The notes below the pieces were generated by a model. That model was not told the origin of the DNA. It was given only the letters and a program-made list of their open reading frames with translations, and did no database searches. Position numbers and translations under genes: made by a program. Below, one piece after another: positions 1 to 55,970 of a DNA stretch of 55,970 nt. Within the stretch, counting starts at the first letter, position 1. The number at the start of each line of letters is the position of its first letter. This DNA is from Clostridia bacterium. Lineage in GTDB: Bacteria > Bacillota > Clostridia > Peptostreptococcales > Anaerovoracaceae. Where the stretch lies: assembly GCA_024403185.1 (NCBI GenBank), contig JAKSSG010000006.1:1-55970 (forward strand), written 5' to 3'.

Positions 1-51
1 TGGACAGGGCTTTTGTAATTCAAGGCATATGCAGGCCGTTCTTCATTGTAA

Positions 52-255
52 TACTTAACATAAGGTGGATTCCCTAAAGCACTTAGCTTTTCAAATCTGT
101 CAGATAAAAGAACATATGTGAAGGATGTAATAGCAGAGATATTTGAAAAAGAAATTAGGAGAAAAGTTAAGATTCGTAACGTATCTGTTTTCAATACTGT
201 AGAAATGTTTCCTGTTACAAATGGATGTTTTAAAATGATAGGTGCGATGGTATAA
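52..255 (+). pseudogene. Remnant of AAA_14/DUF4143 ATPase (C-terminal part)
   Basis: In frame 1 this stretch reads YLT-stop-GGFPKALSF, continues through SDKRTYVKDVIAEIF and ends at a TAA at 253-255. The order (Y)GGFP, acidic linker, then Y-x-KDVI-EI resembles the start of the DUF4143 part of AAA_14 ATPases; the intact gene at 5501-6790 has YGGLPHIL then YLRDIIERY at the equivalent place. The stop at 61-63 (TAA where TAT would give Tyr) and the lack of the ATPase half inside the window mark it as broken. The gene may have begun left of the window, but other in-frame stops at 16 and 49 argue against an intact upstream frame. The family call rests on motif resemblance by eye. Confidence 0.5.
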
Positions 256-256
256 T
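248..256 (+). promoter_or_regulatory. Extended -10 promoter element before amide hydrolase gene
   Basis: The bases TGGTATAAT form a perfect extended -10 element 47 bp before the ATG at 303. No convincing -35 hexamer is seen at 17 bp, which is common for extended -10 promoters. It overlaps the end of the ATPase remnant. Confidence 0.4.
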
Positions 257-302
257 CTCTGCGGAGATGATTTGTTCCGTATAATATATTGAAAGGAATT
301 AA

Positions 303-1427
303 ATGATGAAACAGGAATTAAAGTTTGATAAGATCACAGATTATTTGTTTGAAGTAACATACGATAGTTATGAACATAATATAGATAAAGCGAAGGCATA
401 TTTTGCAAAGTATAAACCAAATCTTGGTGGATGTTCTTCTCTTCAGAATGGAGCATTTCGTGGAAGAAATTATGACTGGATTTTCGATGAAGAACCGGAA
501 TTTGTCATTCATGTGCCAGCTAATGGAGATGGCAGACATGCAAGTATAGGTGTAGCTGCAACAACAGCAGTAACAGCTTCTGATGTCGAAAGTGGAGAAT
601 ATTTGGATATGTATGATTTGCTTCCATATTTAACGCTGGATGGAATGAATGACACAGGCCTGACAGTGAACATCAACGTTGTCGGTTTCGGAGAAATGGG
701 TGAATTTCAGATGAGAACAGAAGATTCATCCGATGATGTATGCCCGCTGATGGTAACTCGTCTTCTCCTGGACAATGCAGGAACCATTGATGAAGCAATT
801 CGTATGTTACAGGATATGGATATCTTCTCACTTAGTACCATGGAAGAATGCCATTTCATGATTACAGGAAAACAGAGTGCAGAAGATGACACAGTCAACA
901 CTATCGTTGTGGAACTGATCCCAAATGCGCAAAAGCATTATGAACTGAGTATCATTGATCACAATAAAGGTGAGTTTGTTGATAACAAGCCAGTTATGAC
1001 CAATTTTCATTTGACTGGATTTAATGGAAATGTTGAAAGCGCGACACACCATCCTATGGGTCTGGAACGTTACAAGCTTCTTATGGAGAATTATAATCAG
1101 GCGGAAACTCTTCGAGGCATAATGGATCTGATGAAGAAAGTATATTATACAAGAGCATATGATTTGTATATAGATAACTTCTGGTATTCTGAATACTCAG
1201 GTGGGGAACTTGATATGACCAACTGTGGTGAAAAGAGCCTGAAGGGCGATGTTTCAGCAGCAGGACCATATGCGGAAAAAATTCAGAAACAGATAGATGA
1301 CTATAATAGAGGAGAACGAGATGGCTCTACATGGCATACAGTTCATACTTCTATATACGACACAGAGAATGCAAAGCTCTATGTTCTGCCACAGGAAGCA
1401 GGCTTCCCTTATGAATTCGGCCTGTAA
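303..1427 (+). CDS. Linear amide C-N hydrolase (choloylglycine hydrolase / C45-like Ntn family)
   Basis: A 374-residue protein with the Ntn-hydrolase pattern of choloylglycine hydrolases and acyl-CoA:6-APA acyltransferase-like enzymes. The likely nucleophile is Cys44 in a GGC context, followed by RGRNYDW (53-59) and a DGMNDTG segment. Enzymes of this group hydrolyse linear amide bonds, such as bile-salt conjugates, N-acyl amino acids or beta-lactam side chains. The 43 residues before the Cys imply that the nucleophile must be exposed by cleavage after Gly43, as in C45 precursors; there is no signal peptide, so it is probably cytoplasmic. AAAGGA at 292-297 serves ATG 303 or 306. The substrate cannot be told. 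The next gene is a related, exported paralogue. Confidence 0.8.
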   Translation: MMKQELKFDKITDYLFEVTYDSYEHNIDKAKAYFAKYKPNLGGCSSLQNGAFRGRNYDWIFDEEPEFVIHVPANGDGRHASIGVAATTAVTASDVESGEYLDMYDLLPYLTLDGMNDTGLTVNINVVGFGEMGEFQMRTEDSSDDVCPLMVTRLLLDNAGTIDEAIRMLQDMDIFSLSTMEECHFMITGKQSAEDDTVNTIVVELIPNAQKHYELSIIDHNKGEFVDNKPVMTNFHLTGFNGNVESATHHPMGLERYKLLMENYNQAETLRGIMDLMKKVYYTRAYDLYIDNFWYSEYSGGELDMTNCGEKSLKGDVSAAGPYAEKIQKQIDDYNRGERDGSTWHTVHTSIYDTENAKLYVLPQEAGFPYEFGL

Positions 1428-1620
1428 CCTCTTATGTAGCATGGCCGAGAACTTAAGCAAGTAAAAGAAACCAATACGTGAAATATACTCCGCAAAACTT
1501 GAAATACTATATTTCAGTTGTTACAATATTATTGTATAAATCTTAATATATATACATGAATTATTTCAAAAAGAAGGGAATTAGAAGAAAATGAAATAAT
1601 TATTAGCTACACTACTGGCG

Positions 1621-2862
1621 TTGACAATGACACTTGCATTCTGTGCATGCGGCAGTTCGGACAAACCGTCTGAAGAAGCGACAGATGAGGCATATGCACC
1701 TTATTGGACAGACGAGCAGAAAGCGACACTTGACAGCATGAAACAGGTGGACGATGAGGGGTATTTATATGAGATGGATTATTCTGCGGAATATAATCTG
1801 GATGACATTATTGCTGAGGGAACCAAAACATCTCCTGAGGAAAGAGCGGCATTCCAGAAACTGTACCTGTCCGAGTCAGAATTTGATGTTCCTGAGAAAA
1901 TATATGGAAGCTGTACTGGTTTTGCAACAAAAGATGCAGATGGTCACCAGATAATGGGCAGAAACTACGACTGGGATAAAGACGAACAAGTAGGTGCTGT
2001 TGTCCACATCGCACCGAAGGATGGTTACAAATCAGTAGGAATGACTGACATGGGATTTATAGGTGTGGCCAAAGGATTCAACACAATTGAAGAAAAGGAA
2101 TGTGCACTTTATGCACCTCTGTTTACTGTTGACGGCATGAACGAAACAGGGCTGGCATGTACGGTACTGGTTCTTGAAGAAGACGGTTCGAAGCAGGAGA
2201 CAGGAAAGAAAACTATGATTTCAGGAATGGTAGTACGTATGCTTCTCGACAGAGCGTCAACTGTTCAGGAAGCTGAAGAACTGCTTAGAAACTATGACAT
2301 TGTTTCATCAATGTATGCTTCAAGAGAAGATAATGAACTGGGCGGCAGTGATTTCCACTGGCTTGTAACTGACAAGAACGGAGACTCTGCAATATTTGAA
2401 ATCGTTGATAACAAGCTGGTTGTAAATAAGACACCGGTAGTTGTTGAGGGAGATATTGAAGGGTTCGACAGTATGCCAACAGCAGACATCAATAAGAATG
2501 TTAAAATAGAATATCCTAAGGAAGATAAAGGATATCTCTGTGTAACAAACTTCTATGTATCAGAAGGATATAAGAATACACACGGTGAAGGATACTGGAG
2601 ATATCAGACGATTTCTAAGAAGCTCGAAGAAAATCTTAATCCTACAACTGAGGAAGCAATGGAATATCTTAAGGATACTAAATATGGCATGAACGATGTG
2701 GATTGCTCAGTCAGTATGAGATCAGATGGAGATGATCCTGAAGTTGAGTCAAACTGGCCATGGATCACAGTATGGTCAGGAGTATATAATACAGACGATC
2801 TGACACTGACATTATGCCTGAGAGAAAACTACGATAAGGCGTACACATTTGAAGTTAAATAA
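1621..2862 (+). CDS. Linear amide C-N hydrolase, lipoprotein-type paralogue with nonsense codon at its natural start
   Basis: The body is a second choloylglycine/C45-like hydrolase. Counted from TTG 1621, the candidate nucleophile is Cys98 in YGSCTGF, followed by IMGRNYDWD and DGMNETG. Upstream and in frame, ATG 1591 - AAA - TAA - TTATTAGCT reads MK-stop-LLATLLALTMTLAFCAC, an obvious lipoprotein signal peptide (lipobox ending at the second Cys of FCAC) broken by a stop at codon 3 (1597-1599, AAA to TAA). The other 420 or so codons are open, so the mutation is recent, is a sequencing error, or is bypassed by reinitiation at TTG 1621. Reinitiation would leave only a stub of the signal sequence. 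A terminator follows at 2896. The listed start is the first non-ATG candidate after the stop and is uncertain. Confidence 0.65.
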   Translation: MTMTLAFCACGSSDKPSEEATDEAYAPYWTDEQKATLDSMKQVDDEGYLYEMDYSAEYNLDDIIAEGTKTSPEERAAFQKLYLSESEFDVPEKIYGSCTGFATKDADGHQIMGRNYDWDKDEQVGAVVHIAPKDGYKSVGMTDMGFIGVAKGFNTIEEKECALYAPLFTVDGMNETGLACTVLVLEEDGSKQETGKKTMISGMVVRMLLDRASTVQEAEELLRNYDIVSSMYASREDNELGGSDFHWLVTDKNGDSAIFEIVDNKLVVNKTPVVVEGDIEGFDSMPTADINKNVKIEYPKEDKGYLCVTNFYVSEGYKNTHGEGYWRYQTISKKLEENLNPTTEEAMEYLKDTKYGMNDVDCSVSMRSDGDDPEVESNWPWITVWSGVYNTDDLTLTLCLRENYDKAYTFEVK

Positions 2863-2895
2863 TATATTATTATAAATTAATATGTTTAATGCAAA

Positions 2896-2937
2896 ACCCG
2901 GAGCTTACTTTAATGGTCAGTTCCGGGTGTTTTTTAC
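2896..2937 (+). terminator. Rho-independent terminator after second amide hydrolase
   Basis: ACCCGGA (2896-2902) pairs with TCCGGGT (2922-2928), and a T-rich tract follows from 2930. It lies 33 bp after the stop codon. Confidence 0.8.
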
Positions 2938-2965
2938 ATTTGATACAGTATTACGAATAACAATA

Positions 2966-2974
2966 TGATATAAT
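2966..2974 (+). promoter_or_regulatory. Extended -10 promoter element
   Basis: TGATATAAT is an extended -10 element. The nearest TTGATA (2940-2945) is 23 bp upstream, too far for a normal -35. It would drive the decayed stretch after 3004 and the PAP2 gene at 3359. Confidence 0.4.
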
Positions 2975-3003
2975 GTGGAAGAATTTAGGGAGATGTTTCT
3001 TCA

Positions 3004-3183
3004 ATGATATATTTACTGAATTACATTCGAATTGCTGTAAGATCCTGCAACTATACTTAAAGAGCATACAGTTGCTATTTCGGCAAGGAAGCCTACGATA
3101 ATAATATTATAGAGAATCTGCAAAGCCAAGATCTCACAAATCACAAAAATGATTTCGGGAAAGGCCTGCATCCATGTAACTAA
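3004..3183 (+). pseudogene. Decayed small reading frame, unknown
   Basis: From ATG 3004, preceded by AGGGAG at 2987-2992, the frame reads MIYLLNYIRIAVRSCNYT, then a stop at 3058-3060. It then stays open through YFGKEAYDNNIIENL to a stop at 3181. The protein-like composition after the stop suggests a broken gene, perhaps continuous with the fragment in another frame at 3149-3355. Its family is not recognised. Confidence 0.3.
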
Positions 3184-3355
3184 GCCGTCCGGAGCAACAG
3201 GCGTAAGTGTTTACAAGGAATCAAAACTTATAAAGACTCTGACTAAATCAAACACAAGAGTTATATCAGGTCAGGGCAATTATGGTGCAAAGAACTCGTT
3301 CAACTATGCAACTGCTACGGAAATTGGGGATTCGGTTATGAAGAATAGAGGGTAG
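3149..3355 (+). pseudogene. Fragment of a surface-protein-like domain (fibronectin-III-like)
   Basis: A 68-codon frame with the segment VTKPSGATGVSVYKESKLIK resembles the 'SGATGYEVYR..GKLIKT' pattern seen in Clostridia fibronectin-III/Ig-like surface domains. The later part (ISGQGNYGAKNSFNYATATE) fits the next strands of such a fold. No signal peptide, good RBS or neighbouring domains are present, and the frame begins in the middle of a module, so it is more likely a remnant than a gene. It ends three bases before the PAP2 start. Confidence 0.35.
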
Positions 3356-3358
3356 TAT

Positions 3359-4033
3359 ATGAAAGAATCAAATGTTTTAAAAAGAATTCCATGGTGGGGA
3401 TGGCTGCTTGGGGCAGGTCTTTTCGCATTCCAGTTTGCTTTGTACAGAGCAGCATATTCATTAACTGAAATGCTGGGAACAATAGATCACGCATGGTGCC
3501 CTAAGATTCCGGCCATTGATGACAAAATACCTGTTATACCTGTATTTATAATAATATATATCTTTTCGTACCTGTACTGGATATGTGCTCCGGCAGTTGT
3601 GACATTAACGAAGAGATCCAATCTGATCAATTTCGTTATCGGTATGATCGTATCATTCCTGATCGGATTTATTATATTTTCTTTGTTTCCGTCATATATG
3701 GACAGAGCAGCTGAAGGTATTATGGACTTTTCGTCGGAAGATGGAATTATGTATGGACTGATGGCCTGGATATATTCCATGGACGGCAGTACGATTGCAT
3801 TGAATCTGTGCCCTTCATTTCACTGCATGATCACTACATACTGCTATCTCGGCGTGCGCAGGCAGGAAGAAATACATACCGGATATAAAGCTTTTGCTCT
3901 TGCTATGGCAATTCTTGTATGCCTTTCGACACAGTTTGTAAAGCAGCATTACATTATCGATATGATAGCAGGTGTCGGACTGGCAGTTATATGTTATCTG
4001 ATAATCGAAAAGATCAACCCCGGAAAGTCTTGA
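3359..4033 (+). CDS. PAP2-superfamily membrane phosphatase
   Basis: A 224-residue protein with about six hydrophobic segments. It carries the two PAP2 acid-phosphatase motifs: CPSFHC (the SxxH-like motif, around residues 152-157) and KQHYIIDMIAG (the terminal H-x3-D motif, around 196-206). Such enzymes dephosphorylate lipid phosphates (phosphatidic acid, undecaprenyl pyrophosphate) or transfer phosphoalcohol groups at the outer face of the membrane. The long spacing and the CPSFHC motif resemble the PAP2_3 / inositolphosphotransferase-like branch. AGAGGG at 3347-3352 is the RBS. The exact substrate is not deducible. Confidence 0.8.
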   Translation: MKESNVLKRIPWWGWLLGAGLFAFQFALYRAAYSLTEMLGTIDHAWCPKIPAIDDKIPVIPVFIIIYIFSYLYWICAPAVVTLTKRSNLINFVIGMIVSFLIGFIIFSLFPSYMDRAAEGIMDFSSEDGIMYGLMAWIYSMDGSTIALNLCPSFHCMITTYCYLGVRRQEEIHTGYKAFALAMAILVCLSTQFVKQHYIIDMIAGVGLAVICYLIIEKINPGKS

Positions 4034-4131
4034 ATTGCACAATATATCATTCCTATTACAGAGGACACCTAACTAGTTGTCTCGACCCATTGCGAGTGTG
4101 TGACTCTTAATGGGGAATTTTATGGGGAGTT

Positions 4132-4236
4132 TGATTGAAGAGACAACTCATATTAAATGAAATGGCCCTCTCTACTATGCGTAGGTGGTAATGATAATTC
4201 TCTTGCTCTATGATTCATTTTGTCAAGAGATTATTA
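4132..4236 (+). repeat. 105-bp direct repeat, copy 1
   Basis: Bases 4132-4236 match 7012-7116 with a single difference (A4177 versus G7057), a constant offset of 2880 bp. Its first 27 bases are the last codons of the reading frame that ends at 7040 (IEETTHIK), here cut off from the rest of that frame. Confidence 0.9.
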
Positions 4237-4254
4237 TCATGGAGGTTAATAGAA

Positions 4255-4857
4255 ATGAACAAGTACGTAACAGGCGAGATTATTAAGAAGCTACGCGAAG
4301 AGTGTAAACTGACACAGGTACAGCTTGCCGAAAAGTTAAATGTGAGCGACAAGGCTGTTTCGAAGTGGGAGACCGGCAGGGGCTATCCGGATATAACACT
4401 CCTTGAACCGCTAGCGGAATCACTTGGAGTATCAGTGACGGAGCTTATTACAGGGGAGAGCATCAGCAATACCAACAAATCCTTTAATATGGCGAGAATG
4501 AAGTTCTATGTCTGTCCGGTGTGTGGAAACGTGATCACGTCAAGTGGCGAGGCTGTCATAAGCTGCTGCGGATTGACTCTTCCTGCACTTGAGGCAGAAG
4601 AAGCTGATGATGAACATATCATGAATCTGGAAAAGAGCGAGGATGAGTATTACATTACCTTCGACCATGAGATGTCTAAGTCACATTACATTTCATTCGT
4701 TGCCGGAGTTAAGGATGATGGCTACGAGCTTAAGAAGCTATATCCAGAAGGACCTGCTGAGGCGAGATTCAAGACAAGCAGAACCAAGTACCTGTACTTC
4801 TACTGTAACAAGCACGGTCTGTACAAGTGCCACATCAGGAAAATGATTAAACATTAG
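4255..4857 (+). CDS. XRE-type HTH regulator fused to a desulfoferrodoxin-like domain
   Basis: A 200-residue protein in two parts. Residues 1-67 are a cro/C1-type HTH (IIKKLREECKLTQVQLAEKL, then SDKAVSKWETGRGYPD). Residues 82-200 match a complete desulfoferrodoxin. The rubredoxin-like iron site is C87-x2-C90 with C104-C105. The superoxide-reductase iron site has candidate ligands H121, H138, H144 (HEMSKSHY), C184 and H187 (YCNKHGLY). The Lys of the EKHxP motif next to the first His is Glu120 here. The start is ATG 4255, with GGAGG at 4241-4245; a longer frame from 4210 lacks an RBS. Likely a DNA-binding sensor of superoxide, oxygen or iron; enzyme activity is possible but unproven. No clear target operon is adjacent. 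Confidence 0.85.
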   Translation: MNKYVTGEIIKKLREECKLTQVQLAEKLNVSDKAVSKWETGRGYPDITLLEPLAESLGVSVTELITGESISNTNKSFNMARMKFYVCPVCGNVITSSGEAVISCCGLTLPALEAEEADDEHIMNLEKSEDEYYITFDHEMSKSHYISFVAGVKDDGYELKKLYPEGPAEARFKTSRTKYLYFYCNKHGLYKCHIRKMIKH

Positions 4858-4983
4858 AAATAAATGAATAGAATAATTGCTGTTTAACGAGGTAAATTTG
4901 TGAGCTTTGTAAAAATATGCTGCGTTAAATTGGAAATAACGCCCTTTGCATGCTAGTATCTAACTAAATGGAGGGTGTTATTT

Positions 4984-5250
4984 ATGAAGTTATATAGAAG
5001 AGAAAACTACTTGCGAAAAATACGTGGTTTCTATCATGAGACAGGTTTGATAAAAGTCATTACAGGCATTAGAAGATGCGGGAAATCCTGTCTGATGCAG
5101 ACTATAGTTGATGAACTTCGAGAAGACGGTATCCCTGCTGAAAACATTACATATATAAACCTTGACAAGCGCGGTTTCAAATCGATAAAGACTCCCGTGC
5201 AGCTTGAAGCAACAATAGAACAATTATGTACAGCTGATGGAATAAAATAA
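4984..5250 (+). pseudogene. Truncated AAA_14 ATPase (N-terminal 88 residues)
   Basis: Starts at ATG 4984 behind GGAGGG (4970-4975). The protein MKLYRRENYLRKIRGFY has the Walker A site TGIRRCGKSCLM and closely resembles the start of the intact ATPase at 5501 (KVITGIRRCGKS in both). It stops after 88 residues, before Walker B, the sensor regions and DUF4143, whereas the intact relative has 429. An intrinsic terminator follows ten bases after the stop. It cannot be a working ATPase of this family; a short expressed leftover protein is possible because the RBS and start are intact. Confidence 0.7.
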
Positions 5251-5260
5251 ACGAGCACGG

Positions 5261-5288
5261 CGGCGGGGAATATTCCCTGCCGTTTTTC
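5261..5288 (+). terminator. Rho-independent terminator
   Basis: A long hairpin at 5261-5282 pairs CGGC with GCCG and GGGAA with TTCCC (one G-T pair between the blocks) and is followed by five T. Confidence 0.85.
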
Positions 5289-5384
5289 TATTTGTAACAT
5301 ATTTGTGAAAACTCTTGACGTGTGACCATTGCTGAATCTTTTGAATAATGCGAGAAAACGTTGATGCAAATAAATGTCTCGTAT

Positions 5385-5489
5385 TTTAGAAAAATGGTAT
5401 TTATGCCCAAAAAATAAATAGACTTGATGAAAATATAAGTTGGAGTTATACTTTAGAAAAACGGTATAAAGACCAAAAAAATAAAATAG
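5385..5489 (+). promoter_or_regulatory. Two direct repeats upstream of AAA ATPase (candidate operator/promoter)
   Basis: TTTAGAAAAATGGTAT (5385-5400) recurs as TTTAGAAAAACGGTAT (5452-5467), 67 bp apart. Each is followed by a similar A-rich stretch ending in AAATAGA or AAATAGAAG. The second copy contains TATAAA (5465-5470) 31 bp before the ATG, with TTGGAG (5440-5445) 19 bp upstream. The doubled motif over a promoter suggests a regulator site, perhaps autoregulation. Confidence 0.4.
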
Positions 5490-5500
5490 AAGAGGAATGT

Positions 5501-6790
5501 ATGGAAATAAAACGTGATCGATATCTGAATAAACTTATTAGTAAAAAGAATAATGGACTGATTAAAGTAATCACCGGAATCAGAAGATGTGGAAAGTCGT
5601 ATTTGTTATTTAATTTATATTATGATTATCTTATTTCGATTGGTGTATCAGAAACTAACATTATTTGCATTCCGTTAGATGATGTGGATTACGAAGCGTA
5701 TTGTGATCCATATAAATTGAATGAATATATTAAAGATAAAATCCAAGATACCAGACAACAGTACTATGTGTTCATAGATGAAGCACAGTACGCAATTACT
5801 AAAAAAGAAATGAAGAATCCAGATATGCCAATTCGATTGTATGGTGTACTGAATTCTTTACTTAGAAAGAGAAACGTTGATGTGTATATCACCGGAAGTA
5901 ATTCAAAGTTCCTTTCATCAGACATCATGACAGAGTTTCGCGGTCGCGGAGATGAAATACATATGATGCCGTTGTCTTTTTCTGAGTACTATCCAGCATC
6001 AGGTAAAGATAAAATGGATGCATGGAATGACTATTTATATTACGGTGGACTGCCGCATATTTTATCAGAAAAAGATAGTGAAGCAAAAAGTAATTATTTA
6101 AGTAATCTAAATAAAGAAATTTATCTGCGAGACATAATTGAGCGATATGATATTAGAGATGAAGATGGTTTGGAAGCATTGATGAAGGTGGTCGCATCTG
6201 CGGTAGGTTCCTTATCAAATGCCCAGAAGATAGCAGACACATTTAAGAGTAATGGAAGCAAAGCCATAACGATGCCTACGATATCCAATTATTTAAAATA
6301 TCTTATGGAAAGCTTTGTGATTCAAAAGGCAGAGCGTTATGATATAAAAGGACGTAAATACATTAGTACGCCTTCAAAGTATTATTATACGGATCTAGGT
6401 CTTAGAAATGCATTGTTAAACTTCAGGCAGTTTGAAGAAACACACTTAATGGAAAATGTTATATACAATGAACTGATTTACAGAGGATACTATGTGGATG
6501 TAGGAACTGTTGAAGTCCGAGTGGACGATGAAGGGAAAAAGGTAAGGAAGCAATTAGAAGTTGATTTTGTAGTCAATCAGCTCAGTAAAAGATACTATAT
6601 CCAATCTGCATTTGCGCTTCCAGACCAGGATAAGATTGAAAAAGAACAATCTTCATTGGTAAAAATACCAGATTCATTTAAAAAGATCATTGTCGTTGGA
6701 AATAATCAACCTGTGTGGAGAAATGAAAATGGTATCACATTTATAGGGATTTATGATTTCCTGTTAAATGAGGGTAGCTTGGAATTGTAG
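5501..6790 (+). CDS. AAA_14 / DUF4143 ATP-binding protein
   Basis: A full-length 429-residue member of the AAA_14-DUF4143 family. Walker A is TGIRRCGKSYL (G26-S33), Walker B is YYVFIDEAQ (88-96), and a sensor-like segment VYITGSNSKFLSS follows. The DUF4143 part begins near YYGGLPHIL and includes YLRDIIERYDI and, towards the C terminus, QLEVDFVV, a pattern seen in nuclease-like folds. RBS AGAGGAA precedes ATG 5501. The family is widespread and multicopy in anaerobes, and its role is unknown (often listed as predicted ATPases). The gene is visibly richer in A and T than the core genes after 7.6 kb, suggesting acquisition. Two broken relatives lie within 7 kb. Confidence 0.85.
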   Translation: MEIKRDRYLNKLISKKNNGLIKVITGIRRCGKSYLLFNLYYDYLISIGVSETNIICIPLDDVDYEAYCDPYKLNEYIKDKIQDTRQQYYVFIDEAQYAITKKEMKNPDMPIRLYGVLNSLLRKRNVDVYITGSNSKFLSSDIMTEFRGRGDEIHMMPLSFSEYYPASGKDKMDAWNDYLYYGGLPHILSEKDSEAKSNYLSNLNKEIYLRDIIERYDIRDEDGLEALMKVVASAVGSLSNAQKIADTFKSNGSKAITMPTISNYLKYLMESFVIQKAERYDIKGRKYISTPSKYYYTDLGLRNALLNFRQFEETHLMENVIYNELIYRGYYVDVGTVEVRVDDEGKKVRKQLEVDFVVNQLSKRYYIQSAFALPDQDKIEKEQSSLVKIPDSFKKIIVVGNNQPVWRNENGITFIGIYDFLLNEGSLEL

Positions 6791-6814
6791 AAAAATTTGT
6801 TGGGGTAAATATTT

Positions 6815-7040
6815 ATGAACAAAGCAGTTGTTTATATACATGGAAAAGCCGGCTGTAGTAAGGCAATGTTTAAATGCGGCTAAAGAAATTGTTGTATTCC
6901 GTCCTGAGTTAAGTGAAAGCATCAGAAAGGAATTGTATACATTGGAACTTTCTGGGTATAAGAAAAGCATGTCCAGCTTGATTAAGTCGGATGTCTCTGA
7001 ACTTAGGGAACTGATTGAAGAGACAACTCATATTAAATGA
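6815..7040 (+). pseudogene. Broken reading frame, possibly alpha/beta-hydrolase start
   Basis: ATG 6815 opens MNKAVVYIHGKAGCSKAMFKCG and then stops. MNKAVVYIHGK resembles the first strand and oxyanion loop of small Clostridia alpha/beta hydrolases. Another frame (stop at 7038-7040) then carries LNAAKEIVVFRPELSESIRK and ends in LIEETTHIK. A frameshift or fusion of two remnants would explain this. The last codons are duplicated at 4132-4158. The second part is not recognised. Confidence 0.3.
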
Positions 7041-7116
7041 AATGGCCCTCTCTACTGTGCGTAGGTGGTAATGATAATTCTCTTGCTCTATGATTCATTT
7101 TGTCAAGAGATTATTA
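7012..7116 (+). repeat. 105-bp direct repeat, copy 2
   Basis: Matches 4132-4236 at 104 of 105 positions. It ends in GAGATTATTA (7107-7116). In copy 1 this 10-mer occurs twice (4227-4236 and 4276-4285); here only one is present, and the 49 bp corresponding to one repeat unit of that region are gone. Confidence 0.9.
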
Positions 7117-7211
7117 AGAAGCTACGCGAAGAGTGTAAGCTGACACAGGCGCAGCTTGCTGAGAAGCTCAATGTGAGCGATAAGACTATTTCAAAATGGG
7201 AGACCGGCAGG
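7107..7211 (+). pseudogene. Headless XRE HTH fragment, paralogue of the desulfoferrodoxin-fused regulator
   Basis: From 7107 the sequence encodes EIIKKLREECKLTQAQLAEKL and SDKTISKWETGR, parallel to residues 8-42 of the HTH-desulfoferrodoxin protein. The start codon and RBS have been deleted, and the frame leaves the homology at 7212. Bases 7117-7211 differ from 4286-4380 at about 12 of 95 positions, mostly silent. This suggests a paralogue that evolved as a gene before it was broken. Confidence 0.8.
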
Positions 7212-7460
7212 ACGTTTCAATCAGCGGAATGAAGGATCGTACATATTCAGGAAAAGCAAAGAAGCAGAGTCTTGTAATTAAATTTGGTGAAGAAAAATTA
7301 ATCGAAGACCGATTACAAACTTTGTTATGAAAACAATACTAAAGTCGGTGCAGCAAAAGTAGAAGTGTTTTTTAATGGAAACTATTCCGGAGATATAGAA
7401 GGCCTTAAATTTGCTATCAATCCTGTAACACCATCGATTAAGTCGATAACAGCCGGCTGA
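7212..7460 (+). pseudogene. Surface-protein repeat remnant (YSGK...TDYKLCYENN type) with frameshift
   Basis: One frame reads VSISGMKDRTYSGKAKKQSL and on to a stop. The next frame continues with TDYKLCYENNTKVGAAKVEV, then FNGNYSGDIEGLKFAINP and SIKSITAG, ending at TGA 7458. Joined, they reconstruct one Clostridia extracellular beta repeat: 'YTGKAKKPSLTVK... TDYTVSYKNNTKVGTAKVTVTGKGNYSGTI... F.INP', followed by the start of a fibronectin-III linker. A single frameshift near 7300-7320 separates the halves. There is no start or signal peptide, so it is a stranded piece of a large surface protein. The stretch 7461-7646 after it holds nothing recognisable. Confidence 0.65.
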
Positions 7461-7646
7461 CCGATAATTCTGGCCGAAAATGTATGCATAAGAAATATGA
7501 ATAGGGGCAAAGAGGAAAATAAAAGAATAGTTAAATTATCCCAGCGATAGGGTCTGAAAGAGAAGGCTGCTGCATGATTCAAGGGCATGGGGAAGATGAA
7601 CAATCACGAATGTACAGGTACGAATAGAGAAAAGAGGAGAAATAAT

Positions 7647-8153
7647 ATGGGCAGCCCGGCGAACATTATTACAGGAGTACGCATTCTCTTGAGCCTGGCG
7701 CTGCTGCCGGTTAAAGTATTTTCACCTGCATTCTATGTGTTCTACCTTGCGGCAGGACTGTCAGACATAATAGACGGTCCGGTGGCGCGCAAAACCAATA
7801 CAGAGTCAGAAGCGGGGCAAAGACTGGACAGTCTCGCAGACATAATATTTGTGGCAGCATGTATTGTTAAACTGTTTCCTGCACTTGAGATATCATGGTG
7901 GCTTCTGGTATGGACAGGAGCAATTGCAACCCTGAAAATATTCAATATTATCATGGGTCGCATAAGCAACAGACAGTTTACAATGCCTCACACGAAGATT
8001 AATAAAGTAACGGGCTTAATACTATTTGTTCTGCCACTGACATTGTCGATTATCAGTCTGAACTGCAGCGGAGCAGCTGTCTGCGTTCTTGCAAGCATAG
8101 CAGCAATTCATGAGTTAATTACTATAAGAGGTGCACATGAATATTCAGAATGA
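7647..8153 (+). CDS. CDP-alcohol phosphatidyltransferase family protein
   Basis: A 168-residue membrane protein with the full CDP-alcohol phosphotransferase signature: D40-x2-D43-G44-x2-A47-R48-x8-G57-x3-D61-x3-D65. The eight metal and substrate positions of the family are intact. About five to six hydrophobic segments surround it. Enzymes of this family join a CDP-linked lipid head to an alcohol (glycerol-phosphate, serine, inositol) at the cytoplasmic membrane face; the acceptor is not deducible. AGAGGAGA precedes ATG 7647; an in-frame ATG at 7587 lacks an RBS. It overlaps the following AlkD-like gene by 17 bp, so the two are probably co-transcribed. Confidence 0.85.
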   Translation: MGSPANIITGVRILLSLALLPVKVFSPAFYVFYLAAGLSDIIDGPVARKTNTESEAGQRLDSLADIIFVAACIVKLFPALEISWWLLVWTGAIATLKIFNIIMGRISNRQFTMPHTKINKVTGLILFVLPLTLSIISLNCSGAAVCVLASIAAIHELITIRGAHEYSE

Positions 8154-8814
8154 ACTGTTTAAATTACAGGAGATAAAATATGCGGAATTCCAGGCGAAAC
8201 TTACACCGACGCTTGCTCGCGAAAAAATCATAGGAGTTCGCGTTCCAGAGGTGAGAAGGCTTGCAAGGGCTATATATAAAGAGGGTGCTTATGAGGATTT
8301 CCTCAAACAGCTGCCACACAAATATTACGACGAGGACATGCTCCACGGCCTGATCCTTTCTGAGATGAAGGATTATGATGCCTGCGTGGCAGCAGTTGAC
8401 ACATTTCTGCCATATGTAAATAACTGGGCGGTTTGTGACATCATGTCTCCAAAGGTCTTCAAAAAGCATAAGCCGGAGCTGATGGAAAAGATAAAGGAAT
8501 GGGTATCATCGAAGGAAACCTATACCTGCAGATTCGGTATGGAAATGCTCATGTCACATTTTCTCGATGACGATTTCAAGCCTCAGTATCTGAAGATTCC
8601 CGCCGCAGTTCGCAGCGAAGAATACTACGTGAACATGATGACCGCATGGTTTTTCGCCACAGCACTTGCCAAGCAGTGGGATGCCACCATTCCATACATT
8701 GATAATAATAAGCTGGATGTCTGGACACACAACAAGACCATACAGAAGGCTCGCGAAAGCTATCGCATTACCGATGAGCAGAAGGAGTATCTTAAAGGCC
8801 TGAAGAGAAAATAG
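8137..8814 (+). CDS. DNA alkylation repair protein, AlkD-like
   Basis: A 225-residue all-helical protein of the AlkD/HEAT-like DNA glycosylase family. Typical segments are VRVPEVRRLAR near the N terminus, MLHGLILSEMK, NNWAVCDIMSPK, FGMEMLMSHFL, MMTAWFFATALAKQWD and the C-terminal DVWTHNKTIQKARESYRI. Family members remove or bind bulky or cationic alkylated bases. ATG 8137 is preceded by AGAGG; a GTG at 8131 is less well placed. It ends 50 bp before a strong terminator. Confidence 0.85.
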   Translation: MNIQNELFKLQEIKYAEFQAKLTPTLAREKIIGVRVPEVRRLARAIYKEGAYEDFLKQLPHKYYDEDMLHGLILSEMKDYDACVAAVDTFLPYVNNWAVCDIMSPKVFKKHKPELMEKIKEWVSSKETYTCRFGMEMLMSHFLDDDFKPQYLKIPAAVRSEEYYVNMMTAWFFATALAKQWDATIPYIDNNKLDVWTHNKTIQKARESYRITDEQKEYLKGLKRK

Positions 8815-8864
8815 ACGTGATTTAGAAGATACATGCATAGAAAATGATAATAAGTACAAAAAAG

Positions 8865-8917
8865 TTGCCCATGCAACTCTCGAAATGTCTAATTTGAGAA
8901 AACCATGGGCAATTTTT
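8865..8917 (+). terminator. Rho-independent terminator after AlkD-like gene
   Basis: TTGCCCATG (8865-8873) pairs perfectly with CATGGGCAA (8904-8912), with five T after it. An inner TCTC/GAGA pair extends the hairpin. Confidence 0.85.
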
Positions 8918-8995
8918 AGATGTATTAAAGCATAAGAAAAATAACCCGCACAAATCTGCGATAAATCCGTTAAGCCTATAGAGGAGGAATAATCC

Positions 8996-9469
8996 ATGGA
9001 TTTAAAAGAACAGTACGACAAACTCCTCCGATACTGTTACATGAAAACCAGAGACCGGTATCTGGCAGAGGACATCGTTCAGGAAACATTCCTGCGATTC
9101 TGGCAGAGCCGCACATATAAGGAAACCGGCAGGCAGATGGCATATCTGTATACCATAGCGAGAAATCTGTGCATGGATGAGTTCAGGAGGCCACGGACGG
9201 AGGATATTTCGGAATATGAAGGCCGATTATCCGACATGAAGGCCGGGCCGGAAAGGGTGGTAGAGAATCTTGATCTTGAGCAGGCTTTTGACGGGCTGCC
9301 GGAAGAACTTCGGGAGATAGTGGTTCTAAGGTATACCAGCGGACTGTCGGCAGAAGAAATCGGCAAGATGATGGGATTGTCCAGATTCGCGGTTAACAGG
9401 CGCGCAAAAGCAGGCTTACAGCTTTTGCAGAAAAATCTAAAGGAAGGAGGGCGTCAGGATGACAGATAG
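8996..9469 (+). CDS. ECF-type RNA polymerase sigma factor
   Basis: A 157-residue sigma-70 family protein of the ECF group. Region 2 is seen in YCYMKTRDRYLAEDIVQETF, followed by FLRFW and the helix AYLYTIARNLCMDEFRR. Region 4 is seen in LPEELREIVVLRYTSGLS, EEIGKMMGLSRFAVNRR. It has a strong GAGGAGG RBS (8981-8987) and overlaps by 11 bp the following membrane protein gene. An ABC transporter follows. In this arrangement the membrane protein may hold the sigma factor until a signal, probably envelope stress or an antimicrobial, releases it; this is inference from gene order. Confidence 0.9.
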   Translation: MDLKEQYDKLLRYCYMKTRDRYLAEDIVQETFLRFWQSRTYKETGRQMAYLYTIARNLCMDEFRRPRTEDISEYEGRLSDMKAGPERVVENLDLEQAFDGLPEELREIVVLRYTSGLSAEEIGKMMGLSRFAVNRRAKAGLQLLQKNLKEGGRQDDR

Positions 9470-10172
9470 AGAACTGAAGAAACAACTTAAAAACGTTTAC
9501 AGCCTTGAAGAAAGTGACAGCGGCAAGGCATTTGTCAGAAAGCATGAACAGCGGGGAATGCGTCTTGGAGAAATAATGCTTCTTGAAACCAAATATCTGG
9601 GACTTAGAAGTGCAGGCTGCGGACTGGCTCTTTGCCTGATGCTTTCCCTGATTGCGAAAACAGGAACGGTCCACTCCATGTGGGTGCTGTCTTCAATACT
9701 GCCAATCTGTGTGCTTGCCTGCATTACAGCCATAGACAAATCGGAAAGGCATGGAATGGGTGAATTTGAGGCAGCCAGTCGGTTTTCACTTAGAATGATA
9801 ATAGCAACAAGGATGATGATTCTTGGCATTTTCAGTCTCGTGATTATTGTGCTGGGAACAGTTGTGATTAAGAGCGTATTTGATATCGGTCTGCTGCAGG
9901 TTCTGAACTGCATATGTTTACCGTATCTGCTTAATATCATGGGCTGTCTGATAGTGATCAGAAGATGGCACGCCAGGGAGAACATCTACGGGTGCTGTGG
10001 TGTGACTTTCGCCACATGCATAATTCCGTATCTTGTAGAAAGATCAGAATATATCAGTTCTGTTTCACAGGGCTGGATAGGGGCGGTAATGGTACTGGTT
10101 CTCATAGTGACGATTGTTGAATGCATATTATATTTTAGAGAAAGTGAGAGTTTATCATGGAACTTGTATTAG
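9459..10172 (+). CDS. Membrane protein, candidate regulator of the adjacent ECF sigma factor
   Basis: A 237-residue protein. The first 50 or so residues are charged and cytoplasmic-looking (MTDRELKKQLKNVYSLEESD), followed by six hydrophobic segments in three pairs. It overlaps the sigma gene before it and the ABC ATPase gene after it (by 16 bp), so the three are translationally coupled. No recognised anti-sigma zinc motif is present. Similar sigma / membrane protein / ABC sets occur in Clostridia, where the membrane protein is annotated as hypothetical. Function is inferred from position only. Confidence 0.7.
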   Translation: MTDRELKKQLKNVYSLEESDSGKAFVRKHEQRGMRLGEIMLLETKYLGLRSAGCGLALCLMLSLIAKTGTVHSMWVLSSILPICVLACITAIDKSERHGMGEFEAASRFSLRMIIATRMMILGIFSLVIIVLGTVVIKSVFDIGLLQVLNCICLPYLLNIMGCLIVIRRWHARENIYGCCGVTFATCIIPYLVERSEYISSVSQGWIGAVMVLVLIVTIVECILYFRESESLSWNLY

Positions 10173-10852
10173 AGAATATTTCGAAGGGGTACAAAGATAA
10201 AATTGCCGTACAGAATGTGTCCGGGACATTTGAATCCGGAGTAATCGGACTGCTGGGTGCAAACGGTGCAGGTAAAACTACACTGATGCGAATGATTTGC
10301 GGACTGATAAGGCCAACAGAAGGAAAGGTTACATTTGACGGAATGGGAACGTCCCAAGAAATGTATCGTGATGCCATTGGTTATCTGCCACAGGACTTCG
10401 GATATTATCCGAATTTTACAGGAAGAGATTTTCTTATGTATATGGCAGCACTTAAAGGACTTGATAAGAGGGCAGCCAGAAGAAGATGCGAGGAACTGCT
10501 CAAGGTTGTGAACCTTGAAGATGTTGCAGGCAAGAAAATAAAGAACTATTCAGGCGGAATGAAGCAGAGACTGGGGATTGCTCAGGCGGTTCTTAATGAT
10601 CCTAAACTGATTATTCTTGACGAACCTACGGCAGGACTTGACCCTAAGGAAAGAGTTCGTTTCCGCAACCTGATTGCGGAGCTTGGAAAGGATGCCATTG
10701 TAATTCTTTCCACACACATTGTGTCCGATGTGGAACACATAGCTGACCGTATTCTGATGATGAAAGAGGGGAAAATCATTTTTGATGGCAGACTGGATAA
10801 CATCGGAATGGACCTTGAGGATTTTTACCTGAAAAAGTTTGAGGAGGATTAG
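10157..10852 (+). CDS. ABC transporter ATP-binding protein
   Basis: A 231-residue ATPase with Walker A GANGAGKTT (34-42), Q-loop GYLPQDFGYYP, signature YSGGMKQRLG, Walker B LIILDEPTAGLD and switch His in STHIVSDVE. The QDFGYYPNFT region is typical of the CcmA/BcrA-type exporters of peptides or for self-protection. It pairs with the permease three bases downstream. Confidence 0.92.
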   Translation: MELVLENISKGYKDKIAVQNVSGTFESGVIGLLGANGAGKTTLMRMICGLIRPTEGKVTFDGMGTSQEMYRDAIGYLPQDFGYYPNFTGRDFLMYMAALKGLDKRAARRRCEELLKVVNLEDVAGKKIKNYSGGMKQRLGIAQAVLNDPKLIILDEPTAGLDPKERVRFRNLIAELGKDAIVILSTHIVSDVEHIADRILMMKEGKIIFDGRLDNIGMDLEDFYLKKFEED

Positions 10853-10854
10853 AG

Positions 10855-11931
10855 ATGGGAACTTTATTTAAATATGAGATGAGAAAGGCTTTCTCTCAGA
10901 AGGCCTACTGGATTGCTATTGCCATAATGCTGCTGGTACTTCTGGCCAATGAGATGACACCAATAATAACAGGCAATTTCAAACCCAAGATGGAAAGGGA
11001 GAAGGCACTGTCAGGAACAGTAATTGATGATGAATTTCTGGCAAATGTGCAGCCGAATGAAACCGGAGCAGAGGATCCGATTACGTTTTTCATCAAGTCA
11101 TCCACGGGAAGCACAGATGTTACCGGGCATACCGCCGATGAACTGTATGCCAAGAGAACGGAAGTTAATACTAAACTAATGGCAGATGCAGGCATTTCAG
11201 AATCAGATCAGCAGTGGTGGCTGAACAAGGATAAAGAAAATGTTGCGCCGTTTAAATATACATACTGTACAGCATATTCATCCTATTTCGAAATTGCAGG
11301 ATACATTAACTTCATGTTATTGATTCTGGCAGCCATTGGGCTGGCGGGTCTTTACGCAGATGAAAAATCAAACAGAACTGATCAGCTGATATTCTGCACG
11401 AAGAACGGAAAGAAGAAACTCTTCAGTGTGAAGCTGCTGGTGGGAATGATAATGGGCCTGTTTACGGCGCTGGTACTTGTTCTGTTTGAGATAGCGCTAC
11501 TGACCGCACTGTTCGGTCTTGGAGGAGCGGAAACATATCTTCAGATAATGCTTCCTCCTTGCATGATACATATGAACATGGGTCAGACCATGATTATCAT
11601 GTCACTGTTCTTCATTATGGAATCACTGATTCTGTCAATAATAGCAATGGCTCTGTCCCAGTTCACAATGAACCATGTGGCCACAATAGGAATAATGATT
11701 TTTGTAATGTTCATGGCAATGATGAACATTCCTGAAAAGCTGGGAATCCTCTACAGCATCTGGAATTCAATTCCGGGATCAACAGTTGGAAGCTGGATGT
11801 TCAATGACTATCATCTGATAGGGCACATGACAAATCTTGTGTTTGTGCCGATATTGTGGCTCATATTTGCCGTGATACTTGTCCTGGCGGCAAGGGCTTC
11901 ATATGTTCACTACCAGGTGAAGGCAAGATAA
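10855..11931 (+). CDS. ABC transporter permease
   Basis: A 358-residue protein: one N-terminal membrane segment (AYWIAIAIMLLVLLANEM), an extracytoplasmic stretch of about 100 residues, then five or more membrane helices, the ABC-2 permease layout. The large outer loop and the pairing with a BcrA-like ATPase and an ECF sigma unit suggest export or sensing of a lipid or peptide compound. The substrate is unknown. Two terminators follow. Confidence 0.8.
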   Translation: MGTLFKYEMRKAFSQKAYWIAIAIMLLVLLANEMTPIITGNFKPKMEREKALSGTVIDDEFLANVQPNETGAEDPITFFIKSSTGSTDVTGHTADELYAKRTEVNTKLMADAGISESDQQWWLNKDKENVAPFKYTYCTAYSSYFEIAGYINFMLLILAAIGLAGLYADEKSNRTDQLIFCTKNGKKKLFSVKLLVGMIMGLFTALVLVLFEIALLTALFGLGGAETYLQIMLPPCMIHMNMGQTMIIMSLFFIMESLILSIIAMALSQFTMNHVATIGIMIFVMFMAMMNIPEKLGILYSIWNSIPGSTVGSWMFNDYHLIGHMTNLVFVPILWLIFAVILVLAARASYVHYQVKAR

Positions 11932-11961
11932 ACAGAGAAAAAGTTAAATAACAAAAAAAGG

Positions 11962-11992
11962 CAGGGCGTACGATTTGTGTACACCCTGTTTT
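11962..11992 (+). terminator. Rho-independent terminator after ABC operon
   Basis: CAGGGCGTAC (11962-11971) pairs with GTACACCCTG (11979-11988), apart from one C/A mismatch, and is followed by TTTT. Confidence 0.75.
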
Positions 11993-12012
11993 CGGCTGAT
12001 AACAGCTGCACG

Positions 12013-12046
12013 GCACGGAACCGCTTTACGCGGTTCTGTGCTTTTT
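12013..12046 (+). terminator. Second terminator in tandem
   Basis: GCACGGAACCGC (12013-12024) pairs with GCGGTTCTGTGC (12030-12041) around a tight TTTAC-type loop with one G-T pair, followed by TTTTT. Confidence 0.85.
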
Positions 12047-12048
12047 GT

Positions 12049-12054
12049 TATAAT
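12049..12054 (+). promoter_or_regulatory. -10 element of the cca operon promoter
   Basis: TATAAT directly follows the tandem terminator and lies 27 bp before the cca start. No strong -35 is visible; the terminator stem occupies that position. Confidence 0.4.
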
Positions 12055-12080
12055 TAAATCGGATTAAGGGGAAGAGGAAC

Positions 12081-13439
12081 ATGGAAGATAAACTGACAAA
12101 GGATATAGAAAAAGCAAGGGATATTGCAAAGGCAGCCGATGCCCGCGGGGGAAGAGCATTCTTCGCCGGCGGTTTTGTTCGTGATGAACTTCTGGACCTT
12201 GAAAATAAAGATATTGACGTCGAAGTACACGGTATTCCCGCCGAAGAGCTGAAAGAGATTCTGGAAGACTTTGGTGAAGTGATTACCATTGGCAAAAGCT
12301 TCGGCGTTTATTCTTTGCGTGGGCATAATATAGATATAGCCATGCCGAGAAAAGAGAAGAATACCGGCAGAGGCCACAGAGATTTTGAAATATTTACGGA
12401 TCCTTTCCTGGGCCCTGAGGCTGCGGCAAGGAGAAGAGATTTTACGATCAACTCCATCATGAAGGATGTTCTCAGCGGGGAAATCATTGACAGCTATGGA
12501 GGACGTGAAGACCTTGAAAAAGGAATACTGAGACATATTGACTCCGATGCATTTGTAGAGGATCCACTGAGGGTTCTGAGAGGCGCTCAGTTTGCGGCCA
12601 GATTCAATCTGAAGGTGGCACCGGAAACCATGGAACTCTGTCGCGGAATAGACATTTCAGAACTGCCGAAGGAGAGAGTTGAAGCGGAACTGGAAAAAGG
12701 TTTATGCAAGAGCAGCAGGCCTTCAGTTTTCTTTGAAGTCTTAAGAGAAATGAATCAGCTTGACATCTGGTTCCCTGAGCTTAAGAGGCTGATAGGACTT
12801 GAGCAGGACCCGGTCTTTCATCCTGAAGGAGATGTATGGGTTCATACAATGGAATGCCTCGACAAGGCGGTAAATTATCATGAGCAGGTGGAAGAACCCT
12901 TCAGATTCATGCTCGCCGTTCTGACTCACGACTTCGGAAAAGCTGAAGTGACGGAAGTGATAAAGGGCAGAATTCACTCATATGAACACGAGAAGGCGGG
13001 AGCACCTCTTATTGATAAATTCCTAAGAAGAATCACGGGTAACAGGGAAGTGATCAGCTACGTTGAAAACATGGCGCAGCTTCACATGAGACCGAACATG
13101 CTGGCCTATGATAAATCCACTGTCAAAGCCACAAACAGAATGTTCGATGAATCGGTCTGCCCGGAAGAGCTGATACTGTTCTCTGCAATTGATATGTCTT
13201 CCGAAAGATATGAGGGCGAAGGGGAAGATAATCTCAAATTCCTCAGAGAACGCCTTGAGATATTCAGGGAGCTCATGGCAAGGCCATATGTCATGGGAAG
13301 GGATCTTGTTGATGCGTGTCTTGAGCCCGATGAGAATTTCGGCGAAATACTGGAATATGCCCACAAGCTGAGACTTGCGGGAGTAGATAAAGAGCCGGCA
13401 CTGAAGCAGGTGCTTGCTTTTGCACGAAAAGGGAAATGA
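12081..13439 (+). CDS. cca: CCA tRNA nucleotidyltransferase with HD domain
   Basis: A 452-residue class II nucleotidyltransferase. The head motif is AGGFVRD (29-35), the metal-binding pair is D44-x-D46 (KDIDVEV), and RRRDFTINS and the EDPLRVLRGAQFAARF helix follow. The central HD domain has TMECLDKA and THDFGKAEV. Such proteins add or repair the 3'-CCA of tRNAs; the HD domain adds phosphohydrolase activity in some members. The start follows AAGAGG. It overlaps the Y-family polymerase by four bases (ATGA), so the two are co-translated. A poly(A) polymerase role is possible but less likely in Clostridia. Confidence 0.9.
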   Translation: MEDKLTKDIEKARDIAKAADARGGRAFFAGGFVRDELLDLENKDIDVEVHGIPAEELKEILEDFGEVITIGKSFGVYSLRGHNIDIAMPRKEKNTGRGHRDFEIFTDPFLGPEAAARRRDFTINSIMKDVLSGEIIDSYGGREDLEKGILRHIDSDAFVEDPLRVLRGAQFAARFNLKVAPETMELCRGIDISELPKERVEAELEKGLCKSSRPSVFFEVLREMNQLDIWFPELKRLIGLEQDPVFHPEGDVWVHTMECLDKAVNYHEQVEEPFRFMLAVLTHDFGKAEVTEVIKGRIHSYEHEKAGAPLIDKFLRRITGNREVISYVENMAQLHMRPNMLAYDKSTVKATNRMFDESVCPEELILFSAIDMSSERYEGEGEDNLKFLRERLEIFRELMARPYVMGRDLVDACLEPDENFGEILEYAHKLRLAGVDKEPALKQVLAFARKGK

Positions 13440-14791
13440 TGAGAGATAATGAACACACTTACATATGCATAGATCTGAAGTCCTTTTACGCGTCCGTTGA
13501 ATGCGTTGAGAGAGGGCTGGATCCCATGACGGCAAATCTGGTTGTTGCGGATCCTGAGCGTTCGGAGAAGACCATATGCCTTGCAGTGTCGCCCAACATG
13601 AAGAAGCTGGGTGTCAAAAACCGCTGCAGGGTTTTTGAGATTCCCAAGGGAATCGATTACGTAATGGCCCAGCCGAGAATGCAGAAATACATAGATTATG
13701 CGGCGGAAATTTACGGAATTTATCTGAAGTATTTTTCGGCGGAGGACATACACGTTTATTCAATTGACGAGGTCTTCATCGACGTTACCGCCTATCTCGG
13801 CATGTACGGGTGCAGGACGAAGGAGCTGGCCATCAGGGTCATGGAGGATGTCTACGACAATATCGGCGTACGTGCCACATGCGGCATCGGAAGCAATCTC
13901 TATCTGACAAAAATTGCCCTGGACATTTCGGCCAAGCACGCTGAAGATTTCATAGGCGTTCTTGACGAAAAGTCCTACCGCAAAACTCTGTGGGATCACA
14001 GGCCTCTGACGGATTTCTGGCGCATCGGTCCCGGAATTGCACGTCGCCTGGAGAAGGTGGGAATCTTCACCATGGGAGATATTGCAAAGGCAGACGAGGA
14101 TCTTCTTTATGACATGTTCGGTGTGGATGCGGAGCTTCTCATTGACCACGCATGGGGGCGTGAACCGGTTACCATTGCAGATATCAAGAACTATCATCCA
14201 CAGGCAAAAAGCCTTACAAGCGGTCAGGTCCTCATGAGGGACTATTCCTTTGAAGAAGGCAGAACCATTGTGGCTGAAATGGCTGAAGCAATGTGCCTGG
14301 ACCTGGTCGAAAAAGGTCTGGTTACGGATTCAATAACTCTGTCGGTCGGCTATGCCAAATCAACTCTTCCGGGAGGCGCGGCTGATGCTGCCGGCGGAAG
14401 ATTCGGACGCTACGGTCATCGTGATGGCGGCACTGTCAGATTCGAAGGCGGGAGCTGTGAAAGCTCCGTAATAGTGCCTGAAGTCCTGCTTTTGTATGAG
14501 AGAAGCGTTGATTCGAAACGCATGGTGAGACGCATGAACATGTCCTGCAACAATGTGCGTGAAGATACGGGAGCAAGGCAGATGAACCTCTTCGAAATGG
14601 CAGCCGAGGAGCAGAAGGCAAGGCCTCAGGAGGAGATTCTGGAGAAGGATAAAAAGCTCATGGAGGCAGAGCTTGCCATAAAGGAAAAGTACGGTAAAAA
14701 CGCCGTTTTCAAGGGCGTTAACATGCATGAGGAATCTACGGGAAGAGAGAGAAACAGGCAGATAGGAGGACACAAGAGTGGAGAAAAATAA
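13436..14791 (+). CDS. Y-family DNA polymerase (UvrX/DinB-like)
   Basis: A 451-residue translesion polymerase. The catalytic acids are Asp13 in IDLKSFYASVE, and Asp111 and Glu112 in YSIDEVFID. The thumb HhH segment is WRIGPGIARRLEKVGI, and the little-finger region starts near SLTSGQVLMRDY. In the little finger there is a Gly/Arg-rich insert (GGRFGRYGHRDGG). The C-terminal tail is charged and helical. A QMNLFEM segment near residue 385 resembles a beta-clamp-binding motif. It is translationally coupled to cca and to a YolD-like small protein, the partner often found beside UvrX-type polymerases. Confidence 0.9.
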   Translation: MMRDNEHTYICIDLKSFYASVECVERGLDPMTANLVVADPERSEKTICLAVSPNMKKLGVKNRCRVFEIPKGIDYVMAQPRMQKYIDYAAEIYGIYLKYFSAEDIHVYSIDEVFIDVTAYLGMYGCRTKELAIRVMEDVYDNIGVRATCGIGSNLYLTKIALDISAKHAEDFIGVLDEKSYRKTLWDHRPLTDFWRIGPGIARRLEKVGIFTMGDIAKADEDLLYDMFGVDAELLIDHAWGREPVTIADIKNYHPQAKSLTSGQVLMRDYSFEEGRTIVAEMAEAMCLDLVEKGLVTDSITLSVGYAKSTLPGGAADAAGGRFGRYGHRDGGTVRFEGGSCESSVIVPEVLLLYERSVDSKRMVRRMNMSCNNVREDTGARQMNLFEMAAEEQKARPQEEILEKDKKLMEAELAIKEKYGKNAVFKGVNMHEESTGRERNRQIGGHKSGEK

Positions 14792-14918
14792 GAAGCAGAG
14801 ACCTAAGATGCCTGTGAGCCAGAGGGCCAAGCAGTTCATGCCTTTCGCGGCGGTGACAGGACTGGAGAAAGCGCTCAAGGCAAAGGAAGAGGAAATGGCC
14901 AAGAAAACAGGCAGGTAG
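14778..14918 (+). CDS. YolD-like small protein (46 residues)
   Basis: A GTG start at 14778 with AGGAGGA at 14764-14770 gives 46 residues. The core AKQFMPFAAVTGLEKAL matches the 'RAKQFMPFDAL.G..EAL' pattern of Clostridia YolD-like proteins, and the ends are Lys-rich. It overlaps the end of the polymerase gene. YolD-like proteins commonly sit next to Y-family polymerases and are thought to act with them in the DNA damage response. It is short enough to be missed by gene callers. Confidence 0.75.
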   Translation: MEKNKKQRPKMPVSQRAKQFMPFAAVTGLEKALKAKEEEMAKKTGR

Positions 14919-14930
14919 GGCTGCATTTTA

Positions 14931-14939
14931 TGGTATAAT
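14931..14939 (+). promoter_or_regulatory. Extended -10 promoter of the glycerol-3-phosphate dehydrogenase-like operon
   Basis: TGGTATAAT is a perfect extended -10 element 33 bp before ATG 14973; GGAGG precedes the start codon. A -35 hexamer is not evident. Confidence 0.5.
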
Positions 14940-14972
14940 ATACGGGCAAAAAACATTAACGGAGGAACACAA

Positions 14973-16430
14973 ATGTACGATGTTGTAATCATCGGTTGTG
15001 GCGTCAGCGGAGCATCATGTGCATACATGCTTTCACGCTACAATCTCAAGGTTGCCATGCTGGATAAGAGCAGCGATGTTTCCAATGGAACGACTAAGGC
15101 AAACAGCGCAATTATTCATGCGGGCTACGATCCGTCACCGGATTCACTAATGGCAAAACTGAATGTTCGGGGCACCGAGCTGGCAAAGGAAATCGCAGCA
15201 AAGCTTGATGTACCTATCAACAACTGCGGAAGCATGGTCCTCGCTTTTGACGAGGCGGATCTTGAGCATGTGAACAAGCTCTGCGAAAGAGGCGTGGCAA
15301 ACGGAGTTCCGGGAATCAGAGTTCTCACAGGCGATGAAGCCAGGGAAATTGAACCTGAACTGGCACCGGAAGTTGTGGGCGCACTTTACGCACCGTCATC
15401 ATGCATAATAAATCCGTGGGAGTACGGCCTGGCAATGGCTGAAACCGCTGTACGAAACGGAGTTGAAATATTACTGAATACAGAGGTTACAGGCTTTGAT
15501 GCAAAGGCAGACGGATTCACTGTTAAAACCGACAAGGGAGATTTCGAAACAAGATTCGTAATTTCCGCAACAGGCGTTTATGCGGCGGAGACACGCAGTC
15601 TCCTTGAGAAGCCGGATTACGAAATAGTGCCTACCCGAGGTCAGTATTTCCTGCTGGACAAGGAGGAGGGAAAGCGCGTTGGAACAACAATCTTCCAGTG
15701 CCCTAACGAAAAGGGCAAGGGCGTTCTCGTTTCGCCGACTGTTGACGGAAACCTTATCGTAGGACCGGATGCAATCATCGGTGATGCCGATGACAAGACA
15801 ACGGACAAGGATGGCCTGGACAAGATTGCTGAAGCGGCAAAGAGAAGTGTTCCGAAGGTAAACTTCAGAATGAACATAAAGAACTTCGCAGGAGTAAGAG
15901 CAAATTCAAGTTCAAGCGATTTCATTATTCAGGAAAGCGAAGCATTCCCTGGATTCATAGACCTGGCGGGAATCAAGTCACCGGGTCTTTCGGCAGCACC
16001 TGCAATAGCAGAGTATGTTGTTGAAATGCTCAGGAATGACGGCCTGGAACTCAGTAAAAAGGCTGATTTCATTGACAGCAGAAAGCGTCCGCGCCTGCCT
16101 GAAAGCGGAACGGCCGAAGGTGACGAGGCAAGGCGTGAAGCAATTGCAAAGGATCCTGCATACGGCAGAATCATCTGCAGATGCGAAACTGTAAGCGAGG
16201 GAGAAATAGTTGCAGCGCTCCACACACCGATTCCGCCAACAACAATCAACGGCGTAAAGCGCCGAGTTGGTGCAGGAATGGGAAGATGCCAGGGCGGATT
16301 CTGCATGCCGAAGGTTCAGGAACTCATAGCCAGAGAACTGGACAAAGACTGGCTTGAGATATGCCTTGACGAGAATGGCAGTGAGATACTCGCCTACAAG
16401 ACAAAAGAACAGGGAAAGGAGGGCAGATAA
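14973..16430 (+). CDS. FAD-dependent oxidoreductase, GlpA-like, with C-terminal BFD-type [2Fe-2S] domain
   Basis: A 485-residue protein. The N terminus has the FAD Rossmann motif VVIIGCGVSGAS, and residues to about 370 follow the glycerol-3-phosphate dehydrogenase / L-2-hydroxyglutarate oxidase fold (KANSAIIHAGYD, ISATGVYA, TRGQYFLLD, GVRANSSSSDFI). The C-terminal part has four Cys, IICRCE and GRCQGGFC, typical of the BFD-like [2Fe-2S] module of GlpA. The next two genes encode a second FAD protein and a DUF1667 protein, the usual three-part anaerobic glycerol-3-phosphate dehydrogenase of Clostridia, which feeds electrons onward while making dihydroxyacetone phosphate. No glycerol kinase or facilitator is in the window, so another substrate is possible. 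Confidence 0.8.
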   Translation: MYDVVIIGCGVSGASCAYMLSRYNLKVAMLDKSSDVSNGTTKANSAIIHAGYDPSPDSLMAKLNVRGTELAKEIAAKLDVPINNCGSMVLAFDEADLEHVNKLCERGVANGVPGIRVLTGDEAREIEPELAPEVVGALYAPSSCIINPWEYGLAMAETAVRNGVEILLNTEVTGFDAKADGFTVKTDKGDFETRFVISATGVYAAETRSLLEKPDYEIVPTRGQYFLLDKEEGKRVGTTIFQCPNEKGKGVLVSPTVDGNLIVGPDAIIGDADDKTTDKDGLDKIAEAAKRSVPKVNFRMNIKNFAGVRANSSSSDFIIQESEAFPGFIDLAGIKSPGLSAAPAIAEYVVEMLRNDGLELSKKADFIDSRKRPRLPESGTAEGDEARREAIAKDPAYGRIICRCETVSEGEIVAALHTPIPPTTINGVKRRVGAGMGRCQGGFCMPKVQELIARELDKDWLEICLDENGSEILAYKTKEQGKEGR

Positions 16431-16431
16431 C

Positions 16432-17736
16432 ATGAGCGAAAAGAAATACGAACTGATAGTTATCGGCGGAGGTCCTGCAGGTCTTGCTGCAGCACACAGC
16501 GCATGGGAATCTGGCCTCAGAAAGATTCTCATCATAGAAAGAGCAAAGCATCTGGGAGGAATTCTCAACCAGTGCATACATAACGGATTCGGTCTTCATC
16601 ATTTCAAGGAGGAGCTGTCCGGACCTGAGTATGCTGACAGATTCATCAAGATGGTTGAGGCATGCACAGACGGAAATGCTCCTGAAGGCATTGAAATCAT
16701 GACAGATACCATGGCTCTGAACATTACACCGGACCATGAAGTATATGTATCAAACACTGAAGGCTACAGAGTACTCAAGGCAGACAGCGTCATTCTGGCA
16801 ATGGGCTGCAGAGAGAGAACAAGAGACTCCGTAGGCATTGCAGGCTCAAGACCTGCAGGAGTTTACACGGCAGGAACAGCCCAGATGTTCATGAACATCA
16901 TGGGATATTCTGTTGGACGAAGAGTTGTTGTAAGAGGAACCGGAGACATCGGCCTCATCATGGCTCGCCGCATGAAGCTTGAAGGTGCTGAAGTTCTGGC
17001 TTGCATAGGCGCCAGCGATCACGCAGACGGCCTCGCCAGAAATGTAAATCAGTGTCTGAAGGACTTCGACATTCCACTGCTTTTGCGTCACACCATTACT
17101 GAAATCAGGGGCAAGGACCGAGTTGAGCAGGTTGTTGCCATGGAAGTGGACGAACACAGAAACGTAATTCCCGGAACAGAGCAGGTATTCGATTGCGACA
17201 CGCTGCTCCTTTCCATAGGCCTGATTCCTGAGAACGAGCTTTCAAAGAAGGCAGGCGTTCCTATTGACTCAAGAACCAGCGGTGCAGTTGTTTATGAAAA
17301 CAATGAAACGGAGATTCCGGGCATATTCGCATGCGGCAATGTTCTTCAGGTACACGATCTTGTTGACTTCGTAACAGAAGAAAGCATCCGTGCCGGACAG
17401 GCAGCTGCAGAATACGTACTGGGAGGCTGCAAAGCCAAGACAAGCGATACGGTATTCGCACTGGCCAACGGAGAAAATGTCAAGTACACAGTTCCGATGA
17501 AGGCACGCATGGAAGAGATAGGAAAGTTCCTGGAGGTTTCCTTCAGAGTCAAGAAGATATTCGGTGCAGGATCAGCTGTTGTTGTAACTCAGGGAGATCA
17601 GCAGATAGCAAGGTTCAAGAGACCGTACATGTCATCAAGCAAGATGGAAAAGATCAGGATTCCTAAGGCACTTATCGATAAGATTGATCCTTTGGGAGAA
17701 CCGCTTACTGTAAGTGCTGTTGAGGAGGTGGAATAG
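16432..17736 (+). CDS. NAD(P)/FAD-dependent oxidoreductase, second subunit of GlpA-like set
   Basis: A 434-residue flavoprotein. It has the FAD motif VIGGGPAGLAAA at the N terminus, LGGILNQCIHNGFG, a second dinucleotide site GTGDIGLIMARRM, and IPGIFACGNVLQVHD near the C-terminal FAD site. This is the pyridine nucleotide-disulfide oxidoreductase fold without a CxxC redox pair, as in the partner of GlpA-like proteins. ATG 16432 follows AAGGAGGGC (from 16416); a longer frame upstream overlaps the previous gene without an RBS. It is one base after the GlpA-like stop and is followed immediately by the DUF1667 gene. Confidence 0.85.
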   Translation: MSEKKYELIVIGGGPAGLAAAHSAWESGLRKILIIERAKHLGGILNQCIHNGFGLHHFKEELSGPEYADRFIKMVEACTDGNAPEGIEIMTDTMALNITPDHEVYVSNTEGYRVLKADSVILAMGCRERTRDSVGIAGSRPAGVYTAGTAQMFMNIMGYSVGRRVVVRGTGDIGLIMARRMKLEGAEVLACIGASDHADGLARNVNQCLKDFDIPLLLRHTITEIRGKDRVEQVVAMEVDEHRNVIPGTEQVFDCDTLLLSIGLIPENELSKKAGVPIDSRTSGAVVYENNETEIPGIFACGNVLQVHDLVDFVTEESIRAGQAAAEYVLGGCKAKTSDTVFALANGENVKYTVPMKARMEEIGKFLEVSFRVKKIFGAGSAVVVTQGDQQIARFKRPYMSSSKMEKIRIPKALIDKIDPLGEPLTVSAVEEVE

Positions 17737-18099
17737 ATGCAGGAAATAATCTGTATAGTATGCCCTAAGGGATGTCACCTTATGGTTGATGAAGAAAATG
17801 ATTTCGCTGTTACCGGCAGTGCCTGCGAGAAGGGCATTGACTACGGACGCAACGAGCTTCAGAACCCTGTACGCGTGCTCACATCCACAGTTCGCGTAAG
17901 CGGATGTTCAGAAGAGGACAGCGATATCGTTCGCTGCCCGGTCAGAACAGACGGTTCAATACCAAAGGACCTCATGTTTGATGCAATGAAGCAGATCGAT
18001 GCAGTTGAACTGGTCGCTCCTGTTGAAGTGGGCGATGTGGTTATTCCGGACATTCTGGGAACAGGTGTTGATATTATTGCAACGAGAACAGTGAAATGA
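17737..18099 (+). CDS. DUF1667 protein, third subunit of GlpA-like set
   Basis: A 120-residue protein whose N terminus has C6-x2-C9-x3-C13 (CIVCPKGC) and C30 (GSACEKG), a set of four Cys able to hold an iron-sulfur cluster. The rest (VRCPVRTDGSIPKDLM) is typical of DUF1667. These proteins occur with the two flavoproteins encoded just upstream and are thought to pass electrons for them. Its ATG directly follows the stop of the upstream gene (TAGATG), and the RBS GAGGAGG lies in the end of that gene. Confidence 0.85.
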   Translation: MQEIICIVCPKGCHLMVDEENDFAVTGSACEKGIDYGRNELQNPVRVLTSTVRVSGCSEEDSDIVRCPVRTDGSIPKDLMFDAMKQIDAVELVAPVEVGDVVIPDILGTGVDIIATRTVK

Positions 18100-18145
18100 G
18101 TACATACGGGGAAATTATGGCAGCAGTCAAGAGGAGACTGAGCAA

Positions 18146-19177
18146 ATGAAAATACTGGTAACAGGGGGAGCCGGATACATCGGCTCACACACAGTAGTTG
18201 AACTTATTGAGGCGGGATACGATGTTGTCGTAATTGATGATTACTCAAACAGCAATCCGTCTGTTCTGGAGAGAGTTCAGAAGATAGTTTCGCAGAATGA
18301 CTCTGCAGACTGCGGAGAAATATCGGAAATCGTTGAAGGCGATGTCTGTGATTACGAGGCTGTTAAAGGGATTTTTGACAGACACGACATTGAAGCAGTA
18401 ATACACTTCGCAGGCTTCAAGGCAGTTGGAGAGTCGGTGGAAAAGCCTCTTATGTACTATCAGAACAATCTGGGCGCAACCATGAATCTGATTCGCGTAA
18501 TGGAGGAAGCCGGAGTTAAAAGAATAATATTCAGTTCATCGGCAACCGTTTACGGCATGAACAACGAGGCACCATTTGATGAATCAATGCCGACATCATG
18601 CACCAATCCGTACGGATGGACCAAGCTCATGAGCGAGCAGATTCTGTCAGATGCTGCAGTGGCAGACGAAAGTTTCAGACCTGTACTGCTCAGATATTTC
18701 AATCCTGTGGGAGCTCATCCGAGCGGCCTCATAGGAGAAAACCCTCGCGGAATTCCAAACAATCTGATGCCTTATGTTCAGCAGGTTGCATCGGGAATAC
18801 GCGAAAAGCTCACCGTATTCGGAGATGACTATGATACTCCGGACGGAACCGGCGTACGCGATTACATCCACGTTGTTGACCTGGCAAAGGGACATGTGAA
18901 GGCGCTGGAATGGAGCCTGAAATCTGATGAGCAGGGATGTGCCGTATTCAATCTGGGAACGGGCAGAGGAACCAGCGTAGTGGAACTGGTGACTGCCTTT
19001 GCAGAAATAAACGAAGTGCCTGTTCCGTATGTTATCGGACCGCGCCGTGCGGGAGATATAGCCACCTGCTATGCGGACGCCTCAAGGGCGGAAAAAGTCC
19101 TGGGCTGGAAGGCCGAAAAGAACATTGAAGACATGTGCCGTGACGCCTGGAGATGGGAGACGGGAAGAGAGCAGTAA
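18146..19177 (+). CDS. galE: UDP-glucose 4-epimerase
   Basis: A 343-residue short-chain dehydrogenase/reductase. It has the NAD motif GGAGYIGSH (7-15), IHFAGFKAVGES, the catalytic Ser in SSSATVYG and Y-x3-K in NPYGWTKLM, then RYFNPVGAHPSG and the C-terminal GTGRGTSVVELV and RRAGDIATCYAD segments of GalE. It interconverts UDP-glucose and UDP-galactose for cell-surface polysaccharide or galactose use. AAGAGGAG (18129-18136) precedes the ATG. It lies 46 bp after the DUF1667 gene, so it may share the transcript, and just upstream of the ileS promoter. Confidence 0.95.
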   Translation: MKILVTGGAGYIGSHTVVELIEAGYDVVVIDDYSNSNPSVLERVQKIVSQNDSADCGEISEIVEGDVCDYEAVKGIFDRHDIEAVIHFAGFKAVGESVEKPLMYYQNNLGATMNLIRVMEEAGVKRIIFSSSATVYGMNNEAPFDESMPTSCTNPYGWTKLMSEQILSDAAVADESFRPVLLRYFNPVGAHPSGLIGENPRGIPNNLMPYVQQVASGIREKLTVFGDDYDTPDGTGVRDYIHVVDLAKGHVKALEWSLKSDEQGCAVFNLGTGRGTSVVELVTAFAEINEVPVPYVIGPRRAGDIATCYADASRAEKVLGWKAEKNIEDMCRDAWRWETGREQ

Positions 19178-19181
19178 ACCC

Positions 19182-19210
19182 TTGACTTAAAGCGCTTTCA
19201 ACGTTAGAAT
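19182..19210 (+). promoter_or_regulatory. Sigma-A-type promoter of the ileS T-box leader
   Basis: TTGACT (19182-19187) and TAGAAT (19205-19210) are separated by exactly 17 bp, just after the galE stop and before the T-box leader. Confidence 0.75.
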
Positions 19211-19259
19211 ATCAAGGTGTGGTCATGCATTACATGGGTGGCCGCAGAACTGAATATTT

Positions 19260-19485
19260 ATGACAGTGACGAGGACAGTAGCCCCGCGTAAAATCCTTAC
19301 AGAGATGCGTTTGTTGCCTTTGCATTAAAGGCTGAAGCTGAGAGAACGCTGGTGAGGCGGCAAGTGAAAATCACCTCCGAGTCAGACACAATAGAGAGAC
19401 GGGATGATGGTCCCGTAACTAGGGTGGTACCGCGGTTAATTACAATCGTCCCTAACATTATTATGTGAAGGGCGATTTTTATTCG
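19260..19485 (+). promoter_or_regulatory. T-box riboswitch (tRNA-Ile sensing) controlling ileS
   Basis: The leader begins with GTGACGAGGACAGTAG, the usual 5' part of stem I. It continues with CAGAGA and CTGAGAG segments and a GAAAATCACCTCCGAGTC specifier region whose ATC (19370-19372) is an isoleucine codon. The invariant T-box AGGGTGGTACCGCGG is at 19421-19435. The terminator hairpin is AATCGTCCCT (19444-19453) with AGGGCGATT (19469-19477), followed by a T run. Uncharged tRNA-Ile should favour the antiterminator, in which the T-box pairs with the 5' side of the terminator, and switch on ileS. Confidence 0.95.
19444..19482 (+). terminator. T-box regulated terminator
   Basis: AATCGTCCCT and AGGGCGATT form the stem with one bulged base, and the T run begins at 19476. 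The 5' arm can instead pair with the T-box sequence. Confidence 0.85.
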
Positions 19486-19507
19486 GTCCCCAGGAAAGAG
19501 GAGAAAG

Positions 19508-22500
19508 ATGATCAGAAACTTATCAGAAAAACCAATCGCTGAGCTGCAGACGGAGCAGGCAAAGAAGTGGAAAGAGGAAGACCTTCTGGGCAAATGCGTC
19601 AGCACCCGTGAAGACGGTGAAAGCTTCGTGTTCTACGAAGGACCTCCGACTGCAAACGGCAAGCCGGGAATCCATCACATGATGGCAAGAACCCTGAAGG
19701 ATTCAGTAAACAGATACTGGACAATGAAGGGCTACAAGGTTAACAGAAAGGCCGGATGGGATACACACGGACTTCCTGTTGAAATCGAGGTTGAGAAGCA
19801 GCTCGGAATCGAAGGAAAGCAGCAGATTGAAGAATACGGAATTGCAGAATTCAATGAGAAGTGCAAGGCTTCCGTATTCACATACAAGGACATGTGGGAA
19901 CAGATGAGTGAACGCATGGGATTCATGGTTGACATGGACAATCCGTACATCACTCTTGACGATAACTACATCGAAACAGGATGGTGGATTATCAACGAGT
20001 TCTTCAAGGCCGGACTGGTTTATGAGGGATACAAGATTCTGCCTTACTGTCCGCGCTGCGGAACGGGCCTGGCTTCACACGAGGTAGCACAGGGCTACAA
20101 GGATGTAAAGGTAAATACAATCACAGCCAAGTTCAAGAGAAAGGATGCAGACGAGTACTTCCTGGCATGGACAACAACTCCTTGGACACTGGCTTCAAAC
20201 GTTTCACTGACAGTAGGTCCTGACGTTGATTACGTGAAGGTAAAGATGACAGCCGGCGATGAAGAGGGCAAGGTATTCTATGTTGCAAAGGCTCTCGCAG
20301 ACAAGACTCTCGGCGCTGAAAACTATGAAGTTATTGAAGAAATGAAGGGTAAGGATCTGGAGTACGTTGAGTACGAACAGCTCATGCCTTTCTGCAAGCC
20401 TGACCGCAAGGGCTTCTTCGTAACTTGCATGGATTACGTAAGTACAGAAGACGGTACAGGAATCGTTCACACTGCACCTGCATTTGGTGAAGACGACTAT
20501 CAGTGCGGCCTCAAGTACGACCTGCCGTTCCTGCAGCCTGTAGATGAAAGAGGCTGCTACACCGAAACACCTTGGAAGGGCACCTTCGTTATGGCTGACG
20601 GCCTCGATGTTGAAATCATCAAGTGGCTGGCAGAAGAAGACAAGATTTTCGCAAAGCAGAAGCTGGAGCATAACTATCCGCACTGCTGGAGATGCGATAC
20701 ACCGCTGGTATACTACGCTAAGCCATCATGGTACATCAAGATGACAGCACTTCGCGATCAGCTGGTTGCAAACAACAATGCCGTAAACTGGTATCCTGAT
20801 TTCGTAGGAGAAAAGAGATTCGGAAACTGGCTGGAAGAGGTTAAGGACTGGGCAATTTCCCGTAACAGATACTGGGGAACACCGATTCCGATCTGGCGCT
20901 GCGAATGCGGACATCTGGAATGCGTAGGTTCAAAGGCAGATCTGGTTGCAAAGGCAGACCAGGACATCGACGAGAGCATTGAACTGCACAGACCGTATGT
21001 TGATGATGTTACGTTCACATGTCCTGAATGCGGCAAGACAATGCACAGAATTCCTGAGGTAATGGACTGCTGGTTCGACTCGGGAGCAATGCCTTTCGCA
21101 CAGTGGCACTACCCGTTTGAAAATGCGGACAGATTTGACAGTGAACTTTTCCCTGCAAGCTACATCTGCGAGGGAATCGACCAGACAAGAGGATGGTTCT
21201 ATTCACTGATGGCCATCTCCACATTCATCAAGGGAACAGCTCCGTATAAGAATGTTCTCGTAAACGACCTGATTCTGGACAAGAACGGAAAGAAGATGTC
21301 CAAGCATGTGGGCAACACTGTAAATCCGTTTGAAATGCTTGATAAATACGGCGCAGATGCAACAAGATGGTATCTGCTTCATACTTCACCTGCATGGTCA
21401 CCGACCAAGTTTGACGAAGACGGACTTAAGGAAATCGTATCCAAGTTCTTCGGAACAATAAAGAACGTTTACAACTTCTTCGTTCTGTACTCAAATCAGG
21501 ACGAGCTGGATCCGGCTTCACTGGATGTTCCTTATGCCGAAAGACCTGAGCTGGACAGATGGATAATCTCCAAGTTCAATGGTCTGGTTAAATCGGTTCG
21601 TGCATACATGGATGTCTACGATCACATGAAGTCAGTAAGAGCAATTCAGGAATTTGTTAACGAAGATCTGAGCAACTGGTACATCAGACGTGCGAGAAGA
21701 AGATTCTGGGCTGAAGAACTGACAGATGACAAGAAGAGCGTTTATGCAACGACTTACGAAGTACTGGTTGGTGTTGCCAAGCTCATGGCACCGTTTGCAC
21801 CGTTCATCTCAGATGAAATGTTCATTAACCTGACAGGCGAAGAATCAGTACATCTGGCATACATGCCTGAAGCTGATGAATCACTCATCGACGCCAAGGT
21901 TGAAGAGAGAATGGACCTGGTAAGAGATCTGGTTGCTCTGGGACGCGGAACCCGTGAACAGGAAAAGATCAAGGTAAGACAGCCTCTGGAAAGCATTCTG
22001 GTAGACGGAAAGTATGAAGCTGTTATCGGCGACCTGACCGACCTTATCATGGAAGAACTGAACATCAAGAAGGTTGTATTTGAAAACAATCTGGACGAAT
22101 ACATGAACTACTCCCTGAAGCCTAACTTCAGAGTTGCGGGACCTGTCCTCGGCAAGAACATCAAGGCGTTCGGTGCTGCAATGGGCAAGGCTGACCCTAA
22201 GGAAGTGTTCGCAGCACTGGAAGCTGACGGCAAGCTGACTCTGGAGCTGAACGGCGAATCAGTGGATATTACACCTGACATGGTAGATGTGAAGATCGAC
22301 GCCAAGGAAGGCTTCGCAGTTGCAATGGCAAACAACGTATTCACAATTCTGGACACTACAGTTACTCCTGAGCTGGAGGCAGAGGGTCTGGCACGTGAAC
22401 TTATTTCAAAGATTCAGCAGATGCGTAAGGCAAACGACTACGAAATGATGGACAACATCAGAATTTCAGTCGGTGCTGACGCCGATGTAAGTGCGGCAAT

Positions 22501-22621
22501 CGAAGCCCACAGAGATTACATCATGAAGGAAACCCTGGCTGTAGCAATCGATGCGGCAGAAGGACTTGACGAAGTAAATCTGAACGGCCACAAGACCGGT
22601 CTGGCAATCGAACGCGTATAA
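19508..22621 (+). CDS. ileS: Isoleucyl-tRNA synthetase, type 2 (IleRS2) with GxHH signature
   Basis: A 1,037-residue class I synthetase that charges tRNA-Ile. The first signature is EGPPTANGKPGIHHMM, so the usual HxGH reads G54-I55-H56-H57. The second signature is KKMSKH (596-600 region). Other landmarks are GWDTHGLPVEIEVEKQLG, YCPRCGTGLASHEV, the editing-domain stretch TWTTTPWTLASN, and DQTRGWFYSLM. The length and the end (LNGHKTGLAIERV, with no C-terminal zinc finger) mark it as the eukaryote-like type 2 enzyme. It is controlled by the T-box upstream. The GxHH variant has been described in type 2 enzymes that are extremely resistant to mupirocin. Confidence 0.97.
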   Translation: MIRNLSEKPIAELQTEQAKKWKEEDLLGKCVSTREDGESFVFYEGPPTANGKPGIHHMMARTLKDSVNRYWTMKGYKVNRKAGWDTHGLPVEIEVEKQLGIEGKQQIEEYGIAEFNEKCKASVFTYKDMWEQMSERMGFMVDMDNPYITLDDNYIETGWWIINEFFKAGLVYEGYKILPYCPRCGTGLASHEVAQGYKDVKVNTITAKFKRKDADEYFLAWTTTPWTLASNVSLTVGPDVDYVKVKMTAGDEEGKVFYVAKALADKTLGAENYEVIEEMKGKDLEYVEYEQLMPFCKPDRKGFFVTCMDYVSTEDGTGIVHTAPAFGEDDYQCGLKYDLPFLQPVDERGCYTETPWKGTFVMADGLDVEIIKWLAEEDKIFAKQKLEHNYPHCWRCDTPLVYYAKPSWYIKMTALRDQLVANNNAVNWYPDFVGEKRFGNWLEEVKDWAISRNRYWGTPIPIWRCECGHLECVGSKADLVAKADQDIDESIELHRPYVDDVTFTCPECGKTMHRIPEVMDCWFDSGAMPFAQWHYPFENADRFDSELFPASYICEGIDQTRGWFYSLMAISTFIKGTAPYKNVLVNDLILDKNGKKMSKHVGNTVNPFEMLDKYGADATRWYLLHTSPAWSPTKFDEDGLKEIVSKFFGTIKNVYNFFVLYSNQDELDPASLDVPYAERPELDRWIISKFNGLVKSVRAYMDVYDHMKSVRAIQEFVNEDLSNWYIRRARRRFWAEELTDDKKSVYATTYEVLVGVAKLMAPFAPFISDEMFINLTGEESVHLAYMPEADESLIDAKVEERMDLVRDLVALGRGTREQEKIKVRQPLESILVDGKYEAVIGDLTDLIMEELNIKKVVFENNLDEYMNYSLKPNFRVAGPVLGKNIKAFGAAMGKADPKEVFAALEADGKLTLELNGESVDITPDMVDVKIDAKEGFAVAMANNVFTILDTTVTPELEAEGLARELISKIQQMRKANDYEMMDNIRISVGADADVSAAIEAHRDYIMKETLAVAIDAAEGLDEVNLNGHKTGLAIERV

Positions 22622-22627
22622 AACATT

Positions 22628-22660
22628 AATGAGTCACCATGCCTGATATGGTGACTCATT
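22628..22660 (+). terminator. 13-bp perfect hairpin after ileS without U tract
   Basis: AATGAGTCACCAT (22628-22640) is the exact reverse complement of ATGGTGACTCATT (22648-22660), with a 7-base loop. It starts seven bases after the ileS stop. No clear T run follows (CTATCTATC), so it may be a weak terminator, an mRNA-end stabiliser or a processing site. The next gene starts 20 bp later. Confidence 0.5.
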
Positions 22661-22680
22661 CTATCTATCAGGAGAACACC

Positions 22681-23223
22681 ATGAGCACTTCAATAGAAAA
22701 CTTAAGACGTCTGGCTGAGCGCGACGTGAAGGACCATACTGCGCTCTTTGACCTCTATGTTACAGTTGGTCGCGACATTGACTATCTTTCAATCAAGTTC
22801 GGAATCGATCCCGAGGATCTGATAAATCTCCTCGAAGGATACGGAGAGAAGCTGCGAATTACTGCGGCAGACGTTGAAGCGAATCCGGCACTGGCCACAG
22901 CCATAATGGAGGACAGGACTACTGCAAAGGCAATAGAAGAGTTCGGAGTGGCACTTGACTACTCGGGGAAGGGAAGATACAAGAAGCTTTCCCGCCTTCT
23001 GATCGAGGAATACATTGAGAAATTCTATCCGGGAATCGCATCGGAGAACCCGGAGAACGGCTGGATATGTCTCGAGGAATATCTTGACAGGTTCCATCCC
23101 GGCTGGAAGAGCCAGGTGGGACGCGGCGACAGGGTAGAAGCCGGTGATGATGCAGTCGAAGGAAAGGTAAAACCTAAGAAGACAAGCAAACGCAAGGTGA
23201 GAAATACATTTAAGCTGTACTAG
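22681..23223 (+). CDS. Hypothetical protein, unrecognised family
   Basis: A 180-residue protein without signal peptide or membrane segments. It begins MSTSIENLRRLAERDVKDHT and is mostly charged and helical to about residue 140. A segment YKKSLS-like (RYKKLSRLLIEEYIEKFYPG) is followed by a Lys/Arg tail (KPKKTSKRKVRN) that could bind nucleic acid. AGGAGA precedes ATG 22681. It stands three bases before rlmN and shortly after ileS, so a translation-related role is possible, but nothing in the protein proves it. Confidence 0.7.
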   Translation: MSTSIENLRRLAERDVKDHTALFDLYVTVGRDIDYLSIKFGIDPEDLINLLEGYGEKLRITAADVEANPALATAIMEDRTTAKAIEEFGVALDYSGKGRYKKLSRLLIEEYIEKFYPGIASENPENGWICLEEYLDRFHPGWKSQVGRGDRVEAGDDAVEGKVKPKKTSKRKVRNTFKLY

Positions 23224-23226
23224 ACT

Positions 23227-24303
23227 ATGAAAGACCTTCTCAGCATGACAACTGAAGAGATGAAGAAATTTGCTTCCGACATGGGTGAAAAACCCTTCAG
23301 AGGGAAGCAGATTTTCACGTGGCTGAATCGGGGCGTCCGAGACTTTGATGAGATGACGGATCTGTCAAAGGCCCTGCGCGAGAAGCTTGAAGCCGGCCTT
23401 GAAAATGGTGAATTCATCATTGGAGGTTGCAGGGTGGCACGGGTGCAGGAGGACAGTTCGGACGGAACCAGGAAGTTTCTCTTTGAGGTGGGCCCGGGAA
23501 TTGAAGGAACAGAAAGCGAATATGTCGAAGGTGTATTCATGAAATACAGGTACGGCAATACGCTGTGCGTTTCCTCACAGATTGGATGCCGCATGGGATG
23601 CAGGTTCTGCGCCAGCGCCCTTGGAGGTTTTGTGAGAAACCTCAATGCCGGAGAAATGCTGGGTCAGGTTCTGGCGGCGGAGAAGCATGCCGGTGAAGAA
23701 ATAAATCACATTGTTGTAATGGGGATGGGCGAACCCTTCGATAATTACGAGAATGTTTCGAAGTTCCTCAGGCTGCTTCATGATGAAGCCGGAAAGAACA
23801 TGAGCTACAGAAACATGACAGTGTCGACAAGCGGAATTGTTCCGATGATCGACCGTTTTGCCGATGATTTCCCTCAGGTGAACCTGGCAATATCGCTTCA
23901 TCGTCTTACAGATGAGGGACGCAGTGCAATCATGCCGATAAACAGGAAATACCCGCTGGGCGAACTCCTTGAGGCGGCACGCAGGTATACAGACAAAACA
24001 CACAGAAGGATTACTTTTGAATATACCCTGATTCGGGGAGAAAACGACTCGGATGAGGACATTGCACTGATGAGAAAGCGCCTTGGCGGCATGCTATGCC
24101 ACATCAATCTCATTCCCCTCAATAAAGTTGAAGAGACGGGATTTGACGGTTCTTCCAGAAGGCGCGCGGAAGAAATCGCTGCAGCCCTTGAAGCTGCAGG
24201 CATTCCGGCGACTGTCAGACGTGAACTGGGCGGAGAAATTGATGGAGCATGCGGCCAGCTCAGAAGGATTTCATCTTGCCCGAACACTTCATTTAGTTTA
24301 TAA
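23227..24303 (+). CDS. rlmN: Dual-specificity rRNA/tRNA m2A methyltransferase
   Basis: A 358-residue radical-SAM enzyme. The iron-sulfur cluster motif is CRMGCRFC (C-x3-C-x2-C) within QIGCRMGCRFCASALGG. VVMGMGEPFDNY, STSGIVPMI and AISLHRLTDEGRSAIMPIN are RlmN hallmarks. The C-terminal catalytic Cys342 sits in GACGQLRR. RlmN methylates C2 of A2503 in 23S rRNA and A37 in some tRNAs. The RBS is weak, so expression may depend on coupling with the unknown gene three bases upstream. It must be told apart from Cfr, but the sequence features and full length fit RlmN. Confidence 0.95.
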   Translation: MKDLLSMTTEEMKKFASDMGEKPFRGKQIFTWLNRGVRDFDEMTDLSKALREKLEAGLENGEFIIGGCRVARVQEDSSDGTRKFLFEVGPGIEGTESEYVEGVFMKYRYGNTLCVSSQIGCRMGCRFCASALGGFVRNLNAGEMLGQVLAAEKHAGEEINHIVVMGMGEPFDNYENVSKFLRLLHDEAGKNMSYRNMTVSTSGIVPMIDRFADDFPQVNLAISLHRLTDEGRSAIMPINRKYPLGELLEAARRYTDKTHRRITFEYTLIRGENDSDEDIALMRKRLGGMLCHINLIPLNKVEETGFDGSSRRRAEEIAAALEAAGIPATVRRELGGEIDGACGQLRRISSCPNTSFSL

Positions 24304-24353
24304 TTGATACAACTAAAAAGATAGATAAACAGACTATTCAGGAGGACAGAGCC

Positions 24354-24776
24354 ATGGTGAAGTTACTCATAGGGCATAAAGGAAGCGGCAAGACTAATCA
24401 GATGATTCAGCTGGCCAATGAAAGCATTAAGACAAGTGATGGAAGCATTGTGTTCATCAACAAGAATCACAGATTGACATATGAACTGTCATACAGAATC
24501 AGAGTAATCTGCATGGAGGATTTTGAACACATTACAAACATTGACGAGTACATTGGATTCATCTACGGAATAATCAGTTCGGATCACGACATTGAAACCA
24601 TCTTCATCGACAGCATTCTCAAGCATGCGGATGTTTCACTGGGTGACCTTCCTGAGTTCATTGACAGACTGAAAGCCATTTCCGAGATTTATGGCGTGGA
24701 CTTCACCGTAAGCGTAAGTGCTGAGAAGGAAGAGATGATAGGAGTAAACTTTAAGGGCTGCGAAATTCTGAACTAA
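24354..24776 (+). CDS. Small P-loop protein, unknown function
   Basis: A 140-residue protein beginning MVKLLIGHKGSGKTNQM, a perfect Walker A (residues 7-14). ETIFIDSILKHAD (around 82-94) could serve as Walker B. SVSAEKEEM follows near the C terminus. It resembles small conserved Firmicute P-loop proteins of unknown role. AGGAGG precedes the ATG. It stands alone between rlmN and a terminator. Confidence 0.75.
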   Translation: MVKLLIGHKGSGKTNQMIQLANESIKTSDGSIVFINKNHRLTYELSYRIRVICMEDFEHITNIDEYIGFIYGIISSDHDIETIFIDSILKHADVSLGDLPEFIDRLKAISEIYGVDFTVSVSAEKEEMIGVNFKGCEILN

Positions 24777-24815
24777 ACTGCAGCAGGCCGAGGGCCTTAA
24801 GCAAAAGCAATAAAC

Positions 24816-24840
24816 GGCGGTGGATTACACCGCCTTTTTT
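24816..24840 (+). terminator. Rho-independent terminator
   Basis: GGCGGTG (24816-24822) pairs with CACCGCC (24828-24834) around GATTA, followed by six T. Confidence 0.9.
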
Positions 24841-24858
24841 CACGGAAACAACTGATAA

Positions 24859-25776
24859 ATGAAGAAAGCATATGCATATGTAATAATAACTGCATTACTG
24901 TTCGGCACGATGGAGGTGTCCTGCAAAATCGGCGGAAGCGATCTGGATCCGTTCCAGCTGACATTCCTCAGATTTTTCATTGGCGGGCTCGTGCTGCTGC
25001 CTTTCGCCGAAATTCAGATCAGGCAGAGGCAGATCAGACTGACGGGAAGAGATCTGGCAGCCCTGGCAGGCGTCGGCTTTCTTGGCGTGACAGTAAGCAT
25101 GTCCATGTTCCAGTTTTCAATCATGATGTGCAACGCGTCAACGGTTTCGGTTCTCATATGCATTAATCCTTTCTTTACAATGATCTTCGCTCATTTCCTG
25201 ACCAGCGAGAAACTGAACAGATACAAGTTCCTCATTCTGATGGTTGCACTGTCCGGCATAATATTCATGGTAAGACCGTGGGACATTCAGGAAGGAAACT
25301 CCGCCTTCGGCATGGGTCTGATGATCGCGTCTGCCTTTGTATTCGGACTCTATACGGTTGCCGGGAAGGTCAGCCAGGAGAAGATGGGCCTCATGGCGCA
25401 GACTAGCATCAGCTTCATATTCGGATCGATTCTGCTGCTGATTTTCATGCTTGTCATAGGAAGGCCTGTTGTCAGCGGAATTGCTGATAATGTACCGATT
25501 ATTCTTTATACGGGAATAATGGTAACCGGACTGGGTTACTACTGCTACTTCAAGGCAATTGAACTTGCGGGAGCATCAACCGGGTCTTTTGCATTCTTCC
25601 TAAAGCCGGCAATAGCCCCGGTAATTGCTGTAATAGTGCTCCACGAGACAATACTGTGGAATACTGTTACGGGAATAGTGCTGGTGCTGATTGCATCCCT
25701 GCTTAACATTCTCTATCAGAGAAAGGTGGCAGACCAGAAAAAGTCGGAAGAGCACAGACTGGAGGCAAACACATGA
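24859..25776 (+). CDS. EamA/DMT-family transporter
   Basis: A 305-residue protein with about ten hydrophobic segments in two EamA halves. The first half has LFGTMEVSCKIGGSDLDPFQLTF-type and FLRFFIGGLVLLPF-type segments. The second begins near AFVFGLYTVAGKVS and includes YYCYFKAIELAGASTGSFAF. Drug/metabolite transporters of this kind export amino acids, metabolites or drugs; the substrate is not deducible. The stop overlaps the next start (ATGA), linking it to the NUDIX and nitrilase genes. The RBS is weak. Confidence 0.85.
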   Translation: MKKAYAYVIITALLFGTMEVSCKIGGSDLDPFQLTFLRFFIGGLVLLPFAEIQIRQRQIRLTGRDLAALAGVGFLGVTVSMSMFQFSIMMCNASTVSVLICINPFFTMIFAHFLTSEKLNRYKFLILMVALSGIIFMVRPWDIQEGNSAFGMGLMIASAFVFGLYTVAGKVSQEKMGLMAQTSISFIFGSILLLIFMLVIGRPVVSGIADNVPIILYTGIMVTGLGYYCYFKAIELAGASTGSFAFFLKPAIAPVIAVIVLHETILWNTVTGIVLVLIASLLNILYQRKVADQKKSEEHRLEANT

Positions 25777-26402
25777 GCACATATAATGCTGATAGAATCA
25801 GAAAAGCCTTTGAGGATTACAATGCTACAGGAGAGAGCGGGTACAGGCACTTCGCCGTTCTCGTTCCGGTTACGGAAGGGGACAGACTCCTGTACGAAGT
25901 GAGAGCGGCAAAGCTGGACAGACAGCCCGGTGAGGTGTGCTTCCCCGGAGGACTGATAGAAGAGGGAGAAACTCCCCTGGAATGTGCTCTCAGAGAAACA
26001 GAGGAAGAAGTGGGCATCAGCCCGGATGACATAGAAATTGTAAGCCGCCTGGATTCAATATTTTCGACGGGCGGATCTCAGATACACTGCTTTCTGGGAA
26101 TAGTGAAGGAGGACACTGAAATATGCCCGAACCCCCAGGAGGTTGAAGAGGTGTTTCAGGTTGAAACGGATAAGCTTGCAGGGATTGAACCCGAAATGTA
26201 TGAAAGCAGGCTGTGCCAGGAACCGGATCCCGACTTTCCTTATGACAGAGTCACAGGAGGAAGGCCTTACCCGTGGAGAAGCGGCAGGGAACCCGTGCCC
26301 GTTTATGAGACGGCGGATATTGAAGGAAAGCGCAGAATAATCTGGGGACTGACGGGAAGAATAACCAAACAGTTTATGGAGGTACTGAAATGTTCAGATT
26401 AG
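25773..26402 (+). CDS. NUDIX hydrolase, CoA pyrophosphatase-like
   Basis: A 209-residue protein. The Nudix box is intact (GGLIEEGETPLECALRETEE then EVGI, i.e. G-x5-E-x7-REUxEExGU). Just before it, LLYEVRAAKLDRQPGEVCF has the pattern of NudL/CoA pyrophosphatases (R..L..xPGE.xFPGG). Such enzymes split CoA into 4'-phosphopantetheine and 3',5'-ADP or act on related dinucleotides. It overlaps the transporter before it by four bases and the nitrilase gene after it by 13 bases, so all three are translated as one unit. Confidence 0.85.
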   Translation: MSTYNADRIRKAFEDYNATGESGYRHFAVLVPVTEGDRLLYEVRAAKLDRQPGEVCFPGGLIEEGETPLECALRETEEEVGISPDDIEIVSRLDSIFSTGGSQIHCFLGIVKEDTEICPNPQEVEEVFQVETDKLAGIEPEMYESRLCQEPDPDFPYDRVTGGRPYPWRSGREPVPVYETADIEGKRRIIWGLTGRITKQFMEVLKCSD

Positions 26403-27193
26403 CATTATGCCAGATTGCAGGATCTGCAGATAAGGATTTTAACATTGCAAAAGCAGGACAGTATATCAGAGAAGCGGCAGCCTATGGAGCACAGGTTGTA
26501 TCCCTTCCTGAAATGTGGAGCTGCCCTTATTCCAATGATTATTTCAGGGAGTTCGCGGAACCTGAAGACGGAAGATGCGTGCAGTTCATGTCGGAGCTCG
26601 CAAAGGAACTGGGCATCTACCTGATCGGAGGGACCATCCCTGAGCTGAATGGAGACAGGGTTTACAACACCGCATTCTGCTTTGACAGGGAAGGAAAGAT
26701 AATAGGAAAACACAGAAAGGTACACCTCTTTGACATCGATGTTGAAGGACAGTTCAGATTCATGGAATCGGATACTCTGACAGCAGGCAGCGACATGACC
26801 GTAATAGATACGGAGTACTGCAGAATCGGCGTGGCAATCTGCTACGATGTGAGATTCCCTGAATGGTTCAGGAAGATGACACTTGCAGGAGCACAGCTGA
26901 TAGTTCTTCCGGCCGCATTCAACACAACAACGGGTCCGGTACACTGGGACATTACCATGCAGGCGAGAGCGGTGGACAATCAGGTTTACTTCGCCGCCAA
27001 TGCACCGGCGAGAGACGAGGATGGAATATTCAAGGCCTATGGCAATTCCTGCATAGTAAATCCGTGGGCCGAATTTGTTGCCCATGCCGATGAAAAAGAA
27101 TGTATAATCTATGGGGATATTGACCTGGATTATGAGAACAGCATCAGACAGCAGCTTCCTCTGCTGAAACACAGGAGACCTGAACTGTACTGA
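26390..27193 (+). CDS. Nitrilase-family amidohydrolase, omega-amidase-like
   Basis: A 267-residue C-N hydrolase with the full catalytic set: Glu41 (SLPEMW), Lys110 (KHRKVHLFDIDV) and Cys151 (GVAICYDVRFPEW). The FDIDVEGQFRFMES and CYDVRFPE stretches resemble Nit2/omega-amidase, which deamidates alpha-ketoglutaramate and alpha-ketosuccinamate, giving metabolite repair. Association with a NUDIX hydrolase supports a metabolite clean-up theme. Another carbamoyl or amide substrate cannot be excluded. Confidence 0.85.
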   Translation: MFRLALCQIAGSADKDFNIAKAGQYIREAAAYGAQVVSLPEMWSCPYSNDYFREFAEPEDGRCVQFMSELAKELGIYLIGGTIPELNGDRVYNTAFCFDREGKIIGKHRKVHLFDIDVEGQFRFMESDTLTAGSDMTVIDTEYCRIGVAICYDVRFPEWFRKMTLAGAQLIVLPAAFNTTTGPVHWDITMQARAVDNQVYFAANAPARDEDGIFKAYGNSCIVNPWAEFVAHADEKECIIYGDIDLDYENSIRQQLPLLKHRRPELY

Positions 27194-27207
27194 TAAAGGA
27201 GATAGAA

Positions 27208-28302
27208 ATGATTAATGATAAACTGAAGAAATTTCTTGCACTTGCAAGCTGCGTCGTGACTGCCTTTGCATTCTGTTTCGCATTGAGCGGATGCGCCGAA
27301 CAGGAGGAGGCTCTCCCCGAGGAGGATGTTGATTATGAGATCGCGCTGGTAACGGATGACGGCCTTGTAATGGACGGTGGACACAGCGAGGTTGCATGGA
27401 ATGCAATAGTTGATTTTGGCGGTACAAACGGCATTTCCCATAAGTACTACAAGGCGGCGGAGCCGACTGACAAGGCTTTTGAGGAAATTATAAGAACTGC
27501 AATCAACAAGGGCGCCAAGCTGGTTATCATAGATAACAGCAGCATGCAGGAGGTGGCCTATGAAATGCAGAAGGAATATCCGGAAATCAGTTTTGCGATG
27601 ACTGAAGCGGAGCCTTATGATGACAACGGTGACATCAGAATTGACAAGAATACCGTGGCCGTTGCCTTTGACTCGGGGCAGGCAGGATTTCTGGCCGGAT
27701 ATGCAGCTGTCAATGAGGGCTTCACAAAGCTCGGTTTTATAGGACAGAGCGAAAATGACGAGATAAAGGGATTCGGATACGGATATGTCAAGGGAGCCAA
27801 CAGAGCTGCGAAAGAATTTGGCATTACCGTAAGCATGAAGTATGAATACTGCAGCGATTCAATGGACAGCGAAGCTATATGCAATGCCGCTTCCGACATG
27901 TATGAGGATGGCGTTGAATGCATTTTTGCCGCAGGAGGCAACATTCAGGATTCTGTAATTGAAGCTGCCGATACAAATGACGGCAGGGTTATCGGAAGCA
28001 TGACGGATCAGAGCAGCAAGTCAGAAAGAGTAATCACATCAGCGATATACAACATCACCGACGCGGTAAAGAGTCTTCTTAAAAACTACAGAGACAGAGA
28101 ATTCCCGGGCGGAGACATTATAGAATATAATGCGTACAACAAGGGAATCGGACTTGAAGTGAGAAACAACAGGCTTGAGAATCTTACGCAAAAGCAGTAC
28201 GATGCGGTTTACAGCATGCTCGCCAAAGGTGAGATAAAAGTGAGAACCGATAAAGCCGAATCTCCGGAAGAAATCACGGCACCGAACGTAACATTCGAGT
28301 AA
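27208..28302 (+). CDS. BMP-family substrate-binding lipoprotein (PnrA-like)
   Basis: A 364-residue exported lipoprotein. The signal peptide has Lys residues then a hydrophobic core, with lipobox ALSGC (Cys29). The mature part follows the BMP/PnrA fold: IALVTDDG, AINKGAKLVIIDNSSMQ, DSGQAGFLAGYAAVNEGFTK, IGFIGQSE-like (KLGFIGQSENDEIKGFGYGY), CIFAAGGNIQDSVIEAA and GSMTDQSS. Such proteins bind nucleosides for ABC import. No ABC permease is adjacent, so it acts with a transporter elsewhere or as a sensor. It starts 15 bp after the nitrilase gene and is followed by a terminator. Confidence 0.88.
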   Translation: MINDKLKKFLALASCVVTAFAFCFALSGCAEQEEALPEEDVDYEIALVTDDGLVMDGGHSEVAWNAIVDFGGTNGISHKYYKAAEPTDKAFEEIIRTAINKGAKLVIIDNSSMQEVAYEMQKEYPEISFAMTEAEPYDDNGDIRIDKNTVAVAFDSGQAGFLAGYAAVNEGFTKLGFIGQSENDEIKGFGYGYVKGANRAAKEFGITVSMKYEYCSDSMDSEAICNAASDMYEDGVECIFAAGGNIQDSVIEAADTNDGRVIGSMTDQSSKSERVITSAIYNITDAVKSLLKNYRDREFPGGDIIEYNAYNKGIGLEVRNNRLENLTQKQYDAVYSMLAKGEIKVRTDKAESPEEITAPNVTFE

Positions 28303-28308
28303 TAAGGA

Positions 28309-28345
28309 CGGCAGAGGGTAAAATCCTCTGCCGCATTGTTTTTTT
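28309..28345 (+). terminator. Rho-independent terminator after BMP lipoprotein
   Basis: CGGCAGAGG (28309-28317) pairs perfectly with CCTCTGCCG (28325-28333). After CATTG there is a T run to 28345. Confidence 0.85.
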
Positions 28346-28364
28346 GCTGTATTTATGATATAAT
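28336..28364 (+). promoter_or_regulatory. Promoter of citrate synthase gene
   Basis: TTGTTT (28336-28341), 17 bp spacer, then extended -10 TGATATAAT (28356-28364). It overlaps the T tract of the upstream terminator. Confidence 0.6.
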
Positions 28365-28413
28365 CTCGTTACCGCTTTAACGGATTAAATAAAAGAAGAA
28401 AGGAGGGTCGCCT

Positions 28414-29850
28414 ATGCTGGAAAAGCTCAGAGTAAAGAGAAAAGAAGTGGCAGAATCAAGGGCATCAAGAGGACACGGAAAGGCTGTGGAATCTGATACT
28501 CTTTATGACAATGGAGCGAAAATACTTTCAAGCAAGAACAAGATTGCTGAAGAATTATATATAGAAAACAGAGTTAAGAGAGGTCTCCGTAATGCCAACG
28601 GCACCGGTGTTGTAGTCGGACTGACTCATATAGGTGAGGTGTGCGGTTACGACAAGGATGAAAAGGGAAACAAGATCCCAAAAGAAGGCAAACTCTACTA
28701 CAGAGGCTATGATGTTGAGGATCTGGTAAACAACGTAATCCTGGAGAACAGATTCGGATTTGAGGAAACCGCATTTCTTCTCATGATGGGCTCACTTCCA
28801 AGCAGGAAGGAGCTGGCTCTCTTTAACGAAATACTGGGAAATCACAGAGAACTTCCGAACGGCTTTGCCCGTGACATGATACTGACTGCACCGTCAAACA
28901 ACATCATGAACAAGCTGGGAAGAAGCGTGCTGGCGCTTTACAGTTTTGATGACAATCCGGATGACATATCGGTATCCAACGTTCTTCGTCAGTCAATGCA
29001 GCTGATGGGGTACTTCCCTGCAATCATCTGCTATGCATATCAGGCCAAGAGAAGCTACTACGACAATGACAGTCTTCACCTGCATCCGCCGATCAAAGAA
29101 CTGAGCACCTCGGAGAACATTCTGAGAATGCTTCGCCCGACGGGAGAGTTTACGGATCTGGAGGCAAAGCTTCTTGACATCTGCATGATGCTGCACGCAG
29201 AGCATGGCGGCGGAAACAATTCATCATTCACAACCCATCTCGTTTCTTCGACCGGAACGGATACCTACTCGGCAATTGCGGCTGCTGTAGGATCCCTGAA
29301 GGGACCAAAGCACGGTGGAGCAAACATCGCTGTAATTAACATGCTGAATGACATCAGATCCAATGTGAAGGACATTACCAAGGCCAGTGCCCTCGATGAT
29401 TATCTTGTAAAGATTCTCAAGGGAGAAGCAAACGACAGAACGGGACTGGTTTACGGACTTGGTCACGCAATATACACAAAATCTGATCCTCGTGCGAAGA
29501 TTCTAAAGGACATGGCCAAGAAACTGGCGGAAAGCAAGGATAAGATCGATGACTTCCTCCTGTGCGATTACATAGAAAAAAATACACCTAGGCTGTTCGC
29601 CGAGGTGCATGGTAAAGAAGTCAATATGCCGGCTAATGTGGATCTGTATTCAGGCTTCGTATACGATGCGCTGGATATTCCGAATGATGTTGCCACACCG
29701 CTTTTCGCAACAGCCCGCCTTGCAGGCTGGAGTGCACACCGTCTGGAAGAACTGGTTAACGGCGGCAAGCTCATGAGACCTGCATATAACACGGTTCAGG
29801 AAAAGCAGGACTATGTGAGCATGGCAGACAGGAAAACCACATTGCTTTAG
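28414..29850 (+). CDS. Citrate synthase
   Basis: A 478-residue citrate/2-methylcitrate synthase. It condenses oxaloacetate with acetyl-CoA. The active-site segments are LHAEHGGGNNSSF (His), GPKHGGAN and GLGHAIYTKSDPRA (His), with the final Asp/Arg region in VDLYSGFVYDALDIP. It is longer than typical type I enzymes because of an N-terminal extension of about 50 charged residues, a form common in Clostridia. AAAGGAGGG precedes ATG 28414. The gene stands alone with its own promoter. It ends 15 bp from the convergent pilT stop, with no room for a bidirectional terminator. Confidence 0.92.
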   Translation: MLEKLRVKRKEVAESRASRGHGKAVESDTLYDNGAKILSSKNKIAEELYIENRVKRGLRNANGTGVVVGLTHIGEVCGYDKDEKGNKIPKEGKLYYRGYDVEDLVNNVILENRFGFEETAFLLMMGSLPSRKELALFNEILGNHRELPNGFARDMILTAPSNNIMNKLGRSVLALYSFDDNPDDISVSNVLRQSMQLMGYFPAIICYAYQAKRSYYDNDSLHLHPPIKELSTSENILRMLRPTGEFTDLEAKLLDICMMLHAEHGGGNNSSFTTHLVSSTGTDTYSAIAAAVGSLKGPKHGGANIAVINMLNDIRSNVKDITKASALDDYLVKILKGEANDRTGLVYGLGHAIYTKSDPRAKILKDMAKKLAESKDKIDDFLLCDYIEKNTPRLFAEVHGKEVNMPANVDLYSGFVYDALDIPNDVATPLFATARLAGWSAHRLEELVNGGKLMRPAYNTVQEKQDYVSMADRKTTLL

Positions 29851-29865
29851 AATCAGTAAACTGAA

Positions 29866-30921
29866 TCAGAGCTTGCGCTCAAGCATTTCAGGATTGGTAG
29901 CAAACAGAAGGGCAGTATCCTTAGTGATTCTGCCCTCTTTATATAAGCTGAGAAGGCTTGAATCCATTGAAATCATGTTGTCCTTTGATGATGAATAAAG
30001 GAGTCCTTCAATCTGCGGAACCTTGTTGTCACGTATCATGTTCCTGATGGCAGGAGTAACGGTCATTATCTCAAAGGCAGGAGCTATTCCGCCGTCAACT
30101 GTAGGAACCAGCTGCTGTGATACAACCGCATTCAGTACCAATGAAAGCTGTACGGCAACCTGTCTCTGCTGATTTGCAGGGAATACGTCAATGATTCTGT
30201 CTATGGTATTGGCAGCGCCTATTGTGTGCAGTGTAGAGAAGAGCAGGTGGCCCGTCTCTGCCGCCGTCATGGCAATGCTGATCGTATCGTAGTCACGCAT
30301 TTCGCCCAGAAGAATTACATCAGGGCTCTGGCGCAGGGCGGCACGGAGTGCCGTAACATAGTTTTCCGTATCCACATTGATTTCTCTCTGGCTTACTATG
30401 CTCTTGTTGTGTCTGTGAAGAAATTCAAGAGGATCTTCCAGAGTGATAATGTGCTTGTCCTCGCTCTTGTTTATTGCATCGATTATGCAGGCCAGGGTGG
30501 TTGACTTGCCGCTGCCGGCAGGCCCGGTTACAAGAACCATTCCGCTTGATGTCTTGCTCAGGTCTATTATCTGCTGAGGAATTTCCAGTTCTGAATAATC
30601 AGGAAGTTCAAATGTGATGATTCTTATTACCGCGGAGAGAGCACCACGCTGTTTGAATGCGCTTACTCTGAATCTGGAAAGCCCCGGAATTGCAAATGAG
30701 AAGTCGTCGTCGCCGCCTTCTTCAACTGTTGCAAGGTTGCGGTGATTTGCCAGCACATATATCTGCGAAAGAAGCTCCCCAGTGTCAGGAGGCAGCAGAC
30801 GATTATCATCAAGTCTGCTGATGACTCCGTTTTTTCTTACTGAAACAGGAAGTCCTGCGATGATGAAAATATCGGAACCGCCTTCGTATACTGCTTTCTG
30901 AAGAATCTCTTGAATGTTCAT
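29866..30921 (-). CDS. pilT: PilT-type twitching ATPase
   Basis: A 351-residue secretion ATPase of the PilT class. Walker A is TGPAGSGKSTT, the Asp box includes ITLEDPLEFLHRH, Walker B is VILLGEMRD, and the His box is GHLLFSTLHT. The TIDRIIDVFPANQQRQV stretch is diagnostic for PilT rather than PilB. It powers pilus retraction. It is the last gene of the minus-strand cluster. AAGGAGA precedes the start. No PilB extension ATPase is in the window. Confidence 0.93.
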   Translation of the reverse strand: MNIQEILQKAVYEGGSDIFIIAGLPVSVRKNGVISRLDDNRLLPPDTGELLSQIYVLANHRNLATVEEGGDDDFSFAIPGLSRFRVSAFKQRGALSAVIRIITFELPDYSELEIPQQIIDLSKTSSGMVLVTGPAGSGKSTTLACIIDAINKSEDKHIITLEDPLEFLHRHNKSIVSQREINVDTENYVTALRAALRQSPDVILLGEMRDYDTISIAMTAAETGHLLFSTLHTIGAANTIDRIIDVFPANQQRQVAVQLSLVLNAVVSQQLVPTVDGGIAPAFEIMTVTPAIRNMIRDNKVPQIEGLLYSSSKDNMISMDSSLLSLYKEGRITKDTALLFATNPEMLERKL

Positions 30922-30955
30922 ATCATATCTCCTTAATCCGTAACAGAGAATTACT

Positions 30956-31345
30956 TTACTGTATCAGGTTCATGTTCTGATTATAATCCCGTTCAACGGT
31001 TGATACAACCTGCCAGCGGGTTACCTTGTATGCCTGTCTTCCGTCCGCACCTGCTCCGGTCGTTTCGGCTTCGACCTCCAGGGCCTGTCTGTCATTGATC
31101 TTTATGGTCCAGTGAGTGTCGGTGGTGCGGCCCGCTGCCAGATCATTAAGGTGCTTTTCGGCTTCGTTTGAAGCCCTGTAGTATTCGGTCTTGTGCTGTG
31201 CGTTGTTCTTGCTGAACTCGTAATCGCTCTTTGCCGTCGAAAGAGACAGGCACGCGAAGGTTACGAGACAAAGAATGAGGAATACAACCAGCAGGGACGA
31301 TACGCCTATTGTGGTGAACGGAGTCTGATTATTTGCTTTGCGCAT
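30956..31345 (-). CDS. Small membrane-anchored pilus-cluster protein
   Basis: A 129-residue protein with one N-terminal hydrophobic helix (TTIGVSSLLVVFLILCLVTF) followed by a charged extracytoplasmic part (SDYEFSKNNAQHKTEYYRAS). No prepilin peptidase site with Glu5 is seen. Its fixed place among pilin-like genes suggests a minor pseudopilin-like or assembly role. It overlaps the upstream gene by 17 bp; RBS GGAGGTG. Confidence 0.65.
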   Translation of the reverse strand: MRKANNQTPFTTIGVSSLLVVFLILCLVTFACLSLSTAKSDYEFSKNNAQHKTEYYRASNEAEKHLNDLAAGRTTDTHWTIKINDRQALEVEAETTGAGADGRQAYKVTRWQVVSTVERDYNQNMNLIQ

Positions 31346-31790
31346 TGTGCTTCACCTCCAGTTCATAAATGGCGTTCTCGTTGTCCGCCTCGGTAGCGAT
31401 CAGATTGCATGTGATCATGCCCTTTGATGTTTCGAAATCGGCTTCTATATAGTATGAGAAATCCTCATCAAATGAATCGCATGGATTGTAGTTTCTGTCA
31501 AAGTAAATGCTGCACGTCGTGAAGTTGTCCGACTCGGTGATCTTCGCATCCGGATAGGCTTTTTTCACTTCCGAAACAGCAGCCTTTTCGCTGTCGGAAG
31601 TCTGAACCGTTTCCGCGATGGAGATGCATTCGCTGACAGCGAAATTAAGGTCCTGGGAAGCCTGACTCATGCTGTGTGATTTTACAAAAAACTGCACGCA
31701 AACAGCGCTCGCAATCGAGAAGAAAAGGATTGCGATTATCAGTTCCAGAAGGAACAGACTTGATGAACGTGCACGGTTTCTTTTTTTCAT
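31329..31790 (-). CDS. Type IV pilin-like protein
   Basis: A 153-residue protein with a short basic leader and the segment SLFLLELIIAILFFSIASAV, which has the hydrophobic helix and Glu of type IV prepilins (LxE). The canonical Gly before the cleavage site is replaced by a Ser-rich stretch (ARSSSLFLLE), so processing is uncertain. The rest is a soluble head domain. Its start overlaps the stop of the DUF4860 gene (TAATG). Likely a minor pilin. Confidence 0.65.
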   Translation of the reverse strand: MKKRNRARSSSLFLLELIIAILFFSIASAVCVQFFVKSHSMSQASQDLNFAVSECISIAETVQTSDSEKAAVSEVKKAYPDAKITESDNFTTCSIYFDRNYNPCDSFDEDFSYYIEADFETSKGMITCNLIATEADNENAIYELEVKHNAQSK

Positions 31791-32275
31791 TATTTACTAC
31801 TCCTTACACCGACAACGGCTGTTGCATTTTTACCCTTGTCATCCGTACAGCTGAAGCTGAAAACGCCATCTCTTTTCTGCTCCATTGAGAAGTCATTCAC
31901 GTCCAGGATTCTTGTTCCGTTTTCAGCTGAAAAGCCGGCGTTTGCCTTTGCAAAAAGCTCCTTGAGCTGACCGTCGTGAACGTATATGTAGGTGGCGTAT
32001 TCCTCACCGTTTATTTCTTCGGATATTACTACAGCATCGCAGCCATCGAACATGCCCAGTTCAACGTTCCCGTCATTATCTCCCGCATGGATTTTTTCCG
32101 TTATGTAGGAGAGGGAGGTACGTGCCGTATCATTTCTGGTGGAATTGTCTACGGCGCCCTGATATACGTTTGTTGCGAACAGGGTTACCACCAGAGCGGA
32201 TACTGCGAAAACAAACAGCAGTACGACAGGGAAGATGAAGTCAATCATGTGGGTTCTTTTCTGCATGAATTTCAT
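31790..32275 (-). CDS. DUF4860 family membrane-anchored protein
   Basis: A 161-residue protein with an N-terminal membrane helix (FPVVLLFVFAVSALVVTLFA) and a conserved outer part: SLSYITEKIHAGDN, GMFDGCDAVVISEEINGEEY, TYIYVHDGQLKELF, DFSMEQ. This is the pattern I know as DUF4860, found in Clostridia pilus-like clusters. The function is unknown; a pseudopilin-like or assembly role is inferred from position. RBS AAAGGAGGAG. Confidence 0.75.
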   Translation of the reverse strand: MKFMQKRTHMIDFIFPVVLLFVFAVSALVVTLFATNVYQGAVDNSTRNDTARTSLSYITEKIHAGDNDGNVELGMFDGCDAVVISEEINGEEYATYIYVHDGQLKELFAKANAGFSAENGTRILDVNDFSMEQKRDGVFSFSCTDDKGKNATAVVGVRSSK

Positions 32276-32279
32276 GAAA

Positions 32280-32615
32280 TCACTCCTCCTTTCCCAGTTC
32301 GATAATGGTCACATCCGGGTAGATGTTTGAACCTGCGACGCGGTAGTCGACAAAGTATTTGTTTTCGTCATAAATCAGGCCGTAATTGTCCTTGATGTAG
32401 TCCAGATTTTCAGGGTAGTATCCCTCGGTTGCATAGCAGTAGGTAATGCTTCTTGAGAGAGCGTTTTCAAGGCTTTCCTTCTCCTTGCTGTCGGTTGTGC
32501 CGGACAGTGAATTGATTCCACAGAAAAAGACTACAATTATGGCTACGAAAACGCATATTGCAAGTATGGTTTTTATTCCGCTGTGTGATTTCTGTTTGTA
32601 CTGAAATCTTGCCAT
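32280..32615 (-). CDS. Pilin-like small protein
   Basis: A 111-residue protein: basic leader, one hydrophobic helix (TILAICVFVAIIVVFFCGI), then a C-terminal part with the pattern ALSRSITYCYATEGYYPENL and YIKDNYGL, as in pilin heads (ALxxA...C....G.YP..L). The helix lacks a clear Gly-[x]4-Glu cleavage site. RBS AAGGAGA. It lies 12 bp after the pilC gene. Probably a pilus-associated or minor pilin-like subunit. Confidence 0.65.
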   Translation of the reverse strand: MARFQYKQKSHSGIKTILAICVFVAIIVVFFCGINSLSGTTDSKEKESLENALSRSITYCYATEGYYPENLDYIKDNYGLIYDENKYFVDYRVAGSNIYPDVTIIELGKEE

Positions 32616-32627
32616 GATTCTGTCTCC

Positions 32628-33674
32628 TTAGAGTGTGGACATTATGCCCATGAGAGGGAACATTACCGAGAGCAGAATGATGCCTACGATTATGGATAAT
32701 GCCACAACCAGAGTAGGCTCCAGAACTGCCAGAATATTGTTCATTCTGTTATCGATTTCATCCTGATAAAGATCAGCGATTCTGTTCATTGTCTTATCCA
32801 TGGAGCCGGTCTTCTGTCCGACCGAAGCCATGCGGGAATATACGCCTGAGAAGATGCCTGTTTCATGGAGTGCCTGAGCCATGTCCATGCCTTCTGCAAT
32901 TCTGTCCTTGCAGGCGTCCAGTTTTTCTTCAAAACGCGGATCGTCGTTGAGGGCCTCAACCAGTTCCATGCTGCGTTCAGGGTGCAGGCCGCTTGAAAGG
33001 GTCAGAGCCATGGCACCTGCAAATCTGCATGCGGCCGTATTCTCGTAGAGACGTTTAATGCCTTTGAATCTGTAGCCTATGTTTCGTGCGGTTTTTCTTC
33101 CGCCTTCTGTCTTAACCGCAAGCAGTGCGCATACGATGATCAGCACAAGCAGAATGATAAGCGCAAGAGAGTAATTGCTTATGGCTGAGCCGATGCTCAT
33201 GAGAGCCTTGGAGAAGCCTGTCATTTCAGTGCCGAGCTGTATGAAAACCTGGTTGAAAATCGGCATGACCTTTACCAGCAGAACGATGATTACAACTACC
33301 ATCATTCCCGCCATTATAAGCGGATAGGTAATGGTGTTTCTGATGCTCTTGTTCAGCTCGTCCTCTCTTTCATAATGGGTGGCCAGGGAAGCCATGACAT
33401 CGTCAAGTTTTCCCGTTTCTTCACCGATTTCAACCATGCTGATCATGTACTTGGGAAACATGTCTGTGCTCTCAAGGGCGCGGGTGAAGCTTCCTGTTTC
33501 CCTGATGCCTTCGAGAATCTTTTCCAGAACGACCCGTTCGCCGGCGTCCTCCGTATCCTCGAGCATGATTGTGATGCCCTCCATTGTGGAAATGCCTGAC
33601 TGAAGAATGACTGCAATCTGGTCACAGAAAGCAGAAACTTCAGCATTTGAAAATGCCTTGTTTGTGTTAGCCAT
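32628..33674 (-). CDS. Type IV pilus / type II secretion inner-membrane protein (PilC/GspF)
   Basis: A 348-residue T2SF-family protein with two copies of the cytoplasmic helical domain. The first has AVILQSGISTMEGITIMLED, MVEIGEETGKLDDVMASLA; the second has ALTLSSGLHPERSMELVEAL, MASVGQKTGSMDKTMNRIA. Three membrane segments include IMAGMMVVVIIVLLVKVMPI and a C-terminal one. It is the inner-membrane platform for pilus assembly and partner of PilT. RBS GGAGG. Confidence 0.9.
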   Translation of the reverse strand: MANTNKAFSNAEVSAFCDQIAVILQSGISTMEGITIMLEDTEDAGERVVLEKILEGIRETGSFTRALESTDMFPKYMISMVEIGEETGKLDDVMASLATHYEREDELNKSIRNTITYPLIMAGMMVVVIIVLLVKVMPIFNQVFIQLGTEMTGFSKALMSIGSAISNYSLALIILLVLIIVCALLAVKTEGGRKTARNIGYRFKGIKRLYENTAACRFAGAMALTLSSGLHPERSMELVEALNDDPRFEEKLDACKDRIAEGMDMAQALHETGIFSGVYSRMASVGQKTGSMDKTMNRIADLYQDEIDNRMNNILAVLEPTLVVALSIIVGIILLSVMFPLMGIMSTL

Positions 33675-33686
33675 TTTTGACCTCCA

Positions 33687-34616
33687 TCAGTAGTTGTATT
33701 TTACAATGTAATTGCTTCCGTTTCCGACGTATTCCTTAACGGCGGATTCGTCGTTTGATGAAGCAAGAGTAGGGTCCATGAGGGACCAGTTTTTACCGTC
33801 AAATTCTATTATGTTATCGACCCAGCCGGTTTCTTCAGTGTAGACACTGATCCATGCGTGATAGGCTGAGCCGGAATAACCCACGACGAGCTTGCAGGGA
33901 ACCTTCTGCGCGCGCAGGATTGCTGACATTAGTGAAGCGTAGTCAAAGCATATTCCCGTGCCGGTCTCCAGAGTTTCATCTATTTCGGGAACATAATCAA
34001 GAGGCACATTGGCCGCCTTGTCATAATCGTAATCTATTTTTTTGATGACGTATTCGTAGACATTCTCCACGAAGTTCAGATCGTCCGATGACTTTTCGGA
34101 AAGTTCAATGCCCAGGTCCATGGACTTCATTCCCGACTCAAACCACACATACTGATTCGGGCAGAGGAAGGGACTGAATTCGTTATCCAGGGATACATTT
34201 ATTGTCTGGGCAAGGGACAGATTGTACATGTCACCGTTGACATTTTCGAGAACGTCAATCTTGTAACTGCCGTCTCCCGTTGTAAGAGGGAAGGTCTCAA
34301 AGTTTTTGGTTTTAAGAGTATATGTGTAGATTTCCCCGTCGGAACCCGTGATCTGAACCTTTGCCTTTACGGCAGAGCCGTCATATTTAATCATCACATA
34401 TCCGTCAGAGGTGTGTGATGCATCCAGCGTAACACCGCCGCTGCTGTAGGTGACTTCTCCCGAAGCTTCTGGAACGGGAAAGTCGGTTGTGCTCCCGCGA
34501 CTCCCGCTACTGCCGGAAGAGCTGCCGCCCCCGCAGCCGGTGAGTGTCATTGCAACAGAAAAGACTGCACATAACATGAGCAGAAAAACAAATCTTGTTT
34601 TTGTGTTTCTATACAT
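33687..34616 (-). CDS. Transglutaminase-like lipoprotein
   Basis: A 309-residue lipoprotein: signal peptide with lipobox TLTGC (Cys28), then a Gly/Ser-rich linker. An Ig-like or beta region follows. The C-terminal transglutaminase-core domain has the Cys-His-Asp triad in GTGICFDYASLMSAIL, AYHAWISVYTE and SLMDPTLAS. Such proteins act as peptidases or cross-linkers at the cell surface. It sits between the PilC gene and the sigma/regulator pair and may process or anchor surface proteins. The divergent giant adhesin is a possible but unproven client. Confidence 0.85.
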   Translation of the reverse strand: MYRNTKTRFVFLLMLCAVFSVAMTLTGCGGGSSSGSSGSRGSTTDFPVPEASGEVTYSSGGVTLDASHTSDGYVMIKYDGSAVKAKVQITGSDGEIYTYTLKTKNFETFPLTTGDGSYKIDVLENVNGDMYNLSLAQTINVSLDNEFSPFLCPNQYVWFESGMKSMDLGIELSEKSSDDLNFVENVYEYVIKKIDYDYDKAANVPLDYVPEIDETLETGTGICFDYASLMSAILRAQKVPCKLVVGYSGSAYHAWISVYTEETGWVDNIIEFDGKNWSLMDPTLASSNDESAVKEYVGNGSNYIVKYNY

Positions 34617-34637
34617 CTGGGCAGTCTCCTTTCCTAG

Positions 34638-35354
34638 CTATTTGATTGTCAGTGCCAGCTGAAGAACGTTTTCGGATTTGTCCGGAACAAAGATGTTGAT
34701 TGATTCCTTCGGATAAGGGAATGCAATCCAGCCCTTGTTTGCATCGTACTTGGCAGGCTTGAATGTGCTTCCGTCAGATTTCTGTGCATAAATCTTTGAC
34801 CATGCGATTCCGGAGCCTTCATCCTTCAGATAGATGTATATCATGCCGTCCTTTGCTTCATCGGATACAACCTTAGGAACATCACGGTCAATGGTTGAAA
34901 CCTGAACCTGTGCTGTTTCATACTGGTTGTTTACACATGTAACTGTGACGGTCATCGTTCCGCTGATATCAGGTTCAATTGAGTAAACCTTCTTGTGCTT
35001 TTCATAGACAGGAACATCCTGCCCATCTACATTTGCCTTTACGCTCGTTACAGGAAGCACGGAATCCACGTCCAGATGGAAGGTCGGATGAGGTGCCTGT
35101 GTTACCTGTTCAAGAACCGCAATCTTAGGGCCCAGGAACATGAGCGGTATTGCGAGGAACAGAAGCATTACCACTACCAGGATAACCTTCTGAAGGAAGA
35201 AGCGGTCCTTTCTGTAGTTGCTGTAGGACTGCAGATCATCCAGAGGGACAGTGTTAGGCTCCACTTCGCAGACGTCGAAAATGTTCTGTAGCATCTGACC
35301 TGCCACATCGGCATTCAGTTCTTCCTGCTTTTTCTTGTTGAATAAGTCGAACAT
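34638..35354 (-). CDS. Single-pass membrane protein, candidate anti-sigma factor
   Basis: A 238-residue protein from ATG at 35354, chosen because AAGGAGG directly abuts an upstream GTG at 35366 but is about 11 bp from this ATG. It has about 60 cytoplasmic residues, one membrane helix (VILVVVMLLFLAIPLMFLG), then an outer beta-rich part with Ig-like features (TFHLDVDSVLPVTSVKANVD; DGMIYIYLKDEGSGIAW). It directly follows the sigma gene by 17 bp. The layout (inner tail, helix, outer sensor) fits an ECF anti-sigma factor. No zinc motif is seen. Confidence 0.65.
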   Translation of the reverse strand: MFDLFNKKKQEELNADVAGQMLQNIFDVCEVEPNTVPLDDLQSYSNYRKDRFFLQKVILVVVMLLFLAIPLMFLGPKIAVLEQVTQAPHPTFHLDVDSVLPVTSVKANVDGQDVPVYEKHKKVYSIEPDISGTMTVTVTCVNNQYETAQVQVSTIDRDVPKVVSDEAKDGMIYIYLKDEGSGIAWSKIYAQKSDGSTFKPAKYDANKGWIAFPYPKESINIFVPDKSENVLQLALTIK

Positions 35355-35370
35355 GCTCAGCTTCACCTCC

Positions 35371-35931
35371 TTACTGTTGAATCAGGCTTCGCAGCCTGTC
35401 CTGGCCATTCTTGATATAACGTTTTACCGAACTTCTGCTGCAGTCGAGCAGTTTGGCAATTTCGTCAATTCTCATGTTGTTGTAGTATCTCAGAAGTATT
35501 GCCTGTGATTCGGAGAACGGCAGGCTCATTACCTGTCGTATTATGTATTCTTCATGGTCCACCTTTACAACCTGCTGCTCGGGATTCTTCTCGATGTTGT
35601 CGCGGTAAACCTGGGAGTTGTTTTCGTATTCTGTAAGTTCAGCGTTGAACTTCTGCTGTTTCTGATGCATTTTGAAGCAGACTCTGAAGTTGATCTGGTT
35701 AAGCCAGGACACAAAAAGCTTCGGGTCTTTTATGGATCCGATGTGCTTAAGTGCCAGGATATAGGTTTCCTGAAGGGCATCCTGTGCCAGGAAGTCCTCC
35801 TTCAGGTATTTGCGGGCAAAGCGGTACTCCTTCTGATAGGTGGCCGCGTACAGCTCTGCGAAGGCATTGCTGTCACCCTCCTGAACTCTGTTTACCAGTG
35901 AGGCTATGTAGTTATAATCAAGAGTTGCCAT
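35371..35931 (-). CDS. ECF-type RNA polymerase sigma factor (pilus cluster)
   Basis: A 186-residue sigma-70 family protein. Region 2 is seen in YQKEYRFARKYLKEDFLAQD, ALQETYILALKH and WLNQINFRVCFK. Region 4 is SESQAILLRYYNNMRIDEIA, KLLDCSRSSVKRYIKNGQDR. It precedes its likely anti-sigma gene and the pilus genes. It is a different type from the sigma factor at 8996 and probably regulates this cluster and perhaps other surface genes. The RBS is weak. Confidence 0.85.
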   Translation of the reverse strand: MATLDYNYIASLVNRVQEGDSNAFAELYAATYQKEYRFARKYLKEDFLAQDALQETYILALKHIGSIKDPKLFVSWLNQINFRVCFKMHQKQQKFNAELTEYENNSQVYRDNIEKNPEQQVVKVDHEEYIIRQVMSLPFSESQAILLRYYNNMRIDEIAKLLDCSRSSVKRYIKNGQDRLRSLIQQ

Positions 35932-35955
35932 AAATTACACTTTCTTGCCTTTGCA

Positions 35956-36639
35956 TTATTCGTAGATTCGTCTGTTTGAAAGAGCAATAAGTTCAGTAAC
36001 GGTTTTTGCTGCTGCACCTTCGTGGAATGCGATACCGTACTTGTACTGAATAGGGTAGCTTCCTGCGCTTGAATTGTTGGCCTGAACCTTCTGGTCAATT
36101 CTGGTCAGGAAAACCTCGATCTTTTCTTCGGTTGCCTCTTCAAAGAGAGCCAGGAATTTGTTTCCGCCGTTTCTGGCTACGAAACAGAGATCAACAGATG
36201 TAAGCTTCAGGATGTTCGAGAAGTCTCTGATGAGCTTGTTTCCCTGTACGTGGCCGTACAGATCGTTGATTTCCTTGATGTTGGAAAGTTCAATCATTAT
36301 TGCACCCATGTTCTGAGGCAGAGGCTTGTCGAGATATTTCTCAATAAGCACGTCTGATGAATATCTGTTGGCTATTCCGGCAACAGGGTCTGAATGAACG
36401 GCGTAATCAAGTTCCCTGTAGTCATGCTTGAATGAAGCGAAAAGACTGAAGTCAAGGAACGTGAACAGGAATATAAGTCCAAGTGACAGCCAGAGCATTA
36501 TGCACATGAGCCTTACGTTAGGCTCGGCGGCTATCATGTGGAACAGATCCTTGTTCAGGAAGACGATTGCCACGCATGCTGCGGTCAGCAGCACGAATAG
36601 TATCAGCTGAATTGTTTTCAAGGTATCAAACTTTTTCAT
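35956..36639 (-). CDS. Membrane protein with degenerate GGDEF domain
   Basis: A 227-residue protein with two N-terminal membrane helices (about 10-30 and 44-66), then a short GGDEF-fold domain: DPVAGIANRYSSDVLI (84-99, where active enzymes have DPLTGLxNR), IEINDLYGHVQGNKL-like helix, and GGNKF (158-162) in place of GGDEF. Without the acidic pair that binds metal and GTP it is unlikely to make cyclic di-GMP. A sensor or scaffold role is more likely. RBS AGAGGA. It is the first gene of the minus-strand cluster. Confidence 0.75.
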   Translation of the reverse strand: MKKFDTLKTIQLILFVLLTAACVAIVFLNKDLFHMIAAEPNVRLMCIMLWLSLGLIFLFTFLDFSLFASFKHDYRELDYAVHSDPVAGIANRYSSDVLIEKYLDKPLPQNMGAIMIELSNIKEINDLYGHVQGNKLIRDFSNILKLTSVDLCFVARNGGNKFLALFEEATEEKIEVFLTRIDQKVQANNSSAGSYPIQYKYGIAFHEGAAAKTVTELIALSNRRIYE

Positions 36640-37031
36640 ATCCGGTCCTCTTTCTTTTTTCCGTGTGAATGACTTTAGGTAAAATCCACATAGATAAATT
36701 TATACTACCATAAAATGGTTAATCGTACAAGAAGTATGCGACGCTTTCACCAAATAAACCGGTAAAAAAAGTAGTACGAAAAGTGTACGGAACGAAATGT
36801 TACAATCTATTCAAAATGCGGGGGATAGTATGCATTTTTTGAAAAAATATGCTTAAAAATCCCTAAAAGTGGACCATTTTATGTATATAAATACACTTTA
36901 TATATATAAAAATATGTTAATGTAACGGCGCAGATGTGAGAACCGTTATATAATAGAAAAATGAACAGCAATGTTCGACAAGGCGAATGTTGCTCGTAAT
37001 CGGTTTTATTCAGACAAGGAAGGAAAAACAC
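36640..37031 (+). promoter_or_regulatory. Divergent control region between pilus cluster and giant adhesin
   Basis: 392 bp without a gene. It contains TATAAT at 36949-36954, a likely -10 for the adhesin, flanked upstream by an AACGG/CCGTT inverted repeat (36924-36947). In the leader an imperfect hairpin joins AGCAATGTTCG (36967-36977) with CGAATGTTGCT (36984-36994). A small palindrome ACCAT-AAA-ATGGT (36707-36719) lies near the minus-strand side, where TATAAA on the complement could be the -10 for the pilus cluster. No good -35 is seen on either side. AAGGAAGG precedes ATG 37032. Confidence 0.4.
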
Positions 37032-40000
37032 ATGAAAGGCACATTCAAGAAAATCATCGCTCTGATCATGACGGTTGCTCTTGTTGCCACGACAATTACC
37101 TTTACAGCAGGTAATACTCTGAAGGCGGAAGAGAACCCGGGTGAGAGCACGGCAACGGAACAGAAGGCGGAACCGGCACCTGAACCTGAAAAGAGCGAAC
37201 CTGCAACGGAGAAGCAGGAAGTAGTCGTGGAATCCGATAAGAATGACTCTTCATCTGAAGCTGCAGAAACTGCGGAAGCTTCACCTGAAGACAGTTCAGC
37301 AGCTGTAACCGGTGAGGAAGCCGTTACAGAGGAAGAAGCGACTGAAGAAGAGGAAGAAGAAGAGGCAATGCCGGCACAGTCCTTCAGCCAGACTGCTTCA
37401 AACGGCATTACGGTAAGGGTATCAGCACCTGAAGGTGCCTTCCCTGAAGGAACAACAATGAAGGTTTCGGCCGTAAGCCACAGCAAGGCCATGTCTCTGG
37501 CAGAAGGCGTTGTTGACGACGTTTCGGATGCAAAGGGTGTTGACATCAACTTCTACAAGGACGGAAAGGAAATCCAGCCTAAGAAGAATGTTACCATCAA
37601 ATTCAGCAACGTTGGAGTTGAAGGTGAGGAATTCGGTTTCTATCACTTTGAAGGCAGCAGCGGAGAAAAGATCGGAAGCGCAACTTCAAATACCGCATCA
37701 GGCAAAAACGATGAATTCTCAATCTACATCGTTATCGGCCAGGATGAGGAAATCGAAGTCAGAGATGCACTCCAGCTCAACGTTCGTTTCCTGAACAATG
37801 CCAGCGTAGACATTCACGACAGAGATACCAAGTTCATCGAGGAGACTGATGAGCAGGGTAACTACACCGTAAACTATACACTTCCAACCATAGAGGGAAA
37901 GACACCTGAAACTGTAGAAGGCGAAGGTGCCAACTTTACATTGTCTGAAGATAAAACAAAGATTACAGCAACAGTTGCACCGCTTCCGAAGAACGAAGAC
38001 AGCGATGAAGTGGTACAGCAGACAGTAAGCTGCGTCGTTAAATATACATCAGGTAACGCAAACTACAAGGTAGAGCACTGGTTTGAAAAGCCGGATGCAA
38101 AGGCAGACACGCCTGCAGATCAGAAATACCAGAAGGATGCATCAATGGATACTGTTCTGTCAGGGGAAATCGAAACCGAAACAGCTGCAGCAGCAAATTC
38201 GGTTGAGGGATATACTGCACAGGAAATAAATCAGGAATACATCAAGGCAGACGGCAAGACAGTAGTAAAGGTTTACTATGACTGCAATGAATACTTCCTT
38301 ACATACAACACCATGGGCGGATCCTACATCAAGGGCAAGGACATCAAGCATGGCGGAAGCGTGGATATTTACAAGCCTGGAACAAAGACTCTTACATGTA
38401 CCACGCAGGAACACACTCATACTCCGGCAACGGGTACAGCAAAGAAGAATGCAACAAGCGGATGCTACAAGGCAACGAAGAGCGGACTGAGTTACAAGTG
38501 GACGCTGAACTGCAACAAGACAGAACACACTCACAGTGATGCATGCTATTCAACAACTGCAGGCAATCCTACACCGACAAAGGAAGGATTTGCATTTGAC
38601 GGCTGGTATCTTGATGAGGGATGCACTCAGGCTGCGCCTCAGAACATGGAAAACGTTAAGGGAGATCTCACTGTATATGCCAAGTGGACAGCAGCAAATG
38701 TAAACTACACCATAGTATATTACGCAGAAAATGCGGATGATAATGGATATTCATATGTAGGAAGCGATGTAAAGCAGGCCAAGACGGGAACGACAGTATC
38801 CGCCAGTGGTGGTTCAGCATCAGGAATTGATACTGCAAACTTCACATTCAAGAACGGAACATCAGCAACTGTCAAGGGTGATGGAAGTACTGTTGTAACT
38901 GCTTATTATTCAAGAAATGTATATACAATTACATGGGACGGCAGATACTATAAATCTTCAGGCTATGATAATACCGGTAAAACAGCTTCACTTACCGCCA
39001 AGTACGGTTCAAACATTACACAGAAGTGGAAGGATGTTTTCAATATTCCATATCCTGATTATGCATGGAACTTTACAACAAATAACAACGACAAGTTTGT
39101 AAATATTGATACCATGCCATCAGGCAATAAGACCGTACATGCTTTCTATTTTGCAACCACCAAGGTTGAAACCATGCAGTACTGGCTGGAAGGTTATTCC
39201 GGACAGGGTGTTCAGACAAAGACCAGAAACGGAGTAACGTATGGTCTTTACAAGTCAATCAATGTTAAGTTCAACAACCTGTATGATAATTCGGAATTCT
39301 ACGAAATTATCGGATACACAAAGAACGGATATGACAGCTCAAATCCAAGTGGCTATAAGCTTGGCAATTCCACAACAAACGGAATGACAATTAACTTCTA
39401 TTACCTGAGCAAGACATATCCTCTGGAACTTATCGGATACAAGGGAGCAAAGATCAAGACTGAACAGGTTAAGATGGGAGCACAGCTTTCACCATACCTG
39501 ACAACTCCTGCAGCACCTGTTGAAGGCGCAACCTTCAAGGGTTGGTTCACAGACCCTGAACATCAGGAAGCAAACACAATAACAGAAATGCCTCAGGGCC
39601 TTGTACTCTATGCTGACTGGAATCTGCCAAAGCATACAATCACATACAAGAGTGAAGGCGAAACAATAAAGACAGAAAAGATTGAGTATGAAAAGAGTCC
39701 TGAAACATTCATTCCGGAAAGAGAAGGATATACATTCAAGGGCTGGTATACTGCAGCAACAGGCGGAGAAGAGTTCGATATTAACGCGCCAATCGTAAGT
39801 GACATAACAGTCTATGCACACTGGACAGCCAAGTCAAAGGTTCAGTACACCGTTAAGTTTGAAACTGTTGACGGCGAAGAAGTATCAGCTTCATATTCTG
39901 ATCAGGGCAGAGTCGGCAGCAAGGTTAAGGCTGACGCGGTTTCCGCAACAGGAGACTTTGCGGGATATTATCCTGACGCTCCATCAAAGACGATTACACT

Positions 40001-43000
40001 GGATCAGGATGCAAGTAAAAATGTAATTACATTCAAGTATTCCGACAAGAGCGATTTCGATTACAGAATCGTTTACAAGTATGAAGGCAAGACAATCCAG
40101 ACAGGAGAGGTTGTTACCGTTCATCAGAATCAGACAAGAGTTGTTGCAACAGACATCCCTGCCGGATATCAGATTACAGGCGACCAGTACAAGACTGTTG
40201 ACCTGGGATTTGACAAGGTAACAGAGGTTGTATTCCAGCTGGCACCAAAGGAATACACAATTTCCTATGAAGACATCAAGGGTGCAGGCTGGAACGGCGA
40301 AGCCGGATGTGAACATCCGTCAACTTACACCTGCGACCAGCTGGTTGGCAATGAGATTACAATTGATGGAGTCAGCAGAGACGGATCGATTTTCCTGGGA
40401 TGGGATTTCACGGCAACGAACGCTGACGGTACGCCGGCAAGAGCAGTGGGCGAACACAATAACGAAAACCCTGTTATTTCAGAAGGAACATACGGTGACC
40501 TGGTATTCAAGGCTATCTGGGGCAAGGTAGTTGCCGACGATGTTGAAAAGACATACGACGGACAGCCTCTGGGAATCGGAACACCTCAGGTTGACGTGCC
40601 TTCATACTGCCAGGTTGGCAAGATCCAGTACAGCAAGGACGGCAAGGCATGGCAGGACAATATTCCTGAATGGACCGATGCAGGTACATATACTACCTAT
40701 ATAAAGGTAGTAATTAACGGCTACAGAAATCTGACGGGAACAGCTCAGGTTAAGATTAACAAGAGAGATGTAACTCTGGAATCAGCAACAGACAGTAAGG
40801 GTTACGACGGCAAGCCGCTGACTAACAAGAACGTTACAGTAAGCGGAGACGGCTTTGCAGGAAATGAAAGCGCAACCTATAACGTAACAGGTTCACAGAC
40901 AGAAAAAGGTGAAAGCGCCAACAGCTTCACATACACCCTGACAAACGGCGCAAAGGCAGGCAACTACAACATTACCAAGAAGGAAGGAAAGCTGACAGTA
41001 ACAGGTCAGAAGGATGTAGTTGTAACCATTAAGGAGCACGGTGGAGAATTCACATACGATGGAACTACAAAGACCGTAACAGGCTATGACATCGTATCGA
41101 TTTCCAATGCAAGCTATACATCAAAGGACTTCACCTTCAGTGGCAATGCATCAGTAAGCGGCAGGGATGCCGGAACTTACGAGATGCAGCTTAAGCCTGG
41201 AGATTTCCAGAACAAGAACAGCAATTACGACAGCGTAACATTCGTTGTTCAGGATGCTCAGCTGAAGATCAAGCCTATTTCAGACAAGATCATAATTACT
41301 GCAGCTTCAAACAGTAGCAAGAAATATGACGGCAAGGAACTCACAGATGACGGATACACTTATACTCCGAACATTCTGAGAGACGGAGATGTCCTCACTG
41401 CAGTAGTTGAAGGCAGCCAGACAGATGCCGGAACTTCAGCCAACAAGGTTGTAAGCTGGCAGGTTAAGCGCGGAGAAGAAGATGTAACTCACAATTATAC
41501 CTTCGGAACACCGAAGGACGGTACACTGGAAGTACTGAAGAGAGATGTTATTCTTACTTCAGACTCGGCATCAAAGGTATATGACGGTAAATATCTGAGC
41601 AAGGAATCAGTAACAGTATCAGGCGATGGCTTCGTTGAAGGCCAGGGCGCAACATACACTGACTTTGCATCAACCATGAAGATCGGCAGCATTGCCAATA
41701 CCTACAAGTATGCGCTTAACAGCAATACAAAGGCAGGAAACTACAATATTACAAAGAAGACCGGCACACTGACAATCATGTCAAAGGATACGCCGATCAC
41801 AATCAAGGCAAACTCAAACAGCAAGGTATATGACGGAACTCCTCTGGTAGATCCGGGCTTCACCTATACACAGGGAATCCTGGCAGAGGGCGACGTTCTC
41901 AAAGTAACTGTTTCCGGATCAGCCAAGGATGCAGGAACAGTGGAAAATACAGTAACTGCATGGAAGGTAATGCGTGGAGATGAAGATGTAACAGATTGCT
42001 ACAAATTCTCAACTCCTGTAGCAGGAAGCCTCACTGTAGAAAAGAGACAGGTTGAATTTACATCAGCGACAGACAGCAAGACATATGACGGACAGCCTCT
42101 GACCAACCACAACGTAACAGTTGGCGGAAGAGACGGATTCGCCGATGGCGAGGGTGCAGACTTTAATGTAACAGGAACAATCACAAAGGCCGGTTCAGTC
42201 AAGAACGCATTCACCTACACTCTCAAGGACGGTGCAAAGGCAGACAATTACATCATCAAGAAGACTGAAGGTACTCTGACAGTATCAAAGAAGGGCGATG
42301 TAGTTGTAACAATAACAGAACACAGCGGAAACTACACATATGACGGAACGGAAAAGACCGTTACCGGATATGATGTGTCAATTTCCAACGAACTTTACAA
42401 GGAAGCTGACTTCTCATTCAGCGGCAAGGCAGAGGTCAAGGGAACAGATGTCGGAACCTATGACATGCAGCTCAAGGCTTCAGACTTTACCAATAATAAT
42501 GAGGACTTCGAAAACGTAACATTCAGGATTGTTGACGGCAAGCTGCAGATCAGCAAGGTTGAAACGCCGATTACAATAACAGCCAACAGCAACCAGAAGA
42601 CCTATGACGGAACGGCACTGGAGGATAAGGGATACACCTATACTGATGGCGTTCTGGCAACAGGTGACAAGCTGACAGCAGTAGTAAGAGGTTCAATCAG
42701 GGATGCAGGAACGGAAGTTAACGAAGTTGTTTCCTACAAGGTAATGCGTGGGGACAAGGATGTAACCGCATTCTACACATTCGGAGATTCAGTAAACGGT
42801 GAACTGAAGGTTCTGCCTAAGGCACTTACTATCAAGTCAAAGGATGCAGAAAAGGAATACGATGGAACAGCTCTCACAAAGCATGAGCTGACAGATACTC
42901 CTGCTTTTGCACCTGGAGACTCTGCAACATTCAACTATACAGGCAGCCAGCTTGAAATAGGCAACAGCCAGAACACATTCACATGTCAGCTGGCAAATGG

Positions 43001-46000
43001 CGTAAACCCTGACAACTACGCCATCAGCCTGGAATACGGAACACTTAAGGTAACAAAGGTTCAGAAGCCGATCGTAATTACCGCAGCATCACAGGAAAAG
43101 ATGTATGACGGAGAGCCTCTGACAAACGGCGGTTTCACTTATACACAGGGCGTTCTCAGAAGCGGTGATGTACTTTCAGCGGAAGTAAAGGGTGAAATTA
43201 CAGACGCCGGCAGCACAAGCAATGTAGTAACATCATATAAGGTAATGAGAGGAAACCTTGATGTGACAAAGTGCTACACATTCGGCGATTCCGTAACGGG
43301 AACTCTGAAGGTAAGCAAGAGAAATGTAACCCTCACATCAGCAACAGCAAGCAAGGACTATGACGGTTCGGCACTGACAGATGACACCGTAACAGTAACA
43401 GGTGACGGATTCGTTAAGGGCCAGGGTCTGTTTGCAAAGGATGAGGGCGCAACATATGCGGTAACCGGCAGCCAGACAATTGCCGGCACAAGCAAGAATA
43501 CATTCAGCTATGCACTGAATGAAAATACAAAGGCAGGAAACTACAACATTACAAAGGTTGAAGGCAGTCTTACTGTAAATCCGATCGGAACACCGATTAC
43601 GGTTACGGCCAGATCCGACAGCAAGATCTATGATGGAACTGCACTTACAAACGGCAGATTCAGCTTCACGAAGGGAGTTCTCCTTGAAGGTGATGAGCTT
43701 ACAGCAGTAGTGACAGGCTCACAGACAGATGCCGGTTCATCGGATAATGTTGTTGAATCCTACAGGGTAATGAGAGGAAAGACTGATGTTACAGGATGCT
43801 ACAGCTTTACAGATTCCGTAAAGGGTACTCTGGAAGTAACAAAGAGATCAGTAACACTCACTTCAGGTTCAGACAGCAAGACATATGACGGAACTGCACT
43901 GACAAAGAATGAAGTTACCGTTTCAGGTGACGGATTCGCTGAGGGCGAAGGCTATACTGCAGATGTAACAGGAAGCCAGACCGAAGTCGGATCAAGTGCA
44001 AATGCATTTGAATATGCTCTAAATGAAGGAACAAGTGCAGACAACTATGAAATCACCAAGGCAGAAGGAACGCTGGCCGTTTCAGAACTTGGCGGAGTTG
44101 TAGTACAGATCAGAGAAAACAGCGACATCAAGGTATACAACGGTCAGGAACAGAAGGTTGAAGGCTACACGGTAGAATCAATCAGTGACCCTAAGTATAA
44201 GGAGAAGGACTTCTCATTTACCGGAGAAGCAGGACATAAGGTAGCCAAGGGAACAGACAAGGGCGAATACGACATGGGCCTTGTTCCTGAAGACTTTACA
44301 AACAACAACAAAAACTTCAAGGACGTTGAATTCCAGATCATCGATGGCCAGCTGACGATTACACAGGTTGAAGCGGTTCTGCAGATTAAGGCAGGAAGCG
44401 CTTACAAGATGTATGACGGAACAGAACTCACATGCTCCGACTGGACATGCACAAACAAGAGCGCACTGGCATCAGGCGATGAACTCAAGGTAACAACCGA
44501 GGGAACAATTACTAACTTTGGTGACACTGTAAACACAGTCAAGTCATACAAGGTAATGAGAGGAACAACTGATGTTACGGCAAACTACAGGTTCGCTGAA
44601 TCAGTTGACGGCGCTCTCGCAATCACAAAGAGAAACGTAACTCTCACATCAGCCGATGACAGCTGGAAGTATGACGGAAATGCGCACTTCAATAATGAAG
44701 TAGCCGCAGGAGGAGACGGATTTGTTGGAGAAGAGGGAGCAACATACAGCAACTTCCCTTCAATAACAGAAGTCGGAACAGTGGCAAACAGCTTCGATTA
44801 CACTCTGAAGGGTAATACGAATGCGGCCAACTACAGCATTTCAAAGACAGCCGGAACTCTGGAAATCAAGCCGGCAGAAAACGTTACTGTTCACATTACA
44901 GGAAATGTTGACACCGTAACATATAACGGAAGCGAACAGGAAGTAACAGGATACAGCTGGACTTCAACAAGCAGACTGGTAACTGAAGACGACTTTACAT
45001 TTAACGGAACTGCAGTTGCCAGAGGAACAGATGCGGGAACATATGACATGAACCTGACAGCTGAAATGTTCTCAAGCAGCACAAACAAGTTCAAGAGCAT
45101 TACATTCCAGATTGTAAGGGATGGAAAGCTGACCATCACTCCTGTTGAAACTGCAATCACAATTAAAGCAAAGAGCGGAAGCAAGATGTATGACGGCTCT
45201 GCACTTACGGCAGGTTATGAATACAATGAGAGTGCTCTGGTTAACGGAGATGTTCTGACAGCAGAAGTAAGCGGATCACAGACAAATGTGGGCAAGTCAG
45301 ACAACGTTGTTACTTCATATGTTGTCAAGCGCGGCGAAAAAGACGTAACGGCAAACTACAGGTTCAACACTTCAGTAAAGGGTGAACTGGAAGTTACAAA
45401 GAGAAGCGTTTCGCTCACATCTGCAACAGACAGCAAGACATACGATGGAACTGCACTTAAGAACCACAAGGTAACTGTAGGCGGCGACGGCTTTGCTGAA
45501 GGAGAAGGATTCACAAAGCATGTAACAGGAAGCATTACCGAAGTCGGAAGTACAGCAAATGCTTTCACTTACAGCCTCAACAATGGAACTCTTGAAGAAA
45601 ACTACATCATCACAAAGGCAGAAGGAACTCTGACCGTTACACCTGTAACAACAAAGCTGGTTATTACAGCCGGAAGTGCAGGCAAGATGTATGACGGAAC
45701 AGAGCTTACCTGCGATACAATCACTTACACTGAAAATGTTCTGGCAAAGGGAGATACTGTTCAGGCAACAGTTTCCGGCGGTCAGACTGCTGCAGGCACA
45801 TCAGCCAACACCATTGCTGATTACAAGATTATGAACGGAACAACTGATGTTACAAAGAACTACAGCAACATCAGCACAGTTGACGGAACACTCTCAGTAT
45901 CAAAGAGAAACGTAACCATTACATCAGCATCCCAGACATGGGAGTACGATGGTGAAGAACACTCAAACAGTGAAGCAACAGTAAGCGGTGACGGATTTGT

Positions 46001-49000
46001 AGAAGGTGAAGCGGACAATGCCAGAGGTACAGGTACAATTACCGAACTGGGATCCGCAGACAATACAATCGCTTACGATACTCATAAGGGCTTCAATGCA
46101 AACAACTACATCATTACAGAAACACCGGGAACTCTCAACGTAATTGAAGATTCCAATGAAGTAGTTGTAACCATTACAGGCCATAAGGGAGCATACGAAT
46201 ACGACGGAACTGCAAAGACTGTTGAAGGATACGAAGTATCCATCAGCAAGCCTTCATACAAGGCTTCATACATCAAGTTCAGCGGCACTGACAAAATCAC
46301 AAAGAAAAATGCCGGAACTTATGCAATGGGTCTGAAGGCTGAGGACTTCAGCAACAGCAACAAGGGCTTCAAAAACGTTAGATTCGTTGTAACAGACGGT
46401 GAACTGGAAATTACTCCTGTTTCAACAAACATCGTAATTACTGCAGAATCAGCCAGCAAGAAGTATGACGGAACGGCTCTTGAAAAGAACGATTTCACAT
46501 ACACTGAAGGCGTTCTCGTAAACGGAGATACTCTTACTGCAGTTGTTGAAGGTTCACAGACAGACGCAGGAACAAGCGCCAATGTTGTAACATCATATGC
46601 AGTAATGAACGGTGACAGGGACGTTACCGGAAACTACACATTCGGCGATTCCGTTGACGGAACACTGACAGTAACAAAGAGAGCTGTAACACTCACATCA
46701 GCCACAAAGGCATGGACATATGACAGAGAAGAGCATTCAGAGCCTGTTGTAAGAGCAACCGGCGACGGATGGGCTGACGGCGAAGGTGCAGATTATAACG
46801 TAACAGGAAGCATCAGGAATGTAGGAGAAAAGCCAAACGCATTTACTTACACTCTTAACGACGGAACTCTTGCAGACAACTACATCATCACAATGGATGA
46901 AGGAACTCTGAAGATCAATCCTGTTGCAGGCAAGGTAACTGTAACAATTACAGGAAACAGAGGTACAGCTGTATATAACGGAACCGAACAGGAAGTTACG
47001 GGATACAGCATCGAATCGGACAATGAACTGTACACTGCTGCAGACTTCAGCTTCACAGGCACTGCCAGAGCTGCGGGACTTGATGTGGGAATCTACAGCA
47101 TGAGCATGAATCCGTCCGACTTCGTGAACACAAATACAAACTTCTCAGAGGTAGAGTTTACAGTAGTAAACGGAACACTTGAAATAACTCCGATTGAAAA
47201 GGAAATCGTTGTCAAGGCAAGATCGGCCCAGAAGGAATACGACGGCTCAGCACTTGTAAACAGCGGATTCACATTTACAGATGATGTTCTCATCGGAGAC
47301 GATATTCTCACTGCAGTTGTAACCGGCTCGATTACAAATGCAGGTTCAGCAATCAACACAGTTGAAAGCTACAAGGTAATGCGTGGCAAGACTGATGTAA
47401 CAGGAAACTACACCTTCGGCAAGTCCGTAAACGGAACACTTACCGTAACACCGAGACCTGTTACCATCAAGTCACAGAACGGCGAAAAGACATATGACGG
47501 AACAGCGCTCAGAAAGGAAGCCTTCGATGTTACAGAGGGAAGCCTGGTAAGCGGTGAGACATTCATCGGTTCAGCATATGCAGAGAGAACTGAAGTGGGT
47601 ACTTCAGCCAACACATTCACTGTTGCCGCAGGTGCAAACACAAGCCTGGACAACTACAGCATTACAAAGCAGAACGGCGAACTGAATGTAACAAAGAAGG
47701 GCGACGTTGTTGTAACCATTACAGGTAATTCCGATACGGTTACATATAACGGCAGCGAACAGAGTGTAGACGGTTACACATGGACTGCAAGCTGCAATAC
47801 GGCTGACAGAACACTCTACAGCGAAAGCGACTTCACATTTAACGGCACAGCAGTTGCCAGTGGAACAGATGCCGGAAACTACATGATGAATCTGAAGGAA
47901 TCAGACTTCGCAAATGTAAATCCGAACTTTGAAAATGTTAAGTTCGTAATTAACGACGGTAAACTTACCATTAACCCTGTTTCAGAAGAAATAGAAGTTG
48001 TCATTAGTGAACACAGTGATACAAGGGCATACACAGGATCCCTGCAGAGCGTAACGGGATACGACATTGAACTGCCTAAGGATTCACTCTATACAAGAGC
48101 TGACTTCAGCAAGCCTGCACAGGATTCACCTAAGGCTACGGCAAGCGGAACATTGGCAGGCAAGTACCCTATGGGACTTAAGGCAACTGATTTCAGCAAC
48201 ACAAGCAGGAACTTCACAAATGTCAAGTTCAGAATCGTTGACGGCGAGCTGACAATTACTCCGGCTGACATCTCAATCGAGATAAAGGCTGCTTCAGAAA
48301 GCAGAAAGTATAACGGACAGCCGCTGACAAACGACGGATGGAGCTACACTGATAATTCAGGAAGCCTCATTGAAGGAGATACCATTGACGTATCTGTTTC
48401 AGGAACGGTAACAAATGCCGGCAAGACAAACAATGTACCGACAGTTGTAATCAAGCGCAACGGCGTTGATGTAACCGGATCATACAAGTCAGTCAAGGGA
48501 ATCAAGGGCGAGCTGGAAGTTACAAAGAGAGATGTTACTCTCACATCGGCAACAGCCAGCAAGACATATGACGGCAAGGCTCTTGAAAACCACAACGTTA
48601 CAGTTGGCGGAGACGGATTCGCAGGCAACGAGGGAGCAAGCTTCAGCGGATTCCAGTCAATCACAGATCCTGGAAGCATCAGAAACGTATTTAGCTACCA
48701 GCTTTCAGGCGGTGCTGTTGCGGACAACTACAACATCACAAAGACTGAAGGAACCCTGACAGTAAACAGAATCAACACTCCTATTTCCATCAAGGCGGAT
48801 TCAGCCAGCAAGACATATGACGGCACAGAGCTGACAAAGGGAACATATACATACACAGAAAATGTTCTGGTAGCAGGAGATGTTCTGACAGCTACAGTTG
48901 AAGGATCAATCAAGGATGCCGGCACCGCAGCAAACAACGTAACATCATACAGGGTAATGCGTGGCACGACCGATGTTACTGACAACTATACATTTGCTGC

Positions 49001-52000
49001 TTCAGTACCTGGCGAACTGAAGATAACAAAGAGAAATGTAACTCTCACATCCGCAACGGATGGATGGACATACGACGGAAACGTTCACTCAGCTGAGCGC
49101 GTTGCAGTAAGCGGTGACGGATTCGCCGGAAACGAAGGCGCTTCATATTCCGAATTCACTACAATCAAGAAGGCCGGAACAGTTGATAACGAATTCAAGT
49201 ATGAACTGAACAGAGGAACAGATGCGGACAACTACCAGATTACAGTTGTAAAGGGCAAGCTGTCAGTTGCAAAGAAGAACCAGGTTGTTGTAAACATCAC
49301 AGGACATACTGCTACTGTTCCGTATAACGGACAGACGCAGTCAGTAACGGGATACGATGTATCGATTACCGATCCTCTCTATTCAGAAGCATCATTCAGA
49401 TTCAAGGGTAACGCTACGGCAAGCGGACTTGATGTGGACACTTATGCAATGGGTCTGAAGGCTGCGGACTTTGAAAACACAGATGAAGACTTCGACAATG
49501 TAATATTCAACGTTAAGGACGGCAGTCTGGTAATTACACCGGTTTCAACACCGATAGTTGTAACAGCAGCAAGCCAGTCAAGAATGTACAACGGCGAAGC
49601 ACTTGAAAACGATGGCTTCACATACACTCAGAATGTTCTGAAGAGCGGAGACACTGTTGAGGCTACAGTAACGGGAAGCATCACAGATGCAGGCAGCACT
49701 GTCAACAAGGTAAGCGGCGTCAAGGTAACACGTGACGGCAAGGATGTAAGCGGAAACTACATCTTCGGAGAAAATGTTGACGGAACTCTGATAGTTACAA
49801 AGAGAACTGTAGTCCTGACATCCGGAAACGGCAGCAAGACATTTGACGGAACACCTCTTACAAATGAAGATGTTGCAGTATCGGAAGACGGATTCATCGA
49901 TGGCGAAGGCTTCACAGCAGATGTTACAGGAACACGTACAGAAGTCGGAACATGTGACAATGAATTCACATATGAACTGAATGAAGGTACAAAGGCAGTA
50001 AACTACAATATCACTACTGCACTCGGAACTCTTGAAGTAACACCTGTTACAGAAAAGGTTACCGTAACAATTACCGAAAACAGCGGTGAGTTCACATATG
50101 ACGGAACTCTCAGAACTGTTAAGGGATATACCTTCAGTGCAGACAACAGACTGTACCTTGAAAAGTATGCATCCTTCTCAGGAAATGCAATCGTAAGCGG
50201 CACTTATGCCGGTACATATAACATGGAACTGAAGGCAAGCGACTTCAGAAATACAAGTCCTGCCTTTGCAGATGTAACATTCGTAATTGATGACGGACAG
50301 CTGAAGATCAATCCGATCAACAAGGAGATTCTGATTAAGGCCAGGAGCGATTCCAAGATGTATGACGGAACAGCTCTGAAGAACGCCGGATACGAAGTGA
50401 CGGAAAACAATGTTCTGGTTAACGGAGACAAGGTTGTTCCGGTAATCAGAGGATCACAGACTGACGCCGGAACATCGGACAATGTTGTATCAGGATACAG
50501 GATCATTAACGGTACAACTGATGTTACAGAATGCTACAGCGGTGTGAAGACTGAAAAGGGTACACTGGAAGTTACAAAGAGAAAGGTAACCCTCACATCA
50601 GCAGACGACACCAAGGTTTATGACGGAGAGGCTCTCGTTAACGGCAATGTAACTGTTGGCGGAGACGGCTTCATCGGAAACGAAGGAGCAGCATTCAATG
50701 TAAAGGGAAGTCAGACCGAGGTTGGTTCAAGTGCAAATGAATTCGGATACACTCTGAACGAAGGCACAAAGGCCGGAAACTACAGCATAAGCAAGACTGA
50801 GGGAACTCTGGAAGTAACTGCTCCTGGATCGGTAGTGGTTAAGATCAGGGAGAACAGCGGAAGCAAGGTTTACAACGGTCAGGAACAGTCTGTAACAGGC
50901 TACAGCATCGTTGGAATCGACAACCCTAGATACAAGGCTTCATACTTCACAGGACCTGCTCAGGATTCAGCTGCGGCAACAGCAAAGGGTACTGATGCCG
51001 GAACATACGACATGAACCTGAAGGCTTCAGACTTCAGGAACAATAACAGGAACTTTACAGATGTAACATTCCAGATTATCGACGGACAACTGGAGATTAC
51101 ACCTGTAGCAGATGAAGTAACTGTAACAATTACAGGCAACAGCAAGACCGATGAAACATACAACGGCGAGCTGCACAGTGTAAGCGGTTATGAAATCTCA
51201 ATTGACAATAATCTGTACAAGGCAGCGGATATCAGCAAGCCTGCACAGGATTCCGAAGCTGCAACAGCCAGCGGAGTCAAGGCGGATACATACACCATGA
51301 CGCTGAATGCCAGGGATTTTGCAAACATCAGCAAGAACTTTACAAATGTAAAATTCGTTGTAAAGCCTGGCAAGCTGGTAATCAATCCGTTTGAAGCAAA
51401 TGTAAAGATTACCGCTGATAACGCTACAAGAAAATACAATGGAAAGGCTCTTACAAAGGATTCATTCACAGTAAGCGGCAGCCTTGTGGAAGGTGACCAG
51501 ATTCTGGCTGAAAACGTGACAGTATCCGGATCACAGACAGATGTAGGCGAAGGCGTTAATACCGTAACAGCCTACAGAATTACAAGAGACGGTGTTGATG
51601 TAACCGCATCATACACAGGCGTTACAACAGCTACAGGAAAGCTGACTGTCAAGCCGAGAAAGGTAACTCTCACATCGGCAACAGACAGCAAGACATATGA
51701 CGGAACTGCACTTGTAAACAGCAACGTGACAGTTGGCGGTGACGGATTCGTTTCAGGTGAGGGTGCATCATACGATGTAACAGGTTCACAGCTTGATGTT
51801 GGTACAAGCGACAACGAATTCACATATGCTCTGAACGACGGAACAAAGGCCGACAACTATGAAATTGAAACAGTTGCAGGAACTCTGACAGTCGAAAGAG
51901 TAACTACACCGATAACAGTTACAGCTGCTTCGAAGAGCAAGATGTACGACGGAACTCCGCTGTTCGATGCCGGATTCTCATGGACAGAAGGAATTCTGGC

Positions 52001-55000
52001 CGAAGGCGATGTACTGACAGCAGTAGTCGAAGGAACGATTACAGATGCAGGAACAGTAAACAATGAAGTTCAGTCATACAAGGTAATGCGTGGAAATACC
52101 GATGTAACAGGAAACTACACATTCGGAACTTCAGTAAAGGGAACTCTGACAGTTGGACAGAGATCCGTAACTCTCACATCAGCAACAGACAGCAAGACAT
52201 ATGACGGTTCAGCACTGACCAATGACACTGTTACCGTATCAGGTGATGGATTCATCAAGGGTGAAGGCGCATCATATGAAGTAACAGGCAGTCAGCTGAA
52301 GAAGGGAACAAGCAGCAACACATTCGATTACACTCTGGATGGCAATACAAAGGCAGAAAACTACAGCATTACAAAGGTTGAAGGAACTCTGACAGTATCA
52401 GCTGATGACAGTGAAGTAATCGTAACAGTAACTGAACACGGCGGAGACTATGAATATGACGGTACAGAGAAGACCGTAACGGGATATGATGTATCCATTT
52501 CAAATCCTCTGTACAGCGACACATACTTCACATTCAGCGGAAATGCAAAGGTAAGCGGAACAGATGCAGGTTCATATGACATGCAGCTGACAGCAGCCAA
52601 CTTCAGGAACAACAGTGAAGAGTTTACAAATGTAACATTTGTAATCGTTGACAGACAGCTGACCATCAGAAAGAAGGTCATCAACATTACCGTAACCGCC
52701 GGCAGCGACAGCAAGAAATACGACGGCACAGCCCTGACAGTTGCGGAAAGCACAGTTGCAGGTGACTCACCGGCACCGGGACAGGAAATCAGGGTTACAA
52801 CATCAGGAACCATTACAGATGCGGGAACAGGAGATAACCTGGTCGACACCATCAGAGTAATGGACGGAAACAATGATGTGACCGGAAACTATGAGATCGT
52901 TGCGGAAAAGGTTAAGGGCACACTTACCATCGAAAAGAGAGATGTAACCATTACATCAGCAACAGACAGCAAGACATATGATGGCAGTGCGCTTACAAAG
53001 AATGAAGTTACCGTAACCGGCGACGGCTTCATCGAAGGTGAAGGATACACAACCGAATTTACAGGAACTCAGACAGAAGTCGGAACAAGTGACAACGAGT
53101 TCACATATGAACTCAAGGATGGCACAAAGGCCGGAAACTACAACATCGTTGTAGAAAAGGGCAAGCTGAGCGTAACACCTGTAAGAGAAAAGGTAACTGT
53201 AACAATCACAGAACACAGCGGAACGGCAACTTATGACGGAACTGTCAAGACTGTAACGGGATATGATTTCAGCGCTGACAATGAACTCTACAGGAAAGAC
53301 TATGTTGACTTCGGCGGATCAGCTTCCGTAAGCGGAACTCTGGCCGGAACATACGACATGGAACTTGCAGCTGAAGACTTTGCAAACAACAGCAGCAACT
53401 TCACAAATGTGGAATTCAGGATTGTTGACGGAACTCTTGAAATCAACCCGATCAGCAAGAAACTCGTAATCACTGCTGATTCGAACAAGAAGGTATATGA
53501 CGGACAGGCACTGACAGATGCAGGTTACACCTACACAGAAAATGTTCTTGTAAGCGGAGATGTACTGACAGCTACAGTTGAAGGAACAATCACAGATGTA
53601 GGTACTGCAGACAATGCAGTCAAGTCATACAAGGTAATGCGTGGCGAAACTGATGTTACAAAGTGCTACACAGGCATCAGGACATCAAAGGGTCAGCTGG
53701 AGGTAACTCCAAGACCTGTAACCATCAAGTCAGAAAGCGCTGCAAGACCATATGACAAGAAGCCTCTGAAGGCTGAAACTGTAAACGTAACAGGCGGTCT
53801 TGGTTTTGCAGAAGGTGAAGGATTTGAATACAGCAACTTCGCAAGCATCACCAATGTAGGTTCAACACCTAACACTTACGATTATGCGGCTGCCGAAGGA
53901 ACCAAGCTGAGCAACTACGACATTACAGCCGAAGAGGGCCTGCTGACGGTAACCAGAAAGGGCGATGTAATCGTAACAATCACCGGCCACAACAATGGCG
54001 ACGGCGATGCATATGACAGAAAGGCACATACTGTCAAGGGATACGACGTTTCAATCCAGGGCAGCGATGAATACACAGAAGCCGACTTCACATTCGATGG
54101 AAACAATGAAGTGACAAGAACTGATGCCGGAACAACTTCCATGGGCATGACAGAGAAGAACTTCAGCAACAACGATGAGGGCTTCGATGTAACATTCGTT
54201 GTATACGATGGATATGTGAAGGTTAACCCTATCACTGAAGAAACAGTAGTAACAATTACAGAACACAGCAAGACAGATGCTGTATATAACGGCAGAACTC
54301 AGACAATAAACGGATATGACATCAGCATTCCGGAAGGATCGCTGTACAGTGAAGATGACTTCACAAAGATCGGACAGAATCATGAGCATGCTACAGCAAG
54401 CGGAATGATTGCGGCAGCATATGACATGAACATCCTGAGTGATGACTTCACCAACAACAACACCAACTTCACAAATGTCAGGTTTGAGGTTGTTGACGGA
54501 CAGCTGGTAATAGCACCTGTTTCAGATGCAATTACAGTAAAGGCCAAGAGCGGCAAGAAGATCTATGACGGAACCGCACTGACAAATGACGGCTTCAGGA
54601 TTGAAGGAACTCTGGTTGACGGAGATATCCTGACAGCGGTTGTTGAAGGAACGCAGACTGACGTCGGTACCGGCGTAAACGAAGTGACTTCATACATCAT
54701 CAGGCACGGTGACATTGATGTAACTGATTCATATTCAGGAGTTACAACTGCAAACGGAAATCTGGAGATTACAGCCAGAGCCGTTACACTCACATCAGCA
54801 TCCGACAGCAAGGAATATGACGGAACTGCACTTACTGCAAAGAGCGTGAAGGCTGAGGGCTTCGTTGAAGGCGAAGGCGCAACATACGATGTAACAGGTT
54901 CACAGCTTGATGTGGGAGAAAGCAGCAATACATTCGAGTACACTCTTAACGGCAATACGAAGAAGGGCAACTACGAAATCACTGTAGTACCTGGTAATCT

Positions 55001-55970
55001 GAAGGTTAAGAAGAACACTAATGAAATCGTCGTTACAGCAGATTCAGATTCAATGAAGTACAACGGAACTGCACTCGAAAATGCGGGATTCACTTATACA
55101 GATAAGGTCCTTGCACAGGGTGAAGTTCTGACGGCAACAGTTGAAGGTTCAAGAACCAAGGCCGGCACTTCAGACAATGTGGTTACTTCATACAAGGTAA
55201 TGCGTGGAGACACAGATGTAACTGAATTCTACACATTCGGCAAGTCGATTGACGGATCACTGACAGTTACAAAGAGAAACGTAACTCTCACATCAGCAAC
55301 AGACAGCAAGGTTTACGATGGTGAGGCTCTTGAAAACCACAACGTTGCAGTAAGCGGAGACGGATTCGCTGCAGGTGAAGGAGCAACATACAACGTAACC
55401 GGCAGCCAGCTCAAGCAGGGTACAAGCAAGAATACATTCACTTATGCCCTGAATGAAGGAACGGATGCAGGAAACTACAACATTACAACAAAGGAAGGAA
55501 CTCTGACAGTAAGCAAGAAGGGTAAGGTAACAGTAACCATTACTGAACACAGCGGACAGTACACTTACGATGCTACCGAGAAGACTGTTAACGGATACGA
55601 TGTATCAATCAGTGATCCGCTCTATACTGCAGACGACTTCACATTTAGCGGAAATGCGGTAGTCAAGGGTACAAATGCCGGAACATACGACATGGAACTC
55701 ACTGCTGATGACTTCGTTAACAATAACGAAAACTTCGACGATGTAACATTCGTAATCAATGACGGCGCACTGGTTATCGAAAAGAAGACAATAACCATTC
55801 AGATCAAGGGAGACGACGAGTCCAGAACATACAACGGTGAAGAACTCACAGGCGGAAGCACCGTATACGGCGAATCACCGGTTAAGGGCGAAATCGTTGT
55901 AACAACTGAAGGCGGCATCACAGATGTAGGCGAAACAGCAAACAAGATTACAGATGTACGCATCATGGAC
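37032..55970 (+). CDS. Giant secreted surface protein with InlB/MucBP-like and about 60 YDG/MBG repeats (3' end beyond window)
   Basis: One open frame of 6,313 codons from ATG 37032 to the window edge. It has AAGGAAGG upstream. The order is: signal peptide (MKGTFKKIIALIMTVALVAT, cleavage probably near residue 33); an acidic Pro/Glu/Ser/Thr stretch to about residue 118; a folded domain (ASNGITVRVSAPEGAFPEG); a Cys/His module with two EHTH motifs (about 454-507); InlB-like repeats (FDGWYLDEG, FKGWFTDPE, FKGWYTAAT) mixed with MucBP-like beta repeats to about 1,165; then YDG/MBG-type modules of 80-95 residues to the end. Repeats of this sort form long fibres or stalks for adhesion. No anchor (LPxTG, SLH) is visible because the C terminus is missing. 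Divergent from a pilus operon. No internal stop or frameshift was seen. Confidence 0.9.
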   Translation, partial: MKGTFKKIIALIMTVALVATTITFTAGNTLKAEENPGESTATEQKAEPAPEPEKSEPATEKQEVVVESDKNDSSSEAAETAEASPEDSSAAVTGEEAVTEEEATEEEEEEEAMPAQSFSQTASNGITVRVSAPEGAFPEGTTMKVSAVSHSKAMSLAEGVVDDVSDAKGVDINFYKDGKEIQPKKNVTIKFSNVGVEGEEFGFYHFEGSSGEKIGSATSNTASGKNDEFSIYIVIGQDEEIEVRDALQLNVRFLNNASVDIHDRDTKFIEETDEQGNYTVNYTLPTIEGKTPETVEGEGANFTLSEDKTKITATVAPLPKNEDSDEVVQQTVSCVVKYTSGNANYKVEHWFEKPDAKADTPADQKYQKDASMDTVLSGEIETETAAAANSVEGYTAQEINQEYIKADGKTVVKVYYDCNEYFLTYNTMGGSYIKGKDIKHGGSVDIYKPGTKTLTCTTQEHTHTPATGTAKKNATSGCYKATKSGLSYKWTLNCNKTEHTHSDACYSTTAGNPTPTKEGFAFDGWYLDEGCTQAAPQNMENVKGDLTVYAKWTAANVNYTIVYYAENADDNGYSYVGSDVKQAKTGTTVSASGGSASGIDTANFTFKNGTSATVKGDGSTVVTAYYSRNVYTITWDGRYYKSSGYDNTGKTASLTAKYGSNITQKWKDVFNIPYPDYAWNFTTNNNDKFVNIDTMPSGNKTVHAFYFATTKVETMQYWLEGYSGQGVQTKTRNGVTYGLYKSINVKFNNLYDNSEFYEIIGYTKNGYDSSNPSGYKLGNSTTNGMTINFYYLSKTYPLELIGYKGAKIKTEQVKMGAQLSPYLTTPAAPVEGATFKGWFTDPEHQEANTITEMPQGLVLYADWNLPKHTITYKSEGETIKTEKIEYEKSPETFIPEREGYTFKGWYTAATGGEEFDINAPIVSDITVYAHWTAKSKVQYTVKFETVDGEEVSASYSDQGRVGSKVKADAVSATGDFAGYYPDAPSKTITLDQDASKNVITFKYSDKSDFDYRIVYKYEGKTIQTGEVVTVHQNQTRVVATDIPAGYQITGDQYKTVDLGFDKVTEVVFQLAPKEYTISYEDIKGAGWNGEAGCEHPSTYTCDQLVGNEITIDGVSRDGSIFLGWDFTATNADGTPARAVGEHNNENPVISEGTYGDLVFKAIWGKVVADDVEKTYDGQPLGIGTPQVDVPSYCQVGKIQYSKDGKAWQDNIPEWTDAGTYTTYIKVVINGYRNLTGTAQVKINKRDVTLESATDSKGYDGKPLTNKNVTVSGDGFAGNESATYNVTGSQTEKGESANSFTYTLTNGAKAGNYNITKKEGKLTVTGQKDVVVTIKEHGGEFTYDGTTKTVTGYDIVSISNASYTSKDFTFSGNASVSGRDAGTYEMQLKPGDFQNKNSNYDSVTFVVQDAQLKIKPISDKIIITAASNSSKKYDGKELTDDGYTYTPNILRDGDVLTAVVEGSQTDAGTSANKVVSWQVKRGEEDVTHNYTFGTPKDGTLEVLKRDVILTSDSASKVYDGKYLSKESVTVSGDGFVEGQGATYTDFASTMKIGSIANTYKYALNSNTKAGNYNITKKTGTLTIMSKDTPITIKANSNSKVYDGTPLVDPGFTYTQGILAEGDVLKVTVSGSAKDAGTVENTVTAWKVMRGDEDVTDCYKFSTPVAGSLTVEKRQVEFTSATDSKTYDGQPLTNHNVTVGGRDGFADGEGADFNVTGTITKAGSVKNAFTYTLKDGAKADNYIIKKTEGTLTVSKKGDVVVTITEHSGNYTYDGTEKTVTGYDVSISNELYKEADFSFSGKAEVKGTDVGTYDMQLKASDFTNNNEDFENVTFRIVDGKLQISKVETPITITANSNQKTYDGTALEDKGYTYTDGVLATGDKLTAVVRGSIRDAGTEVNEVVSYKVMRGDKDVTAFYTFGDSVNGELKVLPKALTIKSKDAEKEYDGTALTKHELTDTPAFAPGDSATFNYTGSQLEIGNSQNTFTCQLANGVNPDNYAISLEYGTLKVTKVQKPIVITAASQEKMYDGEPLTNGGFTYTQGVLRSGDVLSAEVKGEITDAGSTSNVVTSYKVMRGNLDVTKCYTFGDSVTGTLKVSKRNVTLTSATASKDYDGSALTDDTVTVTGDGFVKGQGLFAKDEGATYAVTGSQTIAGTSKNTFSYALNENTKAGNYNITKVEGSLTVNPIGTPITVTARSDSKIYDGTALTNGRFSFTKGVLLEGDELTAVVTGSQTDAGSSDNVVESYRVMRGKTDVTGCYSFTDSVKGTLEVTKRSVTLTSGSDSKTYDGTALTKNEVTVSGDGFAEGEGYTADVTGSQTEVGSSANAFEYALNEGTSADNYEITKAEGTLAVSELGGVVVQIRENSDIKVYNGQEQKVEGYTVESISDPKYKEKDFSFTGEAGHKVAKGTDKGEYDMGLVPEDFTNNNKNFKDVEFQIIDGQLTITQVEAVLQIKAGSAYKMYDGTELTCSDWTCTNKSALASGDELKVTTEGTITNFGDTVNTVKSYKVMRGTTDVTANYRFAESVDGALAITKRNVTLTSADDSWKYDGNAHFNNEVAAGGDGFVGEEGATYSNFPSITEVGTVANSFDYTLKGNTNAANYSISKTAGTLEIKPAENVTVHITGNVDTVTYNGSEQEVTGYSWTSTSRLVTEDDFTFNGTAVARGTDAGTYDMNLTAEMFSSSTNKFKSITFQIVRDGKLTITPVETAITIKAKSGSKMYDGSALTAGYEYNESALVNGDVLTAEVSGSQTNVGKSDNVVTSYVVKRGEKDVTANYRFNTSVKGELEVTKRSVSLTSATDSKTYDGTALKNHKVTVGGDGFAEGEGFTKHVTGSITEVGSTANAFTYSLNNGTLEENYIITKAEGTLTVTPVTTKLVITAGSAGKMYDGTELTCDTITYTENVLAKGDTVQATVSGGQTAAGTSANTIADYKIMNGTTDVTKNYSNISTVDGTLSVSKRNVTITSASQTWEYDGEEHSNSEATVSGDGFVEGEADNARGTGTITELGSADNTIAYDTHKGFNANNYIITETPGTLNVIEDSNEVVVTITGHKGAYEYDGTAKTVEGYEVSISKPSYKASYIKFSGTDKITKKNAGTYAMGLKAEDFSNSNKGFKNVRFVVTDGELEITPVSTNIVITAESASKKYDGTALEKNDFTYTEGVLVNGDTLTAVVEGSQTDAGTSANVVTSYAVMNGDRDVTGNYTFGDSVDGTLTVTKRAVTLTSATKAWTYDREEHSEPVVRATGDGWADGEGADYNVTGSIRNVGEKPNAFTYTLNDGTLADNYIITMDEGTLKINPVAGKVTVTITGNRGTAVYNGTEQEVTGYSIESDNELYTAADFSFTGTARAAGLDVGIYSMSMNPSDFVNTNTNFSEVEFTVVNGTLEITPIEKEIVVKARSAQKEYDGSALVNSGFTFTDDVLIGDDILTAVVTGSITNAGSAINTVESYKVMRGKTDVTGNYTFGKSVNGTLTVTPRPVTIKSQNGEKTYDGTALRKEAFDVTEGSLVSGETFIGSAYAERTEVGTSANTFTVAAGANTSLDNYSITKQNGELNVTKKGDVVVTITGNSDTVTYNGSEQSVDGYTWTASCNTADRTLYSESDFTFNGTAVASGTDAGNYMMNLKESDFANVNPNFENVKFVINDGKLTINPVSEEIEVVISEHSDTRAYTGSLQSVTGYDIELPKDSLYTRADFSKPAQDSPKATASGTLAGKYPMGLKATDFSNTSRNFTNVKFRIVDGELTITPADISIEIKAASESRKYNGQPLTNDGWSYTDNSGSLIEGDTIDVSVSGTVTNAGKTNNVPTVVIKRNGVDVTGSYKSVKGIKGELEVTKRDVTLTSATASKTYDGKALENHNVTVGGDGFAGNEGASFSGFQSITDPGSIRNVFSYQLSGGAVADNYNITKTEGTLTVNRINTPISIKADSASKTYDGTELTKGTYTYTENVLVAGDVLTATVEGSIKDAGTAANNVTSYRVMRGTTDVTDNYTFAASVPGELKITKRNVTLTSATDGWTYDGNVHSAERVAVSGDGFAGNEGASYSEFTTIKKAGTVDNEFKYELNRGTDADNYQITVVKGKLSVAKKNQVVVNITGHTATVPYNGQTQSVTGYDVSITDPLYSEASFRFKGNATASGLDVDTYAMGLKAADFENTDEDFDNVIFNVKDGSLVITPVSTPIVVTAASQSRMYNGEALENDGFTYTQNVLKSGDTVEATVTGSITDAGSTVNKVSGVKVTRDGKDVSGNYIFGENVDGTLIVTKRTVVLTSGNGSKTFDGTPLTNEDVAVSEDGFIDGEGFTADVTGTRTEVGTCDNEFTYELNEGTKAVNYNITTALGTLEVTPVTEKVTVTITENSGEFTYDGTLRTVKGYTFSADNRLYLEKYASFSGNAIVSGTYAGTYNMELKASDFRNTSPAFADVTFVIDDGQLKINPINKEILIKARSDSKMYDGTALKNAGYEVTENNVLVNGDKVVPVIRGSQTDAGTSDNVVSGYRIINGTTDVTECYSGVKTEKGTLEVTKRKVTLTSADDTKVYDGEALVNGNVTVGGDGFIGNEGAAFNVKGSQTEVGSSANEFGYTLNEGTKAGNYSISKTEGTLEVTAPGSVVVKIRENSGSKVYNGQEQSVTGYSIVGIDNPRYKASYFTGPAQDSAAATAKGTDAGTYDMNLKASDFRNNNRNFTDVTFQIIDGQLEITPVADEVTVTITGNSKTDETYNGELHSVSGYEISIDNNLYKAADISKPAQDSEAATASGVKADTYTMTLNARDFANISKNFTNVKFVVKPGKLVINPFEANVKITADNATRKYNGKALTKDSFTVSGSLVEGDQILAENVTVSGSQTDVGEGVNTVTAYRITRDGVDVTASYTGVTTATGKLTVKPRKVTLTSATDSKTYDGTALVNSNVTVGGDGFVSGEGASYDVTGSQLDVGTSDNEFTYALNDGTKADNYEIETVAGTLTVERVTTPITVTAASKSKMYDGTPLFDAGFSWTEGILAEGDVLTAVVEGTITDAGTVNNEVQSYKVMRGNTDVTGNYTFGTSVKGTLTVGQRSVTLTSATDSKTYDGSALTNDTVTVSGDGFIKGEGASYEVTGSQLKKGTSSNTFDYTLDGNTKAENYSITKVEGTLTVSADDSEVIVTVTEHGGDYEYDGTEKTVTGYDVSISNPLYSDTYFTFSGNAKVSGTDAGSYDMQLTAANFRNNSEEFTNVTFVIVDRQLTIRKKVINITVTAGSDSKKYDGTALTVAESTVAGDSPAPGQEIRVTTSGTITDAGTGDNLVDTIRVMDGNNDVTGNYEIVAEKVKGTLTIEKRDVTITSATDSKTYDGSALTKNEVTVTGDGFIEGEGYTTEFTGTQTEVGTSDNEFTYELKDGTKAGNYNIVVEKGKLSVTPVREKVTVTITEHSGTATYDGTVKTVTGYDFSADNELYRKDYVDFGGSASVSGTLAGTYDMELAAEDFANNSSNFTNVEFRIVDGTLEINPISKKLVITADSNKKVYDGQALTDAGYTYTENVLVSGDVLTATVEGTITDVGTADNAVKSYKVMRGETDVTKCYTGIRTSKGQLEVTPRPVTIKSESAARPYDKKPLKAETVNVTGGLGFAEGEGFEYSNFASITNVGSTPNTYDYAAAEGTKLSNYDITAEEGLLTVTRKGDVIVTITGHNNGDGDAYDRKAHTVKGYDVSIQGSDEYTEADFTFDGNNEVTRTDAGTTSMGMTEKNFSNNDEGFDVTFVVYDGYVKVNPITEETVVTITEHSKTDAVYNGRTQTINGYDISIPEGSLYSEDDFTKIGQNHEHATASGMIAAAYDMNILSDDFTNNNTNFTNVRFEVVDGQLVIAPVSDAITVKAKSGKKIYDGTALTNDGFRIEGTLVDGDILTAVVEGTQTDVGTGVNEVTSYIIRHGDIDVTDSYSGVTTANGNLEITARAVTLTSASDSKEYDGTALTAKSVKAEGFVEGEGATYDVTGSQLDVGESSNTFEYTLNGNTKKGNYEITVVPGNLKVKKNTNEIVVTADSDSMKYNGTALENAGFTYTDKVLAQGEVLTATVEGSRTKAGTSDNVVTSYKVMRGDTDVTEFYTFGKSIDGSLTVTKRNVTLTSATDSKVYDGEALENHNVAVSGDGFAAGEGATYNVTGSQLKQGTSKNTFTYALNEGTDAGNYNITTKEGTLTVSKKGKVTVTITEHSGQYTYDATEKTVNGYDVSISDPLYTADDFTFSGNAVVKGTNAGTYDMELTADDFVNNNENFDDVTFVINDGALVIEKKTITIQIKGDDESRTYNGEELTGGSTVYGESPVKGEIVVTTEGGITDVGETANKITDVRIMD
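38069..40520 (+). repeat. InlB-like (Listeria-Bacteroides) and MucBP-like repeat region of giant adhesin
   Basis: Coding repeats. Segments such as GFAFDGWYLDEGCTQ, GATFKGWFTDPEHQEA, GYTFKGWYTAATGGEEF and VYAxW endings are InlB_B type. YKVEHWFEKPD...VVKVYYD and NYTIVYYAENAD...VVTAYYS are MucBP-like. TVKFETVDGEE...ITFKYSD and RIVYKYEGKTIQTGE...VVFQL continue the series. They lie between the N-terminal domain and the YDG/MBG array. Confidence 0.75.
45405..48530 (+). repeat. Higher-order repeat, copy 1 (3,126 bp, 12 modules)
   Basis: Module order AC-ABC-ABC-ABBC. It begins at the SVSLTSATDSKTYDG A module and ends before the next DVTLTSATASKTYDG A module. Residues 2,792-3,833. Confidence 0.8.
48531..51659 (+). 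repeat. Higher-order repeat, copy 2 (3,129 bp, 12 modules)
   Basis: Same AC-ABC-ABC-ABBC order as copy 1. The two adjacent B modules (near 50,827 and 51,113) share the 'KPAQDS..ATASG'-type insert with the second B of copy 1 (near 47,990), at the same phase. Confidence 0.8.
51660..54779 (+). repeat. Higher-order repeat, copy 3 (3,120 bp, 12 modules)
   Basis: Same AC-ABC-ABC-ABBC order. The last C module (near 54,526) shares the DVT-SYxGVTTAxG ending with the last C module of copy 2 (near 51,392). Confidence 0.8.
54780..55970 (+). repeat. Higher-order repeat, partial copy 4 (cut by window edge)
   Basis: Modules A-C-A-B-C so far, as expected for the start of a fourth copy. Its second C module (near 55,785) has the unusual VYGESP/IVVTTEGGITDVG form otherwise seen only at the same phase in copy 3 (near 52,678). 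Confidence 0.75.

Follow-up and report, generated by a model that had tools for sequence, protein, structure and literature searches.

A 12-module super-repeat in a giant MBG-type surface protein of a Clostridia bacterium

Introduction

Growth by super-repeats is known from the giant proteins of muscle. In the titin A-band, as described in PMC10665226, FnIII module types follow one another as -AC-ABC in the D-zone and as -AC-ABC-ABC in the C-zone, between Ig domains; that account attributes the super-repeats to block duplication and finds the similarity of modules at the same position pronounced in the central copies only. Domain repeats often expand by several domains at once, nebulin by seven (PMC1553488). 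Among bacterial surface proteins, Periscope Proteins are described as changing their copy number through intragenic recombination (PMC8201768, PMC9704523), and a rule discussed in PMC4647330 and PMC8201768 holds that neighbouring modules of large proteins differ.

Here we analyse a giant gene at the end of the window, by which we mean the whole stretch of 55,970 nucleotides under study. A preliminary description had proposed that its protein modules form a higher-order repeat of 12, that the gene grew by duplicating blocks of about 1,042 residues, and that the arrangement resembles centromeric satellites. In alpha-satellite higher-order repeats, diverged monomers lie inside a larger unit, and the copies of this unit are near-identical.

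Results

A giant open reading frame encodes an array of MBG-type modules

The following features define the N-terminal part of the gene.

36987..55970, + strand, giant surface-protein open reading frame (ORF) of 6,328 codons, running off the contig end
37032..37130, + strand, signal-peptide-like N-terminus, first residues MKGTFKKIIALIMTVAL, recognised by eye from the translation
39633..39821, + strand, Flg_new / List_Bact repeat, the better of two stretches (Pfam PF09479, 2.6e-24; TIGR02543)

By eye, an acidic stretch follows the signal-like segment, and an array of ~85-residue modules with a YDG-like motif lies C-terminal to the Flg_new repeats. HMMs built from the ORF's own modules resolved 59 of them in the window, of three types, A, B and C. 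MBG scored above the Pfam cut-off in all three pieces of the ORF and MBG_2 in two of the three; Pfam domains of the MBG / MBG_2 / YDG set thus stand in tandem, as in MBG stalks. By position, the top MBG stretches correspond to B modules and the top MBG_2 stretches to A and C modules together, and among the ABC trimers (n = 19) MBG and MBG_2 each matched 12 (E<=0.1). The modules presumably adopt a beta fold. Pfam and NCBIfam scans of the N-terminal part detected no adhesive domain, the matches there being Flg_new and, far under its cut-off, a weak EbpS-like one, and the ~1,190 residues ahead of the modules may hold an unrecognised domain. A PDB sequence search gave a single match at E<=1, the Lactobacillus adhesin fragment 4ng0 (E 0.34), which is a lead only.

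The C-terminal end of the gene lies very probably on contig C32 of the same genome, where a 5'-open ORF (L009:2-1375) encodes the modules AACA, a hydrophobic segment and a basic tail; this end piece also scores MBG_2 above the Pfam cut-off. The ORF begins within the last C module, the one cut by the window's contig edge, and the junction is spanned, with ~3 codons between the two pieces, by the orthologue in another genome, G017 (see below). Since C32 starts in that same C and carries AACA and the end, the complete gene very probably counts 63 modules and ~6,790 residues. The hydrophobic segment and the basic tail were seen by eye both on C32 and in G017, and no LPXTG was seen by eye at either C-terminal end.

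Several neighbouring features were recorded. A signal peptidase (Peptidase_S26) gene lies 3' of the C32 end piece (L009:1877-2407). Upstream of the giant gene, positions 29866-36639 of the window hold divergent neighbours on the minus strand, including GGDEF, ECF sigma factor, transglutaminase-like, T2SSF and T2SSE genes, and the first 8,000 positions have a G+C content of ~38%, against 42-50% in later 2-kb steps. The window's genome (G000) also carries two more related proteins, a 994-residue MBG-module ORF on contig C14 and, on contig C50, a 1,062-residue ORF matching the giant protein's N-terminal region.

The modules recur in a 12-module order

Read in sequence, the modules spell ABCACABCACACABCABC, followed by ACABCABCABBC three times and by ACABC. 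The super-repeat units start at 45,402, 48,528, 51,657 and 54,777, each one codon before the start given in the preliminary description, whose order of three full copies and a partial fourth (ACABC) and whose spacings of 3,126, 3,129 and 3,120 bp were confirmed by the module HMMs. The array divides as follows.

40764..41540, + strand, modules 1-3, ABC, ahead of the arrays, from the module HMMs
41541..42818, + strand, modules 4-8, ACABC, interpreted as part of an older unit (phases 1-5 going by module order)
42819..45401, + strand, modules 9-18, AC-AC-ABC-ABC, interpreted as a degenerate 12-mer lacking two B modules
45402..48527, + strand, super-repeat copy 1, modules 19-30, ACABCABCABBC
48528..51656, + strand, super-repeat copy 2, modules 31-42
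51657..54776, + strand, super-repeat copy 3, modules 43-54
54777..55970, + strand, partial copy 4, modules 55-59, ACABC, its final C truncated at the contig edge

An in-register match with 68% DNA identity links 807 bp, which begin in module 5 and reach into module 8, to modules 44 to 47. All cells of the window follow the pattern A-B(n)-C, and the 21 successive B counts are 1 0 1 0 0 1 1, then three rounds of 0 1 1 2, and finally 0 1. This series contains a run of 10 matches at lag 4, which shuffling reproduced with p=0.00014 at lag 4 and, for a run of at least 10 matches at any lag from 1 to 10, with p=0.001. The periodicity of the order goes along with strong divergence: at the protein level, identity among the three unit copies is 48-50%, same-type modules average 48.1% over 556 pairs, and adjoining modules average 32% (58 pairs). 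Tandem Repeats Finder, with a longest covered period of 500, reported no repeat. Unit copies this diverged rule out a recent, centromere-like amplification, and the likeness to centromeric satellites drawn in the preliminary description is a loose one, far from near-identical copies.

Lag 12 carries the largest excess of similarity

Sequence similarity was then compared across distances in the array, with module main effects removed within types and the excess at each lag expressed as the mean residual times root n. Among lags with at least 5 pairs, the largest excess falls at lag 12 in the window and G017 genes alike, while the per-pair mean exceeds that of lag 12 at a few lags with few pairs (11, 13 and 25 in the window; 5, 11, 25 and 34 in G017). 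In permutations, lag 12 reached p=0.004 in the window and p=0.022 in G017, with p=0.21 for any of 42 lags and p=0.50 for any of 33 lags, respectively. The runner-up in the window is lag 11, which fits the reading of modules 9-18 as an older unit that lacks some B modules. At lags 24 and 36 the residuals lie near zero or below it, and the effect at lag 12 is small in absolute terms, a mean identity of 49.4% against the 48.1% of all same-type pairs. In residue dot-plots, to which the type order contributes, lags 2,085 and 1,042 rank first and second for the window protein, and lag 1,041 ranks only fifth for the G017 protein.

The same analysis bears on the claim that the gene did not grow by single modules. 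Duplication of neighbours or of single modules leaves little signal as a main mode, the residuals at lags 2 and 3 being -0.17 each in the window, where no lag from 2 to 10 stands out. Other values qualify the claim: the three adjacent BB pairs of the window are somewhat alike (+0.58), and in G017 lag 2 stands at +0.16 and lag 5 at +0.48, the latter close behind lag 12.

Phase leaves a weak and patchy mark on the module sequences

If the blocks had been copied whole, modules at the same phase of the 12-module unit should resemble one another. In the window (modules 19-59), same-phase pairs are 47.8% identical (51 pairs) and other-phase pairs 45.3% (153 pairs), far from units much more alike than their monomers, as in centromeric repeats. 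This excess gave p=0.014 (raw) and 0.037 (residual) by identity, and 0.003 and 0.008 by BLOSUM score; including modules 9-18 gave p=0.012, and adding modules 4-8 p=0.007. For G017 (modules 19-47), the identity test was not significant (p=0.10 and 0.26) and the BLOSUM test marginal (0.033 and 0.093). Any same-position likeness of the titin type would therefore amount to a small excess, with p from 0.003 to 0.04 in the window depending on measure and units.

Module trees, built from window modules 19-59 only, had been proposed as a check, with modules expected to cluster by phase. The B modules did so, with 5 phase changes on the tree against a shuffled mean of 7.7 (as low in 2 of 200 shuffles), an effect driven by phase 11. 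The A and C modules did not, with 7 changes (shuffled mean 8.2, as low in 43/200) and 8 changes (mean 8.1, as low in 125/200), respectively. Only at phase 11 does a single branch set apart the full group of copies; among the A modules, copies 1 and 3 form a pair at phase 9 and copies 2 and 3 at phase 6. Judged by identity, copies 2 and 3 go together at phases 6 and 7, and copies 3 and 4 at phase 4.

Special variants had likewise been said to recur at the same phase, which is true only in part.

47991..48269, also 51,117-51,395 and 54,243-54,524, + strand, phase-11 B module with a PAQD-type insert

The insert is present in all three phase-11 B modules and also in one phase-10 B, and the motif RPVTIKS in two of the three phase-9 A modules. 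The phase-10 B concerned belongs to copy 2 (50832-51110), and its phase-11-type insert probably arose by local conversion between neighbouring B modules. Because the same-phase excess is small and the trees are patchy, phase appears only weakly and patchily recorded in the module sequences. The blocks differ from centromeric repeats in being both old and mosaic.

Related giant proteins carry blocks of other lengths

Matches to the N-terminal region of the giant protein occur in 27 of 49 genomes of the genus. Arrays or contigs from 16 of the 49 were read, and the 12-module string was present in two genomes only, those of the window and G017; other large arrays in these 16 genomes are mostly alternating. 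Two candidate orthologue fragments, G009:C23 and G036:C96, were rejected, since by eye they resemble the C-terminal ends of other MBG proteins.

The residual lag test was applied to seven alternating arrays, L066, L067, L033 and L035 (from module 5, non-alternating ends dropped), L032 (modules 2-21 of 30), L069 (1-28 of 34) and L070 (3-18 of 30), with L034 left out and with even spacing used to cut those D-type modules in L032 and L069 which the HMMs had missed. Lag peaks were found at 16 modules in L066, L067 and L033, at 14 in L035, at 8 in L032 and at 4 in L069, the maximum over lags reaching p<=0.003 in all six; L070 gave no lag peak by this method. L066, L067, L033 and L035 are mutual orthologues (64-87% identical) and align without large gaps, except for ~135 residues missing in L035. 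For L066, identity is 54% at lag 16 and 48-52% at the other lags listed, and for L032 it is 78% at lag 8 and 54-59% at all remaining lags between 2 and 14. In L032 (G024:C10), 1,473 bp of the gene are also repeated perfectly and in direct orientation; the copies, at DNA offsets 4512 and 6495, are 1,983 bp or eight modules apart and point to block duplication or conversion in the very recent past.

Another genus of the family contributed L084 (G193:C2), an AC-alternating giant protein with a 6-module super-repeat. Over its modules 4-24 of 24, identity reaches 73% for lag 6 and 70% for lag 12, against 45-48% at lags 2, 4, 8, 10, 14 and 16, and 53% at lag 18 (3 pairs). The contrast between unit copies and the monomers inside a unit is large in L084 and L032, unlike in the window. 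The block repeats in L032, L084, L066 and others show multi-module blocks to be a recurrent feature of this protein family, apparently of differing ages. One further observation concerns L070 (G046:C60) and L085 (G197:C11), whose 4,102-residue MBG protein is 99.98% identical although the genomes are assigned to two genera; this is wrong binning or recent transfer.

The orthologue in G017 differs by one whole block

G017, of the same genus, provided the sole collinear full-length orthologue found, a complete gene of 5,790 residues from a signal-like start to a hydrophobic end (contig JAUNIQ010000006.1 of a Bacillota MAG, the sequence identity of both being confirmed). When residues 141-2818 were scanned against named genomes, three loci were returned, namely the G017 record, one Clostridia MAG and one Treponema MAG, the latter two at 28-30%. 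The G017 modules read ABCACABCACACABCABC, ACABCABCABBC twice, ACABC and AACA; its periodic array ends at the same place as the window's copy 4 and then continues with AACA to the C-terminus. The two proteins are 79% identical over 5,206 residues, and their alignment shows, leaving aside the contig end and an N-terminal gap of 31 residues, a single gap of at least 25 residues, a block of 1,045 residues.

49803..52937, + strand, block absent from G017, modules 36-47, 1,045 codons; its ends can slide within the crossover zone
49803..50321, + strand, crossover zone, copy 2 side, modules 36A-37B
52938..53456, + strand, crossover zone, copy 3 side, modules 48A-49B

G017 modules 1-35 find their best matches in window modules 1-35, and G017 modules 37-47 in window modules 49-59; in between, G017 module 36 is 69% identical to window module 48 and 62% to window module 36. 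In 30-residue windows, G017 modules 33-34 are 73-90% identical to copy 2 and 38-63% to copy 3, and modules 39-40 are 62-93% identical to copy 3 and 23-59% to copy 2. The change from copy 2 to copy 3 thus falls across phases 6-7, but G017 resembles copy 3 inside module 36, copy 2 again at the 36/37 border, and then copy 3. This back-and-forth indicates that the switch is a zone rather than a single point. It lies at the most similar in-register pair, since modules 36 and 48 form the top ungapped 200-bp self-match of the window gene (77.5%). In the rest of the G017 assembly, whose completeness is rated at 85%, no orthologous copy of the missing block was found.

The 47 shared orthologous module pairs are 69-94% identical, with a median of 82%. 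Over 45 orthologous modules (the set excludes G017 modules 36, 37 and 48-51), dN/dS is 0.157 and dS between the species is ~0.69. The gene is therefore under selection, and this purifying selection is strong. Because one block is absent and the switch is in register, the 12-module unit behaves as a recombination unit. Most likely, a 12-module unit was lost in G017 by in-register recombination, as judged from the sequence comparison; the inference of block change rests on one indel event between two draft assemblies, the G017 contig being at 6.8x coverage. Together with the block duplications in relatives, this one-block difference supports the part of the preliminary interpretation that has the gene changing by whole blocks; the interpretation as a whole is borne out in part.

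The order itself might instead be a selected grammar, in which modules were shuffled one at a time and the repeating order AC-ABC-ABC-ABBC is favoured by the geometry of the fibre or by a binding partner. Such a grammar would account for same-phase modules being barely more alike than others, for the trees uniting a whole phase at phase 11 only, and for an order conserved, the missing block aside, between two species at this dS. We nevertheless hold it improbable, since the sole observed change took out one block through an in-register switch, relatives display plain block duplications at high identity, and the shorter lags of the window are unremarkable, even if lag 5 of G017 nears lag 12.

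Granting block duplication, the event could have run in the other direction, with a third unit gained in the window's lineage after the species split. The data give a difference only, and no outgroup with a collinear array was present among the arrays read. A recent unequal crossover, however, would have left pairs within the window about as alike as orthologues, and the highest of the 556 same-type pairs reaches 71% (75% with ends trimmed); the 29 lag-12 pairs have a pooled dS of 1.4, against 0.69 between the species. With no window pair looking recently duplicated, loss in G017 is favoured, and a gain seems quite improbable. An assembly artefact, either a collapse in G017 or a false join in the window, is most improbable, for although both assemblies are drafts, the array sits at a contig edge and the G017 contig has low coverage, modules 36-47 differ from all others and cannot be false copies, the longest exact repeats of the window gene (31 bp) and of the G017 gene (33 bp) lie away from the switch, and the remainder of the two genes is collinear.

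Discussion

We consider it likely that the giant gene encodes the stalk of a surface fibre, a block-duplicated MBG-type array whose length changes by whole 12-module blocks, in register. The protein would probably be membrane-anchored, built of MBG-type modules of subtypes A, B and C and, by analogy with the stalk families described in PMC8201768 and PMC9704523, rod-shaped, with the stalk presumably carrying the N-terminal domains away from the cell. The array would have grown long ago through multi-module block duplication, from which all three copies probably descend, the mature block being AC-ABC-ABC-ABBC. Neighbouring modules would have been kept different, which should limit misfolding and slippage. 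With neighbours kept different, good recombination partners would lie one block away, and intragenic recombination, probably homologous, would pair similar modules at that distance and shift the length by one block, in register.

The one-block difference between sister species suggests that fibres resize by whole blocks. More broadly, super-repeat growth may also shape bacterial surface fibres, beyond the muscle giants from which it is known. The relatives form an apparent age series, from the 1,473-bp perfect block repeat, through blocks at 73-78%, to blocks at ~50% in which little but the module order is left. The window array also suggests a way for a fibre to keep unlike neighbours, and with them less misfolding, while still changing its length by recombination between block-distant partners. 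A further reading, that this bacterial family independently evolved titin-like super-repeats by which the giant fibres are assembled and resized, and whose block of 4-16 modules, rather than the module, is the functional unit, a putative ruler of the axial spacing of binding sites or of fibre pitch, is in our view unlikely.

Several described systems share parts of this design. Like Periscope Proteins (SasG, Rib, Sgo_0707 and CdrA, the last with MBG_2), the giant protein has a repetitive stalk with an MBG_2 stalk domain (PMC8201768, PMC9704523). Unlike the highly identical, fast-changing repeats described there, its modules are ~48% identical, as are its units (48-50%), and collinear between species bar one block; the variation in repeat number is a difference of one unit, seen between two species. 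The 32% mean identity of neighbours in the window fits the neighbours-differ rule as discussed in PMC4647330 and PMC8201768. Acinetobacter BAP, as presented in PMC4647330, is likewise giant, with diversified 80-110-residue modules of several types; its modules are Ig-like and no higher-order unit is described in that account, whereas the window has MBG modules in a 12-module unit. At the far end stand the alpha-satellite units, near-identical where those of the window share 48-50% of their protein residues.

The super-repeat is real and of a kind already known from titin and nebulin, but apparently new for this MBG protein family; its description as a feature not known before stands for the family, within the literature searched, and not for the kind. 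A search of the open-access literature, at the level of listings, turned up no description of a super-repeat in a bacterial surface protein. New here is also that related giant MBG proteins carry super-repeats of 8 modules (78%), 6 modules (73%) and 16 modules (54%). Our lag method is in effect the autocorrelation of PMC1553488, and the survey reported there describes repeats as chiefly eukaryotic; in the account consulted it treats neither MBG fibres nor units as long as 12-16 modules. The closest parallel to the giant MBG array, by analogy with the account in PMC10665226, is the titin A-band. Like titin as described there, the array has three module subtypes in a repeated order, with short cells followed by cells that contain an added middle module, and with shorter blocks preceding the full ones. 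Unlike titin, the window gene is bacterial and intron-free, its modules are of the MBG type, its 12-module unit includes a double-B cell, and the giant MBG fibre has no known partner filament of matching period. The shared letters are accidental, while the shared build is factual; nothing suggests homology between the two.
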